64,000 nt of DNA from Amphirosellinia nigrospora (taxonomy: Eukaryota > Ascomycota > Sordariomycetes > Xylariales > Xylariaceae): positions 4,549,974 to 4,613,973 of the forward strand of contig SCHM01000004.1 in assembly GCA_004123355.1 (NCBI GenBank), given 5' to 3'. Position 1 is the stretch's first letter, and the number at the start of each line of letters is the position of its first letter. The translations under genes and the position numbers were made by a program. Below are positions 1 to 64,000 of this stretch, piece by piece. The notes below the pieces were generated by a model, which was given only the letters and a program-made list of their open reading frames with translations, had not been told where the DNA came from and did no database searches.

Positions 1-80
1 TGACGTAGGCTTAGGAAGTCCTAATTCAAGAGTAGGTCGACTATAAAGTATCTGACGTAGGGGTGCTAGATCCTTGGATT

Positions 81-1487
81 TCAATCCGCGTCTTGCTCCC
101 TTGTATTTGCTCGAGGAGGCAATCCGACTTCATTATCGCCCGGACGGGTAGAGTCTGGTACCGACGGGAGTGGCCCTGCTCGATAGAAAGACTCTCTGAA
201 TGTCTCGGTCATCCTCGAAGCCGATTGCGAGGTTGAGGCCTCTGGCTTCTTTGGCGAGTGCATGTTATATGGTCGCTCGGGCTTCTTGCCTTTGTCCCTG
301 GACTTTCTGGGGCTCACTGGCGGCGATGTCAAATCTACTTCCGAGCAACTGCTATCGAAAACCGAGTCACCCTCTTTTCAGTATTGCCTGAGTTGGCATG
401 TTAATAACGTCCGAGGAGCGTGAGTCTTTCTCAATGAGCAGGTGTCGAAACTTACGCTCGGTATTGGCATCTGTGACTGTTTAGAGCTTTAGCATATGCA
501 TTCAACAGAGAAACGGGAGCGACGCACTTCGAATGGCAAACCTGCGGAATATCTCCTCCTCGGAGTCGATGCTATGGCATTCGCCATCAAAATGACTAAA
601 CGCAAGCCCGTCGCGGAACGGTGTGAAGTGAAGATAATAGGACCATCTTGTTTGAGCTTCTTCTTGCATTTAACGAGATTGCAGCGGAGGACGTAGACAC
701 CAAAATAGTCATCAGCCATGAAGATGCATTCTCCCTCCTTTACGTCTCGAAGGTACATGCTCCTCTTAATAGGTAGCCTAAAACCAGGGGTTCTGGTATG
801 GATCTAGGAAGATTAGCAAGCTGGCGACGCGACAACCTCAATAACTCGATTAGACTTACCTGAGGTGTCTTCTTCGCCTTCTTTGAGATAGATGTAATTG
901 CCGACTCCTCGATATCTAAGCTCCTTTTATTAGTTGGCGTAGCGGCCGAATTGAATGCGGGGGTTCGTTTTCAATATCTATACTTGGCTCTTCAAACTCG
1001 AAGACAGTGGTATCTGGTGCCAATGTGACGGAGCGAGCACGATTACCGGTAGAGCTAGTAGTCATAGATAAGTCTACTGCTTTGGTAGCCGTTGGTTTGG
1101 AGATGTGGTCAGTTGCGCTTTGGGTCTCCGTCGAAACTGGTTGCGGGGTTGATGTAGGTTCAAGGAGATGGGCGGGTAAACCTGCTGCGTCTTGAAATTC
1201 TGGCTGAAGGCTATTAAGAGTTGGTCTAACGTCTTGGGTATTTCGGTTCGAAGGGTCTGAAGTGTAGCCTTCCATCCTTTATCCAAGTTGTGGAGAAGTA
1301 GTTGGCGTAATAGGCGCCTGGTTTCATAGTCATCGGGGCGATCTGACAGCATCAACTCGTTTCTGAAGTGTATAAAATCCTGAAGTCTTCTTGCAACGAT
1401 TGTACTTATGTCAGTTATTATGACAGCTCCTACCCCTTCGATGCATCCAACGTCATTCGTCATTGTAGTCGACCACTCTTGTCGCAT
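81..1487 (-). pseudogene. Decayed coding remnants, function unknown
   Basis: Several short minus-strand frames (81-332, 489-758, 916-1275, 1074-1487) have protein-like composition: a Ser/Pro/Lys-rich piece at 81-332 and a stretch at 489-758 with a CNLVKCKKKL motif. In the 489-758 region, reading across one frame change near 640 gives a more natural continuation (FRDGLAFSHFDGECH), typical of a frame broken by an indel. The 1074-1487 frame is rich in charged residues and Leu. I do not recognise the family and see no complete exon structure. It may be one decayed gene or two. Confidence 0.3.
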
Positions 1488-2258
1488 ATGGGAGTGACTT
1501 TCCTAGTGAGTTCGCGTGTGGGATTGCGTTGCTGGTGTGTATACAGTATAGAATGAATTGGACTGTGCCATTGTGGTATGTGTGCGACAATAAGACTTAT
1601 ATTTATACACGAAAAGAGTACTGGTCAAGTGAGGTAACAAGCCAATTTGGAGCTGCAGGAGAGCTCTCTATGACAACCCCCCGTCAGGGCGAATGGTACA
1701 TTCTTGAGTAAATACGCCTAACTTGGGTATTGTAGCAGGCTTAAGGCTCAGTTGTGGTTGAATGTAATTCGAACCATGCCGCCGGGTGGCCTTATAGCAG
1801 GTCGTTGTTGGTTCCAGCAGTGCTGCGCCGCATTGCATATGTTTCGAAATGGATGATTGAAGGTAGGCTGACATCTAGGCTGGTAGGTTCATGAGCCCGG
1901 CGCTTAAAGTTCATAAAGCGACATGGGAAATAGGACTTTCATAAAATTTCTCTTGGCTAAGGAAGTCTCATAAAAGCCGAAGTACCTATAATTAGGTGTG
2001 GGATGTTACTTCGCATATCGAATATCGCGTATGCTCAAGAGTTGCGATTGTTGCTGATGCCAACCTTGCAGGTACGTAGTTTATTACAATTGGAAGCCAT
2101 AAATTAATTAAAAGATAAGATATATAAAAAGCATTGTTAGAGGAACGGATTACCTAACGGATTGTTGCGTAATCTCAGGAAAACATTCCTCTCTCAACAA
2201 TTGATTTCGCAACTTTTTCGGTAGATCACTCATGCTTCTAAGCAAGGTGTTCAATCTA
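1488..2258. other. Intergenic, nothing recognisable
   Basis: Only short ORFs without family signatures on either strand. No RNA gene, repeat or clear promoter element was seen. Confidence 0.5.
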
Positions 2259-3470
2259 TCACTCGAAGGTTGTCTGCTGAAGATTATTGCTTAACGTCAC
2301 GAACTCGATGACAACGATACAATCCAGCTTGATATGTTGATAATGCCTGGGCTTTGAGAAAACCTTTGTTATGCATGACGGCTTGTTGGAAATAGTCGCC
2401 AGAAATTTTGACACCAAGGGGTAGATGTCGAATTTAGAAAAGGTTTGTTCATTGGGAAGCAAAAGTATCTCAAGGCAAGTAAGTAGGTCGTCTTGGTCTT
2501 TTATGAACTCTGAGGCTTGATGTTCTAAGCAAAGACTTCGGAATACCATTTAATCAAATGAATACTTCTGTTTAGATTGCGAATTTACTGGACCGGCTAG
2601 CGATTCTATATGACCTATTTTACAACTTGTAGCGCCTACAACAAGCCATGCTGAGCCCCTTTCTCCCATTGCTTCATCAGTGGGGAGAAACTCTTTCAAT
2701 TTCCACTATGCAATATCCGCCAACACTGATCTCCAGAAGCTTGCCCCCTCGTCTAAGAAAGCATCTTGGATATCTAACTGCTCTGGAAGTGCAGCGAACC
2801 CACGCTAGTCTTTCAGGTCTGCTACTAGCTTACGTGGATGCTGCCACTAGTTTGTTCCCAAGCAAGAAACTTCTGTAACTTTATCGACTAGAATACTCTT
2901 AACTTTGAGATAAGAGATGCGATTGGACTCTGCGTAGAAGGCACGACCTTTTGATGCATTATACAAGTGAGAGAACATTGAACTTCCTGACCAGTCCGGA
3001 ACTCAAGATGGTAAGTTGTACTGTTCGTGACGGCACAGAGCATCGTAAGAAAGTGACAACATGCTCCTCTCATTCTTCAAGATATAAACTGCAACGTGTG
3101 TATGGACCCTGGAAATGCTGAGTGCATAGTCGACTTTGATACTATTTGGGTCGTCTAGCAAACCGAGGAGACCGTAGACCAAGTCTCGTGGATTCAAAGC
3201 TTTTCGTTTCCTGACGCCGGACCATAAGAGATTACGTATTCCTCTAAAGAGTCCTTCATGAGTCTAGCAACAATAGCGACTAAGCAGATAACCTTGATTG
3301 CGGTGGCTCATGTTGTGTTGAAATGAAGAAGGCGAAGAGGACATAAAGACTATTATTTCGCGGGAACGAGAAAGAAGTTAAGCGTTGCCACCATACTGCT
3401 AACGTTTTCACGGGAGGGTCCGACTCATCGAAGACACTGAGCATGCATGATTCTTTCATCACATATATTT
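2259..3470 (-). pseudogene. HET-domain (heterokaryon incompatibility) relic
   Basis: HET proteins are fungal NLR-like or stand-alone proteins that trigger cell death when unlike individuals fuse. The frame at 3003-3197 carries the hallmark NPRDLVYGLLGLLDDP (family consensus DPRDKVYALLGL). Continuing downstream in another frame gives LPSWVPDWS, the conserved motif that closes the HET domain. Upstream (3200-3460) fragments resemble the middle of the domain but switch frame several times and contain stops. The 2259-2549 frame may be the C-terminal region. The N-terminal HET motif block is not visible. Call: degenerate copy; a frame-corrected truncated gene is the alternative. Confidence 0.6.
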
Positions 3471-3571
3471 GGCTAATAGCTTGTGCAAATAAATAATTAT
3501 CTATCTGGCATTGAGCTTTTGCTTGCGCCTATAAGATCAAACTCGTCGTCTAGCACATACTGGACCATTCA

Positions 3572-6062
3572 TCAGGGATCAACCACCACACTATCACCAA
3601 CTGAAATAGTGGGATATTGCGCCTCCCTGTTAGGAGCTACTGCAGGTATGTGACACATGTGTACTCCAAAAAACACCTTGCCATTGAAACGTCGCGTCTT
3701 CGCCAGAGTTATGAAGGGCTCTGCGCTTTTAACGGCTGTTTCTGATTGCAATATGGCACAATGTCGGCAAGCACCTAATGTCTTGAAGTCATGTGTACCT
3801 ATTCTTACTCTGTCCCAATAGTCCTCCGAATACGCAGCATTCTCGAGGTTAGAAGGCGATGCTGACGACATTCCAATCACGATATTGGCACGAAATGCTT
3901 CCGCACATATTGCACTTCCTCCATTTTTTTTATATTCTGATTTAGGATGGCGAGACTGGATAGGTTCATCGCAAGGATAGGGCTCTCGTTGGATAAAAGT
4001 ATTCGTTGCCGCTCTGACTCCGAATCCGAGTCTGGGGGTGTATGGATGCCATCGAGTTGAATTTGATTATCATTTCGTAAGATAGACTGAGTCTGATGAA
4101 TCTGAAGGTGGGCTTTCGCATGGCGCATACTCTTCCCGACCCACCTGGGGGAAATCGAGCCAGTGTGCATGGTATACCTATAATTTGGAGAAGAAATTCG
4201 AGATATCCGTTGACTTGTATATCATCATCGATATCCCTTCGCCACAAACGCGTGACTCCGTCGTTTTGGACGCGTCTGTTGGCTGAAATAATTTGGGTTT
4301 ACAGACAAGGGGTATTGGTTAGGGTGGTATTCGGGAGTGGCCCATTGTACGCGACTGTAAGTTGGCCAATGGAGAAATCGATTGAGGGCCGAATGAGGGC
4401 CATGCGAGGGTACCGCTTCTGATTAAGGCGTGTCCAGTTCCGTGATGCACTAGACACCACTCCTATCCCAAGCTAATCCTTCTGGTCGCACTTCCCAGGG
4501 GTATCAGCAGGAATTCGGAAACCGCCACAGCTTTTAATTGGGTATATCGTGATTGCGTTCACAAAAAGATCCGGCGTATCATCGACAGTCGATTCTATGC
4601 AAGGCATCGGCGGAGGATCACAATCCTCTCGGTAGAATTCTCTAATGAAAGTGGTAAATCTGACCACGTCTGAGAGAGTGCTCATTGCCCCAAGACTGAT
4701 CCGAATAACCCCGGTCGGCTTGCCGTTAATTACATCGTTCTCATTTCCGCACCGAAAACCGGCAGAAAAGTTTTGTCTCATTTCCCAAGGCTCGAGTCCC
4801 AGAGCAGCAGCAATACCCCTGGGTTGCAAAGACCCCCAGTACGTACGTGGAACATTTTAAGAACTGCCAGCTTTTCAAATTCGGCCAGGCTGACCCAAGC
4901 ACCTAAGCGACTTTGCAGATTAAAAGCTACTACAGGGCCATTCCCAAAATCGGGTTTGCATCGTCTGCGGACATGGAATACATTACGCAGACAGGCTCGC
5001 CGTTACCGTGTCGAAGCTTTTCCAAGCCTCTATATAGCCTCTTAGCCAGAAAGGAGGTATGTGAAGCAACATCCGTCATCGGCCCATACAACTTATGGTG
5101 TACTTCGAGCGCTGAGCCTAGCGCAATGATACTGTGAGTAGGCAGAGTGCCGTCTTCAAGGGCTTCATGTAAGCTTTCAGTTTTGAGAGCATGCACTGCT
5201 CTTTCGAGCATATCACCATGTCGACCGTGCCGCCACCAAAATAGCGACGCTGCTTAAGCATGGATGCAGTCTCACGCTTGACGATGAGCCCGCCCAAGTC
5301 TGGAAACAAATATCTTGTAGAAGCTAAGCACGGCGAAATCCGGTGCGGCTGCAGCATTACTGAGGTCCAGTGGCGACGTGGCTGCATATGCGGCAGCGTC
5401 GAGCAGTGTATATACACGGCGCCCGGTCAATGAACCAGCTTCGCATAGTTGTTGACACCATGTAAGGGGGTATCTTCGCCCATCCATATTAGACTGAGCT
5501 GGATATGCAAATAACGTTGCTCGAGAATGAGGGGTGATGTCCATTTCGAAACGACCTTCAATCCATTTGCCAACGTCTTCGGTGTTTAGACAACGGCTAT
5601 TCCTAGCCTCTTGCCGAACACCAACAAGGCTAGTATGACTTGCTTGATGATAATAATAATCGAACCCTTCGGGGTAACCCCGAAATGCGTCGCTAACTAA
5701 TTTGATACCAGCTGTGGCGTTGGCCACAAAAACGAGATCGAATTCGGCGGGATCAGCTTTGAAGAATCGCAAGACCCTATGTCGAATATTTTCAATCCGA
5801 GACACGGTGCACCGAGAGGAACCAGAAGCCGAGTGAGGGTTTCCAAACACATTGCCCATCATCTCCTCAGCAAATCTGTCCATTAAGGACTTTGAGTAGA
5901 GGGTTGTCCCAGCATGGTCGAGGTAGATACCATCTAGTTTCAAAGGTTAACCCAATGCGTACTTGGCATTCATTTGACCTATTTACCGTGAAGCATAGGG
6001 AATTCCTCTTTCCGAATGGCCTCGATACGGTCGTTGTATGCTACGGCCCTTTCCTCCTTCAT
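3572..6062 (-). pseudogene. hxB: Molybdenum cofactor sulfurase (MOCOS/hxB), frame-disrupted
   Basis: This enzyme adds the terminal sulfur to Mo-cofactor of xanthine dehydrogenase and aldehyde oxidase. Start ATG is at 6062; exon 1 is 5987-6062; a 53-nt GT..AG intron (5934-5986) restores the frame into YLDHAGTTLY. The aminotransferase class V domain follows (NPHSASGSS, ANATAGIKLV, and SFYKIF with the PLP lysine), then PWEMRQNFSAGFRCGN, the MOSC N-terminal barrel (ITIYPIKSCGGFRIP) and the MOSC domain (RYPRMALIRPSIDF, RILLSNESPIL, LGACRHC, SAEPFITLAKTRRF). All family blocks are present in order to the stop at 3572, but the frame changes about ten times (near 5307, 5215, 4950, 4818, 4499, 4461, 4424, 4185, 4132, 3928), mostly one missing base in a homopolymer. 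I saw no substitution-type nonsense codon. It is either a very young pseudogene or a gene with sequence errors. Confidence 0.9.
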
Positions 6063-6455
6063 CTCGGCGGCGGTAGTGTCAGAACGTTAGACATTAAGCA
6101 GACGTTCTAAGCGTGAACGGTCCTCCCGGGATAAATGTGACGACAAGTTGTGATATGCCGGTGATGCCGAACAGCATGGTGCAACCAGAGAGCTCTGTGA
6201 GGGTGTAATACATCAATTGGTGGACTCAGAATGTATGTGGCGATTGTTATATGCTTAGAAGAGATGTGTCGGTCATCCAAACTCCAAGCGGCCAGCGACG
6301 GGATTCGGCGGAAACAAGGTTGTGGCTGTTGAGGTGAATCGAGGGTCGCCGCCCCAAGCACGACCGTATTTCCCCTTCCCACAACCTAACCATTTACAGA
6401 ACATTGAATGAGAGTGGTTTGTGCATTGCTTTACACTAGACTAGAAGCAGAGAAG

Positions 6456-6585
6456 ACGCGCTCCAGCCCTTATAACCCCCGGGAACGCGCTGGAAGCAGG
6501 TTTGTCTAGGTAGGGACAGTAGTAGAGTGGGGCAGTGGCCCCACTTTGCGGAACCACTTAACGCGCTCTCATCGCGTCGTCGCGT
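6456..6585 (+). promoter_or_regulatory. Cluster of five ACGCG (MCB-like) boxes upstream of cdc6
   Basis: ACGCG cores lie at 6456-6460, 6485-6489 and 6561-6565, with reverse-oriented CGCGT at 6573-6577 and 6581-6585. Three share the extended form ACGCGCT. The MCB box ACGCGT is the target of MBF/DSC1 (Mbp1-Swi6 type) and drives G1/S transcription of cdc18/CDC6 in yeasts. The cluster is 195-324 bp upstream of the cdc6 start at 6780. The region 6063-6779 is the shared divergent promoter with the MOCOS gene. Regulation by MBF is inferred from motif and target identity. Confidence 0.55.
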
Positions 6586-6779
6586 AGTCCACGCTAAATT
6601 GATTTAATTGTGCATATCTAAAACGGGATGAAGTAACTGCTCTTCTGGCCACTTCAACCTTGGTCGCACTTGAACATAGAACATTACCATAATCTGATTC
6701 TGCTGTTGCAACCGCCCTTCGTTCCTCACCTCCAAACCCAAGTTTATTAGCAGAGAAAGAGCACAGGAAGGAAGAAAAC

Positions 6780-8746
6780 ATGCCAGCAAGTGTGCTAGGA
6801 AAGCGAGCCCAGTGCGCGGCAGATGTTGGTATGTGCAATGGTGCCCGTGTCCTCGGTGTGAAGCTGCGACTGACATCCTGACCAGAACTCGCCGACTCGC
6901 CAGCCAAACGAACAAGACGCCAAACCCGCAGCTCCCTTCTCAACGATGAGAATACAGATCCTACGGCGATCATAATCCGGGACGACACCGATAGCAGCGA
7001 CACGCCTTCCCCTTTAGATGAGATCACTGAGGAATCCCTTCCCAACACTCCCTCAGGACGTCTGAGTCGGACGAACGACGGCAAGCAAGGTATGTATCTT
7101 CATAACTTCCGAGGAAGACTGTCTCTCATAAACAATTGTCCTAGGTTTCAAGCCTGTTACCCCGAGTACGCCGCGTTTCCGGGACGCACTTACTAGAGTT
7201 CCCGTCACGCCACGCCACCCACCGGGTGCTGTCTACGGGTAGAATCTCCAAAGGCAGACACCACAAACACCATTTACACCCACCGCTATACAAACTGTGT
7301 ATCACCAATGCGAGGCAATTGTTTTCTCGAAGCGCCGACCCGGGCCAATTGATTGGACGAGATGACGAACGGCAACACCTCGCCCACTTCTTACAACGAT
7401 GCAAAACTTCCACCCCCAGCGGTTGCATTTATGTCAGCGGCCCGCCTGGTACCGGCAAAAGTGCCATGGTCAATGAAGTTACGCAGGATCTAGTCAATTC
7501 AACATCTATCAAGAAGGCCTATGTCAACTGTATGAGCATTAAATCGTCAAAAGATCTTTATGAGACCCTGCTGGAGCAAATATCAAAATCCTCTGAAATT
7601 CCCGAGGGTGATGCCGCCGTAGCTGTTGAGAGGCTACTGATGCCACGAAAGAAGTCGACGAGCGTGTATCTGGTCGTGTTGGATGAAATTGACCATATTC
7701 TCACACTTGATATGGAAAGCTTGTACAAAATATTCGAGTGGTCTTTGCAGAAGACATCACGCCTCCTGCTTGTTGGCATCGCAAATGCTTTGGACCTTAC
7801 GGACCGCTTCCTACCACGGCTTAAATCTCGGAACCTTAAACCCGAGCTCCTTCCCTTTTTGCCATACTCAGCAGCACAGATCAAAACGATTATTACAGGT
7901 CGCTTGAAGAGTCTTGTGCCTGAGGGAAGCAACCTACCCTTCTTTCATCCTGCTGCGATTGAATTGTGCTCCCGTAAAGTGTCTAGCCAGACTGGAGATT
8001 TGCGGAAAGCGTTCGAAATCTGCCGACGTGCCATTGACTTGGTCGAGATGGAGACTAGGCAGAAGCACGAGGCGGAGGTGAAAGAGAAGATACTCCTTTC
8101 CACACCATCCCGACGACCCTTAGGAGAGAAGGCAAACCTCTCTTCGCCATCAAAAGACGCGCCTGAGAAGGATCTACCATCGATGCTGGCAAGCTCACTG
8201 AAGACATTAACGGTCGAGAACGCACCACGCGTTAGTATTGCACATCTTAGTAAGGTCACGGCGGCGGCATTTAGCAACGGGACGAGCCAGCGACTCAAAA
8301 CTCTCAACCTCCAACAAAAAGCAGCCCTCTGTTCGTTGATGGCTCTCGAAAAGCGGAACAGGACAACACGGATTTTATTCGTCTCTCAATCGCCCGCCAA
8401 GTCACAGACAGCCGCACCAACAATTAAGTTGTTGTACGAGACATACAATTTGCTATGCACGCGTGACTCGGTGCTTCACCCTCTCTCAGGTTCCGAATTC
8501 CGAGAGGTTGTTGGCAGTCTCGAGACACTCTCATTAGTTTCTGAGGTGGATGGGAAGACTGGCTCTTTGGCCATGCTACAGACACCAAGTAAAAGAGCAA
8601 AGCGTGCTAGTTTTGCTGCAGGTGTTGGATTGGCTGACGAAAGAAAGGTGGCAAGTTGTATAGGGGAAAAAGAGCTTGAGCAGGGTATTGAGGGACTTGG
8701 TGCAGACATTTTAAAGAGCATTCTGAGCGGCGAGGCATTGGATTAG
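6780..8746 (+). CDS. cdc6: Cdc6/Cdc18 replication licensing AAA+ ATPase
   Basis: Loads MCM helicase with ORC and Cdt1 at origins. Exons are 6780-6828, 6886-7089 and 7145-8746 (introns of 57 and 55 nt, GT..AG). The N-terminal tail has KRTRR basic residues and TP/SP sites (KPVTPSTPRFRDAL, VPVTPRH), as expected for CDK control. The AAA+ core has Walker A GPPGTGKS, Walker B VLDEIDHI, sensor-1 GIANALDL, then LKPELLPFLPY and QTGDLRKAFEICRRA, and a winged-helix C-terminus (KLLYETYNLLC...). From the core to the stop at 8746 the frame is clean. Between 7210 and 7310 the frame changes three times: a CCAC duplication-like +1 near 7220, a missing A near 7252, and an extra base near 7308. A 506-codon frame starting at GTG 7226 covers core and C-terminus only. 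For an essential gene, local sequence errors are the likeliest cause. Confidence 0.88.
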
Positions 8747-11516
8747 GCGCAAGATTTTGTTCGCCTTGCATTTATAGGCGTTACTGCATTGCCTGGCGTT
8801 GTTGGCACTTCATCTTGTAGTTGTGGTTATAGCGTTATTGACTTTGAGCATTGAAGCTGCTAGGGGGATGATACTACGATAATTCGGGCTGCTCGTAGAG
8901 GGCAAGGGTTAGAGTCAACCTTGTACACTACACATTACAACTGTACATAATGAGAGATACCGTCATAGGACGGAAGTAATACTAGTCTCGCGTGGTTTAT
9001 ATCCATACCTGGAGGACACCTCGGCGTAATACCTAGTTAGGTATTGGGTTATCAATCTAATCTACCGCCGCTGCAACGTTGCCTATCTTGATAATCTCTT
9101 GACCGTTTGTTGTGCCTAACCCGACGAGGAGATAGATGCAGTAGTTAAGAGGACTAGTGCATTTGGTTCCACTCGAATTCCCTGCAACTATATTGGTAGT
9201 CAACTTCAGCAATAAAGTCCAAACTTTATTTATTTACTTTACTTTCTTTGTGATGACACAGTTTACCCAATTTAATCAATTATTCCAACCGTAGACGAAA
9301 AGTGAAGCATGCTACGTGTACTCCCTCAGAAAGCAAGAATCATGATGCTCTTTGCTAAGTTTACGGCAGGCGAGGAGGGTCTCTGATGTAACTGATAGCG
9401 CGCATGTGGCTTACACTAGTTGGGGTTTTTGGGTTGGGGAATTGCTGCAAGCTACCTAAGCTTTAAGGACAAGACCGCCGATCTTTCCAATGCCAGGGAA
9501 ATCCCCATCCAGGCCAAGAAAGCTTAGTATGACAAATTGAGGAGGGCACTGATGCCGGCCGCCATCAGACTCCACGTATGTGCAGGCGGATATGCTGTGC
9601 TTACAGTACGTCTTCAAGTTAAAACCACCGTATACACGGGCCATTGAACTCACTGCCGTGTTGATGCGTTGTGTTATAGAAACTCAGATTGTTCTACATC
9701 CATATTTGAAATGGCATGTCATCATGAATAAGAATCACACTTTACACCATACATCTACGCGATACGGTGGTATCCGGGTCGTCCGCGGCAGCAGTCTCGA
9801 CGCGTCTGTCGGAGTAAGGTTGGGGAACCAAACGAGAGTGGACATTGCTTAGTACATATCTGTGGGGTTGGTCCTTTTTGATCTCCAACCCCGGAACTCG
9901 GCAACCGTGATTAAAGGCCTGCAGATGAGATACTATATGAATACTGCTAATATTCTACCACACTATAACTCTATCGCCACCATTATCACCTTGCCACCAC
10001 ATGGCATCTTGGGAGGATAGAAGATGAATGGATGTTGGTCCAACTACTTACATATCTATTTATGGAGGGTGGGGTTTGGTGTGTCTCGGTTGCGGTGTTG
10101 TGTCGTTGAAAGTTTCATGCGGCAACCGTATACGATGACGGCCGAGGTCGATCGTCACTTGTGCTTTTCACCGCTTTCACTTAGTGGTCGGGATCTCAAC
10201 TACTCAGGACCGCAGAAGATAACGTTGGTCTTTTGGCTCTTTGTCCATCGGTCATTGCTCTATCAAGGCCTAATCAGGTTACGGCGTTCAGAGGCACTAT
10301 CCCGGGCTAATTACGGCCGCCGAAAGTTGCCATGGACCACCGCAGCACACCAGACACTTAGGCCAATACCTTATTTATGATAGCTCCGGCTAATTTTTCG
10401 TCAGCCCATAATGTCCAATAGACTGCCTCAAGGTCGCCGATGCCGCACCTTGTACCGCACAACGATTTCAACCCATCATCAGGAACTCATTTGACTTAAC
10501 AGTAGCCGTGCCTTAGCATGGTTCCACCACGCTCTTGCGTAGGGTCGGGTCGTGGTCGGCACACCAAGTAGATAATAATAGGCCGTCCCAGTTGTCTTGC
10601 TGCCCAACCGTTGGAACTGATAAAAAAAGGTGGGCTTGAACAGGCGGCGTTGATTTGTGCAGGACTTGGACTGACTGATTTGATCAACTGGAGATGCCTC
10701 CAGTCTCTTATTTGACCTATTAATTCTATGTAGATGCCGTCTTATTCGCCTCTCCCACAGTTAATATCAACACGGACCACGACAACAATTTGACATCAGC
10801 CGTGGAAGCTCCTTCAAACCGCTAAAATAAGTAGAAATAAATATGAGATGATTTCACAGCACCCGTCTGCGACTCAGACATCCGGAGATGCTTGGATTAT
10901 CGGGAGAAAAGTAGGCGAACTTGCCTGAGCCACAGGATTACGTATTCTACCAACAGGATGACCCCAGTCAGCAATTGCCAGCCGGCCGAATCGTCGCGCC
11001 CAGGGGTCTCCAGCCCGCATAGGCATTACGCTATAAGCGCAGGCGGTCTCTCTAGAACCTATAGTCAGAGTCTAGTCTCCCTCCTGTACTCCATACATCC
11101 TACTATAATAAGCGTGAAATCTCTTGGCACCCGCCCTCCAAGAACGTTAACCAAGACCTCCTCTGCTTGGCATGCAACACCCAAGAGCTGTCAGAAACCG
11201 TCCACTACTAACTTGCTTCACCCTCGCAACGGCGCCCGACCGTGCTGCTGGGACTACGACCGGAGCACCGGGAATTCGCTCGGATATCATTTGTCACCCA
11301 TTCCGACACCCCCGATCATCGTATCGTCGTCGAGCCGGCTAGCCCGTTGCACTCCCTCCTCGTCTCGACGCTATCTGAGCGACCATCGCCGTCCTGGTCG
11401 TCGCGCACGCGCGCTTCCCATTTGCGGAATCCACGTCGAGTCCTCGGCCACCTGCGCCGCCCGTGCCATGCGAGGCACGCACATACTTATTTCGACTCGT
11501 TCAGGGTGCTGATTAA
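8747..11516. other. Long intergenic stretch
   Basis: No gene recognised in about 2.8 kb. Plus-strand frames at 9580-9852, 10024-10380 and 10892-11512 lack family signatures. The last is Ser/Arg/Pro-rich low-complexity translation directly upstream of palF and is more likely leader or promoter sequence. Confidence 0.5.
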
Positions 11517-13971
11517 ATGGGTTCCAACCTCGACAATGTCGCCAACCTGCCGCTCAACGACCCGCCCCCAAATCCTCTTTTTTCTCCCGGCTCACCGCTC
11601 CTATACGCTCCCGCTCCCGTAATCTCGCCGATTTCCATATCCGTCTGAAAGAGCCGCATCGTCAATATTCCGCCGGCGATCACGTCCACGGCTACGTTAT
11701 TCTCTCCGTCGTCAAGCCCATTCGAGTGACGCACCTGACCGTCGCATTACATGGCTATGTCCGTGCTTTTAAGAACGCAAGCGCCGCTTCCCAACTTGCC
11801 TCGGTCAATCCTGCTATCATATCACAGGGGGGTCGCAATGGTCGCTACCATGGAAATGGGCACGCTTCCCTTTTCCAAGACGAGATCGTTTTGTGTGGTG
11901 AAGGGAGACTGGAGGCCTCACGATGGGAGTTCGAGTTTGATCTTCAATTCCCCGACCTAGAACTACCGAGTAGCATCGATGTATGGGCGTCCCGCTGCAT
12001 TGGCTCATCTCATTAAACTGGCTAACGAATTGCTTGAATAGTTCGAAAGAGGCACTATTGGTTATTTTGTGACAGCGACGTTGACTCGCCCGACAGCTAT
12101 AGCCCCTACCTCCAGTTGCGAGACCAGAGTCTCCCTGGTAGAAAAGGTTGATGTGGGGTTAGTTGTTCCGCCCAGGGAACGCAAAGTCTTCTTACAAACT
12201 ATGAAAAGGCGAGTGAAGAAAGGCAAGTCGGTCGCCGCAGCTGTGACAGCAGCGACCAAAGGCCACCCAACTTGGGTCGAGTTAGCGGAGCCGTTATCGG
12301 ACAGAGAGTCGACAAGGGTTACGGGGAGCCCAAACAACAGCGCGATGAATCTAGGCAATCCAACACCGGCAGGCGTCGAGGATTTGCCACATAACCCGGT
12401 TTCAGCCGATGTGCAAAGCGAGATCAGCGGCGAGAGTGCTGTGAGCAACCACAGTGCTTCTTATAGTATACGAGCTACAGACGCTAGTGGTGAGTCTGCT
12501 GCAGGGAGCAAACACTCAGGACACGACGAGAGAGAGATCACCGCCACAGTCGAGCTACTCAAAGGCGGTTGCCTACCGGGGACTTGGTGCCAGTGAGAAT
12601 CAAGGTTGAGCACAACCGTTACATGAAGAGCTTACATGGTATTATTGTAACGCTCTACAGGCAAGGCCGTGTGGATTATGCTCCTCCAATGTCGTCATTC
12701 ACAGGACTTTCCGAGGAGGACGCAAAAAAATTAGAGCGAGATGAATATTATCCTAGGTCGAAGACGGGACTTGGCGGCCTGTCCTTATCTTCCGCAGGTT
12801 CATGTAGTGTCTTTCGGAAAGACCTTTCACAGGCCGTAGCTCCTCTCATCATCGACCCATCCACACTCACTGCAAACATCACAACTGCAGTCAGAGTCCC
12901 GGAGGACGCTTTTCCCAGCATTAGGAATGTGCCAGGAGGTTTGATCACCTTCAAATATCATATTGAGGTCATCGTTGACCTTGGCGGCAAACTGGTTGGT
13001 CCCTCAAGCGGCGCTACACAGGCACAGCAGCCCAATCGGATTGTCTCCTCCGCTTCTGTACGGGGTACGTACGGCCTCGACATGAACTTGATGACAAACT
13101 GGAATGGCGCCATTGTAGATACCGATCACATTAGACGCCAAAAAGGAGTTATTTCTGTCTCGTTTGAAGTTGTTGTTGGGACTACAGACAGCTCAAGATC
13201 CGAGGAAAAGCCGCCGTACGCCCCTCTTCGCCGGCACAAGCTCCTTTTCAGCTGAACCGCCTAATGAGCAGGAAGCGTACGACTATGACTGGCAGAACGG
13301 TGGTAATGGTGATGCTGATGACCAGGAAGGATATGATTCCAGTGGGTATCAACTACACCCTCAATATTATTCCCTGTGACATCACCGCAAACAGCGCATT
13401 ATGATTTTCAAACCCATGACACACAAGTTCCCATTTACGTCCCACCCCCAGAAATTGCCGATGAAGGCAATCTTACAGACAAAGAACGTGCCCGGCGGGC
13501 CGAGCACCGATTACTCCCAAGCCAGCCTTCTCTCCAACACCCCGAAGCAGAGGCTGGCCCGTCACAACCTTCAGCTCCAGATCGACCGCCATATTTGTTA
13601 GCCCACGACCCGCCCCTACCAACTTAGGGTCACATCTTGGTGCAAATGGTGAGGAGGGAGGAGAACCGTCTGCTCCCTCATTAGGGGACCTAGGAGTCAG
13701 CTCCTCTGAGCATCGTACTGGAGATAAGCAAGAACTGGAGCGGCAAAGACTACTAGCAGAAGCAAGCGCACCCTATACCTGATGATTGCGATGGCGGAGG
13801 ACCTTCTGCCCTAATTCCAATCGGACCGTATTGCCTCGAAGGTGTCATGAACCGTCGGCACCAATCTTGGATGAAGATAGCAGCCATGATACTGGCGGCC
13901 ATTATGATAACATGACAGGGACATCCGGCACGTTGAGCGCCTCAGAGCCGCTACCAAGATATGAACGGTGA
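11517..13971 (+). CDS. palF: PalF/RIM8 arrestin-like pH-response regulator, frame-disrupted
   Basis: PalF is the arrestin-related partner of the 7TM sensor PalH in the ambient alkaline pH (PacC) pathway at the plasma membrane. The start is ATG 11517 (MGSNLDNVAN). The arrestin N-domain reads LADFHIRLKEPHRQY, VVKPIRVTHLTVALHGYVR, SLFQDEIVL and SSIDFERGTI; a 61-nt intron (11981-12041) separates SSID from FERGT. The C-domain has ITATVELLKGGCLPG, YYPRSKTGLGGLSLS, FRKDLSQAVAPLIIDP and RVPEDAFPSI. The tail keeps PPPEIADEGNLTDKERARRA and ends EPLPRYER. This is full family order. Frames break near 11610, 12580 (one G short in CCGGGGAC), 13230, 13370 and 13640-13790. The frame after 12569 is clean for about 660 nt. 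Identity is secure; integrity is not. Confidence 0.88.
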
Positions 13972-14767
13972 TATTGTAGGAATAGGGGCCAGATTCAACG
14001 ATAGCACAAGGCCAGACGTTGAACAGATGTTAGGCTAAAAGGAAGGCACCGACGTCTAACATATGCGTCACTTGGGAAAATTAGCATTTGCATCGATCCA
14101 GGCGGATTTTTTTGTTAACTATATTTTTGTGCTATATATTAGCGGTGACCGACTCGGGTCATATTTCTGGATAGGATAAATGAGACGAATGAACACATTA
14201 GAAGACGGCCGTTCTAAGACATCGACGCACTATTTTTGGTATTCCTTTCCCCCTCCCAACCTTCTAATCCATGCCCCAACTAGTCCTACAATGCTTCTTG
14301 TAGCGTAAACTTCCCTGGTCAGCCGAAGCTTCAACAGCCATTCTCTTCTTGAGTGACCCCGATAGCTGTTTGTGACACTTGGCTGAATTTGTTAGAGTTG
14401 AATAGCAGTAGAAAGGTATGAGTAGTTACCTAAGTAACTGTAGACTTAAATTAAACAACTCTAGGAATGGACTCAATGGAAATGTGAATAACTAGAGTTT
14501 ACAAAATAGTCTTTGATCACGATAATTTCTTTATGACTGAAAGCCGTGAGCATATAACATTATTTAACATAGCGCATTGTTCCTAACAATGGTCTATTAT
14601 ACGCGAATTATACAAAGAATTGAACCTGAACAAAAGCCCTACTCGCTTTCAACTTCCCCCTGAGTGCGGAAACGCCTCCCATAAAGTGCCCTGACTGCCA
14701 ACGCCTAGTCAAGGGAGGATTAGAGCACATTCCCCATTGCAATATACAACATCACAACAACTAAGCT
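13972..14767. other. Intergenic, palF 3' side
   Basis: AT-richer sequence with no ORF above threshold and no recognisable element. It probably contains the palF 3' UTR and the promoter of the downstream RING gene. Confidence 0.5.
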
Positions 14768-15597
14768 ATGGCGCACTTTGGAAATCGAGTAGAAATGCTC
14801 ACAGCAGTGAATTTCGTCGAGAGTCAATTTCCAAACCGCCAGGCTCCCTACGCACCACATAATAATGGGGGAATGTATAATCCCGCACACTCACACCCAC
14901 CGCGGAATGACCTCCTACCGCCCCCGGGTATCCCGGCGGACGAATATTGTCGCAGCTTGCCAGATTTTCCTCCGCCGGGCTTAGTACGCATTCATCCCCT
15001 ACCCCGGCCCCCCTTCGCGTAATTAACAACGAAAATGCTTCTCTTTTTGGCGATTTCGCCATTACCTCGACGAGAGGGTAGATGAAGAGGGAAAGCTAGT
15101 TGTCTTCGATTTCACTTGTTGTATCTGCCTGGAGAGTAAGCTCCAGGTCTCTGATAGGGTTGTAGCTAACGGGCCAGATCACCCATGCGAGCAGCTCTCC
15201 GTCCTGCCGTGCGGGCACTTCATCGGGGCGGATTGTTTATACGAGTGGCTGGTATCGGGGCACACCATGGCGAGCTGCCCCTCTGCCGCTTCGAGCTGGT
15301 TTATTCCTGCGGCCACGCCATCAACCCCCGCGAGTATAACCCCTTGGGATACAGGCGGGCGCAGATTCCCCAAACGTTGCCAGAGGGCGGGCTTATTCCG
15401 CTCTCTTGTCCCGCTTGTTTTGAGGCCTGTATCGGCGATACCCTTAATAGGCTACGGGGATGCTGTTTCCCACTGGAGTCGTCCCTGGGGATCTCCAGTA
15501 TTCTGATTCGGTGCAGATACTGCAGAGCACGTCCGAGCAGTTTAAACGCAGGGTTTTGGATTTCACGACGATGAGTGAGCATTACATTCGTTGGTAA
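14768..15597 (+). CDS. RING-finger protein (paralogue 1), frame-disrupted
   Basis: Likely E3 ubiquitin ligase of a short fungal RING family. The start ATG 14768 opens a Pro-rich N-terminal region (APHNNGG, PPRNDLLPPPGIP). Reading across frame changes near 15015 and 15050 gives VFDFTCCICLESK, then LPCGHFIGADCLYEWL, then (change near 15282) CPLCRFELVYSCGHAINP and LPEGGLIPLSCPACFEACIG. The Cys/His spacing is that of a RING (C-x2-C, CGH, C-x2-C) followed by a second Cys-rich module SCGH...CPAC. A further change near 15475 leads to FTTMSEHYIRW and stop TAA 15595-15597. At least four 1-nt indels interrupt it. It is related in layout to the intact RING gene at 18067. Confidence 0.65.
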
Positions 15598-16175
15598 TGT
15601 TCCGCCATTATACACTAACTAACTCGAGAGCCTGCCGTGATGTTTTAGGACAGCGTCGTCGTGTAGGGTTTATCATGATATTATAAGCTAACTAACCGTT
15701 AGAAGATGACGGCTTCTATTTGTGCCGGTGCACCAGTCAAAACAAATCAAATAATGTTTCTTGTCTTGTTTCCTCTGCCGCGGCCATATAATTAATAGTT
15801 TGTTTCAAGTTGAGGTTCCCGTTTGTTTAAGTTAAGCGAGTTGATTGGATAAATAAAAGTTTGAAATATTGTTTTTGCGTACAGATGACTTGGATGATAA
15901 GGTAAATCGTTACCAACTATATGTAAGTGTGTTGCCTGTAATCTTCCAGTCACCTAACGAGGGATTCTTTCTAAAATAATTTACAAGTAGTTATAGAAGA
16001 GCCATCTAGCGAAGCTTATGAGACGACTATCTTGATGGAGGGCCATATCTTCTCTAAATAAAGAATCATAAAATTATAGTCGTATTGTAGTACTTATTAT
16101 CATACTAGGCCTAGTCACAAGCCATGCCACTCCCAGCCGTGAAATTATCCTTGGTTTCATCGTAGTACTAGCTAC
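15598..16175. other. Intergenic between convergent genes
   Basis: AT-rich spacer between the stop of the RING gene (+) and the stop of the Nudix gene (-). Nothing else recognised. Confidence 0.5.
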
Positions 16176-16908
16176 TCAGATATTGATCTCAGGCTCGCGG
16201 TCCCAGTCAATACGCCGGGTTTTCTCTCGGTCATACAAGCTGACTAGCGAAGCAAAGACGGGTTTGCCAGGTGCCTCGCCAAGGCTCATTTTCTCGGCGT
16301 CTTCCCGAACGAGGGTGCTCCAATGCCAGTCCGTCCATTCGGGATTGTTATCCTGGCCGCAGTCCGCGTGATTAGTTACAATGATGACTACAATGGAATC
16401 AAGGACTTTAGGCATGATCCATCCATACCTCTGAAGGTTGTTTGCCTGTGGGGGGAAAGCCACAGAAAACAAATAGAGTGACGTAGTGCTCGCCTTCGAT
16501 CACGTCCTCCGTCGTGCGGATGATGGCCTCGGCTGTCACCTCGAGGCCGGTCTGCTCGCGCACGACGCGCGATGCGCAAGTCAGGATTCGCTCTCCGCTT
16601 TGGAGGAGGCCGCATGGGTATGAGTAAGTTCCTTCATACCGTGGTTAGACGCGTGGCAGGTAAAAAGGGCCATCGGCTAGGTATGTGCTCACCAGAGCCA
16701 GGTGCAATAAGGCGCTTTCCAACCAGAAAGTTGATACCTCTAGATCGAGGCATATCTCAGGAATCATGCTATCATCGCCGCCCACCATTCCTGCCACAAG
16801 GATTCGAGGAGGAGCGGGTTCGGGGCGCCGAAGTAGACCTAGGTCGGTCTTGATGCTCGAAGCGTGCTCCTCATCCTTTGACTTTTGGGTTCTTCGGCGC
16901 TTGGGCAT
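16176..16908 (-). CDS. Nudix hydrolase-like protein with an altered Nudix box
   Basis: The start is ATG 16908 (MPKRRRTQKSK). A frame step near 16730 leads into NFLVGKRLIAPGSG. A 61-nt intron (16632-16692, branch-like CTAAC, ending AG) joins this to GTYSYPCGLLQSGERIL, giving the usual Nudix order VGKR..GT...P.G..E.GE. The box then reads RVVREQTGL where the family motif is REUxEExGU, so two of the three metal-binding Glu positions are Val and Gln. HYVTLFVFCGF and, after another frame step near 16410, WTDWHWSTLV follow, matching the C-terminal strands. The protein ends at 16176. It may be a pseudo-enzyme, or a decaying gene given the indels. Confidence 0.6.
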
Positions 16909-18066
16909 CGTGAATGTAGTATAAGTATTTCTCTTAAATGATAGTTGGTGTGATGCCGTTACATGATGAAACGGATTACTGACGCGATATCGGGCTTTAT
17001 AATGCAAGGCACAGTGTAGGCGATGATGCAAGGGAAGGGGATTGACTCTGGGTAGAGCGCGCCCGTGCTCGGTACGTACCTTTGGTGGACGCGCTCACAA
17101 AGGTACCTAATGATGCGTGGTCACGAGGATAAGCTACAAAATCAATGGGTCACAGGTCTGGGACATGCAGAGAAAAGGCAAGGTATTGGTCGAGATCGCC
17201 TCAGGTAGTACGAAACGCCTTCAGCACAAGCCCTTATCACAACGTCTGGGGTTACCTACGTGAAAGTTAGAATCGAACCATTTTATAAAATAAAAGAAAT
17301 ATTCCGCCGGTGGCGTGGAACTGCTGCACCGCCATAAATTGTTTGCGCTGTGTGCAGTGCTATCTATTTGTCATTGTGTTATTACTCCAAGCAACAAATA
17401 TATCAAACATGCCTAGACAATTAGTCAGTTTGCAAACAAATTTATTCTTTATATGAATAAGTGTTGCCTGCAATTTCTGACGTCCTGTCTATGCTGCATT
17501 CTGTCGACATGTACCTAGCAATATGCTCAATAAACTACCCGATACCAGACCCTTATTAATATGCGCGTTGTATCTGCAGCGACAACATCATCGGATTGCC
17601 AACTAGTGTTCAAGACTTGTGGGCATAACTCTACTCTACTTAGGGCTATCTATTGTCGTTGTAGACTTGATTTTATATCTTCAATATTTTCACATCAACA
17701 CGGGCACTCGCACTCATCTCTTCTTGGTAGCTCCTTTGTCCTGGATTTATTAGTTATACTAGTTAACAAGTAGATATACTCTCATACAAATAACTCGCAT
17801 ACCGCCATTGACAAACATTTACAATTACCTACTTAGATTGCAATCACCACGTCGTGCTTGTGAAACTTCACTTCCACATCTTCTACACAAACCTACAAGC
17901 CAAAATGCTGTTCATCTATAAATACCAACTCTTCTCAAACCCTCGGTTCCCTTCTCCTTTATTTATTTGATCAATCACTCCTATACAGATCCCTCTTACA
18001 CCGGCCTATTCTACATAAATACCATCGACGCTGGGATTTTCTCGCGCACAACTTCTCAGGATAACA
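16909..18066. other. Divergent promoter region, Nudix (-) / RING (+)
   Basis: About 1.2 kb without a gene. The last 150 bases before 18067 are pyrimidine-rich (CTTCTC, TCCCTCTTAC), typical of a fungal promoter/5' leader. Confidence 0.45.
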
Positions 18067-19435
18067 ATGGCAATCAACCTAGAGGACAGGTATGATACTG
18101 GTGGCACTTTAATTCTCATGTGACACCTGTTAGAGCTCTCGCTGACTCTTAGGTTCGATAGCTACGTGCCCAACCTGTTCCCTTACTTCACATCTAGCGG
18201 TAAGATGCTAGAAAACGTAAACATCTCCGTTGAGTGCGGCATATGTGGGACGGGGCTTGCAATCACCCAGCCAGCCGACAAAGACCATGAAACCTTCGCC
18301 AGTGAGTAATCTTCAGGGCTATTATCTTTTCTTTCTTCAGCAATTTATTGAGTGACAAATTACCACCCCACATCAGAATCATGACCGGAAGTTCTAATTC
18401 CTCACGAGCCGCACTCCAAATGACGATGACTGACCCCATGTGTTTTAGTGCTGCCATGCGGCCATATCTTCGGCTACCACTGCATAAAGAGCTGGTTTAA
18501 GCAGATGGCCAACTGCCCACACTGTCGCAAGGCTATGGCGCACAGAATCTGTGGCCACGACACACCTCTCAAAGAGATGCATGGGGGGCCTGGATTTAAC
18601 ATCCGCCGGGATCTCCCATTAGTGGTAGGCCAGCTGGAACTACCTGGTTTATGTACCGGGTGCCAGCCTAGCCTTAGCGAGGTTGACGAGAATGACAATA
18701 ACACGCAATTCGACATATGCGAGTATTTGTCGTATAATCGGCCTGGCGCAGGTAACCCGGCATTGCGTCCTGTCAACTTCATACCGTCCGGACCGCACAG
18801 TTATAGAGATGTCCAGATTCGTTTGGAAGAGTGGCCGAGAGAGACCCTTCCGCACCCTCAGTCAACGGCCAATAATCGGCTCTTATCGCATCCTGCTGAG
18901 TTCGACCTGCTATCATGGTTGGCGTATGGTGACGAATGGTCGGGTAGGCATCTCAGTCTCCTAACAGTTTCCGTCATGTGATTCATACAATATGGCACTA
19001 GAGGATATCTACCTCTTTTATCACAAATTCCTAAGAATACTCTGAATCTTCTCTTTAAATTGACATTGTGATGCTGATCACTAACTCCTGATATGTAGTC
19101 GAGAGCGTCCCTCCGACACCCGTACGCCAATGAGCGATGATCTACCTTTGCGTGTATACTGTCACGGAGTAAAAACGGCGCCATTGACACCCGAGAGTAT
19201 TGACAATGCATACACGCGCTTCTACGCGATAGATACCTCGTCCGAGTTTGCGCCTTCAGGAAGGAAGTACGAGCTAATCGGGGAGCCTGTTGTCGGCTGG
19301 GACAACATGATAATAATCCCTAGTACACGATCACAGAAGGAGAAGACGCGAAAGGAGAAAAGTGGGTGGGTTTGGTACTATTTGGGCTTTTATAGTATTT
19401 TGATATCTGACATAGCGATGGCGTTTTCTGCATAG
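18067..19435 (+). CDS. RING-finger protein (paralogue 2)
   Basis: Likely E3 ubiquitin ligase. Exon 1 is 18067-18089 (MAINLEDR), exon 2 18153-18301 and exon 3 from 18449; both introns are GT..AG and keep the frame. The RING is split by intron 2: VECGICGTGL in exon 2, then LPCGHIFGYHCIKSWF and NCPHCRKAM in exon 3, followed by a second Cys/His patch (RICGHD ... LCTGCQP). Exon 3 is open to 18981. A further open piece at 19130-19435 (MSDDLPLRVYCHGVK ... WVWYYLGF) probably forms the last exon: a donor-like GTAGG at 18941 and an acceptor ATGTAG before 19100 exist, but the phase fits only if one G is missing at the junction. If exon 3 simply reads on, the protein ends at 18981. Unlike its neighbour, exons 1-3 are free of frameshifts. 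Confidence 0.7.
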
Positions 19436-20425
19436 GGGGCCGTTTGGTGGATGGTATTTGGAAGATACCTAAGTGGTTTTCATAGAGTTGGATGACACGG
19501 GCTTCTTTTTTTCTTATTTTCACTAAAACGAGAAGCTTATAGCTATCAAAAGAGCGTTTGGTGCCGAGACAAAAGATTTAGCGATGAGAAACTCGTTCTT
19601 CAGTGCAGTTACGATAAGGTGATGTAGTTGAATCGTATCGAGCCACCATAGGAATTGGAGTACTGAGGTATAAACTTGAAAATGGTAATTTGAGCTGTGT
19701 TTGCCAATAGTTTCTGACTGAGGTATAAGTCTAAGTATATTTATCCTACATAGTATATATGGATGGTGTCAGGGACTAGATATATTTCGAGACTGATCAA
19801 CAAATAAACCTTTACCCGAATTGTAACAGTACCCTTACTTTCCTATTAACTGGCATCGCGCTAAAGCATCATCATCTTATAGACCGGCACCTATATCCGT
19901 ATACTCTAGGTTTGTTCATGTGCGGGATTGACTTTCTTATAGTAGAAAGTCGCGGCGACATGCGACATATGATATAGACAGGTAAGACAGGTACTTAGTG
20001 GTGGGGTTTACGGTACTTAGCAGGCGGGTGTGGGGACGGTGGGCGCTAATGCTAAACCTTGGGGAAATTTTATTTTTAGTCATATTTCTTGCCTCAATAC
20101 CAGACTTACCAGACTTATCCTGCCGCGACATTTAAACGACTTGACTAGGCTCCACGGCGTCAACAATTAGCGACGTGCAACACCGTGGATCGAAGAACTC
20201 TCCCCTTGCTCCCGAATCGCAATACTCGTCATATATAAGCTAAATTATAGCTCGGGCTTGCGGACACGCTTGGGAAGCTAGCATTGAGGAGGAGGAAGTG
20301 CCATGAGGGAGGGCCGATTGCCTGCAGCGACTTGCTATGATGGGAGCCCTGGGACGATGTGGGTGAGATGAGCATGCTTCAACACGCACATAGACACCCG
20401 CCTGTATATTAACTGTTATAGAATC
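19436..20425. other. Intergenic, nothing recognisable
   Basis: Short AT-rich ORFs only, no RNA gene or repeat recognised. The true start of the downstream exonuclease may lie at its right edge. Confidence 0.45.
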
Positions 20426-21887
20426 TTGTACAGGCCCCATAGCTTCCGTCTTTTGGGCCCTGCTCGCTCCAGCCTTACTCCAATCTGCAGCATCGAGGCA
20501 CCACGTGTGTTATATCAGAATGGGAGCACGGTAGGAACCGTCACTGTGCCTCACCCGCGCCATTTCTCTGCCAGCGGGTGGCACAACTCCGGGGGCCCCA
20601 GGGCCCATCGCGCACGACGCAAGCAACACACGCAACGCAAGAAAATCGCCGAGGGAGCCGAGAGTGGCAAGGCGATCGGTGTTCCAAAAGAACTAAGGCC
20701 AAAAACCTTAAGGTCAACAACGATGCGCCGCAAATTCAAATGGGCCTCAGCGGGAATGCATGAAGATGATGTGAACTACCTCTCGAGTCCCCTCCTCGAC
20801 AGCAGTCTTCGCGCGTCCGAACGCTTTCCCGTCATACCGGAAATGCTCGATTCCGATACCCAGACAAAGATCCCTGCCACACTCAACCCGCACAACCCCG
20901 AAAACGAAGCGCCGTTTGATTCGCATGATCCGCTTGACCCTGAAAACCCCACCCCCCTTAAAAAGTACGGCGCGCTCGTCATCGACTGTGAGATGGTCGG
21001 GGTGAAAGGCGGCGAACAGGGCCTTGTGAACATCGCAGTCATAGACTTCTTCACCGGTGGCATTCTGCTGCGCAGCCTCGTGAGGCCGTCGGGCCATATT
21101 ACCGACTGGCGCAAAAACATCACGGGCTACAATAAGGCGAAGTTCCAAGAGGCCATTAAGAAAGGGAAAGTGCTCTCCGGGTGGAGGAGGTGCGCGAACT
21201 GATTCTCAACTCGTCGAACTCCAAGACCATCTTCATCGGGCACTCGCTAGCCAGCGATCTTCGCGTCCTGCGCATCGCGACCGACTGCGTTGTTGACTCC
21301 ATGGTGATGATGTCACGCGCCGTGTTTGGGGACGTGCAGAAGTTCCCGCGCCACTGGAGCCTGAAGACTGCGTGTAAGGAACTGTTGGGCGTGGAGGTGC
21401 AGAACAAGCGCGGCCCGCATAGTCCCGTCGAGGACGCCTTCGCAACGCGAGAGCTCGTGCTCCAGTGCGTGTTACAACCGCTGAAGTTGACACAGTGGGC
21501 GGAGAACACCCGTGCGCAACTAACGCAAATAGTGGAGAAGGAGCGGGCCGCAGAGGAAGCAAAGCTCGAGAAGAAGAAACGTAGGAAAGCTGAGAGGGAG
21601 AGTATGACTCCCGAGCAACGTGCGGAAAGGGTGGCCAAAAAGCAAGGGAATTGGAAGAGAAAATTTTGGCAAAAAAGGCAAAAGCGGTAGCAAAATTTGA
21701 GCTAAAACAGCTTAGATTAGCTAAGAAGAGGGAGAGGAAAGCATTACAGAAACAGAAAGAGGAGGCAAGAGCTCAGATAGTGCAAGAAAGAGCTGAGCAA
21801 AGGCAGAGAGACCATGAAAGAGCCCGGCAAGCGTGGAAAAGAGCTCAGGAAGAGCAGGAAAGGGAAAGGATAGGGGATCCTAGCTAA
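20426..21887 (+). CDS. DEDDh RNA exonuclease (REXO4-like), two frameshifts
   Basis: 3'-5' exonuclease family acting on structured RNA such as pre-rRNA. The open frame begins without ATG at 20426; the first in-frame ATG is 20723 (MRRKFKWASAG), so an upstream exon or start may be missed. Exonuclease motifs in order: I, LVIDCEMVGV (D,E); II, IGHSLASDLRVL (D); III, RGPHSPVEDAFATREL (H,D). The C-terminal third is a long Lys/Glu/Arg-rich helix, probably coiled coil or RNA-binding. The frame breaks after KKGKVLSG at 21179-21181 (GGG where GGGG restores VEEVRELI) and again near 21645, after which the charged helix continues to 21887. Identity to the DEDDh class is sure; the REXO4 subfamily is likely. 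Confidence 0.8.
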
Positions 21888-22469
21888 ACGCATGTTTTGG
21901 GCAAGAAACACCTGCAAACAGATGCATGGAACGACGGGAGTAAACATAGCTTAACTCGCGCTTCTGCACAATCCACCCTACTCTACTCACGATGCTATTT
22001 CAACGCACATAGTTGAAACTAGCACAGCGCTAGCTACCTACAACCAGCGTGTAAATAGATATACCAGATATAATAACAGCTACTTACATCCCTGGCATAG
22101 ATAGGGAAAAATGGCTTGCTAACTGTAGTATATCCCGTCTAACAATTCCCTAAATATTATGTCTATTTTACAAGCTGATGTGATGACTAACGGCGGCGCT
22201 GTGGCGCAGAACTCCATTTTCGGATCCCAAAATCTCTAGCCTTGGAGGCTAAGGTTTCATATTAATACTTCGTCATTTATATGCAGTTTTTACTCATCCG
22301 TTAGAAGTGGGGCTGTCATACTACTTCTGCACTGGCTAGTTTGGTTAATTTTCTTTTTGAATTGATAGTCGTGGATTGAGGGGCAACTATATGATTGAAT
22401 CAACTCCTACGCACCAAGCGAGGTCTAGCCGTTATCATAACCTCAGGCACACCTCCTGTATTCCACGGG
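21888..22469. other. Intergenic between convergent genes
   Basis: No coding or RNA signature found between the exonuclease stop and the F-box gene stop. Confidence 0.5.
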
Positions 22470-24054
22470 TTATAAATCTCTACAGTGGTACGTGTTTTTC
22501 CGCTCAAATTGGATATAGGGCGGTTCCCACTGGGGGAATCTTCGAAGGGGCTCTCCCGTCTTGAGAACCAGCGTGCTCAACTTCGACGACGACCGCCATT
22601 TGAAGAATTGTTGTCCCACCCCTTTGGCAGAGTTCTCGTCTAATATGGGTTGTATGTAGAAGTGTCGATCCGGATCCGATCTTCTGGCCTTCACTACGGC
22701 CTGTAGGCCTAACTCGAGATGTAGTGTCAGACGCCGAAGGTTTTTGAATCCCGTCGCGAGCGCTTTTAAAAAGGGCTCGGGCTGTGGTCGTATCATGTTA
22801 GCCGGCTCTCCTACTCTAGGATTATCGATTCCGCTTACCCATTCGCCATCTCGGTAGAGGTCGAGCTCCAGTGTCTCGAGATTAGCGCAGCTCTTGTCAA
22901 GCTCTTGAAGCTGCTCGACATCGAAGGTCGGCCTCGGAATTTCCCACTTTGAACGCTCGAATGGGTGCAGCCACAGATGCTTCAAGCCCGGGTGGTTTCC
23001 GATTGGCCTTACTGGAACGTGGTATCCCTTGATCGTCAGGCTCTCCAGGGAGGTGAAAGTAGTTAGGAAATGTTCCAACGGCGGGCAGTCAGTCTTTCGG
23101 TCGGCATCCGTGTAAACTTGAACCTTCAGGTCCCGTAAGGATGTGGCGTGACTCGCAGCTAGTCTCAAGAAGTCCGCCGTAGATCGAGGCCCAAGGGCGA
23201 GTGATCTCAGTTTCGACCACTGAAACTTTGCGTGCCAGTGGCCCAGTCAGCTTCCCTATTCCCGTACCCACTAAGTGACATCTCTTCCAATGGTGGGAAG
23301 CTTCTGTCGTCATAAAACCGGAAGGAGTTCACCGTTTCATACCGCGGCCGGTAAATTCTGCAACCGCCATAACCGCCAACAGTCTCAAAGGAAAACGATT
23401 TGAGGTTAGGACAGGCGAACAGGAGCTCCTGGATGCCTAGAACATGCAAGTTTGGTCCTTGGGTTACGTCTAAAGGATTTACTTTGGCTGCAAGGCTAAC
23501 AACATTTGGCAAGTCGTATTCGATAGGTCGCTGGCCATTTTCATTAAGAAGGTAAAGCGATATTCCTCTATCAGGTCTGACAAGGTCTCGCAAGGCTTCC
23601 TGTGTCAACTGACCCTGATCCTACGATGATAGTGTGATTAGCATCATACGCTTCATATGCTGGGGCTTGTAATTCATACTTGACCCGCTGTAAATTCGGA
23701 AGGGAATCAACAAGGGCTACTAATCGCTTCTCCATCTCACCTAACTGGCAAGCGAAATCTATCTCATGGACTGCGTTCCTGAACTGCTCACTTCTGGGGT
23801 CCAGTAGCCGATATGATAGAAATTGGATGCTTTACCCTTCATATCACGTCTATCGTTGGGGCTGACCAAGGGCACGACCTTATATAGATGGGGGATGGCC
23901 ATGTCGAACCAAGCGCGCGATGTTAGGCAGACGTTGCAAAGATCCTTGAGACTATCTATCTGTAACGTGTTCGTTAGACATTGTAAATGTAGGTAAGTTA
24001 GGAGAGTGATGCATATACTTGATCAAGAATGAGGCGCCATATGTCGCGATTCAT
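22470..24054 (-). CDS. F-box / leucine-rich-type protein, frame-disrupted
   Basis: Probable SCF ubiquitin-ligase substrate adaptor. Exon 1 is 24019-24054 (MNRDIWRLILDQ); a 59-nt GT..AG intron (23960-24018) splits the F-box exactly, giving LILDQ-IDSLKDLCNVCLTSR. AWFDMAIPHLYK completes the motif. The downstream region has the repeating Leu/Asn spacing of fungal F-box C-termini (CPNLKSFSFE, LESLTIKGYH, CANLETLELDL, FKNLRRLTLHLEL, KLSTLVLKTG). Frames change near 23750, 23620 and 23210; the last 700 nt to 22470 are open. Target unknown. The pattern fits the window's indel problem or true decay, since F-box genes turn over rapidly. Confidence 0.65.
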
Positions 24055-24488
24055 GTCAGCGGGGTGCGGTTGGCGCCGACGCCAGGTTTGGCATTGTCCA
24101 AGGCCATACTCATATTAGTGACAATCTAGTGAGTCTCATCGACTCGAATTGTACGAATGCTGATAAATATAATATCTTAAGAGGTGCAGTTCTCGCCGTT
24201 TATATTCACCATTGTGGCTTGAGTAGGTACCTAGTTGATCTGCAGGCCGCGTCTGCTACTGTTACTGCGCCGCATCTACTGTATGTTACGATCCCTAGCC
24301 CCATTTATAGGTTATCCACATCTTTTCAGCTGAGTACCGGATGTGACGTCTTATTAAGTAATTCCTTGACAGAGTAACGAAAGATACTCCGCTCTCCATA
24401 CTCAACAACCATCATGGTGGGCTGATGCTCATGGTTCTCTGCTCAGAATAAGCCAAGAGGGATTTAACATGGGTTCGAAATCGCCACA

Positions 24489-24786
24489 CTACAAGCCCTC
24501 TGTCATCTGACCATCCGGCTTCTTGATTAGGTATGTTTTCTTTCTGATTATATGCTCTACGATATGTGCCAAGACGGGTACGACGTGAAGCGCGACCATT
24601 ATCCAAGGAGCGGTTAGGAAACCTGGAGGCACGCCACATGAACTTCGTAGCGCCGCCCTGATGCGTTGCAACATAAACGACGAGAGTGAGGCTAGGATCG
24701 AGTATTGGTAGACCTTGGCCGCGACTGAAAACAGCGTAATCTCATCGGCGCTTGCGTTCCAGCCCAACCCGCCATATAGACAGCTC
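24489..24786 (-). pseudogene. Membrane-protein fragment
   Basis: One frame reads GWNASADEITLFSVAAKVYQ, then YSILASLSSFMLQRIRAAL, then GVPPGFLTAPWI and a hydrophobic segment VALHVVPVLAHIV. This arrangement recalls the N-terminal part of large fungal integral membrane proteins of unknown function. No continuation is visible downstream. Probably a truncated relic; family memory only. Confidence 0.35.
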
Positions 24787-25168
24787 CAAGTGCGCCTGTA
24801 ATTCCTAAGGGGGAGGGTACTAGAGCTACTTGTAGCTAGATCTTCAGCATCATCTTGAGTTCTGAGGAACTTCGGGCTTCAACTATAGTGTCGCTTTTCA
24901 CACCTAAGTTAGCGATCATTGAAGCGGGTAAAGGGTACAGCATTCCTAGGGTCTATGCGATGAAGAATAGTACTCAGGAAAGTAGATACGTCAAACTCTG
25001 TCCTCGGACCCTCCGATCCACAAAAAAAACCGACTAAAAACTTCAGAAACGTTTCATGGTTTGTTTTATTCGTCGTGGACTTGCCCGGAGCCAGTCTGCT
25101 CTATACGTACTTGATAAGGCTGTGTATAATTTTGGTATTTCCTGAAAGGAAAGCGCCCCCGGCACAAT

Positions 25169-25285
25169 GTGTCAGGACCTCACTATCAGGGTATGGGGTG
25201 TATATTAATATCTGTTGTTGCGCAGGGAGTCTAAGGGTCTCTGGGGGCTAGCCCATGGCTATATACATTTAGGTCCTTTGTTCCT
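25169..25285. repeat. Dispersed repeat, copy A
   Basis: Shares ordered blocks with 47009-47126: GTGTCAGGACCTC, a GGGTA block, ATCTRTTGTTGCGCA, GCTATATACA and TCCTTTGT at similar spacing. The TGTCAGG start is compatible with an LTR end, but no internal retroelement sequence or partner LTR is visible. Confidence 0.5.
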
Positions 25286-26352
25286 ACGGAGTCTATATGA
25301 GGCTTAGGAAGGTGAGTGTTTTGGTGTGTCAGACAAGGTATCGTGAGATTAGGAGATGCCTTGTGACACAATGAATATTGAAGATCTGATAAAAAATGAT
25401 TTGGACCTTGAGTATCTGAAACCGCGAAGCATCGGTATCCAAAGATATGATTATCATGGATCGGCCTCCCCCTTTAAGCCACTGGATAGACTGGGCTGCT
25501 GGGTAGCGAACAATTCATCACACTCTCAAGTACCGGAGACTCTAGGGCGTTGTTTAGCTGCTCCATTTTGGTAATATTTTAAGATTAGGAATAGCATGAA
25601 AACCGCAAATTTAGTTCTCTAGAGCCGCGATTTTCCATATTACACCTTATTTTCTCGGCACGAGCACACACATGTAGAGAAAGTGAAATAGTCTCCAAAA
25701 GATAGTGGTATATGACTATAACTATGGCTGAGAACTGATTAAATGAGGAAATATGGCGGATCGTCGGGCGATTTGTGCTGTGAAAATTACATTAACTATG
25801 CTGGATCTTGCTTTGCCTCCAGTTGATCTTGTGTACCAATGTGTAATATTCTCAAGACGGACTGAACGTTTCATATGATTTGCCACAAAAACACACTGGG
25901 GATTATCGACCGTTAACAGGGATAAAAACTCCGTTTGGTGAATGTACATTTCACCCTTGCATTTTTTATATTGGTTTATGAGTCATCGCTTTACCCTTAG
26001 GTAGCAGCCACACGTTTTATATTTGCGATGCTGGATGCTTGTCTGGAATGGAGGGCAACGTCACCTCCCCAGGGTTTTGTGGCGGTCCACTAGGTATGCA
26101 TTAGCCCGGAGCTGTGTTACCGCGTTGCTACCTCCCTTAGGTACCTATCAACTGTGATTTATTGTGAATTACTGTGAATGTTTTGGCAACAAGTCTGACG
26201 GGCTATAAATTGCCTGTTTTCAAGTAGTTATCTGTCTAGAAATACACTGCACGACTTTTGTTTTCTCATTTCCTTGATAAATAAGAAGAACGGCCCTCAC
26301 CCCTCACTAGCTAGCCTATCACATCGCGACTGGGCTATCTCATCAGAACATC
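25286..26352. other. Intergenic, amidohydrolase promoter side
   Basis: A 72-codon frame at 25356-25574 has no family signature. The rest is AT-rich. The 60 bases before 26353 contain a pyrimidine-rich leader (CCCTCACCCCTCACTAG). Confidence 0.4.
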
Positions 26353-27988
26353 ATGGCCGAATCTCAGCAGTCTGAGCAACACGATCTGCTTAACAGGGCG
26401 ATTGACGCCACCCCCATCATCGACCACCATGCCCATCCGCTCCTCAAAGCCGAGTACATGCGCGATCAATCACTCTTCTCAATCGCCAGCGAGGCAAATG
26501 GGGACGCTCTCGCACAAGCATCGTCAAGCCTGGCACACATCCGTGCCGTAAAGCAGCTGGCACAGATCCTTGGCTGCGAACAGACTTGGGATGCAGTGGC
26601 CTCTAGTATTTCGCAGAAACGAGCTACTTCCTCCAGGAATGGACTCAGAAATGCTTGAATGGTATCGAGACGATACTCGTCGACGATGGTTTGGGCGCAC
26701 CTGAGAAGGCTGAGGTGTACTCGTGGCATGACTCGTTCACGAAGAGCAAATGCAAGCGTATAGTTCGGATCGAGTCCGGTGCGTCATTCTCGGAGCCATT
26801 TCCTTCCTGTTTAGGCAACTTTCAGAGCATGACTTTTCCTTTTAAGCATGTGATGATGTCTCGAAGCTTCTGCCGCCTTCACGATCCACTTTCCAAATAG
26901 CAATAACTGACTTTGAGTGTTGTAGTGGCTGAAGACATTATCGCTCGTTGTTGCATCGCAGCCAAAGCGGGACAAGAGGAGGACCAAGATTATGGATGGG
27001 AGGAGGATGTCACGGTCCAGTTTAGGGCCGAAATCATGCGCTGTTTGGCTGATCCCGAAGTCGCTGGCTGTGAGCAATTCTCAGAACTCTTTTCTTCTTA
27101 TTTTGTCGACTTTTAGAACACGAGGTCCCCCTTCTGGGATGAGTGCCTAGAAGCTTCTGAAACCCTCATAACCGAGCTTTAAATAGCCGTAACTGACTCT
27201 GACTGTTGCAGTTAAGTCGGTCAAGTGCTACCGTGGTGGATTGGCAGTTATGTCAAAGCACCAATTTTATACTGGACGAATGGCGATGGGAGGAGAGATC
27301 GTAGACGACTATCTTCAGGGACGCTCCGACTTCGTCCACAAGAGGCTCCAACATGGGACCGCAACGACTTCATCATTCATGATACCGCACGCCTAATTAG
27401 CGAAAGCCCCTCCTCAATAAAAAAGCCACTTCAATTTCACACAGGCCTGGGAGACAACGAGATCGACCTACCTCACGCGTCACCTTCTTGGCTGCAGAAA
27501 TTCATCCGAGAGTACCCAACTGTGCCAATTGTGCTACTACATGCGGGGTACCCCTGGATGAGGGAAGCGGGATATCTGGCCACTATGTATAGCAATGTCT
27601 ACGTAGACATAGGCGAGGTTTTCCCAGTCGTCAGCCGCCAGGGCCAAGAGAATGTCGTCAGACAAATCCTCGAGCTGACTCCTTGGAAGAAGGTCCTCTG
27701 GAGTACCGATGGCCATTTCTTACCCGAGACGTACTTGCTGTCCACAACACAAGTCCGGTCTGTACTGAAGACTGTGAGTCTAAGAACACTACATGAAGGC
27801 ATACATGATACTGATTTTCTTTTGTAGGTTTTGGGGGAGCTGGTTCAAGCTGGAGATCTTGACCAGGAACAAGCCATTACCTTGGCCCAAGACATCTTAT
27901 TCACGAACGCAAGGAATTATATAACCTATCGATCGACACGACACTCCCAAGTTTGGCACAACTCGAAGGGTGGCAAACCCTCGACTAG
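26353..27988 (+). CDS. FluG-type amidohydrolase (amidohydrolase 2), no glutamine synthetase domain
   Basis: A TIM-barrel metal hydrolase resembling the N-terminal half of FluG. The start is ATG 26353. Metal-site motif IIDHHAHPLL sits near residue 22; SLAHIRAVKQLAQILGCE and (after a frame step near 26620) GIETILVDDGLG, WHDSFTKSKCKRIVRIES follow. GT..AG introns lie near 26778-26926, 27074-27211 and 27773-27827. Later blocks are KSVKCYRGGL, (frame step near 27390) QFHTGLGDNEIDL, VPIVLLHAGYPW, REAGYLATMYSNVYVDIGEV, VLWSTDGHFLPE (catalytic Asp region) and AQDILFTNARN. After a last 1-nt step near 27920 the frame runs SIDTTLPSLAQLEGW to a stop at 27986-27988. The glutamine-synthetase half of true FluG is absent, so this is a stand-alone relative; substrate unknown. 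Confidence 0.75.
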
Positions 27989-28494
27989 TGCCCGGGCTAT
28001 ACTAGCGGCGTGCACCGAAGGTATATTAGGTGAGTACACTGTTGGGAATGGAATAAATTTGTTATGGAGAATGCCAGATACTTTTTTGCTGCGCCTAGAG
28101 AATTCTTTGGGAGGGTGCTTGGGAGCTTGAGGTTCAGAGGTCCAGTATCATTGGATGAGTAAAGGTGTTGGGTATTGTGATATCTTCCACTCGTTAATCT
28201 ATATACCGGAAATCTCCTCAACATGAATTTGACTTGGGCGTGAGTATCTATGGTACAATATAATAGCCTGGGTTGAAAGATGTTACTGCTATGTGACAAT
28301 GACCGAGGGGAGCTGTCTACCTATACTCTGGTAACGGGAGCGGTAACACTGGTAACAGACCCCACTCGGATATGGGGATAAGCGTGTATCTGGTGGATTG
28401 AATGAATTTCAGCTTATAACTTTTAAACGTGGGAGAAAAGTCCCCTAGCCGCCAGCAGTTAGCACATGTGCATTGAAGTGACTATCCTGATCCA
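27989..28494. other. Intergenic, amidohydrolase 3' side
   Basis: No glutamine-synthetase motifs follow the amidohydrolase. No other gene signal seen before the UBA4 start. Confidence 0.5.
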
Positions 28495-29910
28495 ATGGAT
28501 ACAGTCACAGGAAAGATTGAGCGATTGAAGGCGCAGATATCGAAGACGGAGGAGGAACTGCAGCAGCTGAAAACCCAGCTAGCCGAGCTCGAGGGTCAAC
28601 ACAAAAATCTGCATCAGTATCAACATCCAAGAATGGAAATGGCCACTTAAAGAAGAGGAATACGCCCGGTACGGCCGTCAGCTCATATTACCATCGGTCG
28701 GCATCCAAGGGCAGCTGCGCCTCAGGTCGACGGCGGTCCTGGTGATCGGGCCGGGGGCCTCGGCTGCCCCGCCGCCGCCTACCTGGCCGGCGCCGGCGTG
28801 GGGACCCTGGGCGTCGTGGACGGGGACAGTCGAGGTCTCGAACCTGCACCGCCAGATCGCGCACAGCACCGCGCGGGTCGGCGCCAAGAAAGTCGCCAGC
28901 CTCATCGAGTACTGCAGGGGGCTCAACCCGGGGGTCCGCTACGTCGACCACGGGAGCACCTCACGCCGCGGAACGCCGCGGACGTTGTGCGCGCGTACGA
29001 CGTCGTCCTCGACTGCACCGACCACCCGACCTCGCGCTACCTCATCTCCGACGTCTGCGTCCTGCTGGGCAAGCCGCTCGTCTCAGCCTCGGCGCTGCGC
29101 ATGGACGGTCAGCTGATCGTCCTGAACAACCCGCCGGCCGCGCGGGGCTCGCTCGCCGGCGGCCCCTGCTACCGATGTGTGTTCCCGAAACCGCCCCGGC
29201 CGATAGCGTCGTGAGCTGCGGCGAAGGCGGGATCCTGGGCCTGTGGTGGGCGTCATGGGGTGTTACAGGCTCTCGAGACGATTAAGCTCATCGCTGCTGG
29301 TATCGGGCCTGGAACGAGTCGACGCCTACAGAGCCCCCGCGCCAAGTATGTTGTTATTCTCAGCGAGTTCGCCTACGCCTTTTCGATCCATTAGGATGCG
29401 GGGCCGGCGGGCGAACTGTTTTGCCTGCTCGGCGTTGTCGACGCTCACGCTGGAAGGGCTGAAATCTGGGTCCTTGGACTACGTTCAGTTCTGCGGTGTC
29501 ACCACGCCTGTCAACATACTGCGGCCCGACGAGAGGATAAGTGCTGCGTACTACAACAATCTCTTAGTAAAAGGGTCGGAGGAGAGAAGGCTGCTACTTG
29601 ATGTTCGGGAGAAGGAGCATTTTGATATTGCCAATATCCCGGGAGCTGTCAATGTGCCCTTCTCGATGTTCCAGGCTAAAAGTAGGCCGCCACCAAACGG
29701 CGATGCCGTTCGTCTGGATTGGCTTCCAGACGATGTAGCATCTGACGGGCCCATCTACGTCGTTTGTCGCGTCGGAAATGACTCGCAATTGATTACAAAG
29801 AAGCTTAAAGACATGGGTCTTGATAGGGATGGTAAGCGATTCATAGGGACATAAAAGGAGGCATGAGAGCTTGGAAACTCGAAGTAGATCAGACAATGCC
29901 CTTCACATAG
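28495..29910 (+). CDS. uba4: UBA4/MOCS3-type E1 sulfurtransferase, frame-disrupted
   Basis: Activates Urm1 for tRNA 2-thiolation and the small molybdopterin-synthase subunit in Mo-cofactor synthesis. The start is ATG 28495 with an N-terminal coiled coil (ERLKAQISKTEEELQQLKT), then YARYGRQLILPSVGIQGQLR, the adenylation nucleotide loop, GCPAAAYLAGAGVGTLG, VSNLHRQIAHSTARVG, VLDCTDHPTSRYLISD, zinc Cys pair CYRC, SCGEGGIL, second zinc pair CFAC, and a rhodanese domain with active-site loop VVCRVGNDSQ. The product should end with TMPF at stop 29908-29910. About nine 1-nt frame breaks (near 28640, 28752, 28828, 28950, 29199, 29238, 29258, 29848) interrupt it; several are one G short of the needed run. 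Base composition is strikingly GC-rich from about 28680 to 29240. Identity is very secure; whether the gene works is not. Confidence 0.88.
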
Positions 29911-30154
29911 TAATACAATTGACTACGTGAGATGTGTACCAACAATTGAGTAGGGCTGGAGAAGAGGTTATTCGAACGATTGACTCTTCGTCGATATCTT
30001 TTTATACTGATACAACTTTGAGGGAGAGGCTCCGAACGCCGCCAAAAAATCGAACCCATTGCGCATAAACATATCAAAACACGTTGCCACAATTCGGAAC
30101 GAACACTTCCTAATCGACCTTGCGGTTTTAGCTCCCCTACTAGACCTCAATGCC

Positions 30155-30967
30155 TCAGACGAAGTTCGTCCGCTTCTTGTTAAATGCTCTTTGGTCCTTC
30201 AACCATTGTCTATACCCCGCCACACTCGAGATTTTCTCACCATAGAAGTCGGGCACTACGAACAAGGTTAGCGTAAGGCTTGGAAGCAGCGCCACCCCAC
30301 ATCAATCTCGACGGGAGATAATACTCACCAGCATTTCCACTCAGAGAGCTGTTGCTCGGGTCGACACGGTTCTTCTTGATGCGGTTGAAGAACTCGGACT
30401 CCTTGACGGCCATGGGCTGCTTCACGCCGCGCTGGAACGTGTAGAAGATGGCCGAGCCTAGGCTGGGGCCCGCCAGCCACCCAGGCCGGCGAAGCTCAGC
30501 GTGATGATGCCGAGCGCGAAGATGGGGTCCATGGGCACCTTGCTGAGCAGCGAGTCCATGTTCATGTTGACGAGCAGCAGCGCGCCCCCCGTGCCGCCCA
30601 CGGCCATCGTCACTATGCTGCTGGCGAGCTGGATCCGTCGCCGTGTCTTCCGCAGCTGGAAGAAGCCATTCCAGTCCAGGCTGGGGCTCGGTGCCGGTGC
30701 CGGCGCCGACGCCGTGCTGGCGCTTCGCCGCCCGGCGAACTGGCATGGGAATGACGTCGGCTTGCGAGGGGTCGTCTGGAAGGAGACTCTGGTCGAGATC
30801 TGTCTGGATGGCGCGCGGACGGCGCATGGTGTGCGGACTAGCGATGCGAATGGTGAGGAATATGGGCAGCTTGCGCCTCGTGCGAATGCGGTTTGGAGTT
30901 GGAGACCTCGACTGCCGATCGTAGCAAAACGTGCTGCCGCGGCGGCGGTTGTGGTTGGGGTCAACAT
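30155..30967 (-). CDS. pam17: PAM17, mitochondrial import motor subunit
   Basis: Inner-membrane component of the presequence translocase-associated motor (TIM23/PAM). The start ATG 30967 opens an Arg/Ala/Ser-rich mitochondrial presequence (MLTPTTTAAAAARFATIG). The mature part begins SLDWNGFFQLRKTRRRIQL, then two membrane segments (SSIVTMAVGGTGGALLLV and LGIITLSFAGLGWLAGPS), AIFYTFQRGVKQ, KESEFFNRIKKNRVDPSNSS. A 73-nt intron (30256-30328, GT..AG) precedes the last exon VPDFYGEKISSVAGYRQW and the end at 30155. The only break is at 30480-30482 inside the second membrane segment, where one more base in the G run (minus strand) restores GLGWLAG. Length fits the family. Confidence 0.88.
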
Positions 30968-32520
30968 GGTGTCGTCCGATTCTCTGTTCAATTGCAAGAT
31001 TTGCGCATCCGAGTCTGTAGTTGCTGGCGTATAGATAATTGGCGATGGAATGTGATAGAGTGGAGAGCTTCTTGTCGTTATGGTGGGCTGTTGAAAGCTT
31101 GACGTCGTGTGCCTCTACTATGAGGTAGAAGCTGTCTTGGGCGCCTATCAAAAAGTTTAGAGGAGCTTGGGGCACCTGGAGGTGGCAGGGGTTGAGTCTG
31201 GGCTATCTGGGGAAATAGCCACCAACTCCTTCGGGCTAGGTATTCGTGCCACCATCCCCACTTAGTTCAAAGGTATCTGAGGGGTCAATTTTGATACAAA
31301 CATAGAAGCCAATAACAAACCATCTATTAAAATATCAAGTTCTAGCTATTTCCAAAACACAGTCAACTGTGTCTAGACGTATTATCATACAAAAAATCCT
31401 TGTAAGTTCTCCAATTAAGGATCAAGTGAATAACAACTAAAGAGTAGAGCGGTGGCCGGTGCGGGGTATTGGCAGCCCCGCAGCGCCAGCTGGTGCTTAG
31501 GAGCTCTGGATGTTGATCTACTCGTACCTTCGTAATTAAAGCTATGTTTAATTTCATGCAGTTTTTAAATTCGACGAATCAGGCCTAATGTACGCTGATA
31601 TGTATGAAGTCTGAGACGATGATTGCTTGATGATCTCAAAAACCTTTTTAGGATCATATCAGTGTAGGTACGTCAGATCTGATATTCGAATATCATTTCA
31701 CTGTTAAACATATGGCCGACTGAGAATGAGCCCTTCATCATCTCGCTCGCCTCCTCGAGAATAATCGTACCAGAGAAGAGGCCGTCGAAGCATTGCTGTC
31801 ATACTAAGTCTGAGCTGAAAGTCGGATCGGTTTGCCAAGTGAGCTGGTAGGACTCGAGATCACAGCAGCTTTCGCGTTGACGATTATGTATGTTGTAACA
31901 GGCAGTAACGTGACATCTCCTGGGCATTCGCCGACTTGATGCTGATACGAGTTGGGGCTGGGTGGGCTGTAGGGGCTGAGCTCACATCGTTGATATATTG
32001 CTTTCCAATGCAGCACGACAATGCAAGACGCAAATACGACGATAATAACAGTAGCGAAGGGCCTAGATTTACCCGGCCGCAGGATGGCGCAGGTACCTTA
32101 CATCGCCTAATACGTTCAGTGCCGGAGCGGCACTCTTTACCCGACATCTGGGCTCATCTCATGGTACTCCATCGTGAGCCAATCGCCATGCTGACGGCCT
32201 CCAATGATCGGCCCTGTACAGGAGCGAGTGAACTGGCACCATCGATCGGTTCGGGCGATTGATTAAGTTTGCCTAACATGTAATAACACTTTCCCATCCA
32301 CCAAGAGGAACCGCCGCCGATTTGCGGGAAAAGCTTGCAGGTTCCACTACCAGGCGTAACATACCATATGAGGTAACTCCTGGACAGCGAAATAGCATTG
32401 GGACTGCGTAATGATTTGCCTTAAATGTCACGCAGAGCCATGAAGATATTTTTTGAGGACATCATGTCTTCTCCTTCCTTGATGCTCGTGGTTGAGCGAA
32501 GCTAACATATTCGGCCCATC
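30968..32520. other. Intergenic
   Basis: Divergent region between PAM17 (-) and the GH2 gene (+). The frame at 31936-32262 lacks any family signature. No RNA gene seen. Confidence 0.45.
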
Positions 32521-35228
32521 ATGAGAGCTTATAACCTATTAGTGCTGTTGTTGGGAGCTGAAGCAACTAAGGCTGCTTTACTGCTTTCAAAGCCTGGTGG
32601 CTCGGCAATTATCCCATCATGGGATCTCCAAAGTTCTGCCAAGGTTGGCAACAATCTTCAGGCATTGTCCGAAATCGGTGTTGATACATCGTCATGGTAC
32701 CACATCGACAGCTCTCGGTGCACTTTAATGGGATGTCTTCTGCAAGCAGGTGTCTACCATGAAGATGAATTGTTTCAGTCAGACAACCTAAGGAAGTTCG
32801 ATGCTAGCCAGTTTCAAGTTCCATGGGTATATCGAAAGGAGTTCAATCTTGACACCCAACCTGGCAAACACTATTTCCTACAGACTCATGGCATCACTTC
32901 CAAGGGCGACATATTTATCAACGGAAAACAAGTGGCAAACAATTTGACACAAGCAGGAGCTTACGGCGGCCACGAATACGATGTATCCCAGATGGTGGAT
33001 AAACACAACGCCTTGGTAGTACGCGTCCATCCCACGAATTATAACTATGACCTGGCTTTGGGTTTCGTTGACTGGAATCCATATCCGCCCGACAATGGAA
33101 CCGGGGTCTGGCGAAACATTGAGCTAAAGCAGACTGGGCCTGTGGCATTGGGGCCTTTGAGAGTCACAACCCAAACCGACTTGCCAAACAACACTACTGC
33201 CAATGTCACGCTGAAATCAGTGGCCCGAAATTTGGAGACGCACGAAGTTACTGTTGAGTTAAATGGTGAAGTGACATCGGAATGCGGTCAAAGCTACCTC
33301 TGGAAGCAGGTTGTAAAACTAGGCGCATTAGAGTCTAAGGAGGTGGTGCTGACGAGGACATTGGAAAACCCTAGGATATGGTGGCCAAAACAATGGGGCG
33401 AACAATCATTGTATACAGGCCAGATATCAGTATCGGTAAATGACGGTGTATCTGATGCCGTTAACGACACATTCGGTATCCGTCAGGTCACGTCGCAGGT
33501 GAATTCTCATGACGACATCATATTCTATGTTAACGGACTCCCTTTTCAAGTCATTGGCGGTGGTTATTCAGCCGACATGTTCCTGCGCTGGGACGACGAG
33601 AAGTTTACCCAACAAGCTCAATTGATACTGGACCTCGGTGGCAATACGATCAGGCTTGAGGGGAAGAACGAGCATCCGGAACTTTATAAGATCGCGGATA
33701 AATTGGGATTGATGGTTATCGCGGGTTGGGAGTGTTGTGACAAGTGGGAGGCTTGGTCTTACAATGAAGACTTAGCCGTCAAGTCTGAGTGGGCAGAAAA
33801 GGATTATGTCATCGCCAATGCGAGTATTAAGCATGAAGCACTCATGCAGCAAAACCACCCAAGTATGCTCGGCTACCTCGTAGGAAGCGATTACTGGCCG
33901 AACGACCGCGCGGCGGGAATATAGTGAGTAATTCCCTAGCAACTCTCATCCACCATCAAAGTATCATGCTTGAGTGATGGTAACTAATTCGAGTACTACA
34001 GTGCCTCCTCCATCAAGGAATCAGGTTGGGAAATCCCAATTGTTGCTTCCGCTTCGAAGAGGGGCTATCCCAAAATCCTAGGACCTTCCGGAATGAAAAT
34101 GGACGGCCCTTATGACTGGATCCCGCCTAATTATTGGTATGATGTCGAACCATATGAAGACCGACTCGGAGCCGCATTTGGGTTTGGATCTGAGCTTGGT
34201 TCAGGTGTTGGAACACCTGAAATCAGCAGCCTAAAGAAATTCCTATCCAAGGAAGACCTTGATGACCTGTGGAAAAGTCCGAATAAGGGACTTTATCATA
34301 TGTCTACTAATGTCTCCTCGTTTTATGATCGAAAGATCTATAACGACGCCCTCTGGGCGCGTTACGGTGCGCCGGTATCTCTAGATGACTATCTTCTGAA
34401 AGCTCAGATCATGGACTACGAAGCGACTCGATCACAATTCGAAGGTGTGTCGGCTTTTTGGAGTAAAGAGCGACCAGCAACCGGACTTATTTACTGGATG
34501 TTGAATAATGCATGGCCGAGTCTACATTGGAACCTGTTCGACTATTATCTCCACCCGGCGGGATCCTATTTCGGGGCTAAAGTTGGTGCTAGGATAGAAC
34601 ATGTTGCTTACGATTACGTTAACCAAGCGATTTATTTGATCAACCATTCTATTGATAGAAAGGGTTCAAGGACGATCTCCGTAGATGTGATCGACAAGAA
34701 TGGAAAGTCACTCTATAAGACTGCGAAAAGCGTCGAGACTGAACCGAATACGAGCCGCAACGTTCTTGATCTGACAACTCCATTGAAAGCGATAAGTGAT
34801 ATTGTGTTCCTACGCATCACGTTAGAAGATGGCAAGACTACACTAAGTCGGAACGTTTACTGGCTCTCGAAAGAGCTGGATGTCATGAGCTGGGAGGATT
34901 CCGACTGGTACTTCACTCCGGTTACGAAATATGCGAATTACACTACCCTGGACAAACTAAAAAGCGCAAAGGTCTCAGTGTCCATTCAGGCTTCAAAGTC
35001 TAGGGATGACAGCAATGTGATACTCGAAAATAAATCGACCGTCCCTGCATTTTTCGTCTCGCTGAATCTGGTAGACAAAGCCGGCAAAGACGTCCTCCCA
35101 GTATTTTGGTCGGACAACTACGTCACCCTCTGGCCACACGAGAAGCTGGAGCTGAAGGTCCGGGGTAAAGGGCTGCGGCGATACAAGTGAATGGGAAGAA
35201 CATTGAGCGCGCCAAGGCCTCGATTTGA
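32521..35228 (+). CDS. GH2 exo-beta-D-glucosaminidase, secreted
   Basis: Removes GlcN from chitosan ends (CsxA/GlsA-like, EC 3.2.1.165). Exons are 32521-33923 and 34002-35190 or beyond; the 78-nt intron starts GTGAGT and ends CTACAG. A signal peptide (MRAYNLLVLLLGAEATKA) is followed by the sugar-binding jelly-roll (VPWVYRKEF, GDIFINGKQVA, PYPPDNGTGVWRNIEL), an Ig-like domain (NPRIWWPKQWGEQ) and a TIM barrel (GNTIRLEGKNEHPELY, GWECCDKWE, VGSDYWPND, GPYDWIPPNYWY, FGFGSELGSGVGTPE). By analogy with CsxA, the Asp of VGSD and the Glu of GSEL are the acid/base and nucleophile. C-terminal Ig-like domains follow (VLPVFWSDNYVTLWP). As written, translation stops at 35190 after 863 residues; one base more near 35168 would give the family ending AAAIQVNGKNI and stop at 35228. 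Confidence 0.9.
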
Positions 35229-36602
35229 AGTCTTTGAGACAGGAAATCGAGGCGTCAAGGTATTTTCTATCAGATAATAATAGTTGAGGTTGCATATGAA
35301 TGAAGAGCTGGTATAGAAGGTTTCAGGATTGGAGTGTTAGAATCCGGACTTGAATATTCTACACCACTTATAATTCGTAGGGCACTGTGCTTCAAAAAAC
35401 CATCACATGATGATATCTTAATAAAATTATTGGCTAATCTTGGTGTTGTGAGACTCACTGGACATATCCCTCGCCCTGAAGATACGTGACAGGTTTCAAG
35501 GGTGGATGTCAGGGATAGGGTAGACATCTGGTGTTGCACGGAGAACCAGTGAAGCCATCTCCGTGGGCTCTATGTGACCACATGACTCTATACAGAGATT
35601 CTCTTTGTCTGGTCTTATCCGTGTATCTAGATCTGTGTGTCTGTATCCATCCCTGTTCCTGGCAGTGGAGGAGTATTGGCTTGTCTTATTCGTAACTAAC
35701 GCCGGGCCATAAGTATAGGTATAAGAGTACGACACTCGTACAAGGTTTCAATCTCCGGTATCTTCATATTTACGTGGTACTCTATAGTACAGCTAGCTAG
35801 ATATAGGAGACCGGGGGATTCGACAAGTTAGCGATAGAATAATGGGGTTAGTCAGATATATATGTTCTTGTAAAATATATTTATCTCCTTTGATAGATAT
35901 AAACACGTAAGCTGGGTGCTCATTACCGCCGTTAGCCTTTTGGAAGACATTTCTAACGAAAAGTAGAGAAGATATCGCTCTTCCAGAAAAGAATCACATA
36001 GATTCAACTAACCTTGGTGGAACGGCCGCTTTGAGGCAAATCTCAAGTATACTAGGATATCTACACGTGTACACCAAGAAAACTAGCTTGACCAATATTT
36101 TTTATCCCTTGTGTTACCAAATAATTCGTTCCCGGGGACTAGCTTTCCACTGTAAAGTGATGACTGAGGAATTGTTCCGTAAATGAAATCAGTATATATG
36201 TGTGCTACGGTTACGATGTCTCAATCCCTCCACACACTTCTCTCGTGCTCATGGACAAGCATCAATGTGCAACCAGCCGAACCCCGCCTTCATATTGTAT
36301 AAATTAGTCTTCATTCTCACTCGCGGTGAGTATGAACCACCCTGGCACCACCAATCTTCTTCCTCTCGGATATCAGGCTGCTCTTCAAGAGCCCAGCGGT
36401 AACTTATTGTCTCAGTATCGTACAAGACAGAGTAAAAAACGTACTGAAGTAGTTTCGACGAACATCTACCTATCCCATAGACCTGATTCGCTAACACTAA
36501 CCAGTACCAGTCGCACCCGCCCGGGTTCATCACTCGTCAACCCAGTCACACTCGGCTCCCCCAGAGAAACCTCACAGTCGTCGTCCCACGACGCAGCCTA
36601 TC
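35229..36602. other. Intergenic
   Basis: AT-rich around 35830-36130. The frame 36326-36637 has low-complexity Ser/Thr composition and is probably leader sequence of the small gene that follows. Confidence 0.45.
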
Positions 36603-36833
36603 ATGTGTATCAGGTGGTTCAACCAAGTTATCTGTAGGAAGTGTTCCGGAGACGTGGCTCCCGCACGATACACATACACTCGGTGCCCGCAGGCCAACGC
36701 CGAGAGAAGCCCCCAAGCGACATGCCCGATCGGGATTGAGGAGAGGGATGTGAGGAAGTATAGGGTCTGTCAATCTTGCAGGATGGAGGAGGCGGAAAGA
36801 AAGAGGCGGCAAGAACGTGAGAGGGGCGCGTAG
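36603..36833 (+). CDS. Small Cys-rich basic protein, unknown function
   Basis: A 76-residue frame starting MCIRWFNQVICRKCSGD with seven Cys (C2, C11, C14, C28, C41, C56, C59), including two C-x2-C pairs that could bind zinc, and a strongly charged C-terminal helix (EEAERKRRQERER). No signal peptide. The layout resembles small fungal proteins that begin MC and carry paired cysteines. It could also be the last exon of a longer gene beginning in the 36.3-36.6 kb frame. Confidence 0.5.
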   Translation: MCIRWFNQVICRKCSGDVAPARYTYTRCPQANAERSPQATCPIGIEERDVRKYRVCQSCRMEEAERKRRQERERGA

Positions 36834-37098
36834 GAAAATAGGGGAATAGACACATGGCGGCGATGCCATCATGGTTGCAACAAGTCTTCAATAGATTGTC
36901 ATACATCCTCTATAGGGTTTAGAGGCATATAGCAAACTGCTCGAGGGTATCACACGTACGCAAAGACTGAGACAGCATACATGATTGTACGCGTGGTGGA
37001 CGTTGTGCAAGGCTTCCATTTTCGGTCTAACTAATTGAAGTCAATTGGCATTTTGAAGCAAGCTATACAATATGAGATGGGTCAAAATGAACCCAACC

Positions 37099-39274
37099 CT
37101 AGTAGCCTATTGTCTCATCAATATTGCTTGCTAGCGTCGGATCGAATAGATCGTGGTCGTGGTACCCCTGGAGAAAATAGACTGACGGGGAGAGGGGTAA
37201 GTTCATAGAGTGCGTCCAGCAGTTTGCGTTTGAATCGCAACCATCATCATCCGTAAGGCGTTCAGCTAGATTGGTTGTAATGCCTTTTGCGCTGATGGTA
37301 ACAATACCGAGGAATGGAACTTTTATGCGGACACTACGCCGTGAATTTGAACTATCTGGGGTCGTGGCACGAGGCGTTATGGTATCGCTCGATGCAGCAA
37401 CTACATCTGCCTCGATTGCGGATAGACATCTCAGAATCGCAGATGCTTGCTGCAACAAGGTTTCGTCGCTGTCTGCTTTACTAGTCTCCAGTAGGAGCCT
37501 TATGGTTTCTTCTACCGTCGCGCGATCGCTCAGGCGCTGATGGGCGAGAGGGTCTGTCCTATTTGTACCGCGTCGGGCCCTGACAATATGCGCCAAAAGT
37601 AGGGCAAGACAGGCCACGAAGGCGCTAAAATCTATCATGCGACAACAGAACGGGGCGATGCGCATGCAGCGAAGTCGGATGTACCGATCAAGAAGCTCGC
37701 GGCTGGAATTTAGGCATGTGGTCTGTCCGGCATTGTCTAGATGAGCCCGACGACCGTCCAGAATGGATGGTAAGTGTAGAGTTATAAGGAGGTTGTAATG
37801 GTTGATCTGAACAAGAATGCGTCCCACATCCTCGAGATTTCTGGTAGTATCAACTCCCTTGCTTTGAATTGCGTAGCTAGCTCGCGGAATCAGCCACCAC
37901 TCAGGGGGAATACTTTGGACTGCGTTTTGAAGCGCAAGATCAATACTCCGAGTAAAGTCATCGTCTGGAGGGTGGCTAGACTGTGAGGATCGTGCGGCCA
38001 TTATGCCCAATATGTCATAATGTTGGCGTTCAAGCTGGCCTGTAGCACAATCGTCGGGCATCTTGGCTTGCGACGCGAAATGTAGATTTTCCGCTGTGCC
38101 TGGAGGAAGCCCGAGAACAAGAGAGAGGTACCTATCTTGCCCGACGATCCGATACCACATCATGGAAGGCAAGGATTGCGATTTAGGGTCCAAGACTGGG
38201 AAGCCAGACATTCGATCATCGTGAAAACCCATAAGTTGAGCTAGGCCGATGGCTCGTCTGAACGTAAGCCATGCCCGACGAAGATCACCGGCATTAATGA
38301 AGAAGACAGCCTCTAAAATGAGACACTCTAGACCTTCAAGAGACTGTATCAACGCCTCATTGCTTGTTACTAGCCTGGACGCTATATTTAAGTAGCGAGT
38401 CATTGCTATAGTAGGAGAGCAGCCTAGGTTTAACGAACTGGTATCAAAGGTAGACGGGTGAAGATTTTGGATCCCATGCGCGAGATACAGTAATTCACGG
38501 GCCAGTAATACTGGGTGATCCGTGGGCTGAGGTAGTCTTGCTAGTTCGGACGCAGGTTGCATATCACCAGAGAATAGCCTCTGATAAGGCAAGGTAAAGA
38601 ATTGAAGGAATGCAGGCGTATAGCTTGCTCCGATTATGAGATTGGCGTCACGCTGGGATGGTAGCGAAGCATACAGCACACGGCTGAGATTCTCATTCTG
38701 TCGTGCACAGGGGCTGGGCGAGATTCTCATGTCAACACGGGTGGGATGCTCGTTCGAATCAACCTATACATGATCATACCTAAGATTAAACACTCAATAA
38801 AGAAGAATTCAAAGTAGTTCTTACTAAAGCGCTGTCCAAGAACTGCATGCTAGGATCTCGGCTCCTATTACTGCTACCAACTGGAGCTCGAAATGATACG
38901 TCATTGTCAACGGGATCGAGGACAGCGTTTTCACACAAGGTCTCTAATAACTCCGTTGGCGAATCGAAGTAAATTTCATTGTCCGCGGCTATGGGCTCGT
39001 GGCTTTCAGTGTCATAACTTGGATCGTCAAACTGTTGCATGATGCAAGTTTTCCCTCGACGCTGGCAAGACACACAGACACGGCTTTGGCTCAATGCAAA
39101 ATGACAGCGCTGCTTTCTCCTCTTGCCTGCGTTATTTAGGATATATGTATAAAAGATCATGGTGTTCAAGGCCAATAACTTACATTCCCAACAACTCGTA
39201 GTGCCTTTCCGGATCTTCCTTCTGCCTGTGACCGACGGCCTCGGGTGGGCTGCACCCCGTGGAGGATCAGCCAT
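37099..39274 (-). CDS. Zn2Cys6 transcription factor (regulator 1)
   Basis: Exons are 39184-39274, 38825-39126 and 37099-38763, joined by 57-nt and 61-nt GT..AG introns; the spliced frame is 685 residues and free of breaks. The binuclear cluster is split by intron 1 right after the second Cys: TTSCWEC | KRRKQRCHF...CVSCQRRGKTC, spacing C-x2-C-x6-C-x9-C-x2-C-x6-C. The middle region has the fungal-specific TF domain pattern (LECLILEAVFFINAGDLRRAW, AIGLAQLMGFHDD, MMWYRIVGQDRYLSLVLGLP, CRMIDFSAFVACLALLLAHI). It lies beside SDR and ALDH genes whose shared promoter carries repeated TCCGCCGA sites, so it is a candidate regulator of them (inference). Confidence 0.88.
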
Positions 39275-40130
39275 GCTAGTATACTCTCTAAAGAATGGAA
39301 AATTCGGTATCGCAAAGCAGAATTGAGGCTAGCTTGAATGTCAATACTATTCTCGTCCTCTAACCAGCTTTTTAGAAATTGGAGCGCGCCGTTCTTGATG
39401 AAAGCGTGAGAGTTGTTGACAGCGCGCCTAAAACGCGTTCAACTCGCGAAATCACGTGACCAATACGCACAAGGGTAGGGAGATCGTAAGCATGAGAAAG
39501 TTTAATGCTATTAATTGTATTATCAATCTTTAAACTGGATATTACGGGTTCCGTGACATAAATCATACCGAGTTCTTCTTTTAGTGTAGCACGGATTGAT
39601 GATCAAGGGTTTGGAAAGAGATAAAATTTACTATAGAACCAAGGGTGCCGTGGAGATCTATCTCCAGGCATAACATTTCCAGACCTTATACACTCCAATA
39701 GCCTCGTATCTGCTTCCAAAACCTTGTGCCTATCCCTATAGCTTGGTAAGTTTGTGCTTCCGGAGTCTGACTTGTCTCGGTCCTCGGTATAGGTTTTGAT
39801 GTACTCCTCGGCGAAGGCGCCGGGACTCATACGATCTGCTATATGTAAGCCCGTTTTCGAAGCTTGTGATCTAGATCCGTGTAACATACATCCGACTAGA
39901 TTCCGAGACATATATATGCAGAAGCATATTGCATTGTGTCATGAAGCCAGACTATCACGAAGCCACGAAGCCACGAAGCCACGAACAAAGAGATTATTTG
40001 TATATAGCCAAGTTACATCTACAGAGGTAGTTTTAGAGACCTTCGCGCAACAACAAGTATAGATGACCTACCCCATGTATCACAGGGTACCTGACACATT
40101 GGGCTAGTGAGCTAGATAGTAGAATACACA
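39275..40130. other. Intergenic between regulator 1 and SDR
   Basis: One minus-strand frame (39603-39911, 102 codons) has plausible protein composition (DRHKVLEADTRLLECIRSG, RHPWFYSKFYLF) but no family I know. An 8-bp tandem repeat lies at 39956-39985. No TCCGCCGA copy is present here. Confidence 0.4.
39956..39985. repeat. Short tandem repeat, CACGAAGC x3.75
   Basis: Perfect head-to-tail copies of CACGAAGC. Intergenic; probably a slippage microsatellite. Confidence 0.9.
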
Positions 40131-41001
40131 TTATGGTGCTCCTTCTCCAACAGGGATATTTACGCCATTAACATGAAGCGAAGACTCGCTCAGTAACCAG
40201 ACAATAACTCGCGCGACATCCGAGGGGCTCAACATGATCGAATTGACACCAATCTTCTGTAGGTTCTGCTCCACCTCTTCCTTTGACATATTTCCAAAGA
40301 ATTCCTTCGTCATGGGGTATAGGTGTTGCCTAGATTTCACTCTTGTTAGCCAAGTCTCACTTGAACATGACGACATCCAATCTAAACATACCAGGAGAGA
40401 CAACATTGGCACGGATACCGAATGAATAGACGTCCTTCGCAACGCAACTCGTAAAGTAAGCACATGCAGCCTTTGACGTGCCGTATGCGAACGCGGTCGG
40501 CCCTCGGAGGAGTGACCCGAGGCTAGACACATTGACGATCGCTGGGTGACTATGCGTAGGTAGCTCGAGCATGGCGCGTACTTGAGCACGTGTACAATAC
40601 ATTATGCCGTTAATGTTAACACCGAGAACGCGAGTCCAGTCTTCGTTTGTCTCGGCGAGTATAGCCGGTCGTTCGGTGGAGAAGGCCGGTTGAGAGAGTC
40701 CAGCGACGTTGGCGGATCCGTGCAAAGCGCCAGACTCCGCGACAATCTTCTCAATCCAAGCATCGACTTGGGCCGCATCGGAAACGTCGACCTTGGTAGT
40801 AAAAAGTCGAGTATGTGGGTTAATGGCGGCAATTTCGTCTTTGATCTGAGAGAAGTTGTCGGTGTTCCAATCTGCAACCCAAATGGTGGCCGCCCCTCGC
40901 TCTGCAAGGAGACGCACTACAGCTGCGCCTATACCCGAAGCACCTCCAGTAACACTGAAGACACGAGAGCTAAGAGTATCTGCTGTCGTTTGGAGTGGCA
41001 T
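40131..41001 (-). CDS. Short-chain dehydrogenase/reductase
   Basis: NAD(P)-dependent classical SDR. The preferred start is 41001 (MPLQTTADTLSSRV), which places the cofactor motif TGGASGIG about 18 residues in; the frame is open upstream to 41094. Further motifs: ADWN (acidic residue after beta-2, suggesting NAD preference), NVAG, catalytic Ser in IVNVSSLGS, and YGTSK with Tyr/Lys. A 62-nt intron (40330-40391) follows RANVVSPG; the next exon gives NTYTPMTKEFF only if the C run at 40314-40317 (minus strand CCCC) has one more base. It ends SSLHVNGVNIPVGEGAP at 40131. Divergently transcribed from ALDH across a 545-bp promoter. Substrate unknown. Confidence 0.88.
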
Positions 41002-41150
41002 CTTGGGGAAGTTTGCTATTACTGCTTCTGGCGGGAAAACGGTAAGGGGCGAGGCGTAAGCGAGTTTAGTGTTAGAATTCAAACTACATGACACGACGGC
41101 AGACTTTAAATCAATTTCTTCCCCATATCTGGTTTCGTATCAAGCAGTGT

Positions 41151-41387
41151 TCCGCCGATTTGAGTGCTATTTCAGTCGCTGATGACCTACCATGCTTCCT
41201 CCGATGATTGCTCCGCCGAAACCTACTCCACCTCACATAGCGATCGGGCTTGACCGTCGGCGGAAATATCCATAAGCTAGGACGGGTTATACCAACGTCT
41301 GGTATTTTACAAGTAATCTATTCCAACACTTCCTCCGCCGAGAAAATCCTCCGTGTCAACGATTCATTCATCCTGATCTCCCGCCGA
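41151..41387. promoter_or_regulatory. Array of five CCGCCGA sites in the SDR/ALDH divergent promoter
   Basis: Exact TCCGCCGA at 41151-41158, 41212-41219 and 41334-41341, its reverse complement TCGGCGGA at 41257-41264, and a variant CCCGCCGA at 41380-41387. CCG/CGG triplets are the half-sites of Zn2Cys6 factors, and one such gene is in the same locus. Co-regulation of the two divergent enzymes by that factor is inferred. Confidence 0.65.
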
Positions 41388-41546
41388 AACTAAGGCGGTA
41401 TTCCCGTTAGAAATGGTGTCCATCTAGAGCTGAAAATCCTCTCTATAAGAAGCTTCGAGCACCCTACTTAGAGTCATTCAGTTGTAGACCTTCGTAAGCT
41501 CCCCTCATATCCGTGCTACTTCTTTCATTCTTTTCGACTGAGCAGA

Positions 41547-43352
41547 ATGTCCCCATCATTTTCGAACCCGAGTCTGGACCTTGAGCGGTATCCAATCCCT
41601 ACCCGGCCGTTTATCGGTGGTAAATTCGTCGACAGTACTAGCCACGATAACCACGTTTTAATTTCTTCTGTCAATGATGCCATCGTTACTAAAGGTAAGT
41701 TAATCTTAAACGACCTTAGAAGTGTTTCTTGGAATACCGCGGCTGACAGTCCCAGAACTCCAATGGTCCAACACACAAGACGTAAACATCGCAGTCGAGG
41801 CAGCTGAGGAAGGATTGAAAGCATGGCAAGCTATGAGTGATGTGAGTTTGAAAAGCCGACCTGAACAAATAATCAAGGGAAACTAACTCGATTTCATAGG
41901 TGGCCCGAAGAGACGCTCTGATCAACTACGGCGACTTGATCCGACAGAACAAACAGCGCCTTCACTGGCTAGAGGGGGTGCTGGTGGGCAAAGATGCCGG
42001 ATTTTGCGCCTTCGAAGTTGACTTTGCTGCCGATCTCTTCACTTGTATGGTTGACCTACAGACTCTCCCCCCACCTGCGCAATGTTGGATACTAAATTAA
42101 ACCCAAGACTACGGCAACCTGATTGATAAGCTCAGCAGCGACGTTTTAGTATCTACAAATGAGAATCTTCGCGTGTGTTAAGCTTCTTTATTCTCCTTCC
42201 TCTATCCTTCATATCCATGTCCACATGCTGACCAGCAAATAGTACACTCTCCACCAACCATGGGGCGTCTGCGCCGGGATCGTGCCATTCAACGGGCCGA
42301 TTATAACTATGGCTATGAAACTCGCACCGGCACTCGCATGCGGAAATGCCATGATCATAAAAACAAGCGAGACGAACCCGTTCTCGACTTTTTATATGGC
42401 ATCTCTAGCCAACGCAGCCGGGATCCCTCCCGGCGTAGTAAACTGCCTGACAGGTGGTGCAGAAGTAGGCCACGCCCTAGCCGCACACATGAAGATTCGT
42501 AAGATTAGCTTCACTGGGAGCATTTCGGTCGGGAAGCGAGTACAGATAGCAGCCGCCGAATCGAATCTGAAGAGCGTGACGTTGGAGCTCGGCGGCAAGT
42601 CGCCCGTCATCGTATTCGCCGATGCAGACGTCGCCAAGGCTGTCGCCGGGATCATGACTTTCCTCGTGATGAATGGTCAGGGATGCGCCCTAGGGACTCG
42701 TGTCTATGTGCATGAGTCAGTCGCCGACGAGGTCATCTCGGAAGTCAAGGATCGCGCTGAGATGCACGCCAGCACACTCGGCGACGATCCCTTATCGGAG
42801 ACCACTCAGTCTTCGCCATTGTATCATCATCGCCAGAAGGACACTGTACTTTCGTACATTGAATCCGGTAAGGCGGAGGCGACTTTGGTTTGTGGTGGCT
42901 CGTCTATGGGAAACCAGGGCTGCTATATTCAACCGACAGTCTTCGTCGATCCGCGGCCTGGTGCTCGTATAGTCCACGAAGAGATATTTGGTCCCGTGCT
43001 TGTCATCACGCGGTTCAAGACTGAAGAGGAAGCGCTAAAGATGGCGAATGATACCGAATTCGGGCTAGCTGCTTCTGTGTATACAAAAGATATTGCTCAG
43101 GCGCTGAGGCTCTCTCGGCTCTTGGAGGCGGGTAGCGTCCAAATCAATGGTACGGGTGGCCGAATCCGAAGATCCCAATGACTGGCTGGAAGCGTAGGTT
43201 CTCCCTCCCTCTGTTCCTTCTTGGCGCATCGGTTGAGTTCTGAGACGAAGATAATGACTAACTCGAGTCTAGAAAGTGGACAGGGAATTGAGAACGGTAG
43301 GGAGGCAATGTTAGATTGGATGCAGGTCAAAGTGGTCTCGCTCAGTGTATAA
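41547..43352 (+). CDS. Aldehyde dehydrogenase
   Basis: NAD(P)-dependent ALDH oxidising an aldehyde to an acid. The start ATG 41547 gives MSPSFSNPSLDLERYP, then RPFIGGKFVDS. Introns lie at 41695-41749, 41842-41899, about 42174-42242 and before the last exon (about 43190-43275), all GT..AG. Conserved blocks: QPWGVCAGIVPFNGPI, APALACGNAMIIKTSE, GVVNCLTGG, ISFTGSISVGKR, VTLELGGKSPVIVFADAD with the general-base Glu, catalytic Cys in NGQGCALGTR, EEIFGPVLVI and NDTEFGLAASVYT. The end reads NPKIPMTGW, then after the last intron GQGIENGREAMLDWMQ, stop 43350-43352. The frame breaks around 42050 (near a possible extra intron) and 43163 (one base short in front of NPKIP). Confidence 0.85.
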
Positions 43353-44762
43353 ATTCGTGTCCAATACGTATTACGATTGTTTCGCTGTTAAGATAGATAG
43401 GGCAAATGTCTTGATATTGAGTTTGTAGAAAATTGTATTAGCAAGACATTATTTCGTAGGTCATTGTTGTCAACGGAAGCAAGGCAAGCCTTCACGCCCA
43501 CAGATCTACGTACGCGAGTGTAATATAGGAAAGAGCCGATTATCGGCCACTGAATTGGCGCGGGTGTCTATATGCTTCGTTCACTCGCCCCTTTGTCAGG
43601 TCCCCTTACCTTCCCTAGGACAATATCTAGCACATTCATAGGTTATTTTACGGAAGATAACTTTGTGATACTGCGGCGGCGCACCCAAATGTGTTTTACT
43701 AAGACTGACTCGACCACATTGTTGTTAATGGCGAGTGGCAGTCACTAATTTTCTGAGCGACTACCCTTCTGTCTGCCTATAGCGTCAGGTTGTAAACTCT
43801 TTCTGGTAAAAACGAGGCTGTAGGGGAAATTCTCACCTAGATTTTATATAGTATCAAGCGAATTCAGTGTGGTTACTTATTGCCTATATTCGGTAGAAAA
43901 CTACCGTTATTGTGTTTATTTTCCATGCTATATTATCTCATTGGCTGTGTATATCAGGGGGCTGGGGCTGAAAGACCCTTTACGCAATATGACCCGTAAC
44001 AAAGTAGTTATAATGATACCCTCCCACAATTCTCCCTTGCGCCCCTATCAATCCAACTTGCTTTCAAGTAAAGTTTTCTTTAAAAAAGCACCTTCTTTTG
44101 AGCCGCATGTGCAACCACTTGAAAAGAATTGCATCGGCTCTTGAAACGCGACTGAGCAGAGCTATAGACCAATAATGAAATTCCCACCGCGTCATCATCA
44201 CATCTACTGTCATAGTCCCACCCTTAATATCAATAGTGGCCTATGCGGCGATCCAAGGGAGTACAATTTAAGTCGAAACTTTACACCAAGCCAGCCTCAT
44301 TTACTTATTTGCTACCTTAGCTGAGGCCACGTCATTCAACTTGTGGCTGGTCATGTCTCTCTTCTGGGGAAAAAAGACGTACCACGCCTTCACCTACGGG
44401 GGAATATAAGTATTGTTTTAGAGGGAGCGGGCAACGAAATACGAAATACTAGGTTTGGGGTGGATGGGATATACGGCTAGAGGAAGATTAGAGGAAGCTG
44501 CTCGTCAACTGGAAGATGGACTTCAACACCTCTGGGATGTCTTACCGCCGGCCGGCATTCCCGTGGCAAACAATGAGGGCTCGACCAATGACTGTCGTTT
44601 GTCAAGGAAGTTGTTTTGGGCCCCCTTTCCTGGAACGGGATTGCGAAGTTTCAAATGCGCAGCACGATTGATTTGACCTCCTTCCATTTAACACCTATGC
44701 CAAACGATTTGAAGAGGAATTCCATCCCAAGCAAGTATTTTAGGCTCCCATGATATTTTATG
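43353..44762. other. Intergenic
   Basis: No recognisable gene; the frames at 43869-44144 and 44455-44676 have no family features. Confidence 0.45.
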
Positions 44763-45375
44763 TCATTTCGTCAACTCCTTGGCCTCCAGCATGTCCCATG
44801 TCGGTACCTTCGTCATGTCATAGTCTCCTGTCCGTCAAATCGATGATGATCCTTCTTGTGCCCAATGTACCACATACCACGTCTCGAATCGTTTTCCAAT
44901 CCCCGCACAGGTACCTAAAGCTCCGCCATCCTCCAGCGTTCTCTCCACCGCTCTTTCACCCAGCTAAAACAGTCCCAACCAGGCGTGTCCGGCCGGGTAG
45001 GAACGTTCGTCAAATGCGATTAAAGACGTCTGACATCTATGATCTTGCCCAATGACTATACGGACGAGCAACATTTCGTTCGGCTGAAGACCAATTTTCT
45101 GTTCGTCATAGGTCCAAATCGGGGCTGGGAGGAGCTCGCCAGAATCTGTCGTCCTTTTCTCTTTGACACGGTAGCGGATGCCTTGGCCATTTTCTTTGGG
45201 CTCGCTTTTGGGGCCGACAATGAGAGCCCAATAATACCTAGTACGTGTGTTAGTAAATGCCTCCCTTGCAACGAAGCTCGCAATTGGAAACCGACGCATC
45301 TTCACCTCCCGGCAAGGTTGGCTGCCCTCCCCTGACGTATAGCGCAACGTAGAGGCGATCTTTGTCCGAAGGCAT
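44763..45375 (-). CDS. Conserved fungal protein of unknown function
   Basis: The start ATG 45375 gives MPSDKDRLYVALYVRGG; a 58-nt intron (45238-45295, donor GTCGGT, acceptor TAG) joins GGEDA to YYWALIVGPK. Next are KENGQGIRYRVKEK, WTYDEQKIGLQPNEMLLVRIVIG, then (frame steps near 45020 and 44930) PGWDCFSWVKEA and DGGALGTC, and finally HRFDG...DYDMTKVPTWDMLE to stop 44763-44765. I recognise this order from a widespread filamentous-fungal family with no assigned role (possibly the one named DUF6914, from memory). It is soluble, with no signal peptide. Two or three 1-nt breaks interrupt the second half. Confidence 0.65.
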
Positions 45376-48300
45376 GTGAACGTAGGCGCGTGAATGAATG
45401 AAAAAGTAGAGAATACGACACGAAGAGTTCGTTTATGATAATTCTAGTACGCTCAAGCTAGCAACTGCTGCGCATTTATAACTTAACCGGTAACAAGGGG
45501 GTAACTCCGATTGCGGCCACAGCCTGACACTACAGCTGTCTGTGTAGCAGGTGAATGGGGCTCTGCTGCGGTTTTGAAACTGCCAAACTCGTGTGACTTG
45601 TGTTAAGGCTGCAAGTAATTAGACGGCTTTAAACAGCCGACTTGATAAACAGGCGGAGCGAGTATTGCACCATAAGCCTCGACCAATAGTGAGTAGTTAT
45701 TTAGATTAAGGGAAGACATCTTGACGTGTTATTTCTATGTCAGATGTGGGATCTTGGTATACCGGATCGCGTTCACCCTGAAAATGGCTTGATATGTTAT
45801 CCGCCTGTCCACCTACTAAGTCCACTTCACAACGCTGTGTTACGGTTGGCTTACTGCGTGTGACAGCCAGCTCATCAACTGCTGGGTATTTATTTTAGGC
45901 AGGTTCGGCCCTTTCACATGCCCTAATTCTTATTTACCGATTACGACCAAATCCGAACTTCTCTCTCTGGGTCCTACCGTCCCTGTTTCATCGGGTCAGA
46001 ATTTTAATTACATCGAAAGTTCAAAAGAGGGATTGCCAAACTGTGCCGCCGGAAAGGGCCAGTTGTGCAACTGTTTAGGGTCACCGCAGTAACCATCAGC
46101 GACGCTGAAGGCTACACAGCAGTCTAACCTTTCTTCTAACGCATAATAATTCCATAAAAGTGAAACATCACTAATATACGAATTCGTCTTTTACCCAGGC
46201 GTATGAGGAAATACTATAGTCCTGCGAAGGCACATTCCGGCGAACCTGGCCCTCCGGAGAAGGGGTCTTGATATTTCAATAGTGGATGTCAAGATTACTT
46301 ATGACTAGCCGCCGAGATAGCGAACTACTTAGTGATCTTATTTCGGTGTGTTGAAGCAGTGGGAGTGGAACTCCGAGAGCGCTGGCCAATAGTGATCGAA
46401 GAACTATCTATGTGAAGACATGAGTGGGTGAAGGATAAGGTTTGAAACAACACAACTAACTTTACACCCTTTACTCGTACTTAGCTTAACGACAGCACAT
46501 TTCAATGTATTTTGAAGAAAAAATTTATATTGCGTCACGCTTTGCAGAGTATCCAAGTGAATAAGTATAGCTAGTAAAAATAACAGCGAGATCACCACTC
46601 AGGCCTCTTTATGATCCCTGTTAGTTAATACTAGACAACTCAAGCACATGCAGACGTCGAACTCGTCAAGAGTATTTTTCTTTTCCAGCTGTCGAAATGA
46701 CTCATCTTCATCCGAGACACTACCGACTATGCGCGCACACTGACGTTTTCGCTCCAGGTGGCATTAAGCCGGGTAGTATCTTGGTAGGCATGTGATCTTT
46801 CGTGATGCCAGAATTAGTGCGCCGCGTTGTAGCTGATCTGAGACAGCCGCCAGCCCTGATCACCCAACCAAGTATTTCAAGGCTATGTCTCCGTAGCCAA
46901 CATCATGTGACGATTTAGAGGAAAATACTATAGAGTTTCACGAGAGAACAGCAAATGAAAGCTATCATGTCACTGCAGCCCCCACAGTACTTTTACAGTC
47001 CATAGGCGGTGTCAGGACCTCTGTGTGAGTGTTCCATAGGGTACAGTATGACATCTATTGTTGCGCAAATGTCCTAATACGTAGGTGCCACGCTCAGCTA
47101 TATACAAAGACCTAAGTTCCTTTGTCAGTAACAGTGAGGCTGTACTAGTGCTACGAGGGCGGCGATAGTACTGCCGAGGCGGTGAGTCCGACAGGCGGTC
47201 GATTCAAACTGTGCGAACATTCTCGAATCCGAGGGTTTCCACTAGCGCTCCCCTTGCATTGTCAACTTTTATAAATCATCCTCAGAGCTACACCGCATCT
47301 TCTATATTCCTTAGACGTCATACTTAGCTTGTCTTGCCTCAGAAGCCGAGCTAAGCTGGAAGATTTTGCCCTGAGTCGACCGAGCAAGGATCCATACATC
47401 GGCGCCGATGCCCAACCCGCGACTTCATAGGGTGGTCGACTTTAACTTTGCTTGGCCTTGAGTTTCATCCCATTACCATCATCTTCATAAGTCACTATCA
47501 TATCTCTTGCAGCCTTGTCTAGATATATGTGATGGTAACTATGCCTCAGCCACGCTTGTGTTTCAGCGTCAACCAAATTGTGAGGGTAGCGACCGCATCC
47601 GTGTTTCAAGGCTTGAGCCCAAGCTTACGGATTGTAAACATGGAATATATAAAACACCAAGATTTATCACAATGCTGCCAGAGGCGCTGTGATATAGGGC
47701 CACTCGATGTGTATTCGTGTAACCACTCTTGGGCTGTACAGATCTGCATACTAGAGTTTGAGGTATCTCATATCCATTTCGTCATACATGGAGTTACCTT
47801 TTTACAAGTTGGTGAAAGATTGTTGCTCTGATACATAGCTTGTACCACGGGCAGCATTGCTAATGAAGCGATGTCACCTACTAGCGGGAAAATTCGTAGA
47901 AACATAGATGCATCTAGAAATGATCCCACACACCGCTAGGCCCAAATCCAGACGTCGTAAATTGGGTAAATATCGTGACAGAAGAGGTGTGGCACCGCTA
48001 AGGAGTGACTCGCGGCACCGATCAACGCCTGGTATTCATTGATGATACTAATCAAAAGCCGACCCAGGAAGCCCTGTATGTATGTACCTGTCCATTTGGC
48101 AGGAGAGAACGGTTATCCCAAACTCCCGGAATCCAGACCATTCAGCACTCGGTGCAGCTGTTGTAAAGGCCATCGCCCGAGCTTGGCATTGTTTGTGTTG
48201 GCACCGTCGGATTGCCATTGAAATGCATCGTATATAGACCCGAGCGAATATGTCTTGAGCGATTCATCGTCGACCCATCATCAATTTGAGCAGATAATAG

Positions 48301-48835
48301 GTTCTTAAAATCTCCGCTCGGTATTAATGGAGCAGCGAATTACGGAGGTTCCGATTCACGCAGCCTTCAGGCAAAATCAAGGCAACCCACCCTCTCTCCC
48401 CCGCGCCCCAAGGCACACCTCCCCCTTTCCACCGCTCTTTCATTGATGATGCACATTCTGGTGAGTATTAGCGACGGAACTCGACCTCTGCATAGCTGCA
48501 AACGAGCAACTTAGACCATGTTCGTCGACATAGAGATACTTGGTCGAGATAGCAAGGCGATTTGTTGGAGATTTAGGGTCTTTCATATCGAAATGTAAAA
48601 TCACCAATGCCGTTTTCAGCAGCATGCAACCAACCGAGACTCACTTAAATGCCAAACGTTTATAAAGAAACTCAAGTGCATTGACTACATATTGGCCTAC
48701 TTAAGGCTTTATTGTCTGATCTCACATATCATACATCTCATCAAACTCATCTGTGCAACAACATCATGGCAATCGTTGGTAATCCATGCTGTACTAAGTA
48801 GGAGATGATTAGTGAAACAACCAGGAGTTATTCCA
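45376..48835. other. Gene-poor 3.5 kb
   Basis: No family signature in any frame. It contains dispersed repeat copy B (47009-47126). Confidence 0.5.
47009..47126. repeat. Dispersed repeat, copy B
   Basis: Degenerate second copy of the element at 25169-25285, same orientation, with matching blocks GTGTCAGGACCTC, ATCTATTGTTGCGCA and GCTATATACA. Likely an old LTR or MITE-like fragment. Confidence 0.5.
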
Positions 48836-49826
48836 TCACTTGTTGGTATTGGTGGCAATAGCAGCAGTCGTAACGGCGATCTGCTCCTAGAATAACAAAA
48901 TATTAGTTAACCTCGCGTCTCTTAAGTTCAATAGCCCTTTTAAGCTCACGAACGGGTTCCAATAGGCCGGGGGACTGGGGGGTGTTAAACTAACCTTCAG
49001 GTCTCGCAACTGGAACATGCCAATGGTGACCGCGTCTTGAAGCTGATTGACTGCCAGAGAAGAAGAGTTAGAATTTGTGTCCGACATCAATAAGCCAACA
49101 CAATCTTAGGGGTATCCGCGAGCATGCATGAGGATAGTAATGAACGTAGGAGCGGAATCCATGCAAAACCGAAGGATAAGTATTTGAGATATACATACCG
49201 TAGCCCTGAAGCTCTTCAGCCCTTTTGGCCAAAATATCAAGCTTGATCTTGTTCTGATTCTCAATTGGTTAGTTAGCTGTACAACGTGGGATGGGAAAGC
49301 TAGGTTGCAATCGTGAAAGGTGCTGGTCCTTACAAGCTGCTCTTCGTCATACTTCTCCTCTGCCATCATTTCTTGATCTGATGTTGCTCCCTCAGGTTTT
49401 CGCGCCGATACTTTGGCCGATGTGGTAGTCGTAGTAAGCAACTAATAGTTTAGGTCAGCCCAAGAGATCTCTGAGCCCGCTACTAGGAGTCGTCGACTTA
49501 CGTTGCCTTCAGTCTTCCACATCTTTCTGTCTCTCTTACCGAGAGCGCTTCTGTTCTTCTTCTTCTTCTTGGCACTCAGTTTCTGGCCCAGAGCAATCAT
49601 CGAAGCTGAGGCCATCTTCTGAGTTGGGATGTTCTGAGTTGGGGTCTCCTGGGCCGGGGTGACCTTCTGGCCTGAGGTCACCTTGTACGACGCGGTTTTG
49701 TCCTGGACCACCGTCATCTTCAGAAAATTAGTAACTAACTGCCCGCGACGAGAGGGGGGGTGGATATTATACCGGCATAGTAGCAGGAGATGTAGCACTC
49801 GCCGGTGGAGGCATCATGGATGCCAT
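48836..49826 (-). CDS. Six-exon small coiled-coil protein, orphan
   Basis: Exons 49773-49826, 49502-49717, 49334-49441, 49199-49259, 48995-49050 and 48836-48886 are separated by five canonical GT..AG introns (55-148 nt). Every junction keeps phase, giving 181 residues from MASMMPPPASATSP to ATNTNK. The N-terminal half is Thr/Gln/Lys-rich with a short PTQ repeat (TPAQETPTQNIPTQ) and a basic cluster SAKKKKKNRSALGKRDRK, possibly a nuclear or nucleic-acid-binding signal. The C-terminal half is a predicted helix/coiled coil (QNKIKLDILAKRAEELQG, NQLQDAVTIGMFQLRDLKEQ). No family recognised. The clean five-intron structure in a gene-poor area is the main support. Confidence 0.7.
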
Positions 49827-51573
49827 CGTGTTGATGATTGCTGGCCGAAAGGAAAATGAGACAAGTGGGTAACAAAGAAGAGCACCTAGAGAAGGGAATG
49901 CAGTATGATCTGCAAGATTGTAGTCGGCACCAAAGTCAGATTACCTCAGGTACCTATTGTCTGTGTGTGCTGGTTGTCGGTGCTTTAGGTAAGTAGTAGG
50001 AGGTAGGCAAGAAGAACTCTGCGAGTGCAACATATGTAGCAGAACCAGATGCGCTTTCTAGTAGGACTTAATGTAGATGCCTGCTAGGTGATATGGGGTC
50101 CTATAAACCGTTGCCCAGAAGCCACCTGCGAGGGTAGGTACTTGAGGTATTATGTGCAAGCAGTTGCCTGTCTCGCGTGGTTACAGGGTATCTGGGCAGT
50201 TGCAGATATAAAAGCACCTGCCTAAGAACACGTGCTTCCTAGATATAGATATTTAGGTACGTAGGTAGGTCTTGAAACGGATCGCAAAGGCAACTTCCAA
50301 TCGATCCTTCCTCTCTCTAGAGTCTGACTTAGTCCAACTGAGGTATTAAAATACTTGGATACCTCAAGTAAGTAGATGTGACAAACTGCATATATGCAGA
50401 TTGTATTCTGTCGTGATAGGCACTGATAGGTAGTAGATTTTGTTTTATTCTCACAACACAAATCTCCGCCTCTTTCTTTACTTCCTGCTCATAGAGACTA
50501 GATGCATTAGGCCTTTCAAGTTTGTACCTTTATTGAAGTTTAGCTTTCTTGAACTGAGGGGCAACTTGAAACTCAACACTACACATCTGAGCTAATATGA
50601 TTGCTTTCAATACCTATTGCAGCAGAATATAACATGGTTGAGTACTCCCTTGAGATTTGAAAGCAATTTTATTCTATAATGTGATTTGGGAGGTGGTAGG
50701 GTGAGATCTTGAGCTCGGGCATAGAAGCATAGGAACAGGGTATTTCTGTGTCTCAATCTAGTGTCAATGAGCTACTCGACAAAGAGCCACAAGTAAGGGA
50801 CAGTTTAGGCTAGGAGAGAAGACTTCTCTGAATCAACAAGACATACACATTACTCAAACTTCCATGATGCCACATTGAGTATTTGTACTAGTAACGAACA
50901 GTCTATGTTATCCCCTTGAGTACTGAGTTGAAGCGCTTGTTGCTTTTCAATCCTTAACCAAGTTTTATTGTATCTTCTTGAGTAATTCTACGGGCTGCCT
51001 ATGATTACCCGTTATGTTATGGGACCACATAATCCACGCGATAATCTTCCTTGTCTGTCCATACTGGCTCCGCAACAACCAAACAAACGCCTGGGAGACA
51101 TAGCAGATAAGTGCAAGGGCAACTATTCCCCAATCTTGGCTCTGGAGTGGCGGGTCTAGATGCGCTCCAATCCAACGCAATGAATCTCCAATCGTGCTTA
51201 ATTAGTCCGAGGGCCGAATCTCCGCAAGTCTTCTGGGGAACGTCCCGCATTCGACACCCGATCTGGCCTTCCCAGCGGCTTGGTCCTTGAATACTATCGT
51301 TAATATTATCAAGAGGTAGTGTCAAATCAGACATCATGCTTCTGATAGGAGTAGGCTAAGATAATGGCCAAGAAAGGCGAGTTGCTTTACCCCAAGGGCG
51401 GTAATATGTTACGCGTGCGTGTTGCTTGTAATCCAAGGGGCCCGGCAAAAGTGAAGATTACCCACACGTGTATTTATAAGAACAGGAGCCATTGCAGTCA
51501 GAATCTCTAGAGGTTCTTTTTGTGCACAGACAATGATATTATCGATTTTCAACATCATCGGACACTGCACTGA
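49827..51573. other. Intergenic
   Basis: Repetitive GTAGGTA / AGGTAC-like short motifs occur at 49930-50270; no gene. The last 100 bases are the promoter of the GH93 gene. Confidence 0.45.
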
Positions 51574-52906
51574 TTGATGATGCGGCTTCTGCAGAGTCTC
51601 GTTAGCCTAGCAGGGCTTTTGTCGTCGCAAGTGTCGGCGAACCCAACCCCTGTTGAGAAAAGACAAACACCAACGATCTCGAATCGCGCCATCTTCTCGC
51701 CACCTTCTAATGCTGGGTGGGTTGATCCTCGCGTACTGTACGCCCGCGCCGTGCAGTTGAAGTCGGGCGCCTTGATCGCTACTTGGGAGAACTACTCGCC
51801 GGAGCCACCGAAGGTGTACTTTCCGATCTACAAATCGACGGACGGAGGCGCTTCTTGGACCCAGATCAGCAAGGTAGATGACACGGTTAACGGATGGGGG
51901 CTTCGGTACCAGCCTTATCTATACCAGTTACCGGTCGCCATCGGAAGCTACCCGGCAGGCACTCTACTCGTTGCCGGCAACAGTATTCCGACAGACCTTA
52001 GTAAGACTAAGATAGATATCTACGCCAGCAAAGACGATGGCGTTACTTGGTCTTTCGTCAGTAGTGTAGCTAGCGGCGGAGTGGCGCAACCGGTGAACGG
52101 ACAGACACCGGTCTGGGAGCCACTACTCATGTGAGTTAAAATGCACGACCAATCCACAAATACATGCTTATGATATGGTGCTATAACAGGGTTTATAACA
52201 ATCAGCTCATCTGTTATTATTCGGATCAGCGTGACAGTAAATACGGCCAGAAGCTCGTTCACCAGACAACCACAGACCTGAAGACATGGAGCGCTACAGT
52301 CGACGATGTGCATGATACCAGTAGCTATGCAGCCAGACCCGGAATGCCTGCTATCACGAAACTTCCCGATAATAACTATATATTCGCTTACGAAGTAGGT
52401 TCACTGTGTTCATATTCGTTTGGAATCACGATGTTGCTATCTATCGATACGCAATTGAAGTTGTGCTATCCTCATTAGAATAGGGGCTCACTACTGACAC
52501 GGTCAATCTATAGGCTTGCGGGAGCGATGGATGCCGCGTTCATTACAGATTGACACGGAGCCCTCTCGATGTTCTCTCTGCACCAACTTACACGTTGAAG
52601 TCCACGGCTGGCTCTACCACGACCAGCTCACCGTTTGTGGTCTGGTCCAGTGTTGGCGGAACCAACGGTACCATCATTCTCAGCGGTGGCAGTGCATCGA
52701 ACATCTTCGTCAACCAAAAATTAGGTGACCTCAATTCATGGGTTGAGCACACCACTCCGCAACCTAATGCGTATGCGCGGAGCATGGTGCTTTTCCAAGA
52801 TGACGATAGTAAGATGCTGATCATAGGTGCCGGTCGCTTGCCACCTAGTAGTACGAACTATGTCAGTGTCAGTGTTATTGACTTGAAAGCCACGATGAAC
52901 ATATGA
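51574..52906 (+). CDS. GH93-type secreted exo-arabinanase (sialidase fold)
   Basis: Six-bladed propeller glycosidase, probably releasing arabinobiose from arabinan (Abnx/Arb93A-like). Exons 51574-52130, 52190-52394 and 52514-52906 (introns 59 and 119 nt, GT..AG) give an unbroken 384-residue protein. A signal peptide (MRLLQSLVSLAGLLSSQVSA) is followed by a dibasic KRQ processing site. Asp-box motifs are KSTDGGASW and SKDDGVTW; family blocks are GWGLRYQPYLYQLP, AGTLLVAGNSIPTD, PVWEPLLMVYNNQLICYYSD, RPGMPAITKLPDNNYIFAYE, TSSPFVVWSSVGG and YARSMVLFQ. The presence of all blocks and a secretion signal supports an active cell-wall enzyme. GH93 rather than another BNR family rests on my memory of fungal sequences. 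Confidence 0.85.
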
Positions 52907-53428
52907 GGAAGGACAGCTGCAATGCTAACTTGGCTGTTACTTACCCTGTACCTGGGTCAATATATTATACAAGTAGTACAGGTATAAACGCTTGACATCT
53001 AATATCAGATCTTGGCGAGTTTGATGGGAAGTGAAAGTATTGAAGTAAACTAGTTCGTTACTCTGGGGAAGACCTAAGATGCATCACCTCACTCGCATCT
53101 CAAAATAACCATGATGGCCAAGGAGAGTGAGCGTTACGAGGCGACCTCACGGCAAATTGTTGTATCATTCGATGCACTCATTCTTGACAGGATGTTTGGG
53201 AGTGACATGACACAGGCCAACCCAGTTTCGGAGAAAGGTCTCTTCCTTTCCATAAATCCGGAATCTTGGCGTACAATAATAACGTGAACTAACTCCGCGC
53301 CCCCGAAAAATCCGGGATTACGTAGAGAGTATAATTGGCAATGCATCGTCGGGTATGCATACAGCTAACTTCTAGCTAAAGTAATAGTCAATTTTGCATT
53401 TCTGTCATTTATATCCGATGCTCATCAA

Positions 53429-53866
53429 GTGAGCAACATGTCTTCACTACGCGACCAGCTGTGGAAGACAGCGAAGGCCGCATTCGACGAATATGGTCAA
53501 ATGACGGCCGAATCTGTCATCGCCTACCGAAGCTCCGACTGCGTGCATCGCCTGTTTCCCGCCTCGGCTGGGGTCCCGGACCGTACTAATAAGGAATACT
53601 CTGATTTCGTGATGGAGCTCAAGAAGACCGTTCCCAACCTACGCTTCATTGTCCTCGACGACTTTGGACCGATTATAGATGAGACTAATCGCCAGGTCTT
53701 GGCCCACCTGAAATCTGCGGGCGATACTCCCTACGGACCTTGCGAGGCCGAGTATTTCATGTCTCTTAAGATGAATGAGGACGGAACACAGATCGTGGAG
53801 TTTGTCGAGTTTGTCGATACTGCATATACACTGGAGTTTATAAAGAAAGCCGGGTTGGAAGTTTGA
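53429..53866 (+). CDS. SnoaL/NTF2-like small protein
   Basis: Single-exon 145-residue frame starting MSNMSSLRDQLWKTAKAAFD. The N-terminal helix plus EYGQMTAESVIAYRSSDCVHRLFP and the alternating strands ending TQIVEFVEFVDTAYTLEF fit the alpha+beta cone of SnoaL/NTF2-like proteins, which in fungal clusters act as dehydratases, cyclases or binding proteins. No signal peptide. It sits 396 bp upstream of the acyl-CoA dehydrogenase in the same orientation. Enzymatic role unknown. Confidence 0.7.
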   Translation: MSNMSSLRDQLWKTAKAAFDEYGQMTAESVIAYRSSDCVHRLFPASAGVPDRTNKEYSDFVMELKKTVPNLRFIVLDDFGPIIDETNRQVLAHLKSAGDTPYGPCEAEYFMSLKMNEDGTQIVEFVEFVDTAYTLEFIKKAGLEV

Positions 53867-54262
53867 GGTGGGCTACCCGTTGGTGCCGAATCCAGCTCAA
53901 CCACCTGTACGAGTCCTGCTTCCCCGGAAAGAGACTTGCTGCTGAGCTAGAAACATGGCATATTGGTTTGAGAAAACAGTTGTACAGAGATCAATTTACC
54001 TTGCTGTCTTTCTTCATTTTAGAAACTGGAGTACTTGGCGGGCAAGCACAGGCACAAGCAGCGCTGAACTGCTGCCAGTATTACCATATTTGGCTAAGCC
54101 TCTTAAGGCACGTATAATAACCGATTCATGTCGGCAATATGCTGTGAACCCCAATATAGTAGACCGTTGGAGATACACACAGTTGACCCAACATCTCATG
54201 TTCAGACATACGACTTTTCGTTTTTCTTCTACCAAATGTTCCAGCAGAGCCGATGAGTCATA

Positions 54263-55600
54263 ATGTCTCGGTCAATCACGAAATTGCTGTCGAGGCGCAG
54301 ACCTCTTGCGCAACCCCCAGCGTGGCGAATACATCATGGGCTCTACAATCGTCCATTTTCGGCCACCACCTCAAGACGGATAATGGAGACCACGGGCTTC
54401 TCGGAAACACAGCTAACAGTCCGAGAAGCAATCAACCGAGTCTGTTCCGACTTCCCAAATACCTATTGGCAAGAACGAGATCAAACCGAGCAAGATCCCA
54501 AAGACTTCCATGCTGCGTTAGGCCGGGATGGCTGGCTTGGCATAGCTCTCCCGGAAGCCCTTGGAGGGTCGGGTTTGGGCATTTCGGAGGCCACCATCAT
54601 GATGCAGACGATTACAGAGAGCGGGGCAGGTATGGCGGGAGCACAGGCGATTCATGCCAATGTGTACGCGACACAGCCTCTGGCCAAGTTCGGCACGAAA
54701 GAACAATTAGAAAGCACCATTCCCAATATCATTTCGGGCAAATGGCGCGTCTGCTTCGGCGTAACAGAACCGAACGCTGGCTTAAACACGCTGGGCCTAT
54801 CTACAGTGGCAAGTAAGCAACCAGACGGTTCTTACCGTATTAGCGGCCAAAAGATCTGGATTACTTGTGCCCAAGTTGCGTCGAAGATGATCTTGCTGGC
54901 AAGAACAACCCCGCTTGAGGAGGTTAAGAAGCCTAGCGAAGGGTTGTCTCTGTTTTGCATCGATCTAAACCGCGACCAGCCGGGCTTGGAAATGCGTAAG
55001 ATTAGGAAGCTAGGGGGAAGAGCTGTAGATGCGAACGAGGTCTTCTTCGATAACTACACGATCCCAGGCAACAGCCTCATTGGACAGGAGGGGCAGGGTT
55101 TCAAGATCATACTACATGGCATGAATGCTGAACGGTGTCTGCTTGCAGGAGAAGCCCTTGGCCTCGGGTACGCAGCTCTTAACAGGGCGGCCCAGTATGC
55201 GAGGGATAGAGTAGTTTTTGGTCGCCCGATCGGCCAGAATCAAGCGGTTGCACACCCTCTGGCAGATGCCTATATGAAGCTCGAAAGTGCCAAGCTAGCA
55301 ACGTACCATGCCGCTAGACTTTACGACGAAAGTAGCAACAAAGGAGAGGGTTCCCGCGCCGACATCACCCAGACATCCGTTGGAGTCGCATGTAATAGTG
55401 CAAAGTACATGGCAGCTGAGGCGGCGTTCACTACCTGTGAGAGGGCAGTTCTTACTCATGGAGGGATGGGCTATGCGGCTGAGTATGACGTTGAGAGATG
55501 GTTCAGGGAATGCTTAGTACCGAGGATTGCGCCTGTGAGCAGGGAAATGATCTTAAACTATATCAGCGAGAAAGTGCTCGAACTCCCGCGTAGTTATTAG
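54263..55600 (+). CDS. Acyl-CoA dehydrogenase family flavoenzyme
   Basis: Single-exon 445-residue frame. The N-terminus MSRSITKLLSRRRPLAQPPA is Arg/Ser-rich with no acidic residues, a typical mitochondrial presequence. Conserved ACAD blocks: DGWLGIALPEALGGSGLG, RVCFGVTEPNAGLNT, ISGQKIWITCAQVA, KLGGRAVDANEVFFDNY, GMNAERCLLAGEALGLGYAAL, FGRPIGQNQAVAHPLAD, ERAVLTHGGMGYAAEYDVE (carrying the usual catalytic-base Glu region) and RWFRECLVPRIAPVS. It catalyses alpha,beta-dehydrogenation of an acyl-CoA with FAD and passes electrons to ETF. Substrate chain type cannot be read here. Neighbours suggest a dedicated degradation or modification route. Confidence 0.92.
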   Translation: MSRSITKLLSRRRPLAQPPAWRIHHGLYNRPFSATTSRRIMETTGFSETQLTVREAINRVCSDFPNTYWQERDQTEQDPKDFHAALGRDGWLGIALPEALGGSGLGISEATIMMQTITESGAGMAGAQAIHANVYATQPLAKFGTKEQLESTIPNIISGKWRVCFGVTEPNAGLNTLGLSTVASKQPDGSYRISGQKIWITCAQVASKMILLARTTPLEEVKKPSEGLSLFCIDLNRDQPGLEMRKIRKLGGRAVDANEVFFDNYTIPGNSLIGQEGQGFKIILHGMNAERCLLAGEALGLGYAALNRAAQYARDRVVFGRPIGQNQAVAHPLADAYMKLESAKLATYHAARLYDESSNKGEGSRADITQTSVGVACNSAKYMAAEAAFTTCERAVLTHGGMGYAAEYDVERWFRECLVPRIAPVSREMILNYISEKVLELPRSY

Positions 55601-55771
55601 AAACGCTTGATAACACATTATTTATCAATCTTGCCTTTGCATTTTTATCGGGAGCTGTATCGTTATATTACGTTTGTCCGTCAAAAGTGACATGGCAAGC
55701 TACCTTGGCACGCTTCCGAACCAATTGCCGAACCCCGCCCGCCATGCCACGTGACTGCGTGTAGTGGGATT

Positions 55772-55852
55772 CTGATAGCCGACTTAGTGTCTTTGAGATG
55801 GCTTTTTGGCGCCTGACTTTTACACAGTAGGCACACCTCAGTCGGCTATCAG
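55772..55852. promoter_or_regulatory. 13-bp perfect inverted repeat containing AGCCGA, regulator-2 promoter
   Basis: CTGATAGCCGACT at 55772-55784 and its exact reverse complement AGTCGGCTATCAG at 55840-55852, 55 bp apart, 37-117 bp upstream of the regulator start at 55889. The AGCCGA core recurs as a palindrome upstream of MmgE/PrpD. Candidate autoregulatory operator (inference). Confidence 0.55.
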
Positions 55853-55888
55853 CAGAAGACGGCGTCTGGCGCATGAAGTGTCGCTCAC

Positions 55889-58331
55889 ATGCCAAGAAGC
55901 TCAGATCCGGGCAAAGCTTCACGCGCGAAGCATGCTTGTCGCCAATGTAATTCGCGCCGTGTACGGTGTGATGTGGTAGAGATACATCCTTGTTCCAATT
56001 GCCGAGCCGGGGATCTGGCCTGTGAGGTGCTCCCATCGCGGCGAGGGAAGTATGCGGACACCTGTTCATGGCTATCTTAACCTATACTAAAGTGATAATG
56101 TAGATATGTCCGTAAGCACAGGTTGGCTCAGCAAGAAGTGGCGGTTGCTCGCACGCTCCAAGAATTCGCAGAAGCAGATGCAGATTCAGATGAACATGCA
56201 GATGAACATGCAGAAGCAAGACCAGTAGCCGCTCCGGCGGCTTCCTCTCCGGTGACAGTGACTCCATTGCTTGATGGCATAACAAGGGGCTCATCAATCC
56301 AGCCAGAGGACCATAGTTCCCGCCCAAGGCCCGCGACAGCAGTGCCCGTCCCGGCTCATTCAGGCAACCTCTTCTTCGGAGAGTCGAACTTCTTGACGCT
56401 TGTGCCAAGACCGCCGCATAACGGTGACGAGCTGCCCGCCAACACAGCACATCGGACTACCCAGATGACATTTCCTATTCCTCATACGCCACAACCCGCG
56501 GAGCATATGAGTGCAGCCAGTCCACAGTCCCTTTACCACATGAATGCAAGTACCGAGCGCTATCTACGTGATGAGGGGGCCTTAAAATTTCCTGATCCTC
56601 GAGACTGTCTTTCTGCTCTTGAGGCTTATTTCACATGGTTTCACCCTGCCTTCCCAATTCTTGATCAGCCAGACATCTACCACAAAGTAAAATCCATGGC
56701 CATCTCGCCTATCCTATTACAAGCCATCCTCTTCATCGCTGCAACGTACTGTAGCGAGTCGGTGATCACATCAATAGGCTTCGGCGATCGTTCGGAGGCG
56801 AAGTTTGTTCTTTATACACGAGCCAGGCTTCTGTTTCATGCGGATGTCGAGAAAGATGGAGCGACCTTAATCCAAGCCTTGTTTCTGCTTAGCTTTTGGA
56901 GAGGGGGCCCTTCTGATACTAGAGATGTGCGATATTGGCTTGGGGTCGCCATCACATTAGCAGAATCTCACGGGTATCACCGATCGTATGTCTGTCGCCA
57001 GGCTTTTCTATGGAAAAATATACTTACTAAGTTATAGCGCTCGATTTACTACTAGCAATCTTGACATCGCTCGCATGAGACGTAGAATGTGGTGGTCTAT
57101 CTACGTAAGTTATTCTGATGTTCCATTTGATCTAATTCTTCTAATTTCGCGACAGGTTCGAGAGAGACAGGCCGCCGCATCTCTTGGTTTACCAAGTAGG
57201 ATACGAGATGAGGATTGCGATAATGAACCTTTGATGGCCACAGACCTAACAAGCGAGACATACTCCGAACCTCGACTTGTCTCTTACGCCCCAGAGCATG
57301 TAATATATGCGACTAAAATGGTCGAGATATCGCGATTACGTATGAGTCTAGCCTAGAAATTTTCTTGTACCTCGCTAACGATCATCTCAGTCGGGAAAAT
57401 AATCGACCTTCATTTTACTCCAGGCAGGACAACAGGGTTCATTGAGGAAGTTGAGAACTTAAGCCTTGCACTGAATAATTGGAAGAAGTCATTGCCAAGT
57501 GATATGAGATTGGAAGACGATGAGAGAGCCCTTCAGTATGGAAATACCTTCTACATCTAGCATACAAGTTCGTTAGCTCTCGATTCTCGCCTGAACACAG
57601 CAATGGCTAATAAGCAGCTCAAGTCACTTGTGCATCCTGGTTCATCGTAACGGCTTTTTGCGTCATGCCACCGGAGCAGAAAGGGATATCGTCATTAGAG
57701 CGGCGAGTCGAATCAGCAGAATTGCCGAGGATATGCTGTCACAGAAACTCCTTCACGGGCAGATGCACATGTGAGTCTTGTTATTCTGCGGCCTCAATAG
57801 TCTTTATAGCACTTCTAAATGGAATATTATAGGATCACAAGCTTTTTCACGGCGCTGTGCGTTCATGCTATCAGCTTACGAACGGCGACAGGACTGGAAA
57901 AGACCATTACGTTATACCGAGGCCGCATGTGCTTAATGGGTCTCAAAGAGATTCAGAAGTACTGGAAAATAAATAACAATCTCTTAGACTTGTTCCTCAA
58001 GTACCTGGATGGGTCTATAGCAGAGCGACTCCATAGGAGCAGCATGGAAGACCGCGAAGAATCAACGACAGAACCGGGGACAAGTCAGAGGTTACAGGAA
58101 CCCAATGTATCTCTGACTGTAGCCGACGAACCACAACCATCGGTTTCTGACCAAGCGAGAGACGAAAGCACTGAGGCAGGGTTGGGGAATCTGCACTTTC
58201 ACACCTTTCAGCCAAATATGGGTAGTTTGGGAGATGGTGTGTTTGATCTCGGGCTATACCTGGATTCTCAAGGCACAATGGATGATGAGATGCAATTCGA
58301 GGGCTTCAATTTCCTTCATAGAGCCTTATAG
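55889..58331 (+). CDS. Zn2Cys6 transcription factor (regulator 2)
   Basis: Exons 55889-56049, 56104-56985, 57038-57104, 57156-57339, 57391 onward and 57833-58331, all with GT..AG borders. The DNA-binding cluster is in exon 1: CRQCNSRRVRCDVVEIHPCSNCRAGDLAC (spacing C-x2-C-x6-C-x7-C-x2-C-x6-C), followed by RRGK|YVRKHRL. An acidic repeat region (EADADSDEHADEHAEA) links to the fungal TF domain: CLSALEAYFTWFHPAFPILD, AISPILLQAILFIAATYC, LIQALFLLSFWRGGP, WLGVAITLAESHGYHRS, MRRRMWWSIYVRER. C-terminal: RISRIAEDMLSQKLLHGQMHM, SFFTALCVHAI. One frame step near 57537 (before WKYLLHLAYKF) and an unclear junction at 57570-57640 remain. Likely regulator of the surrounding cluster. Confidence 0.82.
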
Positions 58332-58878
58332 TTCTCATTCCCCCTATTCAGAATCTCGCCGCGGGGAATTCATGACGCAGACTACTTCATCTCTTCCACT
58401 TCTATGGCAAATACTTCAGGAGAGCCAATCTTAGGGGCCATTAAACTGCTCTTGGGTCCATTCGGAGGTTGCCTCGGAACGTGGCAACAGCTACGAAATA
58501 GGCAACGACTTAAAAAGCTGATTCTCGGTCTACGTCGGCGAAACTCTGTCCTCGATTGAAGCATTCAAAACGATAGCGGTAAGCGGCATTGCAATCATCC
58601 CTGCTATCGCGTGGCTCATTTCACGCCTGGTGGTGTAAGAGTTGGCAGTAGCTGGAATGACGTATGAGACAAATAGCACGGCATAGGGAATCGAAGACTG
58701 ATATAATACTCAATTTGAATTACCTGACGTAATGATTTTATATCTGTTACAGGAGCAAGCATATTCTCCCTCTTATCACATCTACCTCGCTCAGGCTAAC
58801 TAAGTAACACATTAAAACCTGGGTTGCGCCTCTGAGCTGTAATCGGCTTCAAAAAACGAACCACTAGGTTAATATCGC
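58332..58878. other. Intergenic between convergent genes
   Basis: No gene recognised; 3' flanks of regulator 2 and MmgE/PrpD. Confidence 0.5.
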
Positions 58879-60291
58879 CTAACCAACTAACTGCATGAGT
58901 GCTGAAACTGGATGCTGCTCCAAGTGTTCCACCATGTCCCGTATCTCGTTCGCCTTGCTCTGCCCGAGTACCGGCGTCACCAGGCTGAAATATTTAGCAT
59001 CGGCTTGCTGTTTGCTAAGAGGGTGTTCAGCTTCGCCCAGTGGGTATGGGATACCCGCTTGCTGACTCTCTCCACCCTCAAACTGGACGTGCAGCTTACT
59101 GCTGAATGCCTTCACGGTAGGATCTGTAATCACGGTGATCTTTTCCGAGAGCTCAGATATTCTTTCGTCGTTAAGCCGGCCGGCAAACTCAATTCCCGTG
59201 TCCGACCCGTAGAACCAGGCGTGAGCCAGTTGGAAATAAGCTGAAAATTGGGCGTCGACCAGATTCCCAGGATGCAGCTTGTTAGGAACGCGAGCGCCGA
59301 CAACGATGTGATTCTCCGGGCTGAGTGAAACAGTAATCTTGTCGACATGGAGGTCTTTGTAGAGCGCGCCGTATTGGCCAGCCACTTCTATAAGGCCGTG
59401 GGTCATCCGACACGCCGGGTAGGGCTTTAGCGCCGTCTCTAAGAAATCCCAGCGTTTTCCAAGGTCTGCAGTAAGCAGAGCTAGATCATGATCTGTTCGG
59501 GGGCTGTACGCGTGTAAAAGCCCATACTTGCCCTCTATGCTCTTAGCCGCCCCTAGGACTCCCGCCTCAGCTAAGGCGACACAGACGAAAGCGTCGTGGA
59601 CGGCGAATCCGGGATGGAGTCGTTTGTTCCAACTTCCATTCTCCAGGTATTGCATGGAACCGGCTGCCTTGGATAGCGCAAGACCGAAGGCATTCTCGAT
59701 GATCCCGGCTGGTAGTTTCTTCAAGACGCAGATTGTTGCGACGGCACCGAAAATGCCGGCGGTGGATGTGTTATGGAATCCTCGCGCGTACGCGGCATTG
59801 CCCAGCTCCGCGCCGAGGCGGCAGATAACTTCGTATCCAACCGCTATAGCGAGGAGTAGCTGCCGACTATCAACCTCTCCGGTTCCCGACTCAGCCTGCG
59901 CCAGCCCAGCCGAGATTGCACATACTCCGGCGTGCAGGGAGCCCGGCGCATAAGTGTCGTCGAAATCCATAGAATGGCCGAAACTCGCATTGAGTAAGCC
60001 TGCAAACTGAGGACGGAAATCGTGGCCCTTGAGTGCCACCGTCGCTGATCCGCCATGCGCTCCTAATGTTTCAATAGCTCTGTAGATTTGTTCAGTTGAT
60101 TCCCACTCATGCGCTGCTGCGATAGTGACGCCAAGGTAGTCGATGAGATACTCCTTTAGATGATCGATAACATTTGAAGTGAGGGCGCCGGTGTCTACAT
60201 TTGCGATGAACTCTGCGAAGACTCGCGTAACTGGAACGTCGAGGCTTTGATGGTCAGGCCCAACGGTGTTTTCTGTAGATTCGTTGACCAT
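58879..60291 (-). CDS. MmgE/PrpD family protein (cis-aconitate decarboxylase/2-methylcitrate dehydratase type)
   Basis: Unbroken single-exon 470-residue frame starting MVNESTENTVGPDH. Family blocks: LKEYLIDYLGVTIAAA, SFGHSMDFDDTYAPGSLHAG, AIAVGYEVICRLG, RGFHNTSTAGIFGAVA, AFGLALSKAAGS, NKRLHPGFAVHDA (usual active-site Lys/His region), LKPYPACRMTHGLIEVAGQ and LVDAQFSAYFQLA. MmgE/PrpD enzymes dehydrate 2-methylcitrate or decarboxylate cis-aconitate; many fungal cluster members have unknown substrates. No targeting peptide is evident. It is transcribed toward regulator 2, and its promoter holds an AGCCGA palindrome. Confidence 0.9.
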   Translation of the reverse strand: MVNESTENTVGPDHQSLDVPVTRVFAEFIANVDTGALTSNVIDHLKEYLIDYLGVTIAAAHEWESTEQIYRAIETLGAHGGSATVALKGHDFRPQFAGLLNASFGHSMDFDDTYAPGSLHAGVCAISAGLAQAESGTGEVDSRQLLLAIAVGYEVICRLGAELGNAAYARGFHNTSTAGIFGAVATICVLKKLPAGIIENAFGLALSKAAGSMQYLENGSWNKRLHPGFAVHDAFVCVALAEAGVLGAAKSIEGKYGLLHAYSPRTDHDLALLTADLGKRWDFLETALKPYPACRMTHGLIEVAGQYGALYKDLHVDKITVSLSPENHIVVGARVPNKLHPGNLVDAQFSAYFQLAHAWFYGSDTGIEFAGRLNDERISELSEKITVITDPTVKAFSSKLHVQFEGGESQQAGIPYPLGEAEHPLSKQQADAKYFSLVTPVLGQSKANEIRDMVEHLEQHPVSALMQLVG

Positions 60292-60435
60292 TCTTAAACT
60301 GATAGTTACCGATCTTAACTAAACTTGTGTTTGATGGCTTGAGCAAGATGCGCGTCGCCACATTCTTGGATATCATAGACGTAGTCCATTTAAAGACGAG
60401 CGGGGATCCTAACATCTGCGCACTCCAATTCTAGT

Positions 60436-60491
60436 CTCGGCTCAGGGGCGCGGGGACCGTTTTCCAGGAAGCCGAGAAGCCGATTCGGCTT
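60436..60491. promoter_or_regulatory. AGCCGA palindrome cluster upstream of MmgE/PrpD
   Basis: CTCGGCT at 60436-60442, AGCCGAG at 60470-60476 and the palindrome AAGCCGATTCGGCTT at 60477-60491 (everted CCG-N3-CGG) lie 145-200 bp upstream of the MmgE/PrpD start. The same core forms the inverted repeat before regulator 2. Candidate Zn2Cys6 operator. Confidence 0.5.
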
Positions 60492-60758
60492 TGTAGTCGA
60501 AAACGTATTCACTTATAGTTAGCCCAAAAAGGCTCTAAGAAGTATCATTTAAGCCCCTAGTGGACTAGCAATCAAAAGAAAAGTGATCAAAATTCGCTGA
60601 AGGGGGTTATTGTGGTGTTGGCTCCTTCTTACGCCTCCATTTACAGCTTCCTAAAGAGCAGCGTTAACGACTTCTTGTTCACGACTCTGTTTATACCTGA
60701 GCTATAAGTGTCTTAATCGACTACTGCAAATCTCTCCCTTGCCAACCGATATCATGCC

Positions 60759-61555
60759 TCAGAATAAAGCTAGCGCGTTTGGTGGGCTGGCAATGCTCCC
60801 AGAAACATTCAACGGTACGCTTGTCAAAACGAAAGAATACCGCCCGAGGGCTTTGCATTTCTCCGAAAGCGCTTCCAAGTCCCAGAGCTCGCCTATGTGC
60901 ATCCCGAAAAATGACAACAGATATTGATGGAGAACTGCAGCCTCGAAAAATTAGCACTTCTCTACTTAGTCCCACATCGTTGAGGAATATGACCTACGCA
61001 AGTCTGTTATATTTCCATGAGTACCATCGGCCAACAAAGGAGGCAATGCTTCGAGAGCGATGGCATCGCTTGCGACGGCGGCAAATCGCTTGTTCCAGAA
61101 CCACCGGGCAGACTCTTCGGTGCCCTCAAGGCCAATATATATCCCAGCACGTAGTAGAGACGTTTGGGCGTCGCCGCTCGCAGCGTCAAGGGCCGCGGTA
61201 AACCCGGTTCGGATTAGCAAGATATCGCCATGTTTAAACTCTGTGCCCTGGAACTTGGCTACGTCTTCTAGTTCCTCAATTGAGATCCGTTTCCCTTCGA
61301 AGCAGCTGTATTTCGCACCTTAGCTTCCGCGTATGCGAGATAGTCAAGCAGGACACCGCGGCCAACCAGCCCGCCTCGTTTATGCCACTGGTCCAGCGTA
61401 GGCGGGTTAGAACCCTTCTGCTCTCTGGACGGCCGTTGGAGCTCTTCCACCGTCGATTCATCGCCGTTGTATCCATAAGACGTATCCTGGTGTTTATAGT
61501 GTATCGCGTGAGTGAAATTAAGTTGATTTTTCATTTTTTCCTCCCCTTCTAAAAA
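60759..61555 (-). CDS. Putative cyclase (PF04199 type), 5'-truncated
   Basis: Metal-dependent hydrolase family that includes kynurenine formamidase and isatin hydrolase. Visible from the AT-rich border: QLNFTHAIHYKHQDTSYGYN, PPTLDQWHKRGGLVGRGVLLDYLAYAEAK, (missing base in an A run near 61310) ISIEELEDVAKFQGTEF, HGDILLIRTGFTAALDAA, IGLEGTEESARWFWNKRFAAVASDAIALEALPPLLADGTHG. A 63-nt intron (60935-60997) leads to LHQYLLSFFGMHIGELWDLE, GRYSFVLTSVPLNV and SPPNALALF, stop 60759-60761. The first about 100 residues expected of the family (tryptophan- and aspartate-rich N-terminus) are missing: upstream is AT-saturated DNA. It may be a remnant, or its 5' part was mutated beyond recognition by RIP. Confidence 0.78.
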
Positions 61556-63050
61556 AAGAAGCATAAAGATAAAATAGCCGAAGGTGGTCGAAAGTAAGCA
61601 CGTTTTTTTACGCTTTTTTTTTCTTGTTTTTTTTTTTTTTCTTTTTATATTAATTACCTATCTTTTCTTTTTAGAAAAGTTGCTTTTTTTTATAAAGCTA
61701 TAATTATTTTAACCGAGTAGTATTTATAATACCGAAAAATCTCGTATTTTTATATCGATAGTTTGTTTTTTTTTTTTATTTTTTTTTTTTCTAAAGTATA
61801 TTAATATTTTATTTTAGCTTTAAATAAAAAAGCCGGGGTAAAATTTAACTATTATTATAAAAGCTATTATAAATATAAATATAAAAAAAACTTTATAAAC
61901 TTAAAAAGTTTATAAACTTTTTTTAAATATTAATTAAATTAAATTAAATTAAAAAACTTAATATAATTTAATTTAAATAGTTCGCTATAGTTATATAATT
62001 ATTTATATAATATTAAAATATTAAGTTTTTAAGTACGTAAATATATATATATATAATAATTTTTTTATTTTTATATATTTAATAAAACTTATTTTTTAAT
62101 TTTATATTATTTTTTTAACTATTTTTTATTAAGTATAAAATAATAATAATAATATTAATAATTAAGCTATTATTAAAAAAAATTTTATTATTATGCTTTA
62201 AAAATTTTTAATAAAATAATTAATTTTTTAATAAAAATAATTAACGTTTAAATATTTTTATAGCTTTAAACTTAATATTAATATAAGTAATAATAATAAT
62301 ATTAATATATATTTAATAATAATTTTATAGCAGTTATATTTATATTTTTAATATAAAGCCGGCGAAAAAATAACTAATTAAATAAACTAACTAAATAAAA
62401 TATATTAAAACTAATTATAACTAAAAATTTATTATTAAATAATCGATTTTATTATTATAAATAGTTTAAATTCGTTTCGATTTTTATTTATAAATAGTTA
62501 TTTTTTATTAAAAATATATATATTAATATTTATTTGTTTTATTTTTTAAATATATTTTATATAGCGGATAGTTTTAGCTATTATTTAAAGCAAGTTTAAT
62601 TTTATAGTTTTAATCGAAATATTAACTTAAAAAAAACAATTAATATATTATATATAATTCCGGATTATTATATTAGTCGAGCTTATAAAAAGCTAATAAA
62701 TAATAAACTTTATTTTTTTTAATAAGCAAAAAAATATAAACTTATTATTTAAACCTAGCATTTTTAATATTTATATTAGTTTACGTTAGCTAAAATTATT
62801 AATATTAATAATATAAACGTATAATTAAAAATTAAAAAATATAATTTAAGCTTTTAAAATATTTAGGTTTAAAATAAATAATATTTAATAATATTATTAT
62901 AATAAAATAAATATTAAAATCTATTTTTTAAAAATATTATTAAATAAATTTAAAAGTTATTTTATGCTAATAATTTTATTTTTAAATAACTATACTATTA
63001 AAAATCTAAACTTATAATTAATTACGTAATATTAAATATCCTAAAGCGCC
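61556..63050. other. AT-saturated, RIP-like block
   Basis: Composition falls abruptly to almost pure A/T, with many TA steps and poly-A/T. The few remaining C bases are mostly followed by T and rarely by A, as expected if CpA has been converted to TpA by repeat-induced point mutation. No coding frame survives; the original sequence (probably transposons) is unrecognisable. Confidence 0.8.
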
Positions 63051-63056
63051 CTTAAA

Positions 63057-63088
63057 GGGGGGGGGGGGGGGGGGGGGAAAAAAAAAAA
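63057..63088. repeat. 22-nt poly-G followed by 10-nt poly-A
   Basis: G at 63057-63078 and A at 63079-63088, at the border between the AT-rich block and the GC-richer repeat island. Could form a G-quadruplex, or be a scaffold or read artefact. Confidence 0.9.
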
Positions 63089-63197
63089 GAAAGTTTATAT
63101 AACGCTAATCTTAAAAAAAGTAATAGCTTTTAGTTATTATACGGCTAAAAACTAAATAAAAACGCTTGCCAGCCTCCTAGCAAAATAAATTAAAACA

Positions 63198-63544
63198 GTT
63201 ATAGTGAGTCGGCACTGTACGAACAGATCCTAATATAGCCACTAATAGAATGCCAAGCCTCAACCTTAGTATTCCATATCCTTTTTATAGGGGGTTAGCG
63301 CAACTGCGTAGTGGCCAGGAACGCCAATCGTGATAATACCAAGGTACCCACAGCCTGCAGGTTCGAGCCCTGTAGGTGGTAAAAGGCCCAGCCTTTTCCG
63401 GGTGCGTATATTGGTTACTTCCCCTAGCATATAGGTGCCCTAAAACGCCTCGACCTAGCAGCCCTACTTAACCGCCCCCGTAGAGGGGGGGAGGAAGGGG
63501 GGGCTAGGGTTCAAAGGATTAAACCCTGTATAAAGAGGGGGGAA
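63198..63544 (+). repeat. 347-bp unit, copy 1, with a tRNA-like Pol III B box
   Basis: Normal-GC island inside the AT-rich block. Its first 136 bp (63198-63333) recur at 63545-63680. It contains TTAGCGCAACTGCGTAGTGG, resembling a degenerate A box, and 63360-63370 GGTTCGAGCCC, a perfect B-box/T-loop flanked by pairing arms CTGCAGG / CCTGTAG. No full cloverleaf is evident, so a tRNA-derived SINE-like element is favoured over a tRNA gene. Confidence 0.55.
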
Positions 63545-63680
63545 GTTACAGTAAGTCGGCACTGTACGAACAGATCCCAATATAGCCCTTAATAGAATGC
63601 CAAGCCTTTACCTTGGTATTCCACATCCCTTTTATAAGGGGTTAGCGCAACTGCGTAGTGGCCAGGAACGCCAATCGTGA
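63545..63680 (+). repeat. 347-bp unit, copy 2, truncated before the B box
   Basis: Direct repeat of 63198-63333 in the same orientation with only a handful of differences, then abrupt return to A/T DNA at CGTGACAAAAAC. Head-to-tail arrangement with copy 1. Confidence 0.85.
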
Positions 63681-64000
63681 CAAAAACATTAAAAACTTTT
63701 TTAAACAAAAAAAATTATTAATTAACTATAAGCTTTATTATAAGTTTTTATTATATTAGGTTATTTTATAATATAGTTTAAACTATATATATTTTAATAT
63801 AATATTATAACTTAAAAAAAAAAAGCTAATTTTTAATTTAACTTTTAATCTAAAAAACTTATTTTATTAGCTAAAAAACTATAAAATATTTATTATTTAT
63901 TTTTATTATATTATTATATAGATTTTAGTTAGTACGTAATATAATATTATATAAGGTTTTATATAAAGCTTATAAAATATTATTTTATAAAGCTAAAATA
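63681..64000. other. AT-saturated, RIP-like block (continues past window)
   Basis: Same composition as 61556-63050; no TTAGGG telomere repeats, so this is an internal isochore or centromere/subtelomere-proximal DNA rather than a chromosome end. Confidence 0.7.

Follow-up and report, generated by a model that had tools for sequence, protein, structure and literature searches.

AlcR is a regulator of the Zn2Cys6 class that acts through clustered sites of the CCGC type, its word being CCGCA. In Aspergillus nidulans it is the pathway activator over alcohol and aldehyde dehydrogenases, with alcA and aldA (PMC5795998). TerR of Aspergillus terreus is described as a pathway-specific factor with three CGG-based sites in the bidirectional promoter of terA and terB; it favours a T before CGG and binds predominantly as a monomer (PMC4360782). 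For Ume6 of Saccharomyces cerevisiae the binding element is URS1, given as TAGCCGCCGA (PMC4288150). Our analysis of a stretch of 64,000 nucleotides from Amphirosellinia nigrospora (the window) revealed a cluster of six short sites in the promoter shared by two divergent genes, encoding a short-chain dehydrogenase (SDR) and an aldehyde dehydrogenase (ALDH). The window occupies C6:4549974-4613973, and its introns and a Zn2Cys6 gene are typical of a fungus. The features concerned are the following.

37099..39274, minus strand: Zn2Cys6 regulator of 685 aa with a borderline Fungal_trans match, exons 39274-39184, 39126-38825 and 38763-37099; candidate binder
40131..41001, minus strand: SDR, PF00106 (E 1.2e-36, 126.5 bits), ATG at 41001, one intron
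41002..41546, no strand: intergenic region of 545 bp from the SDR start codon to the ALDH start codon, bidirectional promoter according to the gene models
41151-41158, plus strand: site 1, exact TCCGCCGA
41197-41204, plus strand: site 2, variant TCCTCCGA, absent from the sequence-only reading
41212-41219, plus strand: site 3, exact TCCGCCGA
41257-41264, minus strand: site 4, exact TCCGCCGA, inverted
41334-41341, plus strand: site 5, exact TCCGCCGA
41380-41387, plus strand: site 6, variant CCCGCCGA
41547..43352, plus strand: ALDH, PF00171 (E 9.9e-109, 364.4 bits, main exon) and aldehyde dehydrogenases of the PDB
41547-41694, 41750-41841, 41900-42044, 42108-42172 and from 42243 on, plus strand: the five ALDH exons, in frame from the ATG at 41547

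The 237 bp from 41151 to 41387 thus carry four exact copies of TCCGCCGA (one inverted), one CCCGCCGA and one TCCTCCGA. An earlier reading of the letters alone had counted five copies: the four exact words and the CCCGCCGA variant were found where it had placed them, while the total comes to six, the TCCTCCGA at 41197 having been overlooked. Read on the opposite strand, the exact sites are TCGGCGGA, with a T and two CGG triplets without a spacer, and site 2 retains one CGG only. When direct CGG repeats with spacers of 0-12 were sought in the promoter, the abutting form was the commonest, at the five CCGCCGA sites; a spacer of 10 occurred at two places, and spacers of 5, 9 and 12 at one each. 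A pyrimidine stands immediately 5' of the 8-mer in all six sites. Their flanks are otherwise unrelated (one of 50 flanking columns reaches 5/6 identity, with a chance mean of 0.94), and the six sites are therefore separate similar words rather than copies of a longer repeat. The same unrelated flanks rule out tandem duplication as the origin of the array, and its DNA is single-copy in the genome, which rules out a repeat family.

With regard to the described systems, the likeness to the terA-terB promoter lies in several CGG-based sites between divergent genes and in the T next to CGG (PMC4360782). The consensus of TerR, TCGGHHWYHCGG, however, has a five-base spacer, whereas the CGG triplets of the SDR-ALDH array abut. 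No strict match to TCGGHHWYHCGG was found in 41002-41546, where a single loose CGG-N5-CGG lies at 41032, outside the array. AlcR resembles the present case in its clustered CCGC-type sites and dehydrogenase targets; yet its system includes an alcA-type dehydrogenase in place of an SDR, and the word CCGCA is absent from both strands of 41002-41546. Neither TAGCCGCCGA nor its core GCCGCCGA occurs in the promoter as an 8-, 9- or 10-mer. Since the strict words of TerR, AlcR and URS1 are all missing from the promoter, the array was assigned to none of the three, and TerR appears to be the nearest described behaviour that we encountered. Among the publications listed by a literature search, titles and the beginnings of abstracts pointed to none with TCCGCCGA, TCGGCGGA or a CCGCCGA element as its subject.

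Could the cluster be a chance accumulation of a G+C-rich word? Shuffling predicts 1.63 occurrences of the exact 8-mer for the window, where six are present; one shuffle in 100 yielded as many. Across the genome it was counted 617 + 666 = 1283 times in 48,114,038 bases (11 contigs), compared with 1425 for the word read backwards, and hence it is not enriched. That fact, together with the choice of the word after looking, speaks for chance. On the other hand, the genome rate predicts 0.0063 exact copies for the 237 bp that hold four. Among 100 order-3 Markov windows not one contained four copies of any non-simple 8-mer in a span of 191 bp, in agreement with the former claim of a density far beyond chance. 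The Poisson probability of at least four exact copies in the 545-bp gap is 1.8e-9 before correcting for the choice of word and place; a crude correction (about 33,000 possible 8-mers and 117 such gaps), in which the two variants are ignored, brings it to about 0.007. Chance is in our view a very improbable explanation. In the real window 24 8-mers occur four times within 191 bp, and the 23 besides TCCGCCGA all consist of A/T only and lie beyond 61.6 kb. The many repeated A/T-only 8-mers at 61600-64000 perhaps mark an AT-rich, repeat-decayed block.

The arrangement of sites was also searched for elsewhere. Pairs of the exact word on the same strand were found at one place for gaps of 5-35 (on C8, in an apparently coding open frame) and at one place for gaps of 36-66, which is the array itself; convergent pairs with gaps of 25-55 and divergent pairs with gaps of 45-75 returned the array alone, and the uniqueness of the array holds for these four arrangements. 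The corresponding controls with the backward word gave 2, 3, 0 and 0 places. Judged by this control, the genome shows no excess of exact pairs in general (1 and 1 same-strand places vs 2 and 3 in the control). The relaxed core CCGCCGA is common in pairs at gaps of 30-60: it gave 51 places, of which two are the array, whereas its backward control gave 30. The clustering of sites in the bidirectional promoter is real and locally unique.

Concerning the two enzymes, the gene models support the earlier description of an SDR (PF00106) and an ALDH (PF00171) that diverge from the 545-bp promoter in which the cluster lies. SDRs, which often act on secondary alcohols, are marked by the signature motifs TGxxxGIG and YxxxK, and the present protein carries TGGASGIG and YGTSK. 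Five in-frame GT-AG choices for its intron, e.g. 40387-40330, join the C-terminal part, which has a weak PF13561 match below the cut-off; a broken SDR frame is ruled out by these splices. In ALDHs the catalytic motifs are LELGG, with the Glu, and GQGC, with the Cys, and both were found. The ALDH frame is, nevertheless, disrupted near 43150: the main exon ends in ...INGTGGRIRRSQ-stop and the conserved tail (GWKQSGQGIENG) lies in another frame. For donors from 43121 on, the GT-AG spans upstream of the tail motif measure 16 to 40 nt and none is longer, which is too short for usual fungal introns. The break, within 42243-43352, may be an assembly error or real damage.

If the damage is real, the array could be a relic that formerly served the gene pair in a locus now decaying. 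The frame break, the tail in the other frame and the lack of a GT-AG span above 40 nt upstream of it would fit such a history. The six sites, however, are still nearly identical, the SDR is readable in frame across its intron, and a single assembly error would mimic the break, so that we give little credence to a relic. As to substrates, none of the 25 NCBIfam models listed for either enzyme reached its cut-off, in searches with queries that lacked the C-termini and therefore scored lower, and the solved relatives of the ALDH (best 60 of 265) are general ALDHs, betaine-aldehyde dehydrogenases and similar enzymes. Neither the SDR nor the ALDH therefore has an assigned substrate. The proposed route from alcohol to aldehyde to acid found no backing here: neither family nor structure scans pointed to a substrate, secondary alcohols are frequent targets of SDRs, and the ALDH has its frame break. 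The closest piece of an ALDH paralogue (63% over 144 residues) is on C6; its two loci (L028 and L039) have no array and carry scattered CCGCCGA, two each, one of those in L039 being TCCGCCGA. The DNA upstream of this paralogue looks like housekeeping genes when the open frames are read.

On the SDR side, the nearest gene in which a domain was recognised encodes a Zn2Cys6 regulator, as had been stated before. After removal of two introns its CX2CX6C-CX2CX6C is complete (SCWECKRRKQRC...CVSCQRRGKTC). Both Pfam scores fall just under the cut-off once the protein is spliced: PF00172 scores 19.7 bits (cut-off 21), and PF04082 (Fungal_trans) scores 22.5 bits, against 23 bits on the exon, which equals its cut-off of 23. 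Between the regulator and the SDR there is a 102-codon open frame (39603-39911) with no Pfam match, and 8-base repeats of the GAAGCCAC type follow one another briefly at 39943-39985, between the SDR end and the regulator start. Elsewhere in the window, a glycoside hydrolase 2 lies in two open frames at 32506-35187, with an exo-beta-D-glucosaminidase Ig-fold domain. At 54257-61319 an acyl-CoA dehydrogenase, a Fungal_trans factor, an MmgE/PrpD protein and a putative cyclase fragment are near one another, possibly as a catabolic or biosynthetic cluster.

We favour, at about even confidence, the explanation that a single pathway-specific Zn2Cys6 activator, most likely the 685-aa regulator, binds the six sites of the array and so co-induces SDR and ALDH from their bidirectional promoter. 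Such an activator would bind the TCGGCGGA-type sites between the two genes, and the bound array would turn both on jointly, activation rather than repression being presumed. The spacing is irregular, the orientation mixed and no second half-site recurs at a constant place, which suggests independent binding at every 8-mer, by a monomer or a compact tandem pair, in which case the number of sites would set the strength. The array would answer an inducer, and the regulator beyond the SDR is the best candidate for its binder. As the array is private to this locus in the arrangements searched, a pathway-specific factor fits better than a general one.

Promoters were further compared by means of a PWM trained on the array, for which the array's own score is circular. 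The null consisted of 193 windows of 550 bp, probably mostly coding, from 15 loci (L023-L029, L031-L037, L039) and from positions 1-36000 and 44001-61000 of the window, and it was set against promoters 328 to 856 bp long. Excluded from it were L001-L022, L030, L038 and the remainder of the window, L001-L009 because they had been retrieved for carrying TCCGCCGA. The regulator's own upstream region holds no good site by this measure (best score reached by 22 of the 193 null windows), a result that lends no support to autoregulation of the 685-aa protein through TCCGCCGA.

The same result speaks for a real operator cluster whose binder is another Zn2Cys6 factor encoded elsewhere, e.g. an Ume6-like one. 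Such a factor is also hinted at by CCGCCGA, the seven bases that the array has in common with Ume6/URS1 and that form the end of yeast TAGCCGCCGA (PMC4288150). Against it, GCCGCCGA of the URS1 type is not found in the promoter, and the base that precedes CCGCCGA or CCTCCGA is T or C, never G, in all six sites. Moreover, one would expect a general factor to have comparable arrays at other loci, but the four exact-pair arrangements gave a single, apparently coding place outside the locus; the array is clustered and private, unlike the Ume6/URS1 system. A binder encoded elsewhere is a real possibility, though on the doubtful side.

The consensus of CreA-type repressors is SYGGRG. The minus strand matches it at 41211 and 41333, where the matches overlap sites 3 and 5, and also at 41226. 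Competition between CreA and AlcR is described in PMC5795998, and would make it conceivable that the array is used or contested by a CreA-type repressor. The overlap involves only two of the six sites, however, and the consensus is short. We regard this carbon-catabolite reading as improbable, and the overlap as a weak lead for glucose repression.

Returning to the pathway-specific activator and its likely binder, the genome holds at least three clear paralogues of the regulator, at C5:1.61 Mb, C1:6.62 Mb (C1a) and C1:11.57 Mb (C1b), and the four proteins have in common RRK(I/V)RKGTxSCWEC(K/R)xRK. The C5 paralogue, 34% identical to the regulator over residues 133-628 and above the PF00172 cut-off with 25.6 bits, is divergent to an epoxide-hydrolase gene (PF06441), with 328 bp between them (C5:1608755-1613233). 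On the other side of the paralogue there is an MFS-transporter fragment. The 328-bp promoter contains one exact TCCGCCGA and one TCCTCCGA (1208 copies genome-wide), for which the joint chance is 7e-5 at genome rates. Its top PWM score was reached by 1, its top-two sum by 2 and its top-three sum by 3 of the 193 null windows, C5 being one of five other promoters scored, post hoc and without correction. The exact site, 13 nt ahead of the ATG presumed there, falls within an open frame and may therefore be coding. As support for binding by the regulator family, these sites are suggestive only.

The C1a paralogue (C1:6619001-6628284) lies back to back with a gene whose product is closely homologous to zearalenone hydrolase (best E 1e-120, to the solved chain 8jlv_B, and 1.7e-114 to 3wzl_A), and an ALDH gene lies downstream of the paralogue. 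Its divergent promoter is marginal by the PWM (top score, top-two sum and top-three sum reached by 17, 11 and 7 of 193 null windows), the ALDH promoter has no good PWM site (141 of 193) and the C1b promoter is unremarkable (top score reached by 31 of 193). It is tempting to regard regulators with RRKxRKGTxSCWEC(K/R)xRK as an uncharacterised subfamily for which abutting CGG-CGG (TCGGCGGA) is a site in its own right. Three or more of its four members in this genome would then be wired to divergent promoters of detoxification or catabolic enzymes (SDR/ALDH, the C5 epoxide hydrolase and the C1 zearalenone-hydrolase homologue); we consider this rather unlikely and put it forward tentatively.

The control of the SDR-ALDH promoter is otherwise ordinary fungal gene regulation of a known kind. 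To our knowledge, the binding words of Zn2Cys6 factors are seldom predictable from sequence. If the neighbouring regulator binds the array, one word, one regulator and two enzymes would offer a convenient way to test which site belongs to a Zn2Cys6 subfamily of which we found no description and, if true, the abutting CGG-CGG layout would be an extra spacing class beside TerR-like and URS1-like sites.
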